In this document: piece after piece, positions 1 to 64,000 of the stretch
Numbering within the stretch: position 1 is the first letter of the stretch
Layout of the letters: each line of letters opens with the position of its first letter
Source: Macrosoma leucophasiata
Taxonomy: Eukaryota; Arthropoda; Insecta; Lepidoptera; Hedylidae
Reading direction: 5' to 3'
NCBI GenBank assembly: GCA_036365455.1
Contig: JAWQUS010000009.1
Span: forward strand, 2,696,001-2,760,000
Length of the DNA: 64,000 bases
Notes under the pieces: generated by a model
Databases searched by the model: none
Told to the model about the DNA's origin: nothing
Seen by the model: only the letters and a program-made list of their open reading frames with translations
Program-made: the position numbers and the translations under genes

Positions 1-3000
1 CGTAAGAGAGCGACTGAAAGACAAAATTGTAAGCGGCTTCCATAGTGACAAATGACGAAAACCATGTTAATTATCATCACATATTTGACCTAAAGCCGTA
101 TACAGAAAGTAAGCTGGCAGCCGGCGCCGATCTACCAGTGCTTATTGGAACCAGCCAGCGCGAGTAATCTGCGCTGGGAATAGGCGCAGTTTCTTTATAC
201 ACAAAGCAGCAAGTACAAAACCGGCGCCGAACGGCTCCGCTCCGACAGGCTTCAAAACGCGCTGGTCAGCGCTAGAACCGCCGTTTGCGCATTAACTACT
301 GCGTAGAACACGCATTATTCCTTGTCAAATAAAAAAACAAGTCCCGGCTTCAACATGCTGTCTTTGTGGGGCAATGAAACGACGCCGACAGGCGCTGGTA
401 GCTTTCTTTTTGTATGACTTTACTAGTTTTCCCGGCAAACCTCGTAGGTATCACCGATTGCCGGTTTGAAATATATTTTACGATTACAATCTATATCCAT
501 ATTCTCCATACCTACCAAACAAAGATATTAGATCAACCAAATATAGAATCTGCAGAGACCGAAAAAAAAATTTTTTTTAAGCAGCATCAGTTAGGTTGTA
601 GGTTTCCAGGAAAATGTTTGAATGGTCGCAGTATTTCTTAGTTATAATTTTTGGGAGCTATTCCCTCCTCCAGTTTTCTGATTAGCCGCCGTTATGTATG
701 TTTTCGTAATTTCTGATGCAGATACCTTTGGAGTGGTGTACAGACCTTTGTTTGTTGTGTAGTTGTATAAACATATTATTATTTCTTCACTTCCAACGAA
801 TGTGAACTTTACGACACAAAACTACATTAATTTTAAAATTGCCGGATAATTTTGTGCAATGTTTTATTTTAATAGCAAATTGATACGTATGGATAGTGAT
901 CAAATCTAGTTATCAATCCCAAATAAAAGAAAATCTAAAATTATTTGTACGTAAATACTTTAATGATTGCAATATACACACAGTCATACATTATTTACAG
1001 TCACAAACAATTATTGTACTTAACAAAATTGTGCTTCATTCGATATATTCGTAAGGACAAAACACAATTGTTCTTTGGTATGAAATAAATATAAAAAAAA
1101 ACAAATTTAAAATAAAACATAATATTCGTAAACAATAAATAAACCAATTAAGACTACTCGTTCCTGTCTTTTAGTAGAACAAATAAATAATACAGTATTT
1201 TTACCATTGTCACTTTGTACTCTTCTATGTTGACTACCTTAATGACTAGTCATGACTATAAATTATATTAGTTAGATTTTTATCTTAAATAACGCGAAAA
1301 CCGTTAACCTATCCTTGTAGGTACATTTGCCGATATAATTAGACTAGTTGATGGCGACACGAAAGCAGACAATCCGCTGCTTTGCTCAAAGTTTATCCTA
1401 AGACATATATCATCAAACATCCATCGACTGCGAACAAGGCTCGGACTGGGACAGTGGGAGACCATCCGCGAGCCGCTAACGATTATTGTTCCTTGAAAAC
1501 GTGAAGTGTTCACAAATGTTACGTATTTTAACAAAGAACGAAACACAATCTCTATCGATCTGCAACTACCAAAATGGTCCGGGCCTTGTCAAACAAACCT
1601 GGTCAAGTTTCAAGATTCATCCGTCAACGTAGAATATGTAATATGTTAAACACTTTAATTATTAATTCAGCTAGTTAATTATATTACATTTTTTATATTA
1701 CATTATATAATTATTGTGTTGTAATCCAACACCGGTTCGTTATATTCGCGTCCGATATTCGATACGATCGTTCAATAGACTAGAATGATTCGCTAGGGAC
1801 TCTGTGGACTAGAATAGTGTTCGTAACTAACATTAAGAAATAAATTAAACAAACAACAACACGGACTTAACAATAGGCTTAATAAATTAATATAAATATT
1901 AAGGAATGTAATTTACATGAACTCATTTGCTTAGCTCGTACATTATAGGGTCCGCACTCACAAGCACGGCATAAAAATAAACGCGACGTGGCAATGAAAA
2001 AAAAATATTGCACAAATCCGAGGTCCCGTTATTGCTGTAAATCTCACGAAACAATCGTACAATTAATGAGACCTCAACAGTGATTTGTAAAAATAAATTA
2101 ATAAGTTAATAAACATAAATAAATTAAATGAGAGAACCCATCACATGGCATTACTGTGATCAGATGAGATCACTGGACATTGAACTACTTAATTAATATA
2201 TTGCCGCCGCAAAGGCGACTACACTCGGCTGTTCTGTAACACTCAGACTTACAAATACGCTTTTTATAACTTTACAAATTCATATCATTATACACATTAG
2301 GGTCGTCACCTGCATTTCAACTCAGTACATTTGACTCTATCTAATGTATAATGTCGGGTTCAGTGTTGACAGAGTACGACCCTAATATTGAAAGATGAAA
2401 CCTTACATTGTTAATATTGAATTAGTGCAGTGGTCGCCGCACCGGTCCATGGTCGCTATAGACTTAGGTGCACTATGCTACACAATATTCAAGATTGATA
2501 TAATTAGCAACATTCATATAATTTAAAAATATTTGAACAACCGTACCCATACTGATGTGTTACGAACAGCTTATCATTCAACAACAAATTCTCACTCAAA
2601 AGTACTAAATTCCGACGTGACTCGTAACGAGTTTCACTATTTACACGCATTTCCATTTGAGTAGGCCGCTCTCCTGGTAACACTATTCACATGGTAACAC
2701 TCAGTTCTGTGTTGCAGACAAGTCTCCTACAGTTTTATAAAATTGATAAGACATATCTTTTGGTAAATGTGAAATCATTGTAGTATGCCAATAAAATATA
2801 TCGGAAGCTCAAGTAATAAGTAAGTTTGAAGATACGAGAAAGATAGTAGTTATATTCAAATATAAATTTGGCCAAATATTCCATGTCAAATTGCATCTTA
2901 TACCCCTAATGCAGTGAAATTTAGTTATTCATCTTCTTCAGGCAGTGAATATTTAAAATTGAGTTAATCCTGTTATGTAATCAATACCATATAACTCACT

Positions 3001-4441
3001 CTTATCGGTATTTTTTTTAATTACAATGTGCAACATTTTTTCATAAAAATAACAAATGTACACAGCTCCGTCTCTGAAATTTACCGTTGCCGATATTTTA
3101 TAATTGCAACAGGGAACTACTATCACTTCTTGACAAATTCATCAGGTATTATCAACAATGAGATTATACCTCCACCAATCCGCATCGGAGCAGCGTGGTG
3201 GAGTAAGCTCCAGGCCTCCTCCAAGAAGGGGAGAGACTCGTGCCCAGCAGTGGGACGTATCAAGAGTTGCCATCATTAACAAGATTATACAGGTGGTGGG
3301 TAGGTGAAGCCTGTCAGAGATTAGGCATCAGCAACCAGCCGCTACGGCGAATAAGGCTGCTAGGAGAGTAGTGGGCGGGCCTCGCTGCCGCATGCCGGCC
3401 GCGAGTGCGTTAGGTGCAGTGTGGCGAGGCGGCGGCCACCAGGCTCAGTAGCTAGGAGTCCGCAACCACGGCGTCGCGTTCTGTTTTCACTTGTTGCTGG
3501 AAAAAATATACATCAATGCTATTTACAAAGCTACTGGCTTCGGTGACAAAGTGGTTGCAAATCAAATTGCAGTCTTCGTGAATTCCGAGTCAACAATTTG
3601 TTATTGATATGAAATGAGAGCTAAAAATAAGCACTGCAAGGGCCAAAGGTGCGTGCGGTGTCGATCTTAGATTATTTGCTTCTGTGCCAGAAATAACGAA
3701 TCAAATATTACCTCCCATACACCATAGGGCTGAATGAGAGACGGGGTAACCAATATAGGATTTTTAATATCGTCAGGTTGAGTTATTTTTTAATTAGCAG
3801 ATAGGTATTCATTTATTACACCATCTATTTGCCGCTTAATTTTAATTAATTAAAAACAATTTTATTACTTTGAAATCCAAATTGACAAGTGTGGTGGTAT
3901 CTATAAATCTCGACCTCTGCCAACACTTGTAATGTATGGCAGATCAGTCGGTCAACCGAATTGCGCTAATCAAATATTTTGGAACGAAGTTCCTTATCGC
4001 GCGGTACGCTGGCTAAGGGGGCTACGCGAGCGTCTCGAAAAATCCTTACGACACTTTTGGTATAGTGCGAAGCGCTCGGAGAGGGGCAGGCCGAGTATAG
4101 GATTCGACTTATTCGTTCTCTCCCTCTCTCTCTCGACAGTGACGAACTACACGACGCACGCTGCTGTGTATGCGTTCAATATTTTGTCGTGTTCGTGTGT
4201 ATGTGGTTTAGTTATTTTTTAAAATAAACAATGGATCGTGAAAGTGATTCATTAGAAGTTGAAGAGGAACTTCTTTCCAATCGAGTGTCCCACATGTGAC
4301 ACCTCATGACAGTTTTTTAATACATAATTCCAATAGAGTGGCACTTAAATGCAATAACGCGGGACAAACAGCGTTCTGCTATAATGTCACAGCCGCGATC
4401 GCCATGCTGAGTGGTTTAATGATTACGACACACTTAACTTT
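1..4441. other. Flank without recognised gene
   Basis: This AT-rich stretch lies downstream of the ewg stop codon. I see no ORF with protein-family motifs. Positions 3171-3285 hold an antisense fragment of an interspersed repeat found again near 55800. Minus-strand AATAAA-type hexamers occur about 575 bases or more past the ewg stop, for example near 3861, but none is convincing as the gene's polyadenylation site. Part of the region may be ewg 3' UTR. Confidence 0.5.
3171..3285 (-). repeat. Lepidopteran-type interspersed repeat fragment
   Basis: The segment is the reverse complement of part of 55798-56140. Both share the motif CCACGCTGCTCCAATGCGG in forward or near-identical reverse form, followed by a 'cccactgctgggcac' motif. 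It is probably the remnant of a retrotransposon tail. No coding potential remains. Confidence 0.6.
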
Positions 4442-4699
4442 CTAGATGTTATCGATCTTTGAGGGAGGGAGGGAGGCTTTTGTCCGGCAGGAATGACGAT
4501 GATGGCATATGCAGAGGTATATTTCAGTCTCGGGTGAAGAGCGGCGCGTGTGATGCGGTACCATGGCCTTGGTGAGCACGGTGGCGTCCTTGAGGCTGAG
4601 CACCTGCAGCACCTGCGCGTCGCCGCCGCCCTGCAGCATGACCTGCGCCACGCCGCCGCCCATCGACAGCGCCTCCAGCGTCTCGCCGTTCTGCTCCAC
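4442..4699 (-). CDS. ewg: ewg last coding exon (3' end uncertain)
   Basis: After acceptor tgtgcag it encodes VEQNGETLEALSMGGGVAQV, MLQGGGDAQVLQVLSLKDAT and VLTKAM. It then reads through a less protein-like tail to TAG at 4442. A GT at 4561-4560 right after the last Met codon could be a donor to a further exon outside or near the window edge. The first 46 codons are well supported by GC content and Gln/Val/Leu-rich character. The rest is uncertain. Confidence 0.7.
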   Translation of the reverse strand: MEQNGETLEALSMGGGVAQVMLQGGGDAQVLQVLSLKDATVLTKAMVPHHTRRSSPETEIYLCICHHRHSCRTKASLPPSKIDNI

Positions 4700-7600
4700 C
4701 TGCACACCTCACGTCTCACTCTACCTGACCACCTCACGTCTCACTCTACCTGCCCTTCGTCAGACCACACCGGTCTGCAAACCTACACCTGCGCGCGACA
4801 GCCTGACTTCCCATTTGTCCTAATTTAATCTTTCTGTGCTTTCGTACCGCGTAAGAGAGCAATAGCATCGACAACCGGCAAAAAAATAAAAGACACAAAC
4901 GAGGACAAAAGAGACTAAGTTATGCCGTCGAACCCCTGCTGTTTTGTTGTATGTACTTGTAAACTTTTGCTAATCGGTAGGTCATCCAAAAACATTGAAA
5001 ATTAGACTTTAATACCGTAAAAACGAGGTACCGAAGAGTCAGACCGACCTTTCTTCGATAGATTTGAATGCAGCTTTACACAGTTTAGTCGGAGAATACG
5101 TAATAATACTACATATAGAATGGACAATGGACACTTCCGACGTCCCGCCCGATTTGCCTGCATCACTCAACCCCTTCCCCTCTTATGGGTGACGGTTGGT
5201 ATTTTGTAGGTGCGCATGTAAATACACGTCACTGATTGATGTCTGTGTAATAGAAACCAAATTAAACGTTTGTATGGAATTTTGGCGGAGTGTCCGCGGT
5301 GTGGTTTAGTAGAATATCTCCTTTCAATAAAATTAGCTACATTTAATTTACACTTTAAATTCTAACTTTCAAATAAAACAGACAGGCAAATTCTACAAAA
5401 AAAAAATACAAAAGAAGAAAAACAACTTATTATATAAATATTAAGAGCATTATCCACGAATCACGACGTAAGACAGAAATCTCAATCAGTTGGAAAACTA
5501 CTAAATTATACTGTACCTACATAATAATCAAACGTGTTCGTCATTTTGACGTATTTTATAGCAGCAGAATATTTGGCAGCGCCACGGAGTTTAATTTGTT
5601 CATCGGAAATATCGTGATACGTGGAATGCTGACAATTAAAAAAATAAAGAAAACAAATACACACCTGGCTAGAGCGACACAACGTGCATTGCAACTCAAA
5701 CAAGCTCGTAATAAAACACACAAAAACAATACATCACACGTTTATTGCACGCAAAAGACAGCAAGCATTTTTCACTACTGCATATTTATGTAGAGATCAC
5801 AACTTTAATACTTAATAAACAAAGACCTAAACCTTGTTAATATCAACAAGGTTTTTCAATTGTTTTATAAAAATTAATAGGAATTTGTTCATCACGAAAT
5901 TCAATGCAAAATAAAAACTATGTCTGGAATCATGACATTCTCGTGAAAGCGACAAACACACATACACATTATTGATAAGGGACCGTCCATAAAATACTTC
6001 ACGCTAAAATAAGCCTTTTCCGACGCCCTCCCCCCTATTGTCACGCCGTGTCACACTATCTGTGACCTCCCTAAAATATTACGTCACAAAAACAAAGACC
6101 CTATGCCTTTTCCGATCCCTTCCCCCTATTGTCACGCTCTCTGTGACCCGCCAAATATATAACGGCACAAAAACTAAGACCTCCCACCCTGAATATATCA
6201 TTTTTTAATTCAGGAATAATCTAACAAAATATTAATTTAAAAAAAAAATGGAACTGCGAACGTCTCGTTGCCGTGTACTACCCCTCCCTTTTTTTTAATG
6301 TAATAATAGTGGGAACAAGCATGCAGTTTACATTGATGGTAAGTGATGACTGCAGCCTATAGACACCCACACAATGACCAGAGGTTAAAATGCAGATGCG
6401 TTGCCACTCCTGAGGCTTAAGGTGTTATGTCTCTGTGCCGGAAATTAGAGGGCCATATATTACCACCTGACCGGAACAGATAGTGCAGAACACTACCATT
6501 TAGCGGCAAGTATATTAGGTAATGCGGTGGTGCCTTCGCCCGCGAGCTTTGTCACTGGAGCTCTACCACCCTTCTGTCACATTTCGTCACGTTCAGTGAA
6601 ACCCCTCCCCCCTTGTATGCGAACGTACCTTACGGACGGCCCCTAAGTGCACACACATGTTCTACACATCATAACATAAAGAGATCAGTGCCGATATGTA
6701 GCCACTCCTGGCGCCTTAGACATTTTGCCTCTGTGCAGCAACAATCAAAGTAAATTTACTCATCACACACATTTTAATACCCGAGTCGTTGCGTGATATT
6801 ATTTTCGATTTTTTATCGCAAACAGTTTCGCTTAACGACCCGGTGTTAAAATGTGTGTGATGAATGTTAAACGTTATAATGTAACACTCGACGAAATAAT
6901 AGAATTCAGCAAAGAATTTTAAAAAATACGAATTAAAGTTCATGTGTGTGTGTGTTATTTCAATATTTTAGTGCAATAACGATAGGCAACATTAAAAAAG
7001 GATATTTTTTTATATAAATTATTTAACAATACTATCAGGTCACTGAAGTTCATGCATGTGAAGTCAATAAAAATTCAAGGGATTGTTTATTTTTACAGTT
7101 TCTGTTTAGTTTACAACGGGGCTCTACACAATAGATCTATTATTTTAGATAAAACAAGAAAAAACGGAATTGGGCAGAATTTTAACTGACTAAACTTAAA
7201 ATTAAAAACACATAAGTAAAATATAAAAAAGCAATAACAACTAGGAGCTTATAGTAAAACAAATGGCAATCAAGCATTGGGAAATCTCTCGTCTGATCCA
7301 CATTGATAACAACATTGTGTAGTTATTTCTTGATAATTATTTAAAATGAACTTAACCTAATTCAAATAATATTATGGTAATTGCCAACGTAAATGAAAAT
7401 TATAACTTGTGGTGCAAACATATCTCACAAACAATTTTATTTCATTGAAATTTTATTATTTTTAGACGAGAGATTTCATTTGGTAAATTAAAAACAAAAT
7501 TAAAATTTATTATTTTTCGCCTATCAAACATTAAAGACTAGGAAGGCGAGCTTTCGATAACATAACATAAGCCACACAAGCTAAGATCGTGTGAATAATA

Positions 7601-10600
7601 TGCACAATTAAAAATAATTGGAGTGAAGAAACACCTAATATAGCTATTTCTTCTTTCTTAAGTCTTTAAATAAACTTTCTTAAAACTTCAAGTTATAGAA
7701 AGTCGGTAGTTAAAATCATTAAGTTTAATAATATTTTTTATGCTACAATATAAAAATGTAATTCAAGCTAATTAGCGTTAGCACTATATCGGAGATCTAT
7801 ATCATTTAGCATCATTATTACATTACCGAACCGGTACACTATATTTTAGTGGAAATTAAACTTCCAGGATCTGTTTCTTTGAGTCCATTTAAATATAAAT
7901 AAAATCATATAATATATGATAGGGATATCTATTATTCATAATGTATTAGGTGTAGCAAATTGAGATAACACATTAAGATTTATTGCACACCACTAAATGG
8001 ACTCTTATTTTATTTCATTCAATAAAATCTGAGCTTTATAATAACAAAAAGTTTTAAACATATCACTTTAATCACAATGTCTTACATAAAAAATAACTTA
8101 AAATAAATGGCACGGACATTATTCCTGCTTCTTTGGGGTAGCAAAATTAGTAACTTCTTAAAAACTCTCTTCTAAAAATGTTTTGTATTTCATACAATTT
8201 GCATTAGGTATTAAGTTTGTGTAGTTAAAAAAATATAATTCTTCATAAAGCATTTTAAATAAAATAAATTAATCTTTCCTAAGTCATAACACAAAACATA
8301 AAGACAAAAAAAAAACATGCATTGGCTTCAAGTTACAAATAATAATACATAAAAAACTATTTAGACTTTCTTGGACAACAAGACATCACAACATAATTGC
8401 AAAGCAGTAAATACATTTTAGTAATATTTATACTACTTGCAATCAAAAATAATATTATTCTTTGGGGCCGTTCAAGTATTACGTAAGCAGATTTATTACA
8501 ATTCTTTACCCCCCCATCCCCCCTGTCAGCAAAAGTAAGCAAAGCTCTTACCCCCTCCCCCATGCTTACGTAAACATTTTTCAATTAATGTATTGTTTTT
8601 TTTTATATTATAATTATAATTTTAAAAATAAGAAAATAGATTTAGGATAGAGATTAGATTTTACTGATGTAATAAGTAAATAACTACCGATGACGTAATC
8701 ATCATCTAGACTCCCCTACCCCCCATGTCATCCAAAATAAGCAGAGCAAAGACGCCCCCGCCCTCCCATAGTGCTCACGTAATACTTGAACGGCCCCTTT
8801 GGGTGAAACAACTCATGAGATTTCATATCTTTCACCATAAAATTGGCCTCGCAAATGATGTTACCTATCGCGCAAAAACTTATAAAGTGCACATGCTGTG
8901 AGTGCGTGTCTATACGCACATAAAATAATATGATACAAGCAAGGATTTCATCATAGGTCTTCTCTAATCTGTGAAATTACCTAAGTTTATAATATATTGA
9001 TACCTGAAGTCGTGTAGTGTGACTGTACTCATGAATTAGCGCGATAGGTAAAATACATAAAACAGCTCGTTGGCAAACGAGTCATTGTGTGACCGTGTGC
9101 GCATGGGCCGATGCATCAAAACGTCAATACAAAACGTAAAGAATTTAACTAACAGGAGGCGCCATGCGTACGAATCGCGGCACATATAAGTCTCGTTTCG
9201 TATTGTAGGGCGAGAGACTGGTAACACGTTAACATTCGGACACGTCAGCACACACATTTAATAAAACTAACAGGGGTCGCCCCGTACATGCGCCTCTTGT
9301 CAGTTACGTGCTCTACGGTCCGATAGGCGGAGGGTGCTGGCTAAGAGGGCCGGTCTATCAGAATGGTGGTAATAAACGAATGAACAGACTAAGCGGCCGA
9401 ATGCAGCCGGAGAGGTCGGAGGGTGCAGAGGGGGCGAGGGGGACGGTGGGGATGGCGAGGGGGACGGTGGGGATGGCGAGGGGGGCAGTGAGGAGGGCGA
9501 GGGGGGCAGTGAGGGGGGCGGACCTGGACGATGGGCGTGACGCAGACGCTGCCGTCGCCGTGCGTCATGGAGGCCACCATGGACTGGTACACGGAGGCCG
9601 ACACCGGCACCGTGATCACACCCGACACCGACACCGGGTACCCTGCACACACAAAGAATATAGATGACAAATAAAACGAATCAAAGCGATTTCGTTGCGG
9701 TAGTAAGTCACTATTATTTCAAGAGACTCTTAGAATTTTAAAATGTGACGAAAAAATGTCTACAGACTAGTTATTATTTTCGAAACTTCTTTAACAAAAG
9801 TCATAAGTAAGTATTGAATGTCAGATTATATTTTCAACCATAAAACTATCGAAACACACCACACGTCCGTTCGATACATGTATAATATTCTTTCATGTCA
9901 AATAGTAAATAACTACGACAAACAAACAACCATTCTAATTATTTTTTTGAGTATTTTCTCCATGATTCTACGTATTTTTTTCTATCTTTTGATAAAGTGT
10001 ACAAGGCACGGGACCATTTTTTTTTTTTTATGTCGGGCTTTGTGTAGGCGGCCTGTCTCGAGACGGCACTAGTCTACTTCACCGGGCAATCGGCGAGCGC
10101 AGAAGGCGCTCCAGCCTAGCAAAAAAGTTAGCGCAACTAAGGGTGACCCATGCGGGTCCGTGCCTCGGCTTAGGGCGTTGCGGAGGGACATATGAGACAT
10201 ATGCGATTATGGGCGGTGCAACTTTCGCTCTACTCCATTCGGTTGGTGATAACCGGAATGTCATCGGCCTCGCGGGGCCGGAGATAGGGTCGGGATGAGG
10301 GGCGGGCGCGGCGCGAAACGCGTCGGCGCGTTGTATTATTGGCGGTTTGTGCAGTGTGATTCTGTAAATGATTGTTCATAGCGGCGATGGCCAACGTGGT
10401 CTCATCGTCCGGATCTTTTAAGACGTTCCTTGGACGTCTCCTTTTGGCGCGATCAAAAGGAGTGTAAATCGCGGCCGCTCTGACCAGCGGATTCGGGTGG
10501 TGACTCGCCCGATCGAAATAGCGAGCTGAAGCTCGCTTCATAAACTGCCGGATGGTAGGCAGATTTGCGTCAATGTGCAAGTTTTTATTACATACGTACC

Positions 10601-13600
10601 AAGGCGCGCCTACGGCTCTACGTAAGAATCGATTCTGCAAAGTTTGAAGCTTATGTAATATTGTGTTTTTCGCGTGGGCGAATACCGGGGACGCGTAACA
10701 TAGTATGGGCCTTATGCAGGACGTATAGGCACGGAGTTTGTTCCGGGCCGATAGCTTGCTCTTTTTGTTTAATAAACAATGTAATTGGGACAACACGAAT
10801 GCAGCCTTTGCGCGCGCTGCTTTTACATGTGCTAGCGAAGGTCAGATGCCGATCAAGCGTCACTCCTAAGTATTTGATTTTGTCCATCCAGGGGATAGGC
10901 TCGTGAAACATAAGGACTGGGGCTACGTTAGGTCTGGGAGCGCGGTCCCGTAGCAACACACAGGAGGTTTGTAAATTTCTTAAACATACAATTCCCTCCC
11001 AGGGTCGGTACTTTCGAGAGTTGGCAAGCCCAGGGCTGCTACAGCCTATCTGTATTGCTGCTGACATTGTCAGCTGTCATATTTTTATGTCGATTTGTAG
11101 CTCCTTAAAAAGTAGTATTGATAATCTGATTGATATTCTCGTTTTCGTAGGTGATAAGCAAGCGATAATGGTAGATTATTTCGATTATTGTTTTTTTTTT
11201 TTTTATTATTATGGCATCGCTAATACGCATATTGCCAGTGTCAAGTAAAACGATATTTCGTATTTATTTAAGCAGCGTCAAAGTTAGTATAATAGGTAAG
11301 TATCAAGTATAATATGTCAGTCAAGTGAGTTACAGTCAAGTTATTCGAGTAGAGCGACGGCTACGTTACCAGAACATTTACAATGAAGTTTTGGAGGCAA
11401 CCTGAAAGGTCGTGTTTTCGCACTGTTATTCTATTTCACTATACACGGGCACTGTAATAAACCTATATCAAACAAAAGGCCACCAACTTTATTCAATATA
11501 ACTTAAAAATACACCAAGAAAATGAAATAAAATAAGAGCACCATACGCCTCTTACAAGGTTCCCGCCAAAACTCCGTCGATTATTGTTATTCAGTTAAAG
11601 TAAAAATCGACTTTAAAATTTGACAGCAATGACAATGACGACAGCAATTTCGATAGGCGGTCGCACCCTTCGGCGTCGGGTCGGCGGCGTACCGTGTCCG
11701 TCCTCGCCGGTGAGTATGAGCTGTCCGTCGTGGTTGAGCGTGGCCTCGGCGACGGCGTTGAGGTCGACGGCGACGGCCGACTCGCCGTCGATGGTCTGCA
11801 CCACGCTGCTGCCGCCCTCGCCGCTGTGGATCTGAACGTACACGGCACTTGTACTGCACGATCTGCTTTAACTAATATTTATCGAGATACCACCTCTGCC
11901 AAAACGACGTGTGACGAATTTCTCGCTTCCCTTCAAAATGGTCGAGGAGAGTAATTATTTGAAAATTTTAATTTGATTAATAATTATTATTACTCCAAGT
12001 AATTCGCTATAGGAAGTTTGTAAACTGACAATGCAAAAGTGTCCTTGTAGACCAATTTGAAATAAAATATTTGAGATTGAGTTTAATAGTAGTAACAAAC
12101 GTCCGGATTTGGTACGGAGCGGACCGCGGATTCTGTACGCTCCGAAACAAATTTGGCCGTGAGTCCGGGAGTTTGGGAGTCCGGCGGACATAATGGGGAC
12201 GATGACTAGTTCTTTTTTTATTGTAATTACAAAAATACAATAAATATTGTATTTGAAACGTCTATTCAATAGCTTATGATTTTAAAGATATAACGCTTTT
12301 TTTTTTAATATTTTATGGAAGTGGCAAACAAGCATGCAGTTCACATTGATGTTAAGTGATGACTGCAGCCTATAGACACCCACATGAAGGCCAAGGCCAA
12401 AATGCAGATGCGTTACCACCCCTGAGGCCTAAGGTGTTTTGCCTCTGTGTCGGAAATTACAGGGCCGTACATTACCACCTGACCGGAACACGATAGTGCT
12501 GAACACCATTTAGCGGTAAGTAAATTAGGTAAGGCGGTGGTGCCTACGCCCGCGAGCTCCGTCACTGGAGCTCTACCACCAGTGACGCTTTTAAAAACCT
12601 TGCGAGTTTTTTTATTCGCGTTTTTCCTCAATATTAATAACGGTAGCAGATAGACGCTTAAATTTTTACAGAATATTAAGTTGTCTTGTTCTGTGACCTT
12701 TCATATTAAATAAAAATTAAATAAAAATAAAGTAAATACTAAAGGAATAATACTATACAACAAACGGCAAATTTTTAAGCAATATTTTTGTACGGAACCA
12801 TTCGTGCGCGAGTCCGCCTCGCAAAAGGCCGGTTTTTTATCAACAAAACGACGTTCGGTTAACTTCTCATAAGGTGAAAAGTGAAGATGTAACAGAAAAC
12901 AGAGCAATAACCTGGAAGTGACTCAACGTAACTTATTATTTACTCTAGACTGGAAGAACTAAGCCTGGGATGCACCGCGATATAATCATGTTAGTGTTGT
13001 AACATTTCACATCCTTCTCTCACTTTAACAGATTTTTTGAAGTTAGAGAAGGATGTGAAATGTAATGAAATGTTACAATAACTTCAACAAATATCTTGGT
13101 GCAACCCAGGCTAAGTTCCTTTTGTTTCTAATTAAATAGTGTTTTATTTATACGCACGACTTGCGCGGTGGTGCCGTCGGGCAGCGTGATGATGGGGCTG
13201 TTGGGGTCGACCTGGATGAGCGACACGGTGCCGTCCGGGTTCGTGATGGTCTGCAGCACGGCCGGCGCGTACCCCGACATCTGCACGTTCAATATTTATC
13301 CATATTATTTTATTACATATGATATCCGGTATCCAGCTTGTCCTAATATTCGGCCGGATACGGGATAATAATTGTCAGTGTCCAGTATCCGGCGCCGGTC
13401 TTGTAGCTCGCCGAATATCCGATATCCGACTAACCCACTATCCGTTTTATCTCATTCTCATTTTCAATTGAAACTTCAAACTGTCTCACCGAGTATATCG
13501 ATATAGTGAGTGAAAGAAAATAAAAATAACAAATATACATTAAATGCTCGGTAAGCAAGCACGTACTTCACGCCTATTGTACTGTGTTAAGTTCTCTTTT

Positions 13601-16600
13601 CTGTATTTCTTTTTTTTTTAATGTAATAAAAGTGGCAAACAAGCATGCAGTTCACATTGATGTTAAGTTATGACTGCAGCCTATAGACACCCACACAATG
13701 ACCAGAGTTGAAAATGCAGATGCGCTGCCACTCCTGAGGCATTAGGTGATATGCCTCTGTGCCTGAAATTACAGGGCCGTACATTACCACCTGACCGGAA
13801 CACGCAAGTATATTAGGTAATGCGGTGGTGCCTATGCCCGCGAGCTCCGTCACTGGAGCTCTACCACCAGTAGGTGGTAGTAGTCTTATAGTGTTATATC
13901 TGGTGTACAATAAAATGTATTGTTGTTGTACTTTCTAGGTCGATACAAACCTCTCATACGTCTTTAAAACAAATTAGGTAAGATCTTATCTTTAAGTATA
14001 CACGGAGATGCAGGTTGCAACAACTCAATCTTATCTTTGTATAATAAATAGATACTAATTCATATTATTATTCCGGCAAAATGATTTAGTAAACCACGAT
14101 CACTAGATCTGCGATTTCAGGTCTCGTTCCTGACCGGGTAAGTAGTAATTTTAGATTCTCGTCCATCAAACGGTCGTTTCTATTCCACTCAACACTGAGT
14201 AAGCCAACATAGAAAATACAGAACAACTCGCCACCGGCTGGCAGTTGAAAAGTATGGAATGTCGTACATCGACATCGGCGAGCGTCATCTGGTCGATGCA
14301 GACTTGTTGCGACGTGAGCACGGCGGGCGCCGAGTGGTGCGACCGCGACCCGCCGCCGCCTCCGCCCCCGCCCCCGCTGCCGCTCGAGCTGCCGGCCGGC
14401 ATGCACGCCGATATCTAATGTTCCCGTAGAATACGAGAGTCGATCGATTCCACGACCAGATCGAAATGCGATTGATTTATCGATCGGTAGAACGCGACCC
14501 GATCCAGTAAGCGCGGTCCGATGGTTGATTTGTTGTTCCCCGGTCGAGGCGCGAGTTAAATATACCGACGATCGCATCGCGAATGTCATGACACATCACA
14601 ATAGTGAAATCGTAAACGGGCATACGAGTTACCAGATCCGAGGCAGCAGTCCGAATGGAGGCGTACACAAAAAAATAATTCATATTTAGACTAATAAAAC
14701 AATCTTTCATTTTTAATTAAGCCAAGCTAAACATTGATATTTCAAACGGAGCCCATACCCATGACATGTGTGTTAATGCGATTCAATTAAAGAATAATTT
14801 AAAAATTTAATAAGTAAAGGGTATGTGAATGTATGTTTACTATTAGGGAGCAACTGAGGTTGATGCGATGGAAAAGTTTCGTCGCATTTGATCCACTTTA
14901 CATTGGGTGAACTTTTGACATTGAGAGCTTTAGATTTTTATATATAAATTCATAGGACACTTTATAAAATGCATAGTGGACCAAATGCGAAAAGTACTAA
15001 GAGCGAAGTGGACCAAATGAGAAAAGAACTTAAGTGCGAAGTGGACCAAATGTGCCAAACGTGATGAAGATTAAGACACTCTTTTGATTATTCTTAGATG
15101 TACGTGGAAAAGAGGGTGAGTACAGAGTGTACGAGGCTGGGTGAGATGTATACTGACGGGCTGCGTGGGCGGGCCCTTGTCGTCGTCCTCGGTGAAGGCG
15201 GGCAGCAGGTCCTCGCGGCCGTGGTACTTGTAGCAGTTGATCACGATCTGCCGCAGCGCGTGGGTCCACGACATCTGCGCGGGCGACCATCGTAAACATT
15301 AATGCTGGGTTGCCCCAGGGACGTGCAATGTTACGATAACTTTAGCTTTTACAAATATCTTGATGCAACCAGGCTAAGGTTCGGTTGCGTCAAAACATTT
15401 GTTAAAATTACGATTAAATGTAACAATTACAGTATTCAATATTGCCCGTTGAACTTAGGAGACTTCGGTTTATTTTGGGTCTGTAGAGCGTTATCTATTT
15501 TGCACCTTACCTAAGTGACGTTTGTCGACCATTTTGATCGAGTTTTTAGCAATGCCGCACTATCAGTGCTTACGTAGGCAGCGTGCAGCAGAGATACGCT
15601 CCACGAGGTCGAAACTAGGCGATAGTGTCTTCCGTAGAGTGCATGTGCAACGTGTCTCGTCCCGCTGGGTACCTTCTGCTTCTCGTCCTCGGTGCGCGCG
15701 TCCATGCGCACGTTGGCCCACGGCAGGTCCTTGGGCCACCACGGCGGCCGCGTCGACTCGCGGCCCCAGCCCGGCTTGCCGCGCACTGACCACAGATATG
15801 TCACTCTTTGTAATGCAAAAATAACATGTACTATTTATTTTTCGCAAGTGAACTTTAGAAATTAAAGAAAAAAAGGAAAGAAAAAATGTTGACTTCGGCC
15901 TGGAATCGAACCTGCGACTTCAGGATAACCAAAGCGGCTGGACTGATTATCCTGAGGTCGCAGGTTCGATTCCTGCAAGAAGTCAAAATTTTTCTTTCCG
16001 TTTTCTTTTTTTTTTCTTTCTGTTCCAAAAATAACATGTTTATTTCAAACTAGCTCATAATTCCCGTTCCCGTGAGGGTTACTGGCAATGCGCTCTATCC
16101 TCTTCTTCTTTTTAATGTTTTGGAAGTGGCAAACAAGCATGCAGTTCACATTGATGTTAAGTGATGAAAGGCATGTCTCGACCAGTTCGCTAGTAATTTT
16201 AAATCGAATATTTCTGCCGCAGTGCACTATGTAGGTCTTTCAGACCACGAAACTGCTCAATCTCTAAGTATAAAAATTAATAGAAAACGTGAAATAATCA
16301 GTTGGTTTGAGAATGCTAGAGATTTTAACAGAGAAAATAAAAGATTATTCTATAAGTGTATATCTTCTTTATCCTTTTCAGAAGTTTATGATAAAAGTGA
16401 TAGTAATGAATCATTTGAAGAATTTTATAACACATTTTTACTGTTTTTTAATTTATGTTTTCCGATAATTAATGTTAAAAAAACAAATAAAAAAAGTAAC
16501 AGAACTTGGCTAACTGTTGATTTAAGAAAATGTTGTGTAAAAAAAAGGTATCTTTACCTAAAATACATACAAAATCGGCATAATAAAACATCAAATAAAC

Positions 16601-19600
16601 AAAACTACAAAAATTACGATAAAATACTCAAAAAATGTTTACAAAAAGCACGACAAATACAAAACAAAAAATACATTGACAATAAAAAAAAACAAATGTA
16701 AAGCTGTATGGGAAACAATAAATAAGAATATTGGTGAAACAAATAGGAGTTCTGAAATCGACAAAATATTATTTAATGACCAAACATATACTGATCCAGT
16801 TGACATTAGTAAAATATTTAATGACTTTTATATTAATTTGACTAATGAGAATAATTTTACTTATAATGTAAATGACATCAATAAATCTGTAAATGTATGC
16901 AATACGAATTCGATATTCTTAAAACCAACTGACTCTATGGAAATATATAAAATTATGAATAATCTTAAAAATACGAAATCGGTAGGGATTGATGGTATTA
17001 ACATAGACTCTTTGAAATTATGTGCTGAATATATTAGTGAACCCTTGAGCTTCATTATAAATAAATCACTCGAGGAAGGTTCATATCCAAATATATTAAA
17101 AAAGTCAATAGTAAAACCACTTTTTTAAAAAGGAGATGCGTCAGATGTTATTGATTATCGTCCAGTTATTTTGATTCCAATATTATCAAAAATATTTGAA
17201 AAGGTTAATGTTTAAAAGACTTTTCGATTTTGTTACTAAAAAGAGAACAATTCGGTATTTAGTTCTACTTCACTAGCATGTTTTGATTTGATGAAAACAA
17301 TAACAGAAGCAATTAATGATAACAAAGCAATCGCAGCAGTGTTTCTGGATATGAGCAAAGCGTTTGATTTTGTGGACCATAAGCTACTTTTATATAAGTT
17401 AGATAAATACGGCATCAGGGGTATTGCTAACCAATGGATCAAAAGCTATCTATCTGTCAGATCGAACTCAATGTGTTGAAATAGCAAAAAATGTAAATGG
17501 ATATAAAATTTTTAGTCAATCTGATTTCAGAGCAAATAACTTTGGCGTGCCACAAGGAAGTGTTATTGGGCCGTTACTGTTTTTAATGAATATAAATGAT
17601 TTACCAAATGTCACGCTCCACAAAACCGTATTATTTGCAGAAGACACTACGCTCATAGTGAAATGTGACGATTTAAATACATACCGAAAAAAGATTAACG
17701 AAGCTCTTGATAGTATAATTACGTGGTTAAAAACTAATAATCTTAAAATGAATATCAATAAAACTAATTTAATTCAATTTCAGACATATATAAAAAAACA
17801 CATTGACCTCAATATAATTCATGATAAAAATAAAATTAATGAAGTTGACTCCACAAAGTTCTTAGGGCTAGTTGTGGATAAAAATTGTGACTGGAAAGTT
17901 CACATTGACTTTGTTTGCGACAAACTGAATATATTTGTATTTGCTATAAAGCGATTGCGTCAAATTGTTTCGACAGAAGCAGCCTTGATTGCATACCATG
18001 GCTATGTCTCCTCTGTGCTTCCTTATGGCCTCTTGTTATGGGGAAACTCGGTGGTAATTGATAAAGTTTTTCGTGTACAAAAAAATGTGTAAGAGCTATT
18101 TGTGGAGCTTGGTGCTTGGACAGTTGTAGGCCATTATTCCAGAAATATCGTATATTACCGTTGGCTTGCATATACATTAGGGATCTCTGTGTATTTGTAA
18201 AGCAGCATCCATACTATTTTAAGCTCAATTCTGAATGTACGAATAGGAACGTTAGCGTAAGGAATCAATTTAAACTGTTCATATCTAAATGTAGAATTGA
18301 ATTACATAAAAGGAATGCTTTTGTAAACGCCATAAGGGTTTTATTTTTAAAGAAAAATGGAAAGAAAAATTTGACTTCAGGCGAGGCTCGAACTCGCGAC
18401 CTACTGGGAATCTAGTCCAGCCGCTCTTCCAATTGAGCTACTGAAGCCCTGCCCGATTTGTCGAATCTTTCCTTCACATCTATTGCATTGCTTTATGGTA
18501 GCAGTAGCGCCATCTATTACCAACTATGCTAGTTAGGCAACCGATATAATAGACTTTTCAGTTTATTGAATATCGTAAAGAAGTCGCTTTTACCCTTAAT
18601 AATTGTTTGATATTATTTCGCATTAACACATGCTTGTGAAATATATTTTATTTTTAAAGAAAAATGGAAAGAAAAATTTGACTTCAGGCGAGGCTCGAAC
18701 TCGCGACCTACTGGGAATCTAGTCCAGCCGCTCTTCCAATTGAGCTACTGAAGCCCTGCCCGATTTGTCGAATCTTTCCTTCACATCTATTGCATTGCTT
18801 TATGGTAGCAGTAGCGCCATCTGTTACCAACTATGCTAGTTAGGCAACCGATATAATAGACTTTTCAGTTTATTGAATATCGTAAAGAAGTCGCTTTTAC
18901 CCTTAATAATTGTTTGATATTATTTCGCATTAACACATGCTTGTGAAATATATTTTATTTTTAAAGAAAAATGGAAAGAAAAATTTGACTTCAGGCGAGG
19001 CTCGAACTCGCGACCTACTGGGAATCTAGTCCAGCCGCTCTTCCAATTGAGCTACTGAAGCCCTGCCCGATTTGTCGAATCTTTCCTTCACATCTATTGC
19101 ATTGCTTTATGGTAGCAGTAGCGCCATCTATTACCAACTATGCTAGTTAGGCAACCGATATAATAGACTTTTCAGTTTATTGAATATCGTAAAGAAGTCG
19201 CTTTTACCCTTAATAATTGTTTGATATTATTTCGCATTAACACATGCTTGTGAAATATATTTTATTTTTAAAGAAAAATGGAAAGAAAAATTTGACTTCA
19301 GGCGAGGCTCGAACTCGCGACCTACTGGGAATCTAGTCCAGCCGCTCTTCCAATTGAGCTACTGAAGCCCTGCCCGATTTGTCGAATCTTTCCTTCACAT
19401 CTATTGCATTGCTTTATGGTAGCAGTAGCGCCATCTATTACCAACTATGCTAGTTAGGCAACCGATATAATAGACTTTTCAGTTTATTGAATATCGTAAA
19501 GAAGTCGCTTTTACCCTTAATAATTGTTTGATATTATTTCGCATTAACACATGCTTGTGAAATATATTTTATTTTTAAAGAAAAATGGAAAGAAAAATTT

Positions 19601-22600
19601 GACTTCAGGCGAGGCTCGAACTCGCGACCTACTGGGAATCTAGTCCAGCCGCTCTTCCAATTGAGCTACTGAAGCCCTGCCCGATTTGTCGAATCTTTCC
19701 TTCACATCTATTGCATTGCTTTATGGTAGCAGTAGCGCCATCTATTACCAACTATGCTAGTTAGGCAACCGATATAATAGACTTTTCAGTTTATTGAATA
19801 TCGTAAAGAAGTCGCTTTTACCCTTAATAATTGTTTGATATTATTTCGCATTAACACATGCTTGTGAAATATATTTTATTTTTAAAGAAAAATGGAAAGA
19901 AAAATTTGACTTCAGGCGAGGCTCGAACTCGCGACCTACTGGGAATCTAGTCCAGCCGCTCTTCCAATTGAGCTACTGAAGCCCTGCCCGATTTGTCGAA
20001 TCTTTCCTTCACATCTATTGCATTGCTTTATGGTAGCAGTAGCGCCATCTATTACCAACTATGCTAGTTAGGCAACCGATATAATAGACTTTTCAGTTTA
20101 TTGAATATCGTAAAGAAGTCGCTTTTACCCTTAATAATTGTTTGATATTATTTCGCATTAACACATGCTTGTGAAATATATTTTATTTTTAAAGAAAAAT
20201 GGAAAGAAAAATTTGACTTCAGGCGAGGCTCGAACTCGCGACCTACTGGGAATCTAGTCCAGCCGCTCTTCCAATTGAGCTACTGAAGCCCTGCCCGATT
20301 TGTCGAATCTTTCCTTCACATCTATTGCATTGCTTTATGGTAGCAGTAGCGCCATCTATTACCAACTATGCTAGTTAGGCAACCGATATAATAGACTTTT
20401 CAGTTTATTGAATATCGTAAAGAAGTCGCTTTTACCCTTAATAATTGTTTGATATTATTTCGCATTAACACATGCTTGTGAAATATATTTTATTTTTAAA
20501 GAAAAATGGAAAGAAAAATTTGACTTCAGGCGAGGCTCGAACTCGCGACCTACTGGGAATCTAGTCCAGCCGCTCTTCCAATTGAGCTACTGAAGCCCTG
20601 CCCGATTTGTCGAATCTTTCCTTCACATCTATTGCATTGCTTTATGGTAGCAGTAGCGCCATCTATTACCAACTATGCTAGTTAGGCAACCGATATAATA
20701 GACTTTTCAGTTTATTGAATATCGTAAAGAAGTCGCTTTTACCCTTAATAATTGTTTGATATTATTTCGCATTAACACATGCTTGTGAAATATATTTTAT
20801 TTTTAAAGAAAAATGGAAAGAAAAATTTGACTTCAGGCGAGGCTCGAACTCGCGACCTACTGGGAATCTAGTCCAGCCGCTCTTCCAATTGAGCTACTGA
20901 AGCCCTGCCCGATTTGTCGAATCTTTCCTTCACATCTATTGCATTGCTTTATGGTAGCAGTAGCGCCATCTATTACCAACTATGCTAGTTAGGCAACCGA
21001 TATAATAGACTTTTCAGTTTATTGAATATCGTAAAGAAGTCGCTTTTACCCTTAATAATTGTTTGATATTATTTCGCATTAACACATGCTTGTGAAATAT
21101 ATTTTATTTTTAAAGAAAAATGGAAAGAAAAATTTGACTTCAGGCGAGGCTCGAACTCGCGACCTACTGGGAATCTAGTCCAGCCGCTCTTCCAATTGAG
21201 CTACTGAAGCCCTGCCCGATTTGTCGAATCTTTCCTTCACATCTATTGCATTGCTTTATGGTAGCAGTAGCGCCATCTATTACCAACTATGCTAGTTAGG
21301 CAACCGATATAATAGACTTTTCAGTTTATTGAATATCGTAAAGAAGTCGCTTTTACCCTTAATAATTGTTTGATATTATTTCGCATTAACACATGCTTGT
21401 GAAATATATTTTATTTTTAAAGAAAAATGGAAAGAAAAATTTGACTTCAGGCGAGGCTCGAACTCGCGACCTACTGGGAATCTAGTCCAGCCGCTCTTCC
21501 AATTGAGCTACTGAAGCCCTGCCCGATTTGTCGAATCTTTCCTTCACATCTATTGCATTGCTTTATGGTAGCAGTAGCGCCATCTATTACCAACTATGCT
21601 AGTTAGGCAACCGATATAATAGACTTTTCAGTTTATTGAATATCGTAAAGAAGTCGCTTTTACCCTTAATAATTGTTTGATATTATTTCGCATTAACACA
21701 TGCTTGTGAAATATATTTTATTTTTAAAGAAAAATGGAAAGAAAAATTTGACTTCAGGCGAGGCTCGAACTCGCGACCTACTGGGAATCTAGTCCAGCCG
21801 CTCTTCCAATTGAGCTACTGAAGCCCTGCCCGATTTGTCGAATCTTTCCTTCACATCTATTGCATTGCTTTATGGTAGCAGTAGCGCCATCTATTACCAA
21901 CTATGCTAGTTAGGCAACCGATATAATAGACTTTTCAGTTTATTGAATATCGTAAAGAAGTCGCTTTTACCCTTAATAATTGTTTGATATTATTTCGCAT
22001 TAACACATGCTTGTGAAATATATTTTATTTTTAAAGAAAAATGGAAAGAAAAATTTGACTTCAGGCGAGGCTCGAACTCGCGACCTACTGGGAATCTAGT
22101 CCAGCCGCTCTTCCAATTGAGCTACTGAAGCCCTGCCCGATTTGTCGAATCTTTCCTTCACATCTATTGCATTGCTTTATGGTAGCAGTAGCGCCATCTA
22201 TTACCAACTATGCTAGTTAGGCAACCGATATAATAGACTTTTCAGTTTATTGAATATCGTAAAGAAGTCGCTTTTACCCTTAATAATTGTTTGATATTAT
22301 TTCGCATTAACACATGCTTGTGAAATATATTTTATTTTTAAAGAAAAATGGAAAGAAAAATTTGACTTCAGGCGAGGCTCGAACTCGCGACCTACTGGGA
22401 ATCTAGTCCAGCCGCTCTTCCAATTGAGCTACTGAAGCCCTGCCCGATTTGTCGAATCTTTCCTTCACATCTATTGCATTGCTTTATGGTAGCAGTAGCG
22501 CCATCTATTACCAACTATGCTAGTTAGGCAACCGATATAATAGACTTTTCAGTTTATTGAATATCGTAAAGAAGTCGCTTTTACCCTTAATAATTGTTTG

Positions 22601-25600
22601 ATATTATTTCGCATTAACACATGCTTGTGAAATATATTTTATTTTTAAAGAAAAATGGAAAGAAAAATTTGACTTCAGGCGAGGCTCGAACTCGCGACCT
22701 ACTGGGAATCTAGTCCAGCCGCTCTTCCAATTGAGCTACTGAAGCCCTGCCCGATTTGTCGAATCTTTCCTTCACATCTATTGCATTGCTTTATGGTAGC
22801 AGTAGCGCCATCTATTACCAACTATGCTAGTTAGGCAACCGATATAATAGACTTTTCAGTTTATTGAATATCGTAAAGAAGTCGCTTTTACCCTTAATAA
22901 TTGTTTGATATTATTTCGCATTAACACATGCTTGTGAAATATATTTTATTTTTAAAGAAAAATGGAAAGAAAAATTTGACTTCAGGCGAGGCTCGAACTC
23001 GCGACCTACTGGGAATCTAGTCCAGCCGCTCTTCCAATTGAGCTACTGAAGCCCTGCCCGATTTGTCGAATCTTTCCTTCACATCTATTGCATTGCTTTA
23101 TGGTAGCAGTAGCGCCATCTATTACCAACTATGCTAGTTAGGCAACCGATATAATAGACTTTTCAGTTTATTGAATATCGTAAAGAAGTCGCTTTTACCC
23201 TTAATAATTGTTTGATATTATTTCGCATTAACACATGCTTGTGAAATATATTTTATTTTTAAAGAAAAATGGAAAGAAAAATTTGACTTCAGGCGAGGCT
23301 CGAACTCGCGACCTACTGGGAATCTAGTCCAGCCGCTCTTCCAATTGAGCTACTGAAGCCCTGCCCGATTTGTCGAATCTTTCCTTCACATCTATTGCAT
23401 TGCTTTATGGTAGCAGTAGCGCCATCTATTACCAACTATGCTATATCGGTTGCCTAACTAGCATAGTTGGTAATAGATGGCGCTACTGCTACCATAAAGC
23501 AATGCAATAGATGTGAAGGAAAGATTCGACAAATCGGGCAGGGCTTCAGTAGCTCAATTGGAAGAGCGGCTGGACTAGATTCCCAGTAGGTCGCGAGTTC
23601 GAGCCTCGCCTGAAGTCAAATTTTTCTTTCCATTTTTCTTTAAAAATAAAATATATTTCACAAGCATGTGTTAATGCGAAATAATATCAAACAATTATTA
23701 AGGGTAAAAGCGACTTCTTTACGATATTCAATAAACTGAAAAGTCTATTATATCGGTTGCCTAACTAGCATAGTTGGTAATAGATGGCGCTACTGCTACC
23801 ATAAAGCAATGCAATAGATGTGAAGGAAAGATTCGACAAATCGGGCAGGGCTTCAGTAGCTCAATTGGAAGAGCGGCTGGACTAGATTCCCAGTAGGTCG
23901 CGAGTTCGAGCCTCGCCTGAAGTCAAATTTTTCTTTCCATTTTTCTTTAAAAATAAAATATATTTCACAAGCATGTGTTAATGCGAAATAATATCAAACA
24001 ATTATTAAGGGTAAAAGCGACTTCTTTACGATATTCAATAAACTGAAAAGTCTATTATATCGGTTGCCTAACTAGCATAGTTGGTAATAGATGGCGCTAC
24101 TGCTACCATAAAGCAATGCAATAGATGTGAAGGAAAGATTCGACAAATCGGGCAGGGCTTCAGTAGCTCAATTGGAAGAGCGGCTGGACTAGATTCCCAG
24201 TAGGTCGCGAGTTCGAGCCTCGCCTGAAGTCAAATTTTTCTTTCCATTTTTCTTTAAAAATAAAATATATTTCACAAGCATGTGTTAATGCGAAATAATA
24301 TCAAACAATTATTAAGGGTAAAAGCGACTTCTTTACGATATTCAATAAACTGAAAAGTCTATTATATCGGTTGCCTAACTAGCATAGTTGGTAATAGATG
24401 GCGCTACTGCTACCATAAAGCAATGCAATAGATGTGAAGGAAAGATTCGACAAATCGGGCAGGGCTTCAGTAGCTCAATTGGAAGAGCGGCTGGACTAGA
24501 TTCCCAGTAGGTCGCGAGTTCGAGCCTCGCCTGAAGTCAAATTTTTCTTTCCATTTTTCTTTAAAAATAAAATATATTTCACAAGCATGTGTTAATGCGA
24601 AATAATATCAAACAATTATTAAGGGTAAAAGCGACTTCTTTACGATATTCAATAAACTGAAAAGTCTATTATATCGGTTGCCTAACTAGCATAGTTGGTA
24701 ATAGATGGCGCTACTGCTACCATAAAGCAATGCAATAGATGTGAAGGAAAGATTCGACAAATCGGGCAGGGCTTCAGTAGCTCAATTGGAAGAGCGGCTG
24801 GACTAGATTCCCAGTAGGTCGCGAGTTCGAGCCTCGCCTGAAGTCAAATTTTTCTTTCCATTTTTCTTTAAAAATAAAATATATTTCACAAGCATGTGTT
24901 AATGCGAAATAATATCAAACAATTATTAAGGGTAAAAGCGACTTCTTTACGATATTCAATAAACTGAAAAGTCTATTATATCGGTTGCCTAACTAGCATA
25001 GTTGGTAATAGATGGCGCTACTGCTACCATAAAGCAATGCAATAGATGTGAAGGAAAGATTCGACAAATCGGGCAGGGCTTCAGTAGCTCAATTGGAAGA
25101 GCGGCTGGACTAGATTCCCAGTAGGTCGCGAGTTCGAGCCTCGCCTGAAGTCAAATTTTTCTTTCCATTTTTCTTTAAAAATAAAATATATTTCACAAGC
25201 ATGTGTTAATGCGAAATAATATCAAACAATTATTAAGGGTAAAAGCGACTTCTTTACGATATTCAATAAACTGAAAAGTCTATTATATCGGTTGCCTAAC
25301 TAGCATAGTTGGTAATAGATGGCGCTACTGCTACCATAAAGCAATGCAATAGATGTGAAGGAAAGATTCGACAAATCGGGCAGGGCTTCAGTAGCTCAAT
25401 TGGAAGAGCGGCTGGACTAGATTCCCAGTAGGTCGCGAGTTCGAGCCTCGCCTGAAGTCAAATTTTTCTTTCCATTTTTCTTTAAAAATAAAATATATTT
25501 CACAAGCATGTGTTAATGCGAAATAATATCAAACAATTATTAAGGGTAAAAGCGACTTCTTTACGATATTCAATAAACTGAAAAGTCTATTATATCGGTT

Positions 25601-28600
25601 GCCTAACTAGCATAGTTGGTAATAGATGGCGCTACTGCTACCATAAAGCAATGCAATAGATGTGAAGGAAAGATTCGACAAATCGGGCAGGGCTTCAGTA
25701 GCTCAATTGGAAGAGCGGCTGGACTAGATTCCCAGTAGGTCGCGAGTTCGAGCCTCGCCTGAAGTCAAATTTTTCTTTCCATTTTTCTTTAAAAATAAAA
25801 TATATTTCACAAGCATGTGTTAATGCGAAATAATATCAAACAATTATTAAGGGTAAAAGCGACTTCTTTACGATATTCAATAAACTGAAAAGTCTATTAT
25901 ATCGGTTGCCTAACTAGCATAGTTGGTAATAGATGGCGCTACTGCTACCATAAAGCAATGCAATAGATGTGAAGGAAAGATTCGACAAATCGGGCAGGGC
26001 TTCAGTAGCTCAATTGGAAGAGCGGCTGGACTAGATTCCCAGTAGGTCGCGAGTTCGAGCCTCGCCTGAAGTCAAATTTTTCTTTCCATTTTTCTTTAAA
26101 AATAAAATATATTTCACAAGCATGTGTTAATGCGAAATAATATCAAACAATTATTAAGGGTAAAAGCGACTTCTTTACGATATTCAATAAACTGAAAAGT
26201 CTATTATATCGGTTGCCTAACTAGCATAGTTGGTAATAGATGGCGCTACTGCTACCATAAAGCAATGCAATAGATGTGAAGGAAAGATTCGACAAATCGG
26301 GCAGGGCTTCAGTAGCTCAATTGGAAGAGCGGCTGGACTAGATTCCCAGTAGGTCGCGAGTTCGAGCCTCGCCTGAAGTCAAATTTTTCTTTCCATTTTT
26401 CTTTAAAAATAAAATATATTTCACAAGCATGTGTTAATGCGAAATAATATCAAACAATTATTAAGGGTAAAAGCGACTTCTTTACGATATTCAATAAACT
26501 GAAAAGTCTATTATATCGGTTGCCTAACTAGCATAGTTGGTAATAGATGGCGCTACTGCTACCATAAAGCAATGCAATAGATGTGAAGGAAAGATTCGAC
26601 AAATCGGGCAGGGCTTCAGTAGCTCAATTGGAAGAGCGGCTGGACTAGATTCCCAGTAGGTCGCGAGTTCGAGCCTCGCCTGAAGTCAAATTTTTCTTTC
26701 CATTTTTCTTTAAAAATAAAATATATTTCACAAGCATGTGTTAATGCGAAATAATATCAAACAATTATTAAGGGTAAAAGCGACTTCTTTACGATATTCA
26801 ATAAACTGAAAAGTCTATTATATCGGTTGCCTAACTAGCATAGTTGGTAATAGATGGCGCTACTGCTACCATAAAGCAATGCAATAGATGTGAAGGAAAG
26901 ATTCGACAAATCGGGCAGGGCTTCAGTAGCTCAATTGGAAGAGCGGCTGGACTAGATTCCCAGTAGGTCGCGAGTTCGAGCCTCGCCTGAAGTCAAATTT
27001 TTCTTTCCATTTTTCTTTAAAAATAAAATATATTTCACAAGCATGTGTTAATGCGAAATAATATCAAACAGCCATAAGGGTTTTTAATAAATTACCCATT
27101 ACGCTCAAGGAAATACGTTTACCACTAATTAAAAACAAACTGACTGGCTACAACATAATTGTTTTTATGACTTAAATGAATACATGACGTCATATAAAGC
27201 AATATCCTAATTAATTGAATAATGTTTGATCTAATCATCTGACCTGAATTTTAATTTTGACATATCTAAATTATTTTAATTACCCAATTCCGTTTACCTA
27301 ATTAATGACATATTATTTATAAATTTTTCACTGATTAAAAAATATTTATAAATGTGTAACAGAATGATAATAAGATATTAAGTAATAAGATATAATAAGA
27401 TTTTTGATTATGATTATGATGACTGCAGCCTATAGACACTTACACAAAGACCAAGGTCAAAATGCAGATGCGTTACCACTCCTGAAGCCTAAGGTGTTCT
27501 GCCTCTGTGCCGGAACACGATAGTGCTGAACACTACCATTTAGCGGCAAGTATATTAGGTAATGCGGTGGTGCCTATTCCCGCAAGGCACCATCACTGGA
27601 GCTCTACCACCACTAGAATCCATCATCATCCCTGAAAGTCTTTGAAGACCCCACATGCCAGAGATTCTTGGTGATATTTATACGATAATGGAAATTGCCA
27701 TGATTCTTTTAGATTTCTATGATGTCTATAGGCTGCAGTCGTCACTTAACATCCATCTAAACTGCATGCCTATTTCCAACCTTCATTACATAAAAAAGCG
27801 AATTAACTGTCCATACAGGACATAATTTCCAGCTCAGGCATCCTCGAAAGTGATAACGCTTCTAAATTCAGACCATATTTTATATACAGATGTTTAAAGC
27901 CAGGATTTTCACTTACCAGCAATGCGAGCTGCATGTTCGTTTGGCCTTTTCAAGTGTTTGTTTTTTTTTTGTCAAAAAAATGGCGGAAAGCGCAACACTC
28001 ACCCATGGAGTACTTGAGCATGAGCGGGATGAAGGCCCGCAGCTGGGCCTGCGTCATCTTCTTGACGGGCGTGGGGACGCCGGCGCCAGGCGAAGGGCGG
28101 AGGGCGCAACACTCACCCATGGAGTACTTGAGCATGAGCGGGATGAAGGCGCGCAGCTGGGCCTGCGTCATCTTCTCGACGGGCGTGGCGACGCCGGCGC
28201 CAGGCGAAGGGCGAAGGGCGAAGGGCGGAGGGCGGAGGGCGCAACACTCACCCATGGAGTACTTGAGCATGAGCGGGATGAAGGCGCGCAGCTGGGCCTG
28301 CGTCATCTTCTCGACGGGCGTGGGGATGCCGTCGATGATGAGGGGGGGCAGCTCGAACAGCGACGGGTCGTCGGCCGGCGGCGGCGGCGCCTGCGGGCAA
28401 CCGCCCAGCCCGAACTGACGCTCGTTATTTACTCCTACTCTACGCTTATACTACGGTACGCGCCGCGAGGTGTCCTCTTTGACTTTTATAAGACTATGTT
28501 CTTACAATATTTCACTAACGGGAGAGGACATTGTAAGGTGTGTTTATATGTGGCCTTCCCCTCACCCCCCTCCGAAAAAAAATGGTCATTTTGTTCCACT

Positions 28601-31600
28601 CCTGGAGTGCTAACGTTTCCTGTTAGTTAAATACTGCAAGATTACTTTTCAGTGATGGTATTTGCTTTTGAATGCTATTAAAATACTTGAATGTATCTGA
28701 GACATATCAGAAATAATTTATTTCTGATCTATTTCTTTCTCGTGTAAATAAAAGAAAAAAGTTTAAGAATTGCTTTTGAATTCTGATCTAGTCTTGTTGT
28801 AAAAGAAAGAGGGCACCTTGGTTTGTTACAGTAATAAGATATAAACTATCTTTCAACAATATTTTATGGTTACCTGTCATGAATGTCAAAAAAACATATT
28901 TCGTTTCAGTAGTATAAACTTGCTATTTTATTTATTTATTTTTATTGGCTTAAATTATGAGTTAATGGATTTGTGTGCGAATGATACGTCTTCAATTGCA
29001 ACGTCAATTACCTATTATTTGCAACTATCATTCACGTAACAATAGTCAGTTGCAATTGATTTGTCTCGCGGATTCGTAACGCAGGCAACCATAAATGTAC
29101 TTTAATAATTATATTTTAGGTAAGTTGAGATGTGTTTAACATCTCAAAAATCTCAATCAAAGGCACTCAGCATTCATTTACGATGAAAGCAATAATTTTC
29201 TATATTAATATATTTTTCATTCCCAGAAAAGTTGAACGTTTATCTTTTCAGAGCTAAGCAGAACTTAATAAAACTTGGCACGCAAATAGTTTGTGACTTT
29301 CATAGTTTTATCAAGATATTACAATTTTAAGAGCAACAACATTTTTCTTGTAAATTTGAATTGAAATAAATTATTTTTTCATGGTATTCTTGATTTGAAA
29401 GCGGTTATCAAATTATGAATTGATTTTACACCGTAAATAAACGCTTTTTGCCTATGTCATTTATTGCGAATCGATTTATATCAAAATTAAAATCGATTTT
29501 CAATAATTTGACACATGTTAGGTTTATCATAACAGAAAACACTACACCTAAGAATTTTAGCATCTGTTAAATTACTAGTAATACATATTGAATCTTAAAA
29601 GCTATAGTAATTCTTGGAATTGCAGAATTTTAGATAATTTCGCAATACATTTTAAATGATGTGGTAGGTAGGTGGGTAGGATCTATCAGATGCTGAATGT
29701 GATAGTGTAGATGTTACATGCTACCTGTTTTTGTCTCAGATGTCTATAGACGTTCGTAAAGACGGTTGTGTTTAATTGTTTTCTCCTTTTCGAGACAGCG
29801 CAGGTTGTGTGGTGTGCGTGTGTCACAGAAGTCAAAAGGCGCGGGCCCACCGCGGCGCATAGAGGCTGAGCACGAGTATTAAGTTTCGCTTTATATGAAA
29901 TTGTATGTGGTAGTGTTCACTGCAACCTACGAAGAGTCTAAACATGAATTCATACATGCGTGGCGAGCTCGAATAGGCGGTTACATAGCTCAACGCTAAC
30001 AACGTGGGTCTACGTTTCCACTCAGAGTATACGAATATGACCCACGACTATGTACAGCTCGCTTATCTATCCTTGGATTGTAGAGGGACATGCGTAGCCT
30101 CCGTGCGCCGTGCCACGCCACGCTATACATTATTCGTGGGTCTTCATGTACTCCAGAGGAAACATTGACCCACGTCGTCAAACAAATTAATACACGCAGC
30201 TAAAATGCGCCACGTGTCCGTGCACTGCATGCGTCGCGTTGGGCCCGCGCCTTAAATAATAAGACAATAAAGTACTATGAGCGCGTGACTTTGTCGTTAC
30301 AGGTGTGACAAAAGTCTGTGGAGTGTGTGGGTGTGTGTAAGGTGTGTGTGTGGGTGTGTGTGTGTGGGTGTGTGGGTGTGGGGTGTGTGAGGTATGGGGA
30401 GGCGTGTGGTGTGTGGTACCTGTTGCGCGAGCGCGTTCTCGAGCTCCTCCATGATCATGCAGCGCAGGTTGCGGACGACGTCCTCGAGCGGCTTGGCGCC
30501 GAACACGCGGTAGGACGTGTTGGGCTTGCCCGGCGTTGCCACCAGCACCACCGCCTGCTGCCCCACGCGCGTCGCGAACTCCTCGATCGTTTGCTGCGCC
30601 GTATTCACACGGTAAGCTCACTTCTACACCCTACACCGGTGGCTCGTATATACACTAACTATATCTCTCGTCAAATTTGACAGGTCGCGAGAAAAATAAG
30701 ATAATTGATTTCTAATAGTTCTTGAACCGATATCGGCCCAACTGCAGCTTAACGAGTGACTTAAACGAGGAACTTAGGGAAGGAAATATTTTAGTTATCG
30801 ATCGACGAATACGCTTCTTCTTTCGATAGCGTGCCGAATGCACTACGAAAATGTGTTTTTTTGCGCGTGTTTTGCACAATACGCGACAAAACATAACTTT
30901 GTCAACAACTCGAGATGCCGTCTTCTACGTCGAAAGTTTATGTAGAGCAAAACGAGCGGGAGACACGAGTTAAAAGTGGCGTTTCACAATCTTTTTTTTG
31001 AGGACTATGTATGTATGTATGTGAAAGTATTTTTTTTTTATAAATACAAAAAAACGCACGTTATTAGTCATGTCTAGTCGAAACTTGTTTATACAGCAAC
31101 TGACGACGTCGGGTTGTGGAACGGTGGTAAACAGCATATTATTATAATGTTATCGTTATTATATTAAGTATTTTCTTTCTAAAATACAATCCCTCTTGAC
31201 ATCTCTCTCCGCCACCCCTGGACTCCTGCACTTTGCTCCTAGACTTTGTGCACGTGTCAAGCGAGGAGTAAAGTAACGACGACAACAACATCGCAGTATG
31301 TGCACACAATCGTACGCTGGAAGATTAAACATGCCTACAAGTGAGAATATCTAGTTTATGTTGGTGACCTATTGGTGAAAACAAAAGGAATATCGCATCC
31401 ACAGATCAGGAAAAGCATCCAATGATTTCAACATGAAGTGAAAACATGATAAAACTCACTCTCAATTTGCGCAACAGCCTGTTCTGGTGCCGCTTCCTGA
31501 CCGACGGGTTGGTCTCAAAGGAATGCGGCCTTTTGCGTTTCTTGGATGACGCTATGGCGGCCGCCGCGGCCATGCCCACCGGACCTGCGACCAAAAACCT

Positions 31601-34600
31601 CGCATTACATTTTAGACTATCCTTTAACCATATTGCACCTACATAAAAGGTGCCTTGTTTTGACGTTGTGTTAATTTCTGAATGGTAATGCAGCACAATA
31701 TCAAATCAAAGTTTCATCCTGTATGTTGTGTTGTGTGTCTCTGTTAAAAAATACCACCACAACATTACTTGCATTCACATAGTTATAATGTATGGGTTTG
31801 CCAGTTTTATGTATTTATTAGGTACCGAACAGACTAGCAAAAGAGATTCAGGGTCGTACTCCACCTCCGAAAAATCCTAGTGGCGCCACTAGGATTTTTT
31901 TCCAAAGGAAAATTCCCTTAGATACTCGCACCGACCAATAATGTAATAAATTATGTTTCGTATCACCATATATAGTCGCTACGAAGCAATATTAACATGA
32001 CAAAGTTGTTAATCATCTTATTTATTTTTATATTTCCTGATTAGAGACTCTCAAGCCTAGAATCTTGGGGCCAGCATGTCACATTGAATGGTCCACGTGC
32101 CAATTGTCCCACTTGCCCATAATTCTTGCACAAAATTAAAGGAATCAATAGTTGCAGTTTCGTAGAATAGTTGTCTTGTAAGACCACCTCTTTGACAAGT
32201 TTGTGGCTACATGTATCATGTTCTTTATCAACTACAAACAAATATATTAACAAAAAATCACAAAGAGGAAAAGTTTTATGGGTTAGAAAGACTAGGTGTA
32301 CTACAGTCAGAGTAAGAAATATTCGCAGTAGTCAAGTCAGGTAGCTAGTCAAATGGCCGACAGATACAGGCAATGGGAAAACGTAAAAGCAGTCAGTTGA
32401 CAAAGAAGAAGACATTTGGGCGAGACCAAAGTGTCCATACAGTACGCTTTTTCTTTTGGTTGCCAATCTATACTACATCTATGAGATAAATGTATAGGGG
32501 GGACGCCCAAAGAGATGATTTTTTGGATTTACTCGTCCGATTTAATAGTCAATCATTTCAGATATTCAGGGGGGAGGGGTTATTATATTTTATTTTATTT
32601 ACAACTGACAACACAATATTGAGTAGTTGCAATACCAATAATGTGAAAAACAACTATATACAATTGACATCTAATTCGGTTCTTGAACCAAATAATTTAA
32701 ATTAAATTTAGAGACAAAAGAGACAGCCTCTTGCTCCCACTTTAAAAAGGTAGAGAGAAATCCACCACTTAGTAATAAAATTAAGTTAAGCAAAAAAAGT
32801 AATATTGTTAACCTGGTGCACCAGAATATACAAGGGGATGATGGGTAAAGACTTAGAAATTGAGTTATTTATGAATGATCGTAATGTAGACATCTGTTGT
32901 TTTACAGAACATTGGTTGAAATCCCATGAATTAATATTCAATTTCAGCAGGCACCAGGTTGGTAGTTCGTTCAGTAGAACACATGCAATACGTGGTGGCT
33001 CTCTAATATTGTTAAATAAAAACCTTAAATTTAAGGAACGTACGGACATAATAAATCTGTCTATTGAACGAACTATTGAAATAGCCTGTGTTGAGCTTGA
33101 GCGCTTGATAATTTTATGTATATATAGACCTCCAAGTGGGTTATACGATTATTTTGAAAAACAATTGGATGAGGTGTTGACCAAATTATTTGAATTGAAG
33201 AAACATATTATTGTTTGTGGTGATTTTAACATTAATCTACTAGATGAAACGCCAACATGTATTCGATTTAAATCATTACTGATGTCATATAATTTGCATA
33301 ATGTGTTTCTTGAACCTACCAGAATCACCCCGTGCTCTGCAACCAGCATAGACAATATATTTATTGATTTCAAACCTAACCAAAAACATGTTTTTACTGA
33401 ACTAAGTTCTGATCACTGTGGTCAACTAATATCCTTTCATGATGAAATCAAAAATAGAGATTCAAAACATGACATAGTGTTTGTTCCTATCAATGCGAAG
33501 CGGATTAAGAAATTTAGAGAAAATATTAAGCCAAAACTTTCATATGTACAGTACCATGATGATCCAAATATATTATACAGTAACTTTTTTGACATTATTG
33601 CAAAAGAGTACAATCTAATCTTTACTAAAAAGACCAAAAATGTAAGAAGTCATAAGTCATTTAATGAATGGGCGACTGTTGGAATACATAAGAGTAGGCA
33701 GAGATTGTATGAACTTTAAGGTGAAAGATCATATAATCATAGTAATTCTTTTAAACATTATGTTAAAATGTATTCAAAGATATTTAAAAAAGTTTGTGCC
33801 ATAGCTAAGTCACTACATATTAAAAACAGAATTAAAAATTCAGCAAATAAAATTAAAGCGACATGGAATGTCATTAATAGCGAAACTGGAAAATGTACTG
33901 AGCGCAATTCTGATTTTAATTTAATTATTGACAACGCACTTATTTCAACTGTCAAAGAAGTTGCCTCAGCATTCGAAACTTTCTTTGCCAATATTGCAGT
34001 TTCTACCACCGAAGACCTTATTTCTTCTCCTACCGTCGCTGAATCGTTATTACTACATAGTGTAAAAGAAAGTAAATTTAAGTTTATTTTTAAGTTAGTA
34101 AGCAAGCAAAATCCTTGGGCAGTTGCATTCCAAAAATGTTAGTAAGTTAAACAGTTATTATTAGGTAAGTTTCAACGAGCCGAAAGTATCTTATGGACTT
34201 TAGCCGAAAGTGCCGAAACTCTGGGCAAATAGCACTGGTGGCACTGGTCGAAACCGAAATACTTTCTTGTTAAGGTGCAAACTTTCAACAGTTTGCAATA
34301 TACAGATGAACTCAATATAGGCCAACTGTCGAAATTACTTCACCAACTGTGACATGACAGAGGTAGGCAAATTTTAAATTAAACTCTGAACCAAGTAATA
34401 AAAGAATATTGGTTGATTAGTTCATGTTAAATTGTCGAAAGTTCTATTAGCAATATTAGTCTCAACTTTACATCCTATAACAGATAGGTACGTTATAAAA
34501 TTAGTTAGACATAGAGCGCGATTCACAGACCAGTCATAAACATTAAATAAAATTTGTTTAGCGGACGTGTAACTAACACTTCTATTTGAACTTCCTTACA

Positions 34601-37525
34601 TACAGATTGAGCTACAACTTTACTTTGACTCGAGTCTTTTCAATCTATATTTTATTTCGCTTCAGTTACTCTTTAGTTAGAAAAGATGTGTTGCCCAAAC
34701 TAAAGTAAGATTCGTTAAGTTTGTGAAACAAAAGTTAGTACTGAGCGTTAGGCTTTCAGTCAAAGCAAAGTCATTATTAAATTAAATCTCTCGCACTTAA
34801 TAAAGTCGTTACCCACGAGTTTCATATGTATGTGTAATAAAAATAGTATTGGAAGTTGGACTAGATAAAGTCTGAGTGCGGTCTATGAATCTCGCCCATA
34901 GACCCACCCTATCAATGATGCAGTGGTCCAGCTGCGTCCTTTTACCGTGCATCTTCGGCAGTAGGGGAAACTCACCGGCGGCCGCGAGTCGATTTATAGC
35001 CTCGTCGTCGAGGACAACCCCGGGATCGCCGCCCGCGAGCCCAGTGCCTGTAGGCGACGGACAGTCTCATGCTTCACGCACATCATGTCAATTGCTACTC
35101 GATAGCCTACACTCGTAGAGCAACACAGGCCACCGGGCGCCGGTCCGCCGCGATCGGTGGGCCGAGGTTGCTCTATGAGTACACTACGTGCCCGTCGACG
35201 GCTTTCTAGCACGGCCATGATCACTAGAGAATCCTGATCGATGTCCCAAAAATTGGTCTTCTTGTGATCACAACGGCCACTGTCAATGGACAATGCCAAT
35301 ATCGTTTTACAAATAATACTATTGGCTGTGTTGTTTGTTGGTGCATCGTAACTTGGTGAAATTGTATTACATAGAGAAATATGGATTCATTCACTTGTGT
35401 TGATATAAGAAAATCAAGTTGCAGACATTATACAGCATATGCAAGTTTGTCACAATCAGCATTTTATTTTAAAGAAAAATGGAAAGAATAATTTGACTTC
35501 AGGCGAGGCTCGAACTCGCGACCTACTGGGAATCTAGTCCAGCCGCTCTTCCAATTGAGCTACTGAAGCCCTGCCCGATTTGTCAAATCTTTCCTTCACA
35601 TCTATTGCATTGCTTTATGGTAGCAGTAGCGCCATCTATTACCAACTATGCTAGTTAGGCAACCGATATAATAGACTTTTCAGTTTATTGAATATCGTAA
35701 AGAAGTCGCTTTTACCCTTAATAATTGTTTTTATATTATTTCGCATTAACACATGCTTGTGAAATATATTTTATTTTAAAGAAAAGAGCGGCTGGACTAG
35801 ATTCCCAGTAGGTCGCGAGTTCGAGCCTCGCCTGAAGTCAAACTTTTCTTTCCATTTTTCTTTAAAATAAAATATATTTCACAAGCATGTGTTAATGCGA
35901 AATAATATAAAAACAACAATCAGCATTGTCTATACTATAGGATCATTGGTATTTTCCAGTTATTTAATGTAAATTCATATGTGCAATGACCTACTTTAAC
36001 CCAGAAAACAATTAGATTCCTTGTCAACAGCACCTTGGCTTTAGTAATAAAACACCTGGAATAATACCTTTTTACTTACTTTTTAATTTACTAACCTGAT
36101 CCAGACAAGAACTTGCTTTATTAGAGTGGCTCTCTTCTCGTCAACACTGAATAATATTCGGCCATACATTACCATCTAACAAAAACATGATAGAGCTGAA
36201 CACTAACATTTGGCTGTAGATAGATTACATACTACGAAGGTTCCTATACCCTCAAGCTCCGTCACTAGAACTCTACGTCCAGTAGAAAGAGTGTGTGTTT
36301 GTAATGACTTTACATTAGAATTATCATGGTATGGTATTGTATCTTAATGCCAGGTCCCTTACAGGGTAGGCAGAGAGTGTAAAGCGCCAGAAATCCCGGT
36401 CCTGACATACCCCTCGCACTTCTTCTACCTTCATCATTCTCTTCATACATGCACGCCGACTTTTCTTAAGACTTTTGACCCCACCCTCAGACAATACTCA
36501 ACCTCTTTGGTCATGGGAGGTCAGTCTTGCTCTTCCTGGGCCTCTGCAATCATCCACATTGTATGGTACCTACCTAAAATCCATTTTACATTTACCTGTG
36601 ATCACAGAAGGTACCCATGGAGTCATGTCATCAAAGCTACCCGCCTCCATCCACTGCAAGTATCAAGACATAGACCAAGGACTCACCGGCGGCGGCCAGC
36701 TGCTTGGTGACCTCGTCGCTCATGGCGGTCTTGATGACGTCACTGCTGTCGTCGTACGTCGAGCCGGCGGGCGACGACGCGCACTCGTCCTCGTCCTCCG
36801 AGCCGCCGCTCAGCCCGCACCCGTCTACTTGAGACATATCCTGCACAGAACAACATCATGTTATGTACTTAGATCAAGTATACTTGTACTTCCCAGAACA
36901 ATAGTCTTGTAAAATACATAGATCATGTCTGATGGTGGAGTCACCACAATATTTTTTTGGTTATTGCAAATATGCGTTTTCCCTAGTAATTCAGCTTCAG
37001 CTTCACTAAAATTATCAATGTGAAAGGCTATCTGTTGATCGATTTTGCTTCTGCAAAGAATACCCAGACGAGGTCTCACAAAATAGCACTATGTAGGTAA
37101 GTAATAATATGTAGATTCAAATATTTCTATTTATTAGTAATATTAGTATGTATGTATATTCACGCTAAGTGCCTCACGGGGTAGGCAGAGAGCGTAAAAC
37201 GCCAAATATACTTGATATTCTACTCATCTGTACCCAAAATTACAATATTTGAAAAATCTTTAAAATTTAAATTATATGAATAATAAGAAACAGAAAAAAA
37301 AAATAGAATTTTTTACTGAGGATATTTTTGTTGGTACAACACAAGAAAGAGCAAGTAGGCAACCATATGTGTAAGTACATTGAAAAATTATGTTTGTTAA
37401 GAATATTTGAACAAAACAAAAGTCTAAAATACCTCTTCAGTCATGTCCATGGACTCGGTGCTCACTGCTGAGTTCATGGCGGGGAAGTCTTCACCCTCGT
37501 CTTCCAAACACTTCACTTGGACCAT
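4442..37525 (-). CDS. ewg: erect wing / NRF-1 transcription factor (12 coding exons)
   Basis: The coding exons in gene order are 37433-37525, 36687-36840, 31460-31584, 30420-30593, 28252-28390, 15673-15785, 15158-15274, 14268-14414, 13158-13280, 11693-11831, 9524-9642 and 4442-4699. They sum to 1701 nt, and the phases close exactly for 566 residues. Landmarks seen are an acidic N terminus, a KKRKR nuclear-localisation cluster (exon 3), TRVGQQAVVL, MTQAQLRAFIP, RGKPGWG, WWPKDLPWANVR and INCYKYHGREDLL (exons 4-7), then TNPDGTVSLIQV and a Gln/Val/Ser-rich activation region. NRF-1 family proteins bind palindromic GC-rich promoter sites as dimers through the exon 3-7 region. Drosophila ewg acts in flight muscle and neurons, and its splicing is controlled by ELAV. 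The start ATG at 37525 has an in-frame stop upstream. Least certain are the exon 8 acceptor, the exon 7 donor and the 3' end. Confidence 0.9.
4703..4752. repeat. 25-bp tandem duplication before an ewg acceptor
   Basis: Two copies of a 25-bp unit (caCCTCACGTCTCACTCTACCTG type) lie back to back immediately upstream of the last-exon acceptor in gene direction. The duplication creates a second AG followed by GT-rich sequence. Confidence 0.75.
5095..5310. repeat. Interspersed repeat, copy 1
   Basis: It shares long stretches with 58370-58540, including gacgtcccgcccgatt and acacgtcactgattgatgtc. Its last part (gtttgtatggaattttggcg) recurs at 59975-60010. It is non-coding. The family is not identified. 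Confidence 0.65.
5979..6643. mobile_element. MITE-like element with inverted ends, SINE inside
   Basis: The left end gggaccgtccataaaatact pairs with the right end, which reads inverted as ggggccgtccgtaaggtac. Interior repeats mention cccctattgtcacg twice. A minus-strand SINE (6289-6570) is inserted. Superfamily and exact target duplication are not clear. Confidence 0.6.
6289..6570 (-). mobile_element. SINE-like element, family with head GGTGGTAGAGCTC
   Basis: Read on the minus strand it starts GGTGGTAGAGCTCCAGTGAC-like and ends in an A-rich tail (T-run at 6289 on the plus strand). It contains the blocks gtggtaatgtatggccct and ctataggctgcagtcatcac. The same element occurs at 12297, 13609, 16112, 27411, 36138, 42641 and 60948. 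It is non-coding, about 280 bp. Confidence 0.75.
7000..8460. other. AT-rich intron sequence, nothing recognised
   Basis: This is ewg intron 11 sequence (between exons 11 and 12). It is very AT-rich with no ORF of note, no clear repeat boundary and no RNA gene visible by eye. Confidence 0.6.
8464..8797. mobile_element. MITE with long terminal inverted repeats
   Basis: The left end ggggccgttcaagtattacg is matched by the inverted right end (cgtaatacttgaacggcccc). The match extends past 25 bp, and the interior has ccccc-rich runs near both ends. It is 334 bp long. A related element with the same ttcaagtattacgtaa core is at 50099-50466. Confidence 0.8.
9415..9522. repeat. G/C-rich minisatellite at an ewg splice donor
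   Basis: There are several copies of a roughly 21-bp unit containing gggggacggtggggatggcg and gggggcagtgagg variants on the plus strand. The G-runs lie on the strand opposite the transcript, so the pre-mRNA is C-rich here. The repeat abuts the exon 11 donor. Confidence 0.75.
9524..9642 (-). CDS. ewg: ewg coding exon 11
   Basis: It encodes YPVSVSGVITVPVSASVYQS, MVASMTHGDGSVCVTPIVQ, similar to the VQIPVSMYQTVV motif near the NRF-1 C terminus. The acceptor is gtgtgcag. The donor gtccgc is weak and runs straight into a C-rich minisatellite (9415-9520). Confidence 0.85.
10017..11067 (-). mobile_element. Jockey-type LINE, 3' part of reverse transcriptase ORF
   Basis: Minus-strand frames read IPWMDKIKYLGVTLDRHLTF near 10900, then LSARNKLRAYTSCIRPILCY and LQTLQNRFLRRAVGAPWYVC. 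This is the typical post-palm C-terminal region of Jockey-clade ORF2. A T-run at about 10017-10030 on the plus strand is the poly-A tail. The 5' half is missing and the ORF is broken by a frameshift near 10650-10800. It is dead and 5'-truncated. Confidence 0.85.
11191..11575 (-). mobile_element. Retroposed repeat, copy 1 (paired with 52983-53337)
   Basis: A long T-run at 11191-11204 followed by roughly 370 bp is closely repeated at 52983-53337, including cgatatttcgtatttattta and caaggttcccgccaaaactc. The T-run placement suggests minus-strand orientation with a poly-A tail. There is no ORF. Confidence 0.7.
11693..11831 (-). CDS. ewg: ewg coding exon 10
   Basis: It encodes IHSGEGGSSVVQTIDGESAV then AVDLNAVAEATLNHDGQLIL and TGEDGH, matching the AVATLAEATL...GGQIVLSGE region of NRF-1. 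The acceptor gttcag is chosen for phase 0 with exon 9. Two upstream AGs would give the wrong phase. The exon ends in phase 1 at gtacgc. Confidence 0.85.
12088..12215. repeat. Interspersed repeat related to 49105-49265
   Basis: It shares agtagtaac, acgtccgg, gtacgctccgaaccaaat-type and gtccggcggacat blocks with 49105-49265. Ends are not resolved here. It is probably a degraded MITE. Confidence 0.5.
12297..12580 (-). mobile_element. SINE-like element, GGTGGTAGAGCTC family, copy 2
   Basis: A nearly full copy with the T-run at left (tail) and the ctctaccacc head at right on the plus strand. It lies in ewg intron 9, in the same orientation as the gene. Confidence 0.78.
12950..13128. mobile_element. 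Short MITE with inverted ends
   Basis: The left end aactaagcctgggatgcacc is matched by the inverted right end (aacttagcctgggttgcacc). The interior holds a second palindrome, acatttcacatccttctctc against its complement. A decayed relative is at 15303-15385. Confidence 0.75.
13158..13280 (-). CDS. ewg: ewg coding exon 9
   Basis: It encodes MSGYAPAVLQTITNPDGTVS, LIQVDPNSPIITLPDGTTAQV. NPDGTVSLIQV is a clear NRF-1 activation-region motif. The acceptor is acgtgcag. The donor could be gtgcgt (used here) or gtcgtg three bases earlier, and both keep phase 0. Confidence 0.88.
13609..13868 (-). mobile_element. SINE-like element, GGTGGTAGAGCTC family, copy 3 (internal deletion)
   Basis: Same family as 6289-6570. 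It lacks about 28 bp between ccggaacacg and caagtatatt that the other copies have (the tgctgaacactaccattt block). It sits in an ewg intron. Confidence 0.78.
14268..14414 (-). CDS. ewg: ewg coding exon 8 (Gly-rich linker)
   Basis: It encodes a serine/glycine run with nine consecutive glycines, then SRSHHSAPAVLTSQQ and VCIDQMTLADVD before a gtacga donor. The acceptor is chosen as acattag at 14415 because it keeps phase 0 without a stop. The polypyrimidine tract there is weak, and a ccggcag acceptor nearer the glycine run is possible but would break phase. The glycine run looks like recent codon-repeat growth. Confidence 0.65.
15158..15274 (-). CDS. ewg: ewg coding exon 7
   Basis: It encodes MSWTHALRQIVINCYKYHGR then EDLLPAFTEDDDKGPPTQP. 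This is the end of the conserved DNA-binding domain. The acceptor is cgcgcag. The donor cccgtcagt is acceptable but not strong. Phase is 0 on both sides. Confidence 0.9.
15303..15385. repeat. Decayed copy of the 12950 MITE
   Basis: It keeps atctt-gatgcaacc and aggctaa blocks and a ctgggttgc end. It is short and imperfect. Confidence 0.45.
15428..15652. mobile_element. Tc1/mariner-type MITE, partial copy beside ewg exon 6
   Basis: It is homologous to the complete element at 55494-55757, sharing gacgtttgtcgaccattttg and tcagtgcttacgtaggcag. Its right end (atgtgcaacg) stops about 20 bp from the exon 6 splice donor. Confidence 0.7.
15673..15785 (-). CDS. ewg: ewg coding exon 6
   Basis: It encodes VRGKPGWGRESTRPPWWPKD and LPWANVRMDARTEDEKQK, the NRF-1 block following the MTQAQLRAFIP segment. 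The acceptor is gtcag and the donor gtaccc. The split codon from exon 5 becomes GTG (Val), where vertebrate NRF-1 has Gly before RGKPGWG. The exon is separated from exon 5 by a 12.5-kb intron carrying the tRNA-like array. Confidence 0.92.
15830..16025. mobile_element. Inverted tRNA-like retroelement, diverged relative
   Basis: It is flanked by a perfect 14-bp duplication, caaaaataacatgt, at 15816-15829 and 16026-16039. The interior is a hairpin. The left half reads as the complement of a tRNA-like 3' half (ggttcgattcc B-box type) and the right half reads the same sequence forward, around a centre near 15935. Both halves end in a gaagtcaaaa/T-rich terminator context. It is related to the 18343-27070 family but with distinct sequence. 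Confidence 0.8.
16112..16168 (-). mobile_element. SINE-like GGTGGTAGAGCTC family, tail fragment
   Basis: It keeps only the tail-proximal piece (ggcaaacaagcatgcagttc onward) and is cut off at the LINE that begins near 16166. Confidence 0.6.
16166..18342 (+). pseudogene. LINE ORF2 pseudogene (endonuclease end and reverse transcriptase)
   Basis: This is a 5'-truncated non-LTR retrotransposon. Translations across frames show VGLSDHETAQSL (end of the AP-endonuclease domain), then an RT with SVGIDGINIDSL, AVFLDMSKAFDFVDH, GVPQGSVIGPLLFLMNINDL and the catalytic box, which reads FAEDTT where FADDT is expected. STKFLGLVVDKNCDW follows. Frameshifts near 16700, 17130-17280 and 17470 and the altered box make it inactive. 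The ORF is interrupted at 18342 by the 8.7-kb array and continues at 27071. Confidence 0.9.
18343..23443 (-). repeat. Left arm: 17 tandem units, tRNA-like on minus strand
   Basis: The tRNA-like segments are at 18374-18447 and every 307 bp thereafter to the last, which begins near 23286. The only difference I noticed by eye is a G for A at 18823 in the second unit. The final unit is cut at ctatgcta before the palindrome centre. Confidence 0.9.
23459..27070 (+). repeat. Right arm: 12 tandem units, tRNA-like on plus strand
   Basis: The tRNA-like segments begin at 23543 and repeat every 307 bp to about 26920. The last unit ends gcgaaataatatcaaaca and is followed directly by the target duplication. 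That ending matches the 3' end of the other family members (gcgaaataatataaaa). Confidence 0.9.
23543..23616 (+). pseudogene. tRNA-like Pol III unit (representative of 29)
   Basis: The 7-bp acceptor stem GCTTCAG/CTGAAGT, the D-arm GCTC/GAGC and the T-arm GCGAG-TTCGAGC-CTCGC all pair. The A and B boxes fit Pol III consensus, and TTTTT lies 4 bases downstream. The anticodon arm (ggctggactagattcccagt) does not give a clean 5-bp stem with a 7-nt loop, so this is probably a tRNA-derived promoter, not a working tRNA. Confidence 0.7.
27071..27230 (+). pseudogene. LINE ORF2 C-terminal end, continued
   Basis: Reading through the target duplication restores AIRVFNKLPITLKEIRLPLI and runs to a TAA after VFMT. 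This is the usual Jockey/CR1-like C-terminal end and shows that the array landed inside the LINE coding sequence. AT-rich 3' UTR follows. Confidence 0.8.
27411..27611 (-). mobile_element. SINE-like GGTGGTAGAGCTC family, tail-truncated copy
   Basis: It begins at gactgcagcc and ends at the gctctaccacc head on the plus strand. The tail part is missing. A short inverted fragment of the same family follows at 27716-27790. Confidence 0.7.
27716..27790 (+). mobile_element. SINE-like fragment, opposite orientation
   Basis: It contains tgtctataggctgcagtcgt and ctgcatgcct in forward orientation. It is the only copy of this family found in that direction. Confidence 0.6.
27990..28251 (-). repeat. Two in-frame partial copies of ewg exon 5 with donors
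   Basis: Downstream of exon 5 in gene direction there are two more copies of the segment from TPVEK/TPVKK through MTQAQLRAFIP to KYSMG, each followed by gtgagt. Donor spacings are 135 and 114 bases, both multiples of three. The reading frame stays open from exon 5 through both copies. Linkers encode Arg/Pro/Ala-rich peptide from a CGCCCTTCGCC-type minisatellite. The far copy has one Glu-to-Lys change and a synonymous change. Neither copy has an obvious AG acceptor, so they are either dead or alternative donors. Confidence 0.8.
28252..28390 (-). CDS. ewg: ewg coding exon 5
   Basis: The acceptor is cccgcag and the donor gtgagt. The exon encodes proline-rich APPPPADDPSLFELPP, then LIIDGIPTPVEK and MTQAQLRAFIPLMLKYSM, a diagnostic NRF-1 block. 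It ends in phase 1. Two extra partial copies of its 3' portion lie just downstream in the gene (28117-28197 and 28003-28083 approximately), each with its own donor. This copy is the only one with the 5' part and an acceptor. Confidence 0.9.
28631..30310. other. Intron 4 of ewg, nothing recognised
   Basis: AT-rich sequence without convincing ORFs or repeats I can name. Around 29990-30185 there are gtgggtc / gacccacg inverted motifs that might be a decayed MITE. Confidence 0.5.
30318..30412. repeat. TG/CA microsatellite at an ewg splice donor
   Basis: GT-rich repeats with GTGTGGG interruptions start about 8 bases past the exon 4 donor. In the transcript this is a CA-rich tract close to the 5' splice site, the type of sequence bound by hnRNP L-like proteins. 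Any effect on splicing is inference. Confidence 0.8.
30420..30593 (-). CDS. ewg: ewg coding exon 4 (DNA-binding domain)
   Basis: It encodes 58 residues containing TIEEFATRVGQQAVVLVAT, VFGAKPLEDVV and MEELENALAQQ, the core of the NRF-1 DNA-binding and dimerisation domain. Phase is 0 on both sides. The acceptor (ggcgcag) is set so that LR in exon 3 joins QTIEEF, matching the family alignment. The donor is followed at once by a CA-rich microsatellite (30318-30410). Confidence 0.92.
31460..31584 (-). CDS. ewg: ewg coding exon 3 (NLS / basic region)
   Basis: It begins by completing a glycine codon, giving GPVGMAAAAA, then carries SSKKRKRPHSFETNPSVRKR and NRLLRKLR. KKRKRPH is the nuclear-localisation and DNA-binding entry segment of NRF-1. 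The acceptor is tcgcag and the donor gtgagt (phase 0). It is highly conserved against the vertebrate family as I know it. Confidence 0.92.
32700..34142 (+). pseudogene. LINE fragment: AP-endonuclease domain
   Basis: A long frame (32805-33719) shows TEHWLKSHEL, YRPPSGLYDYF, IIVCGDFNINLLDE, TRITPCSATSIDNIFIDF and LSSDHCGQL. These are the ordered motifs of an APE-type endonuclease from a non-LTR retrotransposon. A second frame (33768-34142) continues into the linker before RT, after a stop at 33717. RT itself is missing, so the copy is truncated on the 3' side. It lies in ewg intron 2. Confidence 0.88.
34514..34897. mobile_element. MITE with inverted ends
   Basis: The left end gcgcgattcacagacc pairs with the inverted right end (gcgagattcatagacc). 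A small complete hairpin relative is at 53790-53929. There is no ORF. Confidence 0.65.
34898..35300. other. GC-rich segment of unknown origin
   Basis: This block is clearly GC-richer than its surroundings, with a 101-codon minus-strand frame (35299-34994) that shows no motif I recognise. It could be a fragment of a transposon or a duplicated gene piece. Confidence 0.35.
35464..35915. mobile_element. Inverted tRNA-like retroelement, copy with 12-bp duplication
   Basis: It is flanked by acaatcagcatt at 35452-35463 and 35916-35927. The left part is one full unit with the tRNA-like on the minus strand, followed by a shorter right part with it on the plus strand. It ends gcgaaataatataaaa. The left terminus ttattttaaagaaaaatgg matches other copies. 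It lies in ewg intron 2. Confidence 0.88.
36138..36280 (-). mobile_element. Decayed SINE-like GGTGGTAGAGCTC family copy
   Basis: It retains catacattaccatctaac, gctgaacactaacattt and agctccgtcactagaac blocks in the usual order, with many changes. Confidence 0.5.
36335..36600 (-). mobile_element. LINE 3' fragment, antisense
   Basis: It contains gggtaggcagagagtgtaaa and a ggtcagtcttgctcttcctg block that mirror the 3' end of the LINE fragment at 40881-41505. A smaller piece of the same tail is at 37148-37205. Confidence 0.65.
36687..36840 (-). CDS. ewg: ewg coding exon 2 (acidic N-terminal segment)
   Basis: The acceptor is gtgcag and the donor gtgagt. The exon encodes an acidic, serine-rich segment (GGSEDEDECASSPAGS) followed by AMSDEVTKQLAAAG, which matches the family pattern just before the basic region. 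The intron is phase 1: the terminal glycine codon is split and completed by exon 3. Confidence 0.88.
37148..37205 (-). mobile_element. LINE 3' tail fragment, antisense
   Basis: A tgtatgtatattcacgc start and ggggtaggcagagagcgt match the reverse complement of the tail at 41455-41505. Confidence 0.6.
37433..37525 (-). CDS. ewg: ewg coding exon 1
   Basis: It encodes 31 residues starting MVQVKCLEDEGEDFP and ending in an acidic run before a GT donor (phase 0). An in-frame TGA lies 13 codons upstream of the ATG. A possible acceptor (tagcag) precedes it, so a non-coding 5' exon is likely further right. This N-terminal part is poorly conserved in the family, so the start is moderately sure. Confidence 0.7.
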
Positions 37526-37860
37526 TGGTTTCCCCTCTGCAGCCACCTTGGAAGCTGCTACTATTCACCCGTTCAACTTTAAGTACTTGTTTCTCTTTGG
37601 CTTATTTGTTTAGCTGTTAAATCAAAGTATGAAATCAATTTTAGGAAATGAGAATAAATAAAATTCAATGTTTAGCATTATAAAGAACATTTTGGCAAAT
37701 ATGGTAGTAACAATTTTATGTGTTTTAAATTATTTTGCTAGGCAAAAGCAGTTTTAGCATTCAACAAGTGAACTTTTGAAAATAAGGTTCAATTCAATCA
37801 TCAACTGACTTGTTAATGTTATGGTTTTTGTCAAATTTTACAATGACAAATTCCCTATTT

Positions 37861-38030
37861 TTTATTTTTAAAGAAAAATGGAAAGAAAAATTTGACTTCA
37901 GACGAGACTCGAACTCGCCTGAAGTCAAAATCAGAGTTCGAGTCTCGTCTGAAGTCAAATTTTTCTTTCCATTTTTCTTTAAAAATAAAATATATTTTAC
38001 AAGCATGTGTTAATGCGAAATAATATAAAA
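37861..38030. mobile_element. Inverted tRNA-like retroelement, minimal copy
   Basis: It is flanked by a 15-bp duplication acaaattccctattt (37846-37860 and 38031-38045). At 170 bp it keeps only the two ends: ttatttttaaagaaaaatgg with the complement of the tRNA-like 3' end, then that same end forward and the common tail to gcgaaataatataaaa. The central part of both arms is deleted. It sits upstream of ewg coding exon 1. Confidence 0.88.
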
Positions 38031-38045
38031 ACAAATTCCCTATTT

Positions 38046-40880
38046 GCCAAAAATTGAGGTTAACTTTAACCAGCGCAGCTCAGTCAGTTCTGGTCAGCAG
38101 TTAATGTTATGAAGTCATTTAGCAAATAGTGCAACTGATTTTGTTACTTAATGCCTGAAGCCGCAATGGACCTGAATGGGTCCGAGAACAATAATAAATC
38201 AATTGTCATATTTTTCTGGTGGCCTGAGGGGTATTGGTACTTTATAACAAATTTGTTAAAGTAAGATGATGAAACCCCACCTTAGTGGCTACAAATCTGC
38301 TAGGAAACTTAAAAAAATAATTGGACTAATGTCAAAGTCACTTAACTTATGAGGCACCCACCCTCATTATTGCCAAGTTTCTATAGCTAAAATACTGAAG
38401 CATTTTTTTTTTTTACAAAAAACTATACTTCATGTTATAATAACTCGAAAATGTAAATAATAGTTACAATGGGCATATCTCAACAGAGATTGTATGTACA
38501 ATATATAAAGTAATTTATATCCCATTATTCTAGGCTTAATTTTTGCAAGTTTTTTACTGCTGACTGTTTAAAGAACTCAAAAATGGTAATTATAAAACCA
38601 AGTTTTTTACCTGAACTGAAGTGCCAGTCCTTTGCCATAAAAGGGAATTATTGTTATCATAATTGAAAACACAAATACTTATTCTTTAGAAAAATGAATA
38701 ATAATAAATATTTAGCATTATAAAGATTTTTTTTATGAATATTGTCATAACAGTCTTACATTATATTTTTTTACTATATTTTAAATTATTTCAATATTCT
38801 CTAATGATTTGACTGAACAAAAGAAGAACAGCATTTGGATCATAAAACTGCAGTATAAATAAAATAACATTAACCGGTGAACAGTGTATTGTCCATGGAA
38901 CTTGGCATAACCTCCCTTCTCTGATTTCTGTAACTTCAGTATTTCCTTTGTCCCACATTTTTATCTCAAGTTTGTACAGTATTGATGTATTTTTATTATC
39001 TCACTTATGTATCATTATTTTATTAAAAAAAAGCATAGGTATCTACTGTTGAATTTAATCAACTTCTGTTAACTATTTGATAAAGTGAGAATTCATGACC
39101 TCTGACATTTACCTCTCCTACCTATCGAAAAAGTATATCTCACACTTTCGGCCTATTTATGTAAAACAATTAACATTCCTTATCAGTTTATCGAAGTAAA
39201 TTTCGCGTGTATCAACGCAGATGGAATTCGGATTAAGAATATTTATATTCCCGTGACAAATAGGGCGGTTCTACGACTACCATTTCGTATAGGCGAGTCC
39301 AATTGGAAAAATCAATACTTATGCTTTCTCCCATTTGTAATACACTTGAATTGCCTAGGACCTAGGCAGACGAACGATAGACTACATGAGCACTAGACAT
39401 GGAGTGCCTGTCGTTTATCGAGCTGCAATCATGTTGGCGACCAGAATTGCATTACTGCACTTATCTGTAATACTGATAATCGAATGTGATGTCGCAAAAT
39501 GACGCATTCCATTTTATGTTATTGTTTAGATGCATTTCCCTGCAGCTAGCCGCGACAGGTCAATCACCAAGGGGAATGACAAACTCTTTTGCGGCGGCGT
39601 AAAGGATAAGCCCAAATGAATGGCCATCATGAAGGGGTCGCACGTTCGAGCAGGCCCAGACAGAATAGAAAGACTACGACTGCGTACGCACCTGCGTGAT
39701 TTGAAATACATTTTGCTGTCCAATTCTACACTTGAAGAACTCGTTGTGATGTAACTGGACTAAAACAACACTTTTCAGGACTGTTTCACTTAACCGAACA
39801 CTGAATTTACAAAATTTACGGAGTGCACTGGAGACCCCGAAAAGTGCGAATCCTCCATTGATATCGATCGGTAAACGCGATATGTGAACATTGTACACTT
39901 CGTATCCAGAAGACGCCATTTTGTACGAGTCTGCGCGGTGCGGTTTTCTATTCGAGGAAAGGGAAATCGCCCCTCGGGCCGAGGGGGGACCGGGCGTGTA
40001 TTTGTTGTAAGTAGCTCACATAAAAACTTTATTTTTATGAAACACTTACCTATTTACACGGTTAAAATGAATCAAGAATTTATTTTTATGCCCTTTCAAT
40101 CGGTCAATAGGAAAAATTCCAAGTTTATTTTCGAAAACATTGATCATGTCAAAGACGTAGCGCCATCTAGTGCAATTTTCACGAATATTATTTGACAGAT
40201 GTGATAAATAAAAAAAAACAAACATTTCAGATTTCAGGAAGAGGTTGAATTTGGTTTTTCTTTTTTAAGTTTTTCAGGTTATTGGATTACCTACATGAAA
40301 GTTAAGGGAAACGTAGAACGTAGATGTTTTTACTTGAAAAAGATACGTTAAGTTTATTGTAAAAGTAAGTACTATTTTTAACTTTTTTCTCCTCACTAAA
40401 GTTTATCTTTTTGATTACACTTGGTTATGAAATTTGAAATCTAATCAGTTCCTACATACATAAAGTGATTTGTGATGTACAATATATGTATTCCTTCATC
40501 ATTTTGTTTTCGCTGCGATAAGTTTAGTATTGTACCCCTACACCATTTGAGGTTATAATTTTATGATTATGTACCTGTTATAAACTCTTGCAAAACTTCT
40601 AAACTGGGCATAACTTGCAGTTGAGGACTTAAAATTGTGTTTTGAGTTTCACTTTTTTATGTAAAATAGGCCTGAATTGTTTTGGCTCTCACCAAAGACA
40701 TGCCACCATATATTAACATTTTCACCTAACTGCAAAAACAGGTGAAGGTTCTGTTTGGCTATGTATATTTTTAAAATTTTAATCATTACGCTTTTAAGGC
40801 TGCAGTATATTATGTATAATATTGTTGTTATACCCCTAATGCAGTACAATATTCACTGGGACAGCTTATTAAATAATTAC
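38046..40880. other. Spacer upstream of ewg, possible 5' region
   Basis: Mostly AT-rich. A GC-richer island at about 39880-40010 on the minus side carries an ATG-initiated 81-codon frame (39919-39674) with no recognised domain. This could mark the ewg promoter and first, mostly non-coding exon. No other gene is seen. Confidence 0.4.
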
Positions 40881-41505
40881 TTAATTTTTAGATGGTAGGT
40901 ACACCACTGACATAGAAAGAAGAGTGCTTGCTGGGAATTGTGTGAATGGAGCGTTGGGTAAGCTGCTAGAATCTAAACATCTCAGCCAGCGGGCGCAACT
41001 AGCCATACATAATGCTGTACTTACTCCAATGCTTTTATATGGAAGCGAGAGCTGGGTATGCAGGAAAGAGCATGAACGTAAGTTGAACGCGGTCGAGATG
41101 AGATCTTTGCGCAAGATCTGCGGTGTATCACTCACCTATCGCGTTTGTAATGAAGATGTAAGAAAGAGGCTTTGTGTGAATGATAGTATCGGCGTAAAAA
41201 TGAAAAAAGGCATGCTCAGATGGTTCGGGCATATAGAATGAATGTCGAATGAGCGAATGACTAAACAGATATACAATGCGAATGTGGATGCTTGCAGAGG
41301 CCCAGGAAGACCAAGACTGACCTACCATGATCAAATAGGTCGAGTTCTGTCTGATGGTGGGATCAAAAGTCTTAGGAATCGGCGTGCATGTATGAAGAGA
41401 ATGATGAAGGTAGTCGAGGCACAAGAGGTTTGTCAGAACCAGGATATCTGGCGCTCTACACTCTCTGCCTACCCCGTGGCGTGAAGATACATACATACAT
41501 ACTTA
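40881..41505 (+). pseudogene. LINE reverse-transcriptase C-terminal fragment
   Basis: It reads LTPMLLYGSESWVCRKEHER, EMRSLRKICGVSL, GMLRWFGHIE, then a stop, then RMTKQIYNANVD and GRPRLTYHDQIGRVLSDGG. This is the common C-terminal tail of an arthropod non-LTR element. It ends in gtggcgtgaag and a (ATAC)n tail. It is 5'-truncated and interrupted by a stop at 41239-41241. Confidence 0.85.
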
Positions 41506-41940
41506 ATTTTTTCTTAAATTTATAAGATCACTCGCATGTGCGAAAAATAATTATTACAAATAATTAACTGTTATGGACCTTGTGATTTAAGACCATATTA
41601 TGATGATATATTGAGCAGTAAATAAGACATATATGTATATTTTATTGATAATTATCAAATATTGCTTCGTATTTTGAAAGTCCGTGCTTAATCCTTCAGG
41701 CCACCAGAAAAATATGACAATTGATTCCTTATTGTTCTCGGACCCAATCGGGTCCATTGCGGCTTCAGGTAGTGTTATACCTATTACTGTTATTTTACTA
41801 GTCGTCCCAATGACGAAGGTTGAGGTTGTAGGTTCATTGCAGTGTTAACATTAAGTTTAGGTTAGCAGCCCCTTAGTTCAGATCCTAAATTATTTGCTGC
41901 TAAATGATAGAGTTCATCAGTACTTTTGCATTTTGTTTAG

Positions 41941-42045
41941 ACATTTCAGTCCAGAATGTCAAATGGTTTCAAAATGTCAAATTCCTGGAATTCCAAATTT
42001 CGGGAACTTGACATTTTGAATTTGACATTCTGGACTGAAACATGT
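41941..42045. repeat. Hairpin palindrome of about 105 bp
   Basis: The outer arms catttcagtccagaatgtca and its complement near 42043 pair, and the inner arms caaaatgtcaaattcc pair with gacattttga. The result is a long imperfect stem. It could be a tiny MITE or a foldback; the length would also suit a hairpin RNA. Confidence 0.7.
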
Positions 42046-42288
42046 TTAGATAATAATGTGTGGCCCTTAATCTCTCACAGAGGCAATAGACTTCAGGAGT
42101 GGTTATGCATTTTTGATATTTGGATTTTGTGTGATGTGTGTTAACTGCAGTATTACCTTACCACCAATGTAAACTTCGGGCTTGTTTGCCTCTCTCATTT
42201 TTCTTTATAAATCAGTGATAAATGATGCAGTGATGGATACGGGAAAAGAAAACAATCGCTTATAACATCCCTTTCTATATTACATAAT

Positions 42289-42300
42289 TTTATTTTTATT
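42289..42300 (-). promoter_or_regulatory. Likely shf polyadenylation signals
   Basis: Two AATAAA hexamers lie back to back on the minus strand, about 82 bases past the shf stop codon at 42382. They fit the 3' end of the shf transcript. Confidence 0.5.
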
Positions 42301-42381
42301 CTTATGAATAGTCTATGTATAAAAATTTGTTATATAATTAATGAAATCACATGACAGTTAAGTAGATTTGTCAGTTTCGTC

Positions 42382-42422
42382 TCATCGCGGCCTCTTGAAC
42401 TCCCCGGACTCTTCCGATGAAC
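42382..42422 (-). CDS. shf: shf exon 7: C-terminal tail
   Basis: After acceptor ttgcag it encodes [13 protein letters not shown] and TGA. The phase matches exon 6. It is short, so this call rests on splice phase, the stop and the nearby AATAAA signals rather than on homology. Confidence 0.7.
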
Positions 42423-45400
42423 CTGCAACACACGGTCATGTTATGACTTTGCACAATTATTTTCAGTTTTGGGGATTGATCCAATTTTCTAAATATATTT
42501 TTCGGTTAGGGAAAGTCTTTCGTGATATTTATACGTGTTCAGACAAGGCTGAAGATAAAACTCCGCTATAATTATGTATATGTTCGGAAAACAGTAGGCA
42601 CTCTCCAGGACGAGCGATAAGTCCTACTGTGATATATAAATATTTTTTAAATGTAATAAAAGTGGCAAACAAGCGTGCAGTTCACATCGATGTTAAGTGA
42701 TGACTGCAGCCTATAGACACCCACACAATGACCAGAGGTCAAAATGCAGATGCGCTGCCACTCCTGAGGTATTAGGTGTTATGCCTCTGTGCCGGAAATT
42801 ACAGAGCCGTACATTACCACCTGACCGGAACACGATAGTGCTGAACACTACCATTTAGCGGCAAGTATATTAGGTAATGCGGTGGTGACAAAAGCGTAAC
42901 TGGCATATGGTGAGTACACGTATGCTTGAAAGTCGGGCGGGCATCGGAGGATGAAGTCAGGCTAGAAGACGACAGACCGTAAGTCCGATGGCAGAAGCGG
43001 CCGCGCCAGCCGGGCTCGCACACGCAGGCGCCGGCGCGGCACAGGCCGTGGCGGCAGGCGCGCGCGCAGTCCCCGCCGCGCCGCCCCACCTCGCAGTGGT
43101 TGCCGCCCGAGCCCGGCGGGCAGCGGCACTTGTTCACGCCCTTGCAGCGCCCGCCGTTCAGGCACGGGATCACGCATTTTGCTGGAATCATTGCAAAAAG
43201 GCCACGAATGTTGACGTCAGTGGCGACCTTAGTCGTCAGGAAAGCCGCTGTTTGTTTCTTATTGAATAATGGTGGCAAACAAGTAGTAGTAGTAGTAGTA
43301 ATACTCTTTATTGTACACCAAAAGTAACAATCGACAAAGACAATAGTATGGATATGCACAATACGCGGTCTTATTGCTTAAAGCATTTTTTTCCAGACAA
43401 CCTAAGTTATTAGCGACAAGCATGTAGTTTACGTCAGTGAAATACTGCCAGCCTGGGGACATACATCTACGTAAAAACCGAAGGTTGGAATATACCGATG
43501 CAATCAAAGCAAAAGCATGCTTGGATACTTAAAAAATCTACACAGATAACTTTCTTATTATAGGTATAGTGTCTGAAATAAACTACTATGGGTTGAACCA
43601 AATTTGGTTGTTATGGAGATCTCAAGTCACTTGTTTAGGCCGATCTCCTAGCCATCGATCGATCAGCCCGTCGGCGGGCTTTGCCGCTTGAGGCAAGCCA
43701 ATAGAAAAATAATGGGATGAAGGAAATGAAAAATATGTCTTAGGTATGATATTACTTACAAAATTCACATCTCAGTCCGTAGTATCCTTTGGGACACTCG
43801 CACGTGTCTTTCTGTATACATTTCCCACCGTTCAAACATTTCTGTGAGCATATACCTGTAACAAACAAATGTATTTATTATAGGTTAGGGTTAATAAATA
43901 TACATATAAGATACATAAGATAGATAGGAAAAAAAACCTAACCTGGAATCACTAGTCCTGAGCCTGTGCTACCCAAGTCCAGAAAAAATCGACAGTCGGG
44001 TGTGGCACTTCGGTAGCTCAGTTACAAGACTAGACTAGTGATCCCAGTTGTCACGGATTGAAGTCTCGAAGTCTGAATTTTTTTGTTGTACAATATTTCA
44101 CTCTTAATCTATTATATAAAAATAAATCGGGTTTTCCTTCCTGACGCTATAACTCCAGAACGCACGAACCGATTTCCACGGTTTTGCATTCGTTGGAAAG
44201 GTCTCGGGCTCCGTGAGGGTAATAGCAAAGAAAATTCAGGATTATAAAACGACATCCACGCTAGCGAATCCGCGGGCAACAGCTAGTAATTGATATATTT
44301 TAATTGCAGACCAACATCATGCGTTCACCGCTACTGCTGCACCACGTGAGAAGGGCGCATTCAGCGTCGTGGAAGAAAAATCCTCATGTAAGCTGGAGAT
44401 TACTTATTATGCTTGGCCTTTGAATAATTCTAGTGTCCATACTCTATCTTAATCTTAGAAAGGGACAATTTATTTATTACGTAAGCTCTGCTTGTCTTAT
44501 AATTATATTATCTATACTAATAATAAATTTGTAGAAGTGTAAATTCTGTACATTAAAAATATTTAAAAAATAAATACCAGGGGATGTTACTAGATCGATA
44601 CCGAACACAAATATGTGATTAGATTTTTTTTTGTCTGTCTGTCTGTCTGTTTGTTCAAGCTCACAGAAAAACTACCGGTCCGATTATAATGAAACTTGGT
44701 ATGATTATACTTTGACCTTTGGCGCACAACACTGGGTACTTTTTATCCCGGAAAAATGTCTGTTTGTCTATGTGTTTGTGCACGCTAATATCAGAAACGG
44801 CTTATTCGATTTACGGTTTTAACTAATATATTGTGGTAAGTTTCACTTAACATTTAGTGTTTGTTCCATGTGAATCGGTTCAGAGATAAAAAAGTTATAT
44901 CAATTTAAAGAATCATATCGAACTTTTTTAAGCTATTCTGAATCTTAGTTCTATCTTTTAGGGGGTTTCATACCTAAAAGGTAAAAACGGACCCTACGGA
45001 TTACTAATCCTCCGCTGTCTGTCTGTCCGTCTGTCCGTCCGTCTGTCTGTCACCAGCCTGTATCTCATAAATAGTGATAGCTAAAAAGCTAACATTTTCA
45101 AATTATGTATTTCTGATACCGCTATAAAGACAAAATTAAATCTTTAGAAATAAATAAAATTGGAGTGTCTGTTTGTAATATTAAAATAACAGTTTTTTAC
45201 TAAATGCACGGTACATATACCAAAACAGCTTTTTTTACATTTTTTGTCTGTCTGTGTGTTTGTTTGGCGGGGCTAATCTTGGGAACGGCTGGACTGATTT
45301 TGACGGGACTTTCACTGGCAGATAGCTAATGTGATAAGGAGTAACTTAGGCTACTTTTATACCCATACATTCATACATACAAACATACCTACATACAAAT

Positions 45401-48400
45401 AAGTAGAATTGGAGTGTATCCGACTTTGACGGGACTTCCACGGGTAGGTAGCTGATGTAATAAGGAGTTACTAAGACTACTTTTATCTTCATACATCCAT
45501 ACATACATACCTACATACAAATAAATAGAATTTGAATGTCTCCGATTTTGACGGGACTTTCACTGGCAGATAGCTGATGTGATAAGGAGTAACTTAGGCT
45601 ACTTTTGTCTCCATACAACCATCCATACACTCATACATACCTACATACAAATAAGTAGAATTGGAGTGTATCCGACTTTGACGGGACTTCCACGGGTAGG
45701 TAGCTGATGTAATAAGGAGTAACTTAGGGTACTTTTATCTCCATACATCCATACATACATACCTACATACAAATTAATAGAATTCGAGTGTCTCCGATTT
45801 TGACGGGACTTTCACTGACAGATAGCTGATGTGATAAGGAGTAACTTAGGCTACTTTTATCTCCATACAACCATCCATACATACATACATACCTACATAC
45901 AAATAAATAGAATTCGAGTGTCTCCGATTTTGACGGGACTTTCACTGACAGATAGCTGATGTGATAAGGAGTAACTTAGGCTACTTTTATCTCCATACAA
46001 CCATCCATACATACATACATACCTACATACAAATAAATAGAATTTGAGTGTCTCCGATTTTTACGGGACTTTCACTGGCAGATAGCTGATGTAATATAGA
46101 GTAACTTATGCTACTTTTATACTAGCTGCGCCCACGACTTCGTCCGGGTAGATACTGAACAATCATATTTTTTCTCACGTGGACCAAGTCGCGGGCACAG
46201 CTAGTAATATAATATTTCTTTGCTCTGCTTGTCTTTTCATTATATTTTATTATAATATTTCTTTTCGGCCAGGGTGCGACTGCTTATCGAAATTGATGTC
46301 AACATTCTTATTGCTGTAATTGCTCTTTTGCATGTCAATAAGTACTGCCTCCGTAAAAAGAAATAACGATAATCTAGCTGTTACTATCCCTTGTTTATTC
46401 GAAAGCAAGAACATCAGTGAGAGCCTGTGTGACTTGCTTCACCAAAAGCCTTCACCAACGATGCCCACAACAGGGTTGTGCGTTATTTTAGGGAGAATAT
46501 GCCAAAATCACCACGCTTGGCATGCGGATTGGTGATCGCAGCGATAAGACTGCTGCGGGACGCTCCTGCCTATCCCGTGGTGGTTGAAAACATTGTATTT
46601 TATTATTTTCAAACATAAAATGTGATCACCAGCTCGACCAGATAATCCGCGTGGATCATGCCGGTGAACTAGGCGCTGACCGCATCTACGCCGGCCAGAT
46701 GGCCGTCCTTGGCAACACGCAGGAGGGTCCGCTCATCAAACACATGTGGGAGCAGGAGATAAAGCATCGAGAGAAGTTTGAGGAACTCATCGCAAAGTAC
46801 AGAGTTCGTCCGACTGTCATGACACCTCTGTGGAATATCGCTGGATTCGCATTGGGCGCTGGTAGGTATCATTCATTTTTATGATGAAAGAAATGTGGAT
46901 AGAAATTAGAACAAATAGATATTTAATCATTCAGCCGAAAGTCATCCACAGCCGGACAAAAACCGGAAGGATTGAACGGTACGCCCTCATCCAACGATTG
47001 TCCGTAACCTTCACCAGGTCGTCGGTCCACCTCGTGGAGGGCCTGCCTACGCTTCGTCTTCGGCTACGCGGTCGCCATTAGAAAACTTCTGCCCCAACAG
47101 CCGTCAGTTCTTCGAGCTAAGTGCCCTGCCCACTGCCACTTAAATTTCGCTATTCGATGGGCTATGACAGTTACTTCGGTTCTCATGCGGATCTTCTCAT
47201 TGCTGATTCGATGTTGTAGAAAAACTTCGAGGATAGCTCACTCCGTGACCATGAACCTTCTTACGAGGCCCGAGGCCATCCATATTTTTAGTCCAAATGT
47301 AATTTTATGATAATCAGAACTTAGGTCCTATCAATGACGTCGATTGGGTACCATCAAAAACTTCACATACATATATTAGGTATGTAAAACGTACATACAT
47401 GCAAACACCCACAATTCGCCGGGTACGTTTTGGCTCATGTAACAGGTGGCGAGCCTGTTGACATCTCCGGGCACATTACCAAACTTCGAGGTACTGGGAA
47501 ATTTCCAGATAATGGAAAAAAATCCAATAGAACCAGATATAAAGGACTTTACATCATTATCTTTGATAACCTCCTACCCGGGAATCGAACCCAGGACCTC
47601 AGTATAATAGTAGTGGCCTGCTACCACTAGGCTACCGAGGCAGTTTAGGTATTAAGTATGTGTGTGAATTAAGTGCTCTGAAGCAGCAGATGAACACTAT
47701 ATGGTCCAATAACAATAAGAAATCAATTGTCATATTTTTCTGGCGCCATAATAAAATGTATAGATATATTATATTATGAACAAATAATGTTGTTGGGAGT
47801 TGGGATTGATGTAAAGAGACTGCCTGCAACAGGTGGTGCGCTAATTTCAATTAACCCTCTATACTAAAAATCTTACAGGCACAGCATTACTTGGCAAGGA
47901 GGCAGCCATGGCATGCACGGTGGCCGTGGAGACAGTAATTGTGGATCACTACAACGACCAGCTGCGCACCCTGATGGAGGACCCCAGCATCGACAAGGAG
48001 ATCCTGGAGACGATCACCAAGTTCAGGGACGAGGAACAGGAACACCACGACACGGGGATCGACCACGGAGCGGAGCAGGCGCCATTCTACAAAGCCCTGA
48101 CCGAAGTAATAAAGGCTGGCTGTAAAGTAGCTATTGCCATATCGAAGAAGGTTTAATTTTTATGTCACATTTATGTATGGAATATTGTAAGCTAGTTAGT
48201 TTTCTAGTCTTTTAGGCGCCCGGTGCGTACTTCATGACTTGAAAAATGGTCTATCCTCGACATTTCAATGCCTATACTATTAACATAGTAAACGTATATC
48301 CTCGTATATGTCTTATAGCAAATGAAATTCCAATTACTATAAAATATGATCCGAAACTTATCGTGGTCATCTATGTACTTTCTGGGTCAGCGGCATGTAC

Positions 48401-51400
48401 TATGCGAAGTATGTCGTATTTTTTTATTCTGGTTTCTTATTGCAAATTATTTCAAGTATTCTTAGCTACAGTTTGAAATATTACAGCAACCGAACTACAC
48501 GGCAAGCCATATAAATACAGTTGAATATTGCTCTGATTCTCGCTAGAATAATAATAATACGTCAATCTTATATAAAAAGAATTTTCTATATTTTATTTTT
48601 AAAGAAAAATGGAAAGAAAAATTTGACGAAACAAAAATCAGGCGAGACTCGAACTCGCGACCTACTGGGAATCTAGTCCAGCCGCTCTTCCATTTGAGCT
48701 ACTGAAGCTCTGCCCGATTTGTCAAATCTTTCCTTCACATCTATTGCATTGCTTTATGGTAGCAGCAGCGCTATCTATTACCAACTATGCTAGTTAGGCA
48801 ACCGTTGCCTAACTAGCATAGTTGGTAATAGTAGTGCTACTGCAGTAGCTCAATTGGAAGAGCGGCTGGACTAGATTCCCAGTAGGTCGCGAGTTCGAGT
48901 CTCGCCTGAAGTCAAATTTTTCTTTCCATTTTTCTTTAAAAATAAAATATATTTCACAAGCATGTGTTAATGCGAAATAATATAAAACAAGAATTTTTTA
49001 TATTTACCAATCCCTGAATCCGCGTATTTTTATTAGTCTCATCTGATATTTACTAGTATCACAAAATGAGATTATATCTCGGTTAGTGTCACTTTTGTAA
49101 AACGTTTATAGTAGTAACCCACGTCCGGGTTTTGTAAGGAGTGGACCGCAAATACGGTACGCTCCGAACCAAATCTGACCGCGTGTAGAGGAGTCCAGCG
49201 GACATATTATTATTAATTAAGTCCGATGCGGTCCGCTCGCGCTGATTTGGTCGGACGTGTGTTACTACTATTAAAGTTGACGAATTATGTCGATAACACC
49301 GGGTTTTAATGTATTGAAGACTGTACAGAACGGGTTTATATTGTAAATAAACTATGTGATATTTTATTATTGTTTTCAATTAATTTACACAAATGACAGT
49401 ACCTACTATTGGACACTGTGATTATAACATAGCTAATGTCTGGAGTTTGGTGTCTAACGAAGCGAAAACCGTCAGACTTTTATGTGGCACTCATATAAAG
49501 ATTTCGGGAAAAAGTCCTGGTTTACTATTTAAAATCATATACAAAAAATATACATCTTTTTTGTATCTTACACTATCAATGTACATGCAGAGAGATGTCT
49601 AGGGTCTACGTCACGATGATGTGGAAGGTCGGATGGCGGCCTTGTGACCAGATAGTGGACGATAAACTCCATGGCTTTACGACTGATGTCTCGCCGCGTG
49701 AGTGCATTATCTAATTATAATTGCGTGTGCATCTCGCACTTTGTATTTCATGAGCCAGCTGTCGCAGTGCATGAGAATGACTTTATTAGCCGTGATTTGG
49801 TAATTCCTGGCGCACTGGTGCTGACTTGGGCACTGCATCGGCTGCCAATAAATACCAAAAAATATGTTCGGGTGCTGAACTTAAATACGCCAAGCCCAAG
49901 CAAAGTGTCGACAGATTTTTTAAAATTTTCTATTAGATTCTACTAATACTTTGTTATACTCGAGAGTAGTCCAGAGGTCTAAACTTTCACGGATGTTGAT
50001 CTGTTGATGTGTTTGTCTATACCACAATAATATAGGATCCGGCTGTAAACTTCCTACGTAGGTACTTTATTTTATATTACAGGATAAGTCGTACCTGTGA
50101 GGAAGTTGTCAAGTATTACGTAACGCGATTTGGAGGGAAGGGGGGGGGGGAGGTCTTGTAAAACGTTGCGATGTGTTACAAGTGCAAGAGGAAGGTTCAA
50201 AAGACGTGTTAGATAACATTGTTTTTTCTTTATTTAAATAAAATAATAAAGCATTCAAACCTCCTAAGTTTGCAACACTTCTCGCTTATATTTTGGGGAA
50301 TTCCTGGAATGTATTGTACGTTACTTTTATAGGTAAGCCTCATTTGGATGTTACGTATTGTTTTGGGACGTGGAGGAGGGGTACATAACAACGTGGACAC
50401 GTTACATGGGGGTGAGGCAGGGTCAAAAATCTTCAAGAATTGCGTTACGTAATACTTGAACTCCTCGTAAGGTCAGTGGCGTAGTACGTGCATCTAGAAT
50501 GAGGTAAACTTACCGCCTTCACAGTTCTGTCCCTGATACCCGGGCGGGCAGGAGCAGACGCCGGGCGCGGTGCAGTTGCCCCCGTTCATGCACTGCGGGT
50601 AGCACAGCGCCGTGCGGCAGTGCTGCCCCATGTACCCCTCGGGGCACTGGCAGATCTTTTCGTGGTTGCACCAGCCCTGGTTGGCACATTTTTTATCGCA
50701 CTCCGGGTCCGGCCCTGGCGTTTAAATATTTTTGTTATACGTCCTATTTAAACTGTCCTTATCCTCGTGTTAAATTTTTAAGTATTTTTCTTATTAATAG
50801 GTACCTTTATCCACATTATAAGTAATAGAACGACAATAAAAACGTTTACCATGAAAGGCCAAGTTCCAGGTTGGGCCCGCACCTTGTAGCAAAAGACAGA
50901 GAAAAATACGTACACTATATCTATTCTATACGGTGAGGGAAAAAGTTTCTTCGCATTTTTTAAGATAATTCAAAACATTTTTTAATATAGTTTATTTAAA
51001 TTTAACTAAAGTATGTATGTACCATTTTGTTCGATAACCTTTTGCCATCTTGTAGGTAGGGACATGATCCCATTGCTATAAAAATTTTGGGACTTCTCAT
51101 CAAAATACTGTGACAAGTGGATTTGACAGTCCTCTCGTGATGTTAACCTAACATTGCATAAAGAATTCTGAAGAAACCGAAACAGGTGGAAATCTGAAGG
51201 TGCAAGGTCAGGACTATACGGCGGATGCATTAACACCTCCACGCCAAACTCTCTTAATTTTTGCTGAGTGGCTATAGATGTGTGAGGTCTAGCGTTATCA
51301 TGATGAAACACCACACCCCTTCTGTTGATCAATTCCGGCCGCTTTCTCTCAACTTCTTGCTTTAATCTCATCGCAGTTGTTCGCAGTAGAGTTCAGAAGC

Positions 51401-54400
51401 GATAGTCCTGCCTGGTGGTAATAGCTCATAATGAATGATGCCCTTCCAATCCCATCACACACACAACATCATCTTATTGCGAGTTAACCCGGGTTTCGCC
51501 ACAGTCTGTGAAGCCTGACCGGCCTTTGACCACGACCTTTTTCGCACGTTCTTGTCGTACGTGATCCACTTTTCATCACCAGTTATCAGCTTCTTCAAAA
51601 ATGATTCGGTTTCATTACGTCGTAATAAAGAATCACAAATGAGTACACGGTTCATTAGGTTTCTTTCAGTGAACTCGTGAGGTACCCAAATATCGAGCTT
51701 TTTTTTGTACCCAGCTTTTTTAGTTCTCTCAGTTCTTCAGCTACGTCGTAACTACTGATATGTCGATCTTGCTCCACTTTTTCAAAAATGGCATCCATTT
51801 TATCCGTAATAGGGCGACCAGAGCGAGGTGCATCTTTGACATCAAAATTTCCGGATTGAAAACGCTTAAACCAAAGGAGATGTTGCGAGCTCGGCCCTGG
51901 TTCGTACATGTCCTCTAAAAATGGGTAAATTAAAGAAGAATCCACAAAAAATACAATTAATTTATTCAAGAATATGTTTTAGAGTTACAACCACATTTAA
52001 TTCAAACGATTTTATCATTTTCAACTATATTAAACATGGCGGCGATACAGCCTTGGGATCAATCAATTTTGATAGTATTTAGAAAATATTTTTTTTTCTC
52101 CAAGTTCTATAATCAAAATACAATTTAAAAAATGAAAATGTCAAAATGACATCGCCCGCCATATTCGCCATGTTAGTTTTGAGTTGCAATTCTAACTGCC
52201 AATTATGTTTTGTAACTGCAAACAAAGCTAAATAAGTGAAAACATGCAGTAAAAAACGTTTTTATATTGATTTTGCCTGTTTAATGATATTGTGTACAAT
52301 ACATGGCCGGAGGTCCATACATTTTTGCAACATCTCCTTTGTGCTACTCTCACAGACACTGCACTAGGTCCATAAACATCGCAATTTTTTTTCGCGGCTT
52401 GCGTTGCATTTTTACCTTTTTTTGTTGTAAAATTTTTAAATGTATCGAATTTCTTCATTAGATTCACTCATCTTGACAGTACGAAAAACAAATGAAAATC
52501 ACACATTTGCCTAATTTGAATTTGGAATTATGTTTTTTAAAATTTTAACTTTCAATGATACCAAAACCAGCCAGATACAAATACTACGTCCAAAGAGATT
52601 TTATTACAAGTTCATACATACTATAATGCGAAAAGACTTTTTCCCCGACCTATTATTCTATATCAAAAAACAGAAAATAATTTGAATCGTTTTTTTTTGT
52701 CTGAAATATTTATTTTTTGTAATTTTTGTATGACAATAATATGTAACCATATTGCTACTATGACCTTCTTGTTTTTGAAATATACTTACGACAATTAATT
52801 GAAAGTATAATAAACGATTTGAATAGCTGAAAATGATTTAGTATTTTAGCTTCTTCTCTTAATATAGTGTACAAGGTGCGGGCCCAAGCTCCATACGGTT
52901 TGGATCGTCTCAAGTCTCTCGCTCTTTTCGCTCTATGGAAAGCAAAAGAGGCAGAAAAATTGGTGGTAGAACAGAAGCTGTGGTTTTTTTTTTTTTTTTG
53001 TATTATTAATAGTGATGCATATTGCCAGTGTCAAGTAAAACGATATTTCGTATTTATTTAAGCAGCGTAAAAGTTAGCATATTAAAGTCATCAAGTATAA
53101 TATGTAAATATCAAGTATATATGTTATCAAGTATAATGTCAGTCAAGTGAGTTACAATCAAGTTATTCGAGTAAAGCGATGGCTACTTTACCAGAACATT
53201 TACAATGAAGTTTTAAAGGCAACCTGAAAGGTCGTGTTTTCGCACCAACTTTATTCAATATAACTTAAAAATACACCAAGTAAATGAAGTAAAATAAGAG
53301 CACCATACGCCTCCTTCAAGGTTCCCGCCAAAACTCCAGCTGTGATGTTATAACTATGATAACCGATTCGTTTTGAGACCTTAAAAAAAAATCTGAATAT
53401 AGAAGATGGCCCGTGGTCTTTTAGTCTATGGTGGCCAGACTGGCCAGTGGTGGTCATCTGAGCGCTGCGTTGGTTGATGGGTGCGCTAAGCGGCCACAGA
53501 CCATCCAACCAACCAACCAACTTACCGGCTTAGCACCGTGTACATCGGTGTATGTCGGTCTATTTCTTATAATGTCTATGGGTATATCTGGTTATTATCA
53601 AAATTACGAAAATTAGAGATAAATAAATGTAAAGAGGTTATAGCATGCAGTAATACCAACCTAAAAACACAATTGCTGTGAGCAGAGGCACCGCGATTGG
53701 AGTCAGTCAGCGCGCTCGGCATAGCCCGGAAAATAATGCGATTAGTTAGTCGCTGTATTAGTAAATATAGCATACAAGTGGAGTCTGATGGTGAGATTCA
53801 CAGACCGCACTACGACTTTACTTTGAGCAAAGTATGCTTAGAACTGTCAGAAATGTATGGGTTTTGACAGTTCGAAGCGTACTTTGCTCGAAAGGTCGGT
53901 AAGTCGTAGTGCGGTCTGTGAATCTCGCCTTTAGTATCTAGCATAGCCATATGTGAAGAAACTAAGGCGCAAGACATTTATGAAAAATAAATATCGCCTC
54001 AGTCTACTGCTGGGAGTACAGAAGTTGAAAAGCCACTAAATAGTCGAGTAAATAAATAAAAAATAAATTAGTTGAAAACACAAGAGATGATGAGTTCTTA
54101 AAAAATTGTATAATAATCAATCAAATCTACGATTATAATTACTATAATCAAGTACCTATTAATCGTTTCAATATCTAGGTAGGTAAAGGTCTAGGTCACT
54201 GTTATGTGTATTCAAGTATTTTTAGATCGGATATTATGTCTCTGGGTTTATAAAATAATGAAATTATTCATCAGCGCCATGCTGGGTACACAATAGGCCA
54301 ATAAAATATCAATAACTGTATTGTTCAAAGTAAACATATGAACACAAACACTGCTTTGTATGCGCCGGTGTGCCTGCGCCTTAACGTTATTAGTAAAGCA

Positions 54401-57241
54401 AAACATTGGCTAGAAATAGATGCGTTTAGTGCTTAGTTTTCAATGTCGGCGTGATTTTATGAGAATCAGTTCAAGCGTGAGAAAATTAATTAAGCTTCAC
54501 GTATTTTAAACGTGTTTAGGTTCTCTTGTCAAATAAAAAAATAAAAGCGTTAACGCTTGCGTTTCTGTGGTTGAGATTTTTCGGTGTTTAAAAAAAAAGT
54601 AAATGTCTAGTTTTTTGTCGGTCTATCACAGGTCTTTAACAATTTTGTTTGAGATTCAAGTTTTGATTGTTTGTTAGTCAATGATGTGATCTTATAAGGA
54701 CTACCTTCGAGGCTCGGAACCTCAAACATGACTCGTCGGAGCAATATATGCGGTGGACAAGTTGGGTCACATGATACTCTGGGGGTACAATAACATTATA
54801 TTACGACCGCAACCGCAACACACAGACGCGCAGGCGTGTTAGTGTTAAAAATGCGTTGGCGATACAATACCTGTCCTTTCTAAATACACACCTCTCTGTG
54901 CGCATTCCTTCTTTAGGTTTAACCTTAAAGGGGTGCCTTTTAAAGGTATTCCTCGTCCATTTTTGAGCACTAGACCTATCTCAAAAGTCGCTACGCCACT
55001 AACGTTGCCCATACACGGCAAAAATATACTGAATTCTGCGAACAACACTTGCTTTGTTTACTTTGTTTTATGTTTGTTTATGCGTTCAAATAATCAAATA
55101 TTTGCAGTCGGGTTTCCTTGTGATGTTAAGGTATATATTATATGCCTTTTACACTGCATGATTTCATCTCAACTGATATATCTATTTAGTTATTCATATT
55201 TCAAGATCGGTTGTAAGTCAAGTCTCTCTAGTAAAAAGCCTAAGCACGGCTGCCTGCAGCTAAGTAGCTATGTAGGAACTCTCATTAAATGGTTCACAAC
55301 TATAATCGACTGATGATAGACCATAAGAAGCTGAGCTCGAGCTTCCTCACAGACAAAGAACAAGAGACAAGAGGCTAGTAGGTATTATGTAAGTAGATGT
55401 CTTAGTAACAGGCAACAGTATTCACGAACCATCAATGAGAAATAACGAAAAGATACATATATGTACTACTATACTATGTACATAGACTATGTACAGTACT
55501 CAACAATTAATATTGCACATCGACCCTGCGAGAGACGATCGGCTTGTTCCGACTGCGTAGAGCGTTGTTATCTCTATTGCAGACTGCCCTGACTGCCTAC
55601 GTAAGCACTGACAGTACGGTATTGGTCAAAACTTGATCAAAATGGTCGACAAACGTCAAATAAGTACGGTGTGAAAGAGATAACGCTCCACAGACCCGAA
55701 ATAAGCCTAAGTCTCCTTCCTAGGCACGATGTGCAATATTTATTGTTGAGCACTGTATAATATCATGTCAGTTCAACTATGTGCATGATAATAATAATGG
55801 CAACCCATTATACGTCCCACTGCTGGGCACGAGTCTCTCCCCTTTTTGGGAGGAGGCCTGGAGCTTACTCCACCACGCTGCTCCAATGCGGATTGGTGGA
55901 GGTGGGTGAGTCGTCGCCAACCCGCTGTCGGATGTTTTCAAACCGCCCATAAGGCCTGCGACAAGGTTTCACGACTGCTATCTATCGATAGCAACCGGGA
56001 CCGAGGGCTTAACGTGCCCACCGAAGCACGGAAACGCGCATTTAATTTGCCACTAGCGGTCACCCATCACACTACCCGACCGCGCCCGTAGTGCTTAACC
56101 GAGTAGATCGCTTCCGATCTACACCAGCCGCGGGGCCATGCGCGCTTCAACTATGTGCATATAACTGCTATTTTCCGCAAAAAAAATGATAACAAGGTAT
56201 TTAAAATAGTAAAAGTCACCTTTAGGAGTTTTAGGCACCCGACCCTGGGTTTTGATTGATAGAAGCGGTGGCTTCAAAACTTTGGAATCAGAGGAGGTCA
56301 GTGTATCGAAATTGTAATAATATCTCTTTTTAGACCTCCATGTAAAGTTGACGTAGCCCACCTCCGAGGGTATGATGGGCAGCTGGTGCGAAAAGTTGGG
56401 GTCTAGGATGTAGGGCGATATGTTCCCGTTCAGTATCGCGTACACTTGCATTGATATGCCTGGAAAAGATGGAAAACACATGAGAAATAGATTAGGTATG
56501 TCAATGAAGCAGACATTGTATATGTCTGCTGTCTGTGTGTTGAAGTATCTCTCCCCGGAATCGATGGTTGGTATGGATACCAATACAGACAGTCATACTT
56601 TATCATCCAAAGTCAATGAGATCTACTGAATTCCATCCTCCTGATTTTGAAAATGAGAGGATATTTCAATGGTGCATATGAACATATTTCGTTCATTTAT
56701 CCATATTAAATTCGATATCAATGCGCGCGGCAAATCGTCAGCAGATTTGCCCAGCTTTAATGAGAGGTGTAGAGCTTTACACTCAAGAGAGAGTCTCAAT
56801 CAAAAATTCGAATTTGTTGCACCATCCAGACAGAGATATCGACGATGTAGCGTAAGCTTGCTGGTGCTCGATGGTTCCGCATCACGCCAGGAAGCTTATC
56901 TGGACATGTAGTCGGGGAACTCTTCGCTTATCCAAAACCAATCCAATATAGTTTTATTACCATCGCACAAGCCAAGCCTGACACTTGTCGATCCAAAGTG
57001 TGATCACCATTAAAAACCAAAGCTTACCCACTGTCAGCAAGAGAATCTGAAATCTACGGATAGGATAAAGGAAGGGAACTATACCACTGAACATGCGCAC
57101 TTGTCGCTCGTCGATCCAGAGCGAGATGTCGGTGAAGGAGCGCGCGTCGGGCTCCCGGTAGTCGCGCCGCGTCGCCCCCAGCGTCAGCGACAGCGTCAGC
57201 ACCACGCCCGCCACCACCCGCGCGCCCCACCCGCCCCACAT
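42382..57241 (-). CDS. shf: Shifted / WIF-1 family secreted protein (7 exons)
   Basis: The exons in gene order are 57085-57241, 56220-56459, 54892-55035, 50514-50714, 43760-43855, 42978-43181 and 42382-42422. All introns are phase 1, and the sum of 1083 nt gives 360 residues. A hydrophobic signal peptide (residues about 6-22) is followed by a WIF domain ([14 protein letters not shown] ... [13 protein letters not shown] ... [19 protein letters not shown]), five EGF repeats (about 183-345) and a short basic tail. Secreted WIF proteins bind lipid-modified ligands. Vertebrate WIF-1 binds Wnt, whereas Drosophila Shifted stabilises and spreads Hedgehog in the extracellular matrix. The intron after exon 4 contains Coq7 on the other strand. 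Length and domain order fit the family. Confidence 0.92.
42641..42887 (-). mobile_element. SINE-like GGTGGTAGAGCTC family copy
   Basis: It has the T-run tail at left and is truncated at the ggtggtg end at right, so the head is lost. It is in shf intron 6, 90 bp from exon 6. Confidence 0.75.
42978..43181 (-). CDS. shf: shf exon 6: EGF repeats 4 and 5
   Basis: It encodes [20 protein letters not shown] with PPGSGGNHC, and [18 protein letters not shown] with EPGWRGRFC. Strong GC bias and many Arg codons set it apart from exon 5. The acceptor is ttccag and the donor gtctgt. Confidence 0.92.
43760..43855 (-). CDS. shf: shf exon 5: EGF repeat 3
   Basis: It encodes a single EGF repeat, [17 protein letters not shown] then [11 protein letters not shown]. 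The acceptor is gttacag and the donor gtaagt. Coq7 exon 1 begins only about 460 bp away on the other strand. Confidence 0.92.
44005..44080 (+). pseudogene. Lone tRNA-like relic
   Basis: It reads cacttcggtagctcagttac then tagactagtgatcccagt and cgaagtctgaattttttt. It is alignable to the tRNA-like part of the 307-bp units with a decayed B box. Unlike the other copies it is single and not inverted. Confidence 0.5.
44100..44289 (-). repeat. Interspersed repeat ending just before Coq7
   Basis: The reverse complement begins actagctgttgcccgcggat, a start shared (with changes) by 46126-46206 and 62804-63751. It ends about 30 bp before the Coq7 ATG. Confidence 0.65.
44319..44387 (+). CDS. Coq7: Coq7 exon 1: mitochondrial presequence
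   Basis: It encodes 23 residues ending SASWKKNPH before gtaagc. It is positively charged with no acidic residue, as expected for an import signal. A taattgcag acceptor-like site ends 10 bases before the ATG. Confidence 0.88.
44319..48156 (+). CDS. Coq7: Coq7, 5-demethoxyubiquinone hydroxylase (3 exons)
   Basis: The exons 44319-44387, 46633-46861 and 47879-48156 give 191 residues. Coq7 hydroxylates demethoxyubiquinone at the mitochondrial inner membrane in ubiquinone synthesis, with Coq9 as partner. An Arg-rich presequence ([15 protein letters not shown]) fits mitochondrial import. The diiron ligands are all present: Glu35 (VDHAGE), Glu65/His68 (EQEIKH), Glu117 (AVETVI) and Glu152/His155 (EQEHH). 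Junction 1 is phase 0 ([16 protein letters not shown]) and junction 2 splits a glycine codon ([11 protein letters not shown]). A ttgcag just before the ATG suggests a further 5' UTR exon. The gene lies inside an shf intron on the opposite strand. Confidence 0.95.
44950..45140. repeat. Interspersed repeat with (TCTG)n core
   Basis: It contains acggaccctacggattacta, then a run of ctgtctgtctgtccgtctgt. A minus-strand relative with gacagacagac and ggaaccctaaa is at 60530-60595. It is in Coq7 intron 1. Confidence 0.6.
45290..46130. repeat. Tandem array, about 7 units of 122-130 bp
   Basis: The marker acgggact occurs at 45302, 45429, 45551, 45681, 45803, 45933 and 46063. Spacings are 127, 122, 130, 122, 130 and 130. 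Units contain aaggagtaacttaggctact and a catacatacatac stretch that varies in length. The pattern of spacings suggests a higher-order pair. It is in Coq7 intron 1. Confidence 0.88.
46126..46206. repeat. Interspersed repeat fragment
   Basis: It begins ctagctgcgcccacgacttc and ends gcgggcacagctagta, so both ends carry inverted copies of the ctagctg motif. It is related to 44100-44289 and 62804. Confidence 0.55.
46633..46861 (+). CDS. Coq7: Coq7 exon 2
   Basis: After acceptor tcaccag it encodes [20 protein letters not shown] through [10 protein letters not shown] to [12 protein letters not shown], with donor gtaggt. It carries the first three diiron ligands. Confidence 0.95.
46930..47280 (-). 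pseudogene. RTE-type LINE C-terminal fragment, antisense
   Basis: Minus-strand frames read [20 protein letters not shown] and [20 protein letters not shown], the C-terminal tail of RTE-like elements. A frameshift separates them. It is in Coq7 intron 2, opposite to Coq7. Confidence 0.8.
47386..47643 (-). mobile_element. tRNA-derived SINE, copy 1
   Basis: On the minus strand it begins tgcctcggtagcctagtggt (A-box) and has gggttcgattcccggg (B-box), then a body and a TA-rich tail at the low-coordinate end. A second copy at 57855-58121 shares the body (acaggtggcgagcctgttg). Confidence 0.82.
47879..48156 (+). CDS. Coq7: Coq7 exon 3
   Basis: After acceptor ttacag it encodes [20 protein letters not shown] through [15 protein letters not shown] to [13 protein letters not shown] and TAA. 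It carries the remaining ligands (Glu117, Glu152, His155). Confidence 0.95.
48594..48988. mobile_element. Inverted tRNA-like retroelement, two-unit copy
   Basis: It is flanked by a 17-bp duplication with one mismatch (aagaattttctatattt at 48577-48593, aagaattttttatattt at 48989-49005). The left unit has the tRNA-like part on the minus strand, the right unit on the plus strand. The centre is almost a perfect fold at ggcaaccgttgcc near 48800. It ends gcgaaataatataaaa. It is the clearest simple head-to-head dimer of the family. Confidence 0.92.
49105..49265. mobile_element. MITE-like repeat with inverted ends
   Basis: The left end gtagtaacccacgtccgg is matched inverted at the right (cggacgtgtgttactac). 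It is related to 12088-12215. Confidence 0.65.
50099..50466. mobile_element. MITE with terminal inverted repeats
   Basis: The left end gaggaagttgtcaagtatta continues as cgtaacgcgatt and is matched inverted by tgcgttacgtaatacttgaa with ctcctcg. Its core agrees with the 8464-8797 element. It ends 48 bp from shf exon 4. Confidence 0.8.
50514..50714 (-). CDS. shf: shf exon 4: EGF repeats 1 and 2
   Basis: It encodes [19 protein letters not shown] then [13 protein letters not shown], and [17 protein letters not shown] with [11 protein letters not shown]. Each repeat has the six-cysteine EGF pattern. The acceptor is cgccag and the donor gtaagt. Confidence 0.93.
50931..52650 (-). mobile_element. mariner transposon 1, split by an insertion
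   Basis: TA flanks and about 28-bp terminal inverted repeats (ggtgagggaaaaagt at left; actttttccccgacc at right) delimit it. The minus-strand transposase is in pieces: [20 protein letters not shown] (N terminus near 52400), [31 protein letters not shown] (first catalytic Asp), then [12 protein letters not shown] and [14 protein letters not shown] (second and third Asp, DD34D type). Frameshifts and a 468-bp insertion (51873-52340) make it inactive. It lies in an shf intron. Confidence 0.92.
51873..52340. mobile_element. Small DNA element nested in mariner 1
   Basis: It begins aaaggagatgttgc and ends gcaacatctccttt, a perfect 14-bp inverted repeat. It breaks the mariner ORF between VRVAQ and WFKRFQ. 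Part of the same sequence recurs inverted at 63788-63885 (aaaatgtatgga, ccggccat and gcgggcgatgtcattttgac blocks). Confidence 0.8.
52983..53337 (-). mobile_element. Retroposed repeat, copy 2 (paired with 11191-11575)
   Basis: It has a T-run at 52983-53000 followed by the same roughly 320-bp body as the copy in ewg intron 10. It lacks about 65 bp after gtcgtgttttcgca and has extra atatcaagtat repeats. Confidence 0.7.
53790..53929. mobile_element. 140-bp foldback MITE
   Basis: The two halves are nearly complete inverted copies: ggtgagattcacagaccgca at left and gcggtctgtgaatctcgcc at right, with actttgctcg/gagcaaagt inside. It shares its end with the 34514-34897 element. Confidence 0.85.
54892..55035 (-). 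CDS. shf: shf exon 3: end of WIF domain
   Basis: It encodes [40 protein letters not shown] and LKKECAQR, aligning with the FPCLGKxxGVAAFEV stretch of WIF-1. The acceptor gttcgcag keeps phase 1, and the donor is gtgtgt. Confidence 0.88.
55494..55757. mobile_element. Tc1/mariner-type MITE, complete copy
   Basis: Imperfect 28-bp inverted ends (cagtactcaacaattaatat against cagtgctcaacaataaatat) are flanked by TA. The interior also folds, with tcagtgc-ttacgtaggcag-like blocks. Partial relatives are at 15428-15652 and 58115-58325. Confidence 0.82.
55798..56140 (+). repeat. Lepidopteran-type interspersed repeat, long copy
   Basis: It starts acccattatacgtcccactg and carries tactccaccacgctgctcca, then a GC-rich body. 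It is probably a non-LTR retrotransposon tail. The fragment at 3171-3285 is its reverse complement. Confidence 0.6.
56220..56459 (-). CDS. shf: shf exon 2: WIF domain core
   Basis: It encodes [19 protein letters not shown], then [18 protein letters not shown] and [20 protein letters not shown]. The phe-thr-trp and aromatic YYYNF motifs are typical of WIF domains. The acceptor is tttccag and the donor gtgact. Confidence 0.9.
57085..57241 (-). CDS. shf: shf exon 1: signal peptide and start of WIF domain
   Basis: It starts [20 protein letters not shown], a clear signal peptide with likely cleavage near residue 22-24. It then reads [19 protein letters not shown], the first strand of the WIF domain. 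The donor is gtatag (phase 1). Confidence 0.9.
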
Positions 57242-57854
57242 GCTGGAACGGACATAATAACTCGCGTTAAAATCTGTAAAATGACCCAGCCTATACGTAT
57301 ATTATAACTTGGGAAGCCAACAGCGTTACCTGTGCTGCGCTGGCGCTATGAAAGACGGTTGGACGTACTCATAGTCTGTGCGGATACTGATATAAGTACT
57401 TATGTCCAGCCCTTACCAACTCGAGGATTTTTTCGTCATTTGTAACTGTCTCTCTCGTACCCATACGCCAAAAACGGTAATCTCTTCGTAGATATCATAG
57501 ACGTAGTATTTTTCAAAAATTCCCGCCAATTAAAGAAAATTCTTTAAACGGGGAACAAAAAGTAGGTCCACTCAAAGTAGGTCCAGCGGAAGTCGGCCAT
57601 GTTCATAAAACAATGAGGCCTGTGCTTATGTCCTTATTTTTCAGTTATTTTCTAAGCAAGCAAAACACACTTCGTCGATTTTGGACGATTCTCAATGTAT
57701 ACTCAGGAAATAAGGTATTCTGTCTGACACGTGGTGTCCGTTATGGCGTTTAACGTGTTAATCGGACTGTACATACTTTACCAGCTCATGTTCCTTAGTG
57801 ATCCTTTACATCTTCGTAACTTCACGCATGTAATCCCCGAAGGGGTAGGCAGAG

Positions 57855-58121
57855 GTAAATGCATGCATTCAAGCATACATGCAAACACCCACGATTCGCC
57901 GGTTACGTTTTGGCCCATGTAACAGGTGGCGAGCCTGTTGCCATCTCCGGGCACATTACCAAACTCCGAGGGACTGGGAAAGTTCTAAAAAATGGAAAAA
58001 TCCCAATAGAACCAGAGATAAAGGATTTAAAACCGTTATCTCTGATAGCCCCCGACCCGGGAATCGATTCCAGGACCTCCAGCGTAATAGTAGTGGCCCA
58101 CTACCACTACTGTACCGGATC
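57855..58121 (-). mobile_element. tRNA-derived SINE, copy 2
   Basis: It is homologous to 47386-47643 over its body. The tRNA-like head at the right end is more decayed (actactgtaccggatc). Repeat sequence of the 55494 MITE family follows directly. Confidence 0.75.
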
Positions 58122-58325
58122 TGTAGAGCTTTATCTCTTTCGCACCTTAACTATGTGACGTTTGTCGACCATTTTGATCAAGTTTTGAACAATAACGTAG
58201 TATTATTACATATTCTCTGCCAATACTATCAGTGCTTACGTAGGCAGTGTGCAGAAGAGATAACGCTCTACGAAGTCGAAACTAGCCGATTGTCTCTTTC
58301 GTAGGCTCGATGTGCAATATTTCTA
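58115..58325. mobile_element. Tc1/mariner-type MITE, partial copy
   Basis: It shares gtgacgtttgtcgaccattt, cagtgcttacgtaggcagtg and ctcgatgtgcaatatt with 55494-55757. The left inverted end is missing. Confidence 0.7.
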
Positions 58326-58369
58326 GATGGATACTGTCGATGCGTTTATACTTCTGCCAGAGAGTATGT

Positions 58370-58540
58370 AATAATACTACGTATAGAATGGAGACTTCGA
58401 CGTCCCGCCCGATTTTCCCGCCTCACCCAACCTCCTCCTCTCTTATGGGAGACGTTTGGTATTCTCTACATGCTACGCACACAGGTGCACGTGTAAATAC
58501 ACGTCACTGATTGATGTCTGTGTAATAGAGACCAACATAG
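58370..58540. repeat. Interspersed repeat, copy 2 (paired with 5095-5310)
   Basis: It shares gtaataatactacgtataga-like, gacgtcccgcccgatt and acgtcactgattgatgtctg with the first copy. It is non-coding. Confidence 0.65.
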
Positions 58541-58904
58541 AGCAACGCGGGCCCGCGTTACCTCTACCGCGGTAACTCTATTTTTTTATTTTTATTTATT
58601 TATCACCACAATAACCTTAATAACTACACAGTTTAACATAATAAAAACATAAAAAGTCGTGAGTGATTATTAAAGTAAATTGTGGGAGACTGGTGCCTAA
58701 ACTAAGCAAAGCCTGTATTTCAGGACACCAGCTCTTCCCTCATAAGAAAGGATTACAGAAATTCATGAAGAATACATTGTGCTAATAATAAGGTAGATTA
58801 GGTGGTGGTACATATACAGATATATACCTTTTTTTTTTAAATAGATAAATAAAGTTTAATGTTTCACAAAATAACAAAGGCTAGTGTATAAATGAGCGCA
58901 TGCG

Positions 58905-58976
58905 TGCGTGAATGTATATGTGTGTGTATGCGTGCGAGCGAGAGTGAGTGAGTGAGTGAGTGAAAGAGAGAGAGAG

Positions 58977-59012
<36 letters not shown>

Positions 59013-59025
59013 TGTGTGTGTGATA
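58905..59025. repeat. Compound (TG)n/(GA)n microsatellite
   Basis: A run of gagtgagtgagtg, then gagagagagag, then a long tgtgtgtg tract lies immediately after the LINE stop codon at 59028 in LINE orientation. Confidence 0.9.
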
Positions 59026-59027
59026 TT

Positions 59028-59972
59028 TTACGATACAATTTCTAGAAGTTTTTCAGTCTTTTGGTAATCTAAAGTTAGTAACCATTTCTTTAGTTTATTT
59101 TTACAAATCATTTTATTGGCTTTAGTTATATTTAATTCTTTGTTGATTTTGTTATATAATTTTGGCCCACGAAAACAGTAAAATTTTTGGGCAAAATTAG
59201 TCCTTACTTTTTTAATGTTACAAACAGAAAAATGACGACGAGTTTTACTTTTGCTCATATCAATTAGTGTAGTGTCCGAGTGAACTCGAAGAATCAATGC
59301 ATGAATGTATAATTGTCGTACCGTTAAAACCTCCGATTCCCGATAAAGTGATGCTGTTTCATATCGTTGTGGCTTGGACAGCATTATTTTGAGTATAAGT
59401 CTATGAGCTCTTTCCAATTTTATTAATTTTGTCTTGTCGGCTCCTCCCCAAGACGAAATACAATACGAAACTATTGACTGAATAAGTGATAAATAGACCA
59501 TTTTTAATATTTTGAAGTCTGCTACTGATTTTAATTGCTTAAACAAATATGAGAATTTACGTACTTTCTGTGTTATATTATTTATATGAGTCTCAAATGA
59601 CAGTCTTTTATCGATAGTTACACCCAAGTAACATACACTATCCGTGGCTTCAATACAAGAGCATGTGCAAGATGAGGACAGAGGGAAAGAGCACTGGTGT
59701 GCATATAAATTTAAATTAGTTATCATTTGGTCTGAGCCTAGATTAGAAAAAGCAATATACTTGGTTTTATCTGTGTTTAAGGTCAGACAATTGTTAGCAA
59801 GCCACTTACAAACAATGTTAAAACCACTTTGCGCTGTGTTAAATACTTCATACCAAGAATCACCATTAAATGTAAGTGTGGTGTCATCAGCGTACGAAAT
59901 GATTTTACAATTTTTTATTTTTAGATAACAGAGTTCATTTATATAACACAAAAATGGATGAATGGAGACCAA
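59028..59972 (-). pseudogene. LINE ORF2 3' half, open frame
   Basis: A 314-codon open frame starts inside the RT palm: KIISYADDTTLTFNG (catalytic box intact), then CLTLNTDKTKYIAFS, VCYLGVTIDKRLSFETHINN and YCISSWGGADKTKLIKLERA. It ends at KLLEIVS. It is 5'-truncated before the RT fingers, so it cannot be active despite the open frame. It resembles Jockey/CR1-like elements. Confidence 0.9.
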
Positions 59973-60529
59973 ATGAAGCGTTTGTATGGAATTTTGGCGG
60001 AGTGTCTAGGAAATGAAGTAACCTAAAGTCGGTAAATTTTTCCATTAGTAGGTTGCCTATTAGCGGGGGCGCTATAGAGTCTCCGATTGTGTTAATTTGG
60101 AGAAACCAAATACCAATTTGAGGTGTTTTCTCACCACAAGCGAAACTCAAAGCAATAATGGCCGTGTAACAGCCGTATAATATCTTTGTTGACCATACAA
60201 ATCAGTCTCGGGTCACACCACAAAAAATGTCTGAAAAATCAAATTAACACAGATAACATAATTGATTGGGCCCCTTTGGACGTGCTCCCACAATGCACGT
60301 CGCGTGAGAAACCGTGCCATAAAAAAAACGGACAACTTCATTAAATAACCCCTGTCAAAAAGTAATAGACATTACTTTTTCTCGCTCCTGATGTCGAATT
60401 ATACTAACAAAAGGTGTTAACAAAAAAGAGGAGTATAACACCGATCTATGACGCGGGGTATCAAACATTTTTTCTATGTTCAAAAATATTTAAATGAGCT
60501 ACTAAGGTACAACTACAGAACAGAACTAA

Positions 60530-60595
60530 GCTACAGACAGACAGACAGACAGCAGAGACATTTTGACCTTCTCTGTACGGAACCCTAAAATTAAA
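60530..60595 (-). repeat. Interspersed repeat with (CAGA)n, antisense
   Basis: It reads cagacagacagacagacagc followed by ctgtacggaaccctaaaa. It is the reverse orientation of the type seen at 44950-45140. Confidence 0.6.
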
Positions 60596-60947
60596 GAAAA
60601 TCTTGATTATGATGAGATGAATGGAGCACTTAGGTATAACATACAGTGCATAATATTAAATTTACACCTAGGTAGTTTCATCAACATGTTTCAACACTGT
60701 TGCAACCGAAATTCTCATATTTTTATGAACCTACTTAATATTGATGAGATAATAATATATTTTGTGTGCCTTTCAGTACAATAGGTTTCAATGCAGTAAA
60801 CTCTCCTAGGAAGGCACTCCTGTTATACATTTTATTCATTATATTGGTTTGTTGCTGCTAGTTTTATGTGAGTACATTAGCATTACCTATAGCACGCCGT
60901 TAGTGCTTAAGTGACGACTGCAACACAAATCTGGAAAAAGGTGTATG

Positions 60948-61190
60948 TTTTTTTATTGCAGTGATGGTGACAAACAAGCATGTAGTTCACACGCATATTC
61001 AGTGTCTACCATTTACCAAAATATAAAATATGTCTCTGCACATGTAATTTATGGGGCTGTACATCACTATAGGTATATTTGGAAAACAGTTATGCCATGT
61101 GTTACCAACGAGTAATCTGTTATAATTTATGGATGCGATGGTGCATTGATCCTTAAGCTCTACCATTGAAGCTTTACCACTAGTCACCAA
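60948..61190 (-). mobile_element. Decayed SINE-like GGTGGTAGAGCTC family copy
   Basis: It has a T-run at left, gtgacaaacaagcatgtagt, tgtctctgcac, and an agctctaccattgaagct end. It is the most diverged copy in the window. Confidence 0.6.
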
Positions 61191-61279
61191 AAACATAAAC
61201 TATTATTTTGTCGACGCATGATGTGTTCTTGTGACTTATTTATTTTTAATATTCCTACAATCTTCATTATAACAACATA

Positions 61280-62563
61280 CGAGGATGGATCCAAAAGTTC
61301 GTGGCCCAAACTACAAGGAGACATGACATCTTTTTTAATTTACCGTCATGTCTTCTATTGATTTATTGTGCGCAGTTTCATTCCGATACTTAACAATATA
61401 CATTTTCTGTGATTATTTGTTTGAAGCATTCTGACGCGATTTTCAATAATGGAGAAAATTGAATATCGTGCAGTCATTAAGTACCTCAATAAAAAAGGCC
61501 TGTCACCAAAAGACATCCATCAAGATATGGTGGGCACTTTGGGGGAGTCTGCTCCATCGTATTCCAGTGTCAAGAAGTGGGTAGCTGAGTTTAAGCGCGG
61601 TCGTGAGAGCATTGAAGATGATCCTAGGAGTGGACGGCCTACAACCTCTACCACGAAAGAAAAAAAATCGATAAAATTTGTGATCTCGTACTGGGTGATC
61701 GACGTTTGACCATCGGTAAGATAGCTGAGACAACAGACATTAGTTATGGCCGGGTGCAACACATAATAACGAAAGAATTGGGATTCCATAAGGTTTCTGA
61801 TCGCTGGGTCCCGAGGTTGCTTTCAGCTGAACAAAACCGAGTTCGATTCACAATTTCGCGAGACTGTTTGGAACTTTTTGAGACTGATCCCGAGGACTTT
61901 TTGTCTAGATTTGTTACCATGGATGAAAGCTGGGTTCACCATCATATTCCTGAATCAAAGCAACAATCCAAACAGTGGAAAAGATCTGACTCACCTACAC
62001 CGAAAAAGGCTAAAGTCGTTTTGTCGACTAACAAAGTCATGGCTTCTGTTTTTTGGGATGCGAAGGGCATTATTTTTGTAGATTATTTACCGAAAGGTCA
62101 GACTATTAATTCTAGATATTATTGTAACCTTTTACGAAGACTACGAGAAGAAATAAAAGAAAAAAGGCCGGGAATGTTGCGTAAGAAAGTTTTGTTCCAT
62201 CAAGACAATGCACGCGTTCACACTTCGGTTGAAACAATGTCTGTAATCCATGATTGTGGCTACGAATTGCTGCCCACACTTATTCGCAGTTTTTAGCCCC
62301 CTCAGATTATCATTTATTTCCAAATTTAAAAAAACATTTGGGTGGCTCGAAATTTTCGACCAAAGATGAGGTGATAGTCGCAGTAAACGAGTATTTCGCC
62401 GACCTTCCGGAATCTTTTTTTTTCGAGGGGATAAACAAGTTACAGTTCAGGTGGAAGAAGTGTGTTGAGCTAGATGGAGACTATGTCGAAAAATAAAAAT
62501 AAATTTAGACCCACTTTTCTTTCATTTTCTTGGTCGGGCTTCGAACTTTTGGATCCACCCTCG
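61280..62563 (+). mobile_element. mariner transposon 2, nearly full length
   Basis: It is 1284 bp between TA dinucleotides, with matching ends cgaggatggatccaaaagtt and, inverted, cgagggtggatccaaaagtt. The transposase (61449-62496) starts [20 protein letters not shown], with the HTH part, then WVHHHIPE after MDES (first Asp), LFHQDNARVHTS (second Asp) and LAPSDYHLFP (third Asp; DD34D). Two frameshifts break it: one at an A-run near 61665 and one near 62270. No other major damage is visible. Confidence 0.93.
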
Positions 62564-62803
62564 TACCTAAAAGTTTTTAGTGGGAACTCTAAAATAGATG
62601 TTTAAAAAATGTTTCGGAACCCTGATGGGAATATCATTGTGGCTTTGACTTGTTTGTGTTTGGAGCTCCCGGGAATTAAAAGAAGAAATGGATATATGTT
62701 TTTCTTTTTTTTTTTTTTTTGAGAACAATAGAATCAGAGTCCATACTCCAGTGGAGTAAAATCTATACACTTTATATTTTATTTCATTAATTATTTATGG
62801 AAT

Positions 62804-63751
62804 ACTAGCTTTTGCCCGCGACTTCGTTCGCGTGGACTTCAGGTTCGTCCCGTCTAGTCTAGTAATAAGTAAGAAATACGGTAACTAAGCACTGCAGAGC
62901 CCTAATTTGTACGTGTAACTCCTAACCAAAAAGAAACCTGGCAATAACTAACCTTAGGCCTATATTACTTAAAGTAGGCGACCATACGTTTTTATCAAAT
63001 CGCTAATGCCTTGAAAATTCGCAAAACGGACACAACCGTCAACGACGTCTGCCCTCACGCGTCTACCCGCGTTCGGGTCGCGCACTCAGCGATGAGCCAC
63101 TTCTTCCCCACCGCACCTACCCCGCTCCCCCCACGCCCCGTTCGCCTGGCGCCACTGCCGGTATTTATCACCGAAACGGTATTTATCGCCGAAATTGCTA
63201 TGACTCTGCATTTTAAATCTGTGATATCTTCGAAAATATTTATTTAATTTACATGCTGTAAAAAGCCATATTGATCTTTATTAAATGCACAATGTATTTA
63301 AGATACTTAATTGGATAAGGATTAATACTGTATTGCTTAAAATCGCTTCGTAAATAAGCCATTATTTCTCGTACAAAGTAAAGGATAAAAAATGGTTATT
63401 GTGGGTTATTCCTAAGAGATAAACATATACCATCACGGACTTTTTTGTAGACCTTTTTAAGCTGTACAATACTGTAGTAAATTGTTTTGATCTATCTTGT
63501 AGGATTCAGTCAGCGTTTGCAATGTAAGCGCAAAAAATGTGTTTTTTCTACGACCTCACATTAAAAACCTCAAAAATTGTAGCCTATGTGTTATTCTGAT
63601 GTATAAGCTATAGCCTATGTGTTATTCTGATGTATAAGCTATATTGTGGTAAAGTTTCATTCAAATCCATTCAGTAGTTTTTACGTGAAAGAGTAACAAA
63701 CATCCATACATCCATACTTACAAACTTTCGCCTTTATAATAGTAGTAGGAT
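62804..63751. repeat. Interspersed repeat with lepidopteran-type ends
   Basis: It starts actagcttttgcccgcgact and ends in ttcagtagtttttacgtgaa, then acaaactttcgcctttataa and tagtagtaggat. These end motifs are ones I associate with abundant lepidopteran repeats. A 24-bp direct repeat (tagcctatgtgttattctga type) lies at 63581-63629. It is non-coding. Confidence 0.6.
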
Positions 63752-63787
63752 TATACTAATAGAAGCGGTTGTCTTATTCCATTTATC

Positions 63788-63885
63788 GAAAAGGAGATGT
63801 TGCAAAAATGTATGGATCTCCGGCCATTTGCAACTCAAAACCAACATGGCGAATATGGCGGGCGATGTCATTTTGACAAATTCCA
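63788..63885. mobile_element. Partial copy of the element nested in mariner 1
   Basis: It begins aaaaggagatgttgcaaaaa and runs through gcgggcgatgtcattttgac. It lacks about 115 bp present in the 51873-52340 copy. The rest of the window to 64000 is AT-rich with no gene seen. Confidence 0.7.
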
Positions 63886-64000
63886 CTAATAATCGAAACT
63901 AATCGATTTCCAATTTAAAGAAATTCATCGGAACTTCTTTAAATTGATCGATTCGATACATCGTTTTATTGTTAATATGTGATGCACTAGTCAGATACCT

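Follow-up and report, generated by a model that had tools for sequence, protein, structure and literature searches.

tRNA-derived SINEs have a tRNA-like core with A and B boxes and are flanked by target duplications. In LINE-1 twin priming, two target ends prime on one RNA, giving inverted cDNAs that are joined by short overlaps. The nearest known kind to the family described here is the animal retrozyme, which has a type I hammerhead ribozyme in each unit and is expressed as circular RNA. Animal non-LTR retrozymes consist of AT-rich tandem units of ~300 bp, in one coral from dimers to 62-mers; their target duplications, where present, are >4 bp, and the multimers are proposed to come from reverse-transcribed small RNA circles (PMC7229834, PMC7761336). 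A review of retrozymes reports for the animal elements no conserved motif that would reveal their enzyme (PMC7761336). The SMalpha and W elements of Schistosoma are SINE-like, satellite-like repeats, one of 335 bp (PMC8490949), and Helenus TRIMs are small elements with tRNA-like sequence, an LTR pair, a primer-binding site, a polypurine tract, and a target duplication of 4-5 bp (PMC10886601).

A palindromic array in a LINE reading frame

In the window (the whole analysed stretch of 64,000 nucleotides), Tandem Repeats Finder reports 307-bp arrays at 18339-23443 (16.6 copies, 99% matches) and 23442-27070 (11.8 copies, 100%). ARAGORN places 17 tRNA-like genes on the minus strand and then 12 on the plus strand across the array, labeling them tRNA-Ser, anticodon aga. 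Both programs agree with the first-pass annotation, which had described 17 + 12 head-to-head tRNA-like units of 307 bp. The features of the array are as follows:

17403-18342, plus strand: LINE reverse transcriptase frame (Pfam RVT_1, 5.8e-11) hit by the array, resuming at 27085
18329-18342, plus strand: target site duplication, left copy, direct repeat GCCATAAGGGTTTT
18343-23443, minus strand: array left arm, 16.6 units, tRNA-like sense strand directed leftwards; outer end near U261-265 (A-rich start site), inner end U73 (U, unit position)
23442-23443, no strand: palindrome centre, TA overlap where the arms join
23442-27070, plus strand: array right arm, 11.8 units, tRNA-like sense strand directed rightwards; inner end U56, outer end U307
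23542-23618, plus strand: one tRNA-like domain out of the array's 29 (ARAGORN, Rfam)
27071-27084, plus strand: target site duplication, right copy, direct repeat identical to GCCATAAGGGTTTT

The direct repeats bear out the previously given insert span of 18343-27070. The annotated 14-bp target duplication inside a LINE ORF is also confirmed, by the GCCATAAGGGTTTT repeat and by a single LINE reading frame that spans the insertion site, downstream of the reverse transcriptase domain, when the flanks are joined for reading only. The centre, earlier put at 15 nt, does exist but folds back asymmetrically, with the arms overlapping by 2 bp. The array unit (GC 0.37) differs by one substitution from the left arm (5,101 nt) and by none from the right arm (3,629 nt). 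With one target duplication and, among 26 full units, one substitution confined to a single unit, the claim that this array was inserted as one event is well supported. The remaining palindromes in the window resembled inverted-repeat DNA elements and were set aside.

Arm order, end positions, and unit homogeneity across the family

The genome contains 17,566 occurrences of a 30-base tail motif, which extrapolates to roughly 8,700 loci; an exact search for this motif in viral contigs and prokaryote genomes gave no matches. To regard the array as a singular oddity is wrong. It belongs to a very abundant family whose commoner form has two head-to-head arms, and it is one of the large members of that family. 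We fetched 56 loci: 36 clusters among the tail matches listed (of 221) and 20 of 32 listed loci. L001-L008, which are pieces of the window array, and matches under ~20-25 bp are left out of the counts. Among the 20 loci not selected for arrays, 14 of 22 copies are two-arm head-to-head and eight are single-arm (two fragments, L054 and L056, are left out); several single-arm copies have no clear target duplication. Full units measure 305-313 bp, and arms run from a fraction of one unit to many units, with 16 out of 46 exceeding one unit at the tail-chosen loci and in the window (a fragment and a cut arm are counted among the 46). The longest arm, of 22.8 units, would demand high processivity of the reverse transcriptase. 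Further copies lie in the window, together with one from an older related family:

35464-35915, no strand: second copy, arms of 1.06 units (minus) and 0.42 unit (plus); target duplication ACAATCAGCATT at 35452-35463 and 35916-35927
37861-38030, no strand: third copy, arms of 0.21 and 0.32 unit; target duplication at 37846-37860 and 38031-38045
48594-48988, no strand: fourth copy, arms of 0.71 (minus) and 0.61 (plus) unit; 17-bp target duplication with one mismatch (9 bp exact)
15830-16025, no strand: copy of the older related family with similar two-arm architecture; target duplication CAAAAATAACATGT at 15816-15829 and 16026-16039

A palindromic master element is unlikely for the main family, whose letters track the copy and not the side (partly by eye) and whose centres vary between copies. 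It is less clearly ruled out for the older family, in which several copies have a nearly identical inner end, as judged by eye.

In the fetched loci together with the window copies, neighbouring arms form 52 pairs, of which 50 are head-to-head, and both others sit in the compound locus L022. Outer ends fall at preferred positions: Among 118 arms, 59 end at U301-307, 52 at U241-280, and seven elsewhere. We kept 49 of 50 two-arm copies (one was dropped because an end lay outside its locus), and 44 of these have one outer end at U300 or beyond and the other at U240-280. L027 is doubtful among the 44, since reading through a 361-bp insert would place its outer ends at U266 and U269. Target repeats of 11-17 bp flank 43 of the 49 (one mismatch allowed from 12 bp; counted without a shuffled control). 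The U307-side start continues into U1-U6 in several loci, for example, L011 and L017 (flanks, by eye), which weakens a linear RNA 3′ end at U307. The nick context is weak and is confounded by bases common to target and element. In LINE-1, twin priming is a minority event on a linear RNA with a variable second start, whereas here the two-arm arrangement is the commoner form and the second start is preferred.

Inner ends, by contrast with outer ends, are free in these sequences. Four out of 118 lie at the unit boundary, versus 3.8 expected; there is no pile-up, and an RNA 5′ end is therefore not seen. Some excess occurs in U53-77, with 19 of 72 typed inner ends, a number matched in four of 5,000 random scans. 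The 72 leave out six values, none in U53-77 (two of the three L022 centres, and the single arms L015 and L023). The larger set has 25 out of 118 versus 9.6 expected, this interval having been picked after the data were seen. The joins between units are constant: All 263 caught between two anchors are one join, letter variants and A-run length aside, although large indels would escape this comparison. Exceptions to the common architecture are L019, L032, L038, and L022, which has three consecutive palindromes.

Units are homogeneous within insertions. Among 267 full units from 37 loci, the mean difference is 0.33 within a locus and 4.45 between loci, and identical unit pairs make up 1,206 of 1,664 within loci versus 40 of 666 between loci. 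Units of opposite arms are about as similar as units of the same arm (15 loci in which each arm has full units). The odd letter is present in one unit only in 56 of 59 within-locus variable columns, and the other three columns represent one A-run in L020. However, for 15 of 50 substitutions confined to one unit, the allele is the one that prevails at other loci (2.7 expected; maximum 11 in 2,000 draws). The single template is thus not strict. If the family majority is taken as ancestral, six of 45 variable columns (31 loci) have a non-family letter in at least two but not all units; four of these six have it in both arms, three in L038 and one in L018. L029, L038, and L044 show internal variation as large as the differences between loci. 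Copies may have undergone conversion later on, or a second template may have been used.

The tRNA-like domain and described systems

The tRNA-like core scores 49.4 bits with the Rfam tRNA model and has an A-box-like stretch at U164 and a B-box-like stretch at U209. It resembles host tRNA-Tyr, scoring 54, 51, and 45 versus three genes (300 shuffles, compared with the first gene, reached 29 at best; tRNA-Tyr was the sole tRNA compared). The label "tRNA-derived SINE" holds for this core with its A and B boxes but is incomplete, as the unit extends ~155 nt upstream of it. The core is flanked inside the unit on both sides, the 118 arms share no fixed 5′ end, and the family does not have the monomer or direct dimer beginning near the tRNA 5′ end that is usual for such SINEs. 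In a lepidopteran SINE paper, the words "tandem," "head-to-head," and "circular" are absent from the main text, and "inverted" and "dimer" are in the reference list only, "dimer" coming from a title on a mosquito dimeric twin SINE (PMC8010984).

Retrozymes have low-GC tandem units of ~150-450 bp, from dimers upward, and target duplications of >4 bp; the family resembles them in its tandem units of 305-313 bp (GC 0.37) and its duplications of 11-17 bp, as above. Unlike retrozymes, it has a tRNA-like domain, two head-to-head arms, and two preferred start sites, and the family units searched have no type I hammerhead. Rfam searches to E 10 on approximately three window units returned tRNA only and no ribozyme, and the hammerhead core CTGATGA, within one mismatch, is on neither strand of the window unit. 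In four further loci searched to E 5, the 31 listed matches are mostly tRNA and include no ribozyme family; the non-tRNA matches are all below their own family gathering scores. Two of these, mir-28 (1.2e-7) and snR82 (4.1e-5), have small E-values but cover the centre of the L024 palindrome, where any strong hairpin scores, and were rejected. Mobilisation by a GIY-YIG Penelope-like element would require such an enzyme in the genome; PF01541 gave one match, with an internal stop, in G000. In the control, 12 of the 14 named genomes gave a signal, though diverged enzymes might escape this model.

SMalpha differs from the family in bearing a type I hammerhead, and "head-to-head" is absent from the main text of that paper (PMC8490949), as is "inverted" from the main text of one retrozyme paper (PMC7229834). 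The 4-5 bp duplication and direct-order LTR pair of Helenus contrast with the 11-17 bp duplications (43/49) and head-to-head arms (50/52) of this family. A literature search of titles and abstract starts found no description of a head-to-head circular-RNA SINE; most subscription papers and Repbase were outside its scope.

Template topology and alternative explanations

We propose, with a probability of roughly 0.68 and from sequence comparison, that the array arose when a non-autonomous retroelement inserted once, with a small circular RNA as the template for twin-primed target-primed reverse transcription (TPRT). The 307-nt unit RNA, in the sense of the tRNA-like domain, would be present as a closed circle or behave like one. 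An endonuclease, presumably LINE-encoded, would nick both target strands ~11-17 nt apart; one target 3′ end would prime on the A-rich stretch near U259-275 and the other near U305-U6. Each reverse transcriptase might then circle the template as far as its processivity permits, perhaps dropping off more frequently at a strong hairpin near U53-77, and joining of the two cDNAs by their inner ends would give outward-facing unequal arms and a single target duplication. The first-pass annotation had offered either one insertion followed by in situ expansion or insertion of an already repeated template; the latter comes close, and a one-unit circle read repeatedly fits better than either. Traces much like those of an RNA circle would be expected from a linear multimer or from circular single-stranded DNA.

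If the template for twin-primed TPRT were a linear multimeric transcript of an existing array, no circle would be needed. The start sites and arm order would follow just as well, and homogeneous arrays would yield homogeneous transcripts. The non-family letters found in both arms but not all units of L038 (three columns) and L018 (one) also fit a multimer. However, if one RNA were copied into both arms from almost the same starting point, variants specific to a unit should frequently recur in the two arms. Only L018 and L038 show such columns among the 15 loci whose two arms each contain full units, the A-run of L020 aside. Even there a single changed unit is the simpler reading, and we consider the multimer unlikely. 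End-to-end template jumps are a property of the R2 reverse transcriptase, and jumps between linear 307-nt monomer RNAs during twin-primed TPRT would account for the preferred start near U307, the tandem units, and an occasional unit of foreign source. They sit poorly with the one join common to all 263 caught, with starts that run past U307 into U1-U6 (by eye), and with inner ends that do not pile up at the boundary (4/118). Transcripts of different loci should, moreover, mix unit types far more than observed, and we regard such jumps as very improbable.

Homogeneous arrays within one target duplication would also result if a short twin-primed insertion grew in place by unequal exchange or slippage. 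Against such growth stand the restriction of the odd letter to one unit in 56 of 59 columns (with a caveat as to polarity) and the range of arms from part of a unit to many (16 of 46 above one unit). Both arms, furthermore, would have to expand yet remain alike, so we give in-place growth little credence. Palindromes and arrays are classic trouble spots for assembly, which might suggest an artefact or a DNA circle integrated by end joining. The same architecture nevertheless recurs at dozens of loci, each with its own target duplication, and neither origin would predict preferred start sites or near-exclusive head-to-head order; both are scarcely credible. Snap-back cDNA is likewise unlikely, since one arm reaches ~40-50 nt past the start of the other.

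More tentatively, and on balance doubtfully, the tRNA-like domain may stand in for the ribozyme, with host tRNA-splicing endonuclease and ligase cutting and rejoining the RNA once per unit to give a lossless RNA circle, and insertion may routinely, not accidentally, proceed by reverse transcription that starts simultaneously at the two target ends.

In this family the sequence itself shows the start sites and nick context, whereas for animal retrozymes the review reports no motif that would point to the enzyme (PMC7761336). If the circular-RNA reading is true, thousands of loci would provide genomic evidence that small circular templates are reverse-transcribed round and round directly at the target site, with the start points of both strands shown. 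A single insertion would also lead directly, in one step, to both a large palindrome and a satellite-like array of homogeneous units.

The array, its insertion site and its family

The array is as the first-pass annotation described it: 17 minus-strand tRNA-like units followed by 12 plus-strand units, 307 bp apiece. Two copies of GCCATAAGGGTTTT flank it as direct repeats (18329-18342 and 27071-27084), and it interrupts a LINE reading frame, with a reverse transcriptase domain within 17403-18092, that continues across the site once the flanks are joined as an empty site. Unit numbering runs from U1 (ATTATTAAGGG... start) to U307 (...AAACA end), with the tRNA-like core at about U156-U231 and an A-rich stretch from U256. 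ARAGORN calls this core tRNA-Ser, yet it resembles the host tRNA-Tyr, the sole tRNA compared; the latter has ten gene matches, and the three that we read have introns of 15-17 bases.

Searching the rest of the window with the unit (blastn), we find four further matching places, each a minus arm then a plus arm (an arm being a run of same-direction units). All five window copies are flanked by direct repeats, whose exact matches span 9 to 15 bases.

Matches to the unit, and transposase-like reading frames, in the window
15.9 kb, minus arm then plus arm: older related element (blastn with unit)
35.5 kb, minus arm then plus arm: same-family copy (blastn with unit)
37.9 kb, minus arm then plus arm: same-family copy (blastn with unit)
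48.6 kb, minus arm then plus arm: same-family copy (blastn with unit)
51006-51392: transposase-like reading frame (Pfam DDE_3, weak)
61628-62296: transposase-like reading frame (Pfam Transposase_1)

The window also holds four local palindromes without obvious tRNA-like sequence (53790-53929, 41944-42040, 12956-13118, and 6760-6863), probably inverted-repeat DNA elements; a ~130/252-bp tandem repeat of 6.5 copies unrelated to the array (45296-46120); a direct duplication of 114 bp, both strands of which contain open reading frames (27982-28220); and a further tRNA-like stretch with a minus-strand B-box match and no inverted partner seen (47560-47650).

The genome (G000), window included, comprises 616 Mb in 61 contigs. 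A 30-base pattern from the tail, the end region of the unit, matches 17,566 times with at most one mismatch (reversed pattern, zero), and the 100 listed tail matches, which are exact and come without exception from contig C1, fall into 70 clusters over 4.98 Mb, extrapolating to ~8,700 loci with the exact tail genome-wide; both figures cover tail-keeping copies only. Both strands occur in seven of these clusters, always minus then plus, and same-strand neighbors in eight, at spacings of 298-308 except for a single 616 gap. Two samples were fetched: an array-biased one (36 clusters, among the matches listed, from 221 matches to a 618-base array piece) and a tail sample (20 of 32 listed loci matching the 100-base tail of the short copy at 37.9 kb), which is biased toward tail-bearing copies, without bias toward arrays.

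Unit homogeneity within insertions

Across an alignment of 267 full units from 37 loci, units of the same locus differ by a mean of 0.33 (1206 of 1664 pairs identical), and units of different loci, one per locus, by 4.45 (40 of 666). Among the 36 loci that have at least two full units, 15 show no difference between them, and 32 of the 37 loci have a single unit length, which is 305-308 everywhere except in L020 and a single aberrant L031 unit. All 263 unit joins between two anchors are the same. In 56 of 59 columns that vary inside loci, the odd letter is confined to one unit; the other three are one A-run of L020 (G000:C25:21049400-21058900), which has an arm of 22.8 units. This run changes length unit by unit in both arms, the pattern expected if one template were copied with repeated stuttering.

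One template per insertion is thus nearly what we see, with limits. Internal variation in L029, L038, and L044 is as large as the differences between loci. Among one-unit substitutions, 15 of 50 carry another locus's majority letter (expected 2.7; maximum 11 in 2000 draws). With the family majority taken as ancestral, in 31 loci with at least three units, a non-family letter occupies more than one unit but fewer than all of them in six of 45 columns, four of them in both arms. Such shared alleles and multiunit letters indicate that, now and then, a second template is used or copies later convert one another. The unit at 1654 in L038 (G000:C27:12433576-12436800) differs from the other two full units at six sites, three of them toward the family majority; it reflects a mixed template or conversion.

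Arm ends and centers

Among 56 fetched loci and the four window copies, adjacent arms take the minus-plus order in 50 cases and the plus-minus order in two. Those two fall in L022 (G000:C13:8490590-8497900), where three head-to-head palindromes follow one another at 994-6819 with 37-bp gaps between; its second center mirrors the first (inner ends 116/97 in the first and 97/116 in the second), and the compound suggests a subsequent rearrangement or strand switch.

Both ends are visible in 49 two-arm copies, and 44 of these pair an outer end at or beyond U300 with one at U240-280, a count that includes L027, whose ends are U266 and U269 if a 361-bp insert is read through. The exceptions are L019, L022 (two), L032 (split arm), and L038. 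In L027 (G000:C19:10609368-10612600) this insert sits in one arm, and the target repeat does not adjoin the arms. In a set of 118 arms, which takes in some fragments and an arm that its locus cuts off, the outer end falls at U301-307 in 59 cases, at U241-280 in 52, and elsewhere in seven; which type stands left or right differs among loci. The 22 copies of the tail sample comprise 14 two-arm copies, five single arms ending at U305, and three ending at U259-269. Target repeats of 11-17 bp accompany 43 of the 49 two-arm copies.

Arm length ranges from 0.11 to 22.8 units. Inner ends spread over the whole unit, with U53-77 over-represented (19 of 72; 25 of 118 in the larger set); an RNA hairpin is predicted there (-11.6 kcal/mol). 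In the predicted fold of the circle, U262-264 and U302-307, within the two start regions, are mostly unpaired. Where arms meet, they overlap by up to 12 bases or are separated by up to 27 extra bases.

Relatives also exist for the older element at 15.9 kb (at least 82 matches listed; 1828 first-look candidates), with a tRNA-like core different from, though related to, that of the array unit. By eye, ten fetched copies have short arms, with one long tail end and the other near a T/A-rich stretch, and several, not all, show target repeats. Their centers vary in detail, and several copies have nearly the same inner end, which makes independent twin priming less certain for this family.

Proposed insertion mechanism

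Judged from these sequences, twin-primed copying of one closed 307-nt RNA is most likely how insertion works. Both target ends would prime on the same RNA, at two favored sites separated by ~40 nt; the reverse transcriptase on either side would continue until it drops off, crossing the unit boundary without trace, and the two cDNAs would then be joined at their inner ends. A closed template would explain why no RNA 5′ end is seen, why starts can slide beyond U307 into U1-U6 (by eye), why arms can exceed one unit, and why a locus has such similar units.

Since unit length is kept at 305-308 nearly everywhere, the circle should form losslessly, each unit being cut once and resealed once. Known animal retrozymes achieve this by a hammerhead, whereas in the array's family none was seen in the window units or the further loci searched. 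One GIY-YIG match in the genome, which contains a stop, is no argument for a Penelope-type partner. Our guess, suggested by the reported in vitro closure of retrozyme RNAs by RtcB (PMC7229834), is that tRNA-splicing enzymes may make the circle.
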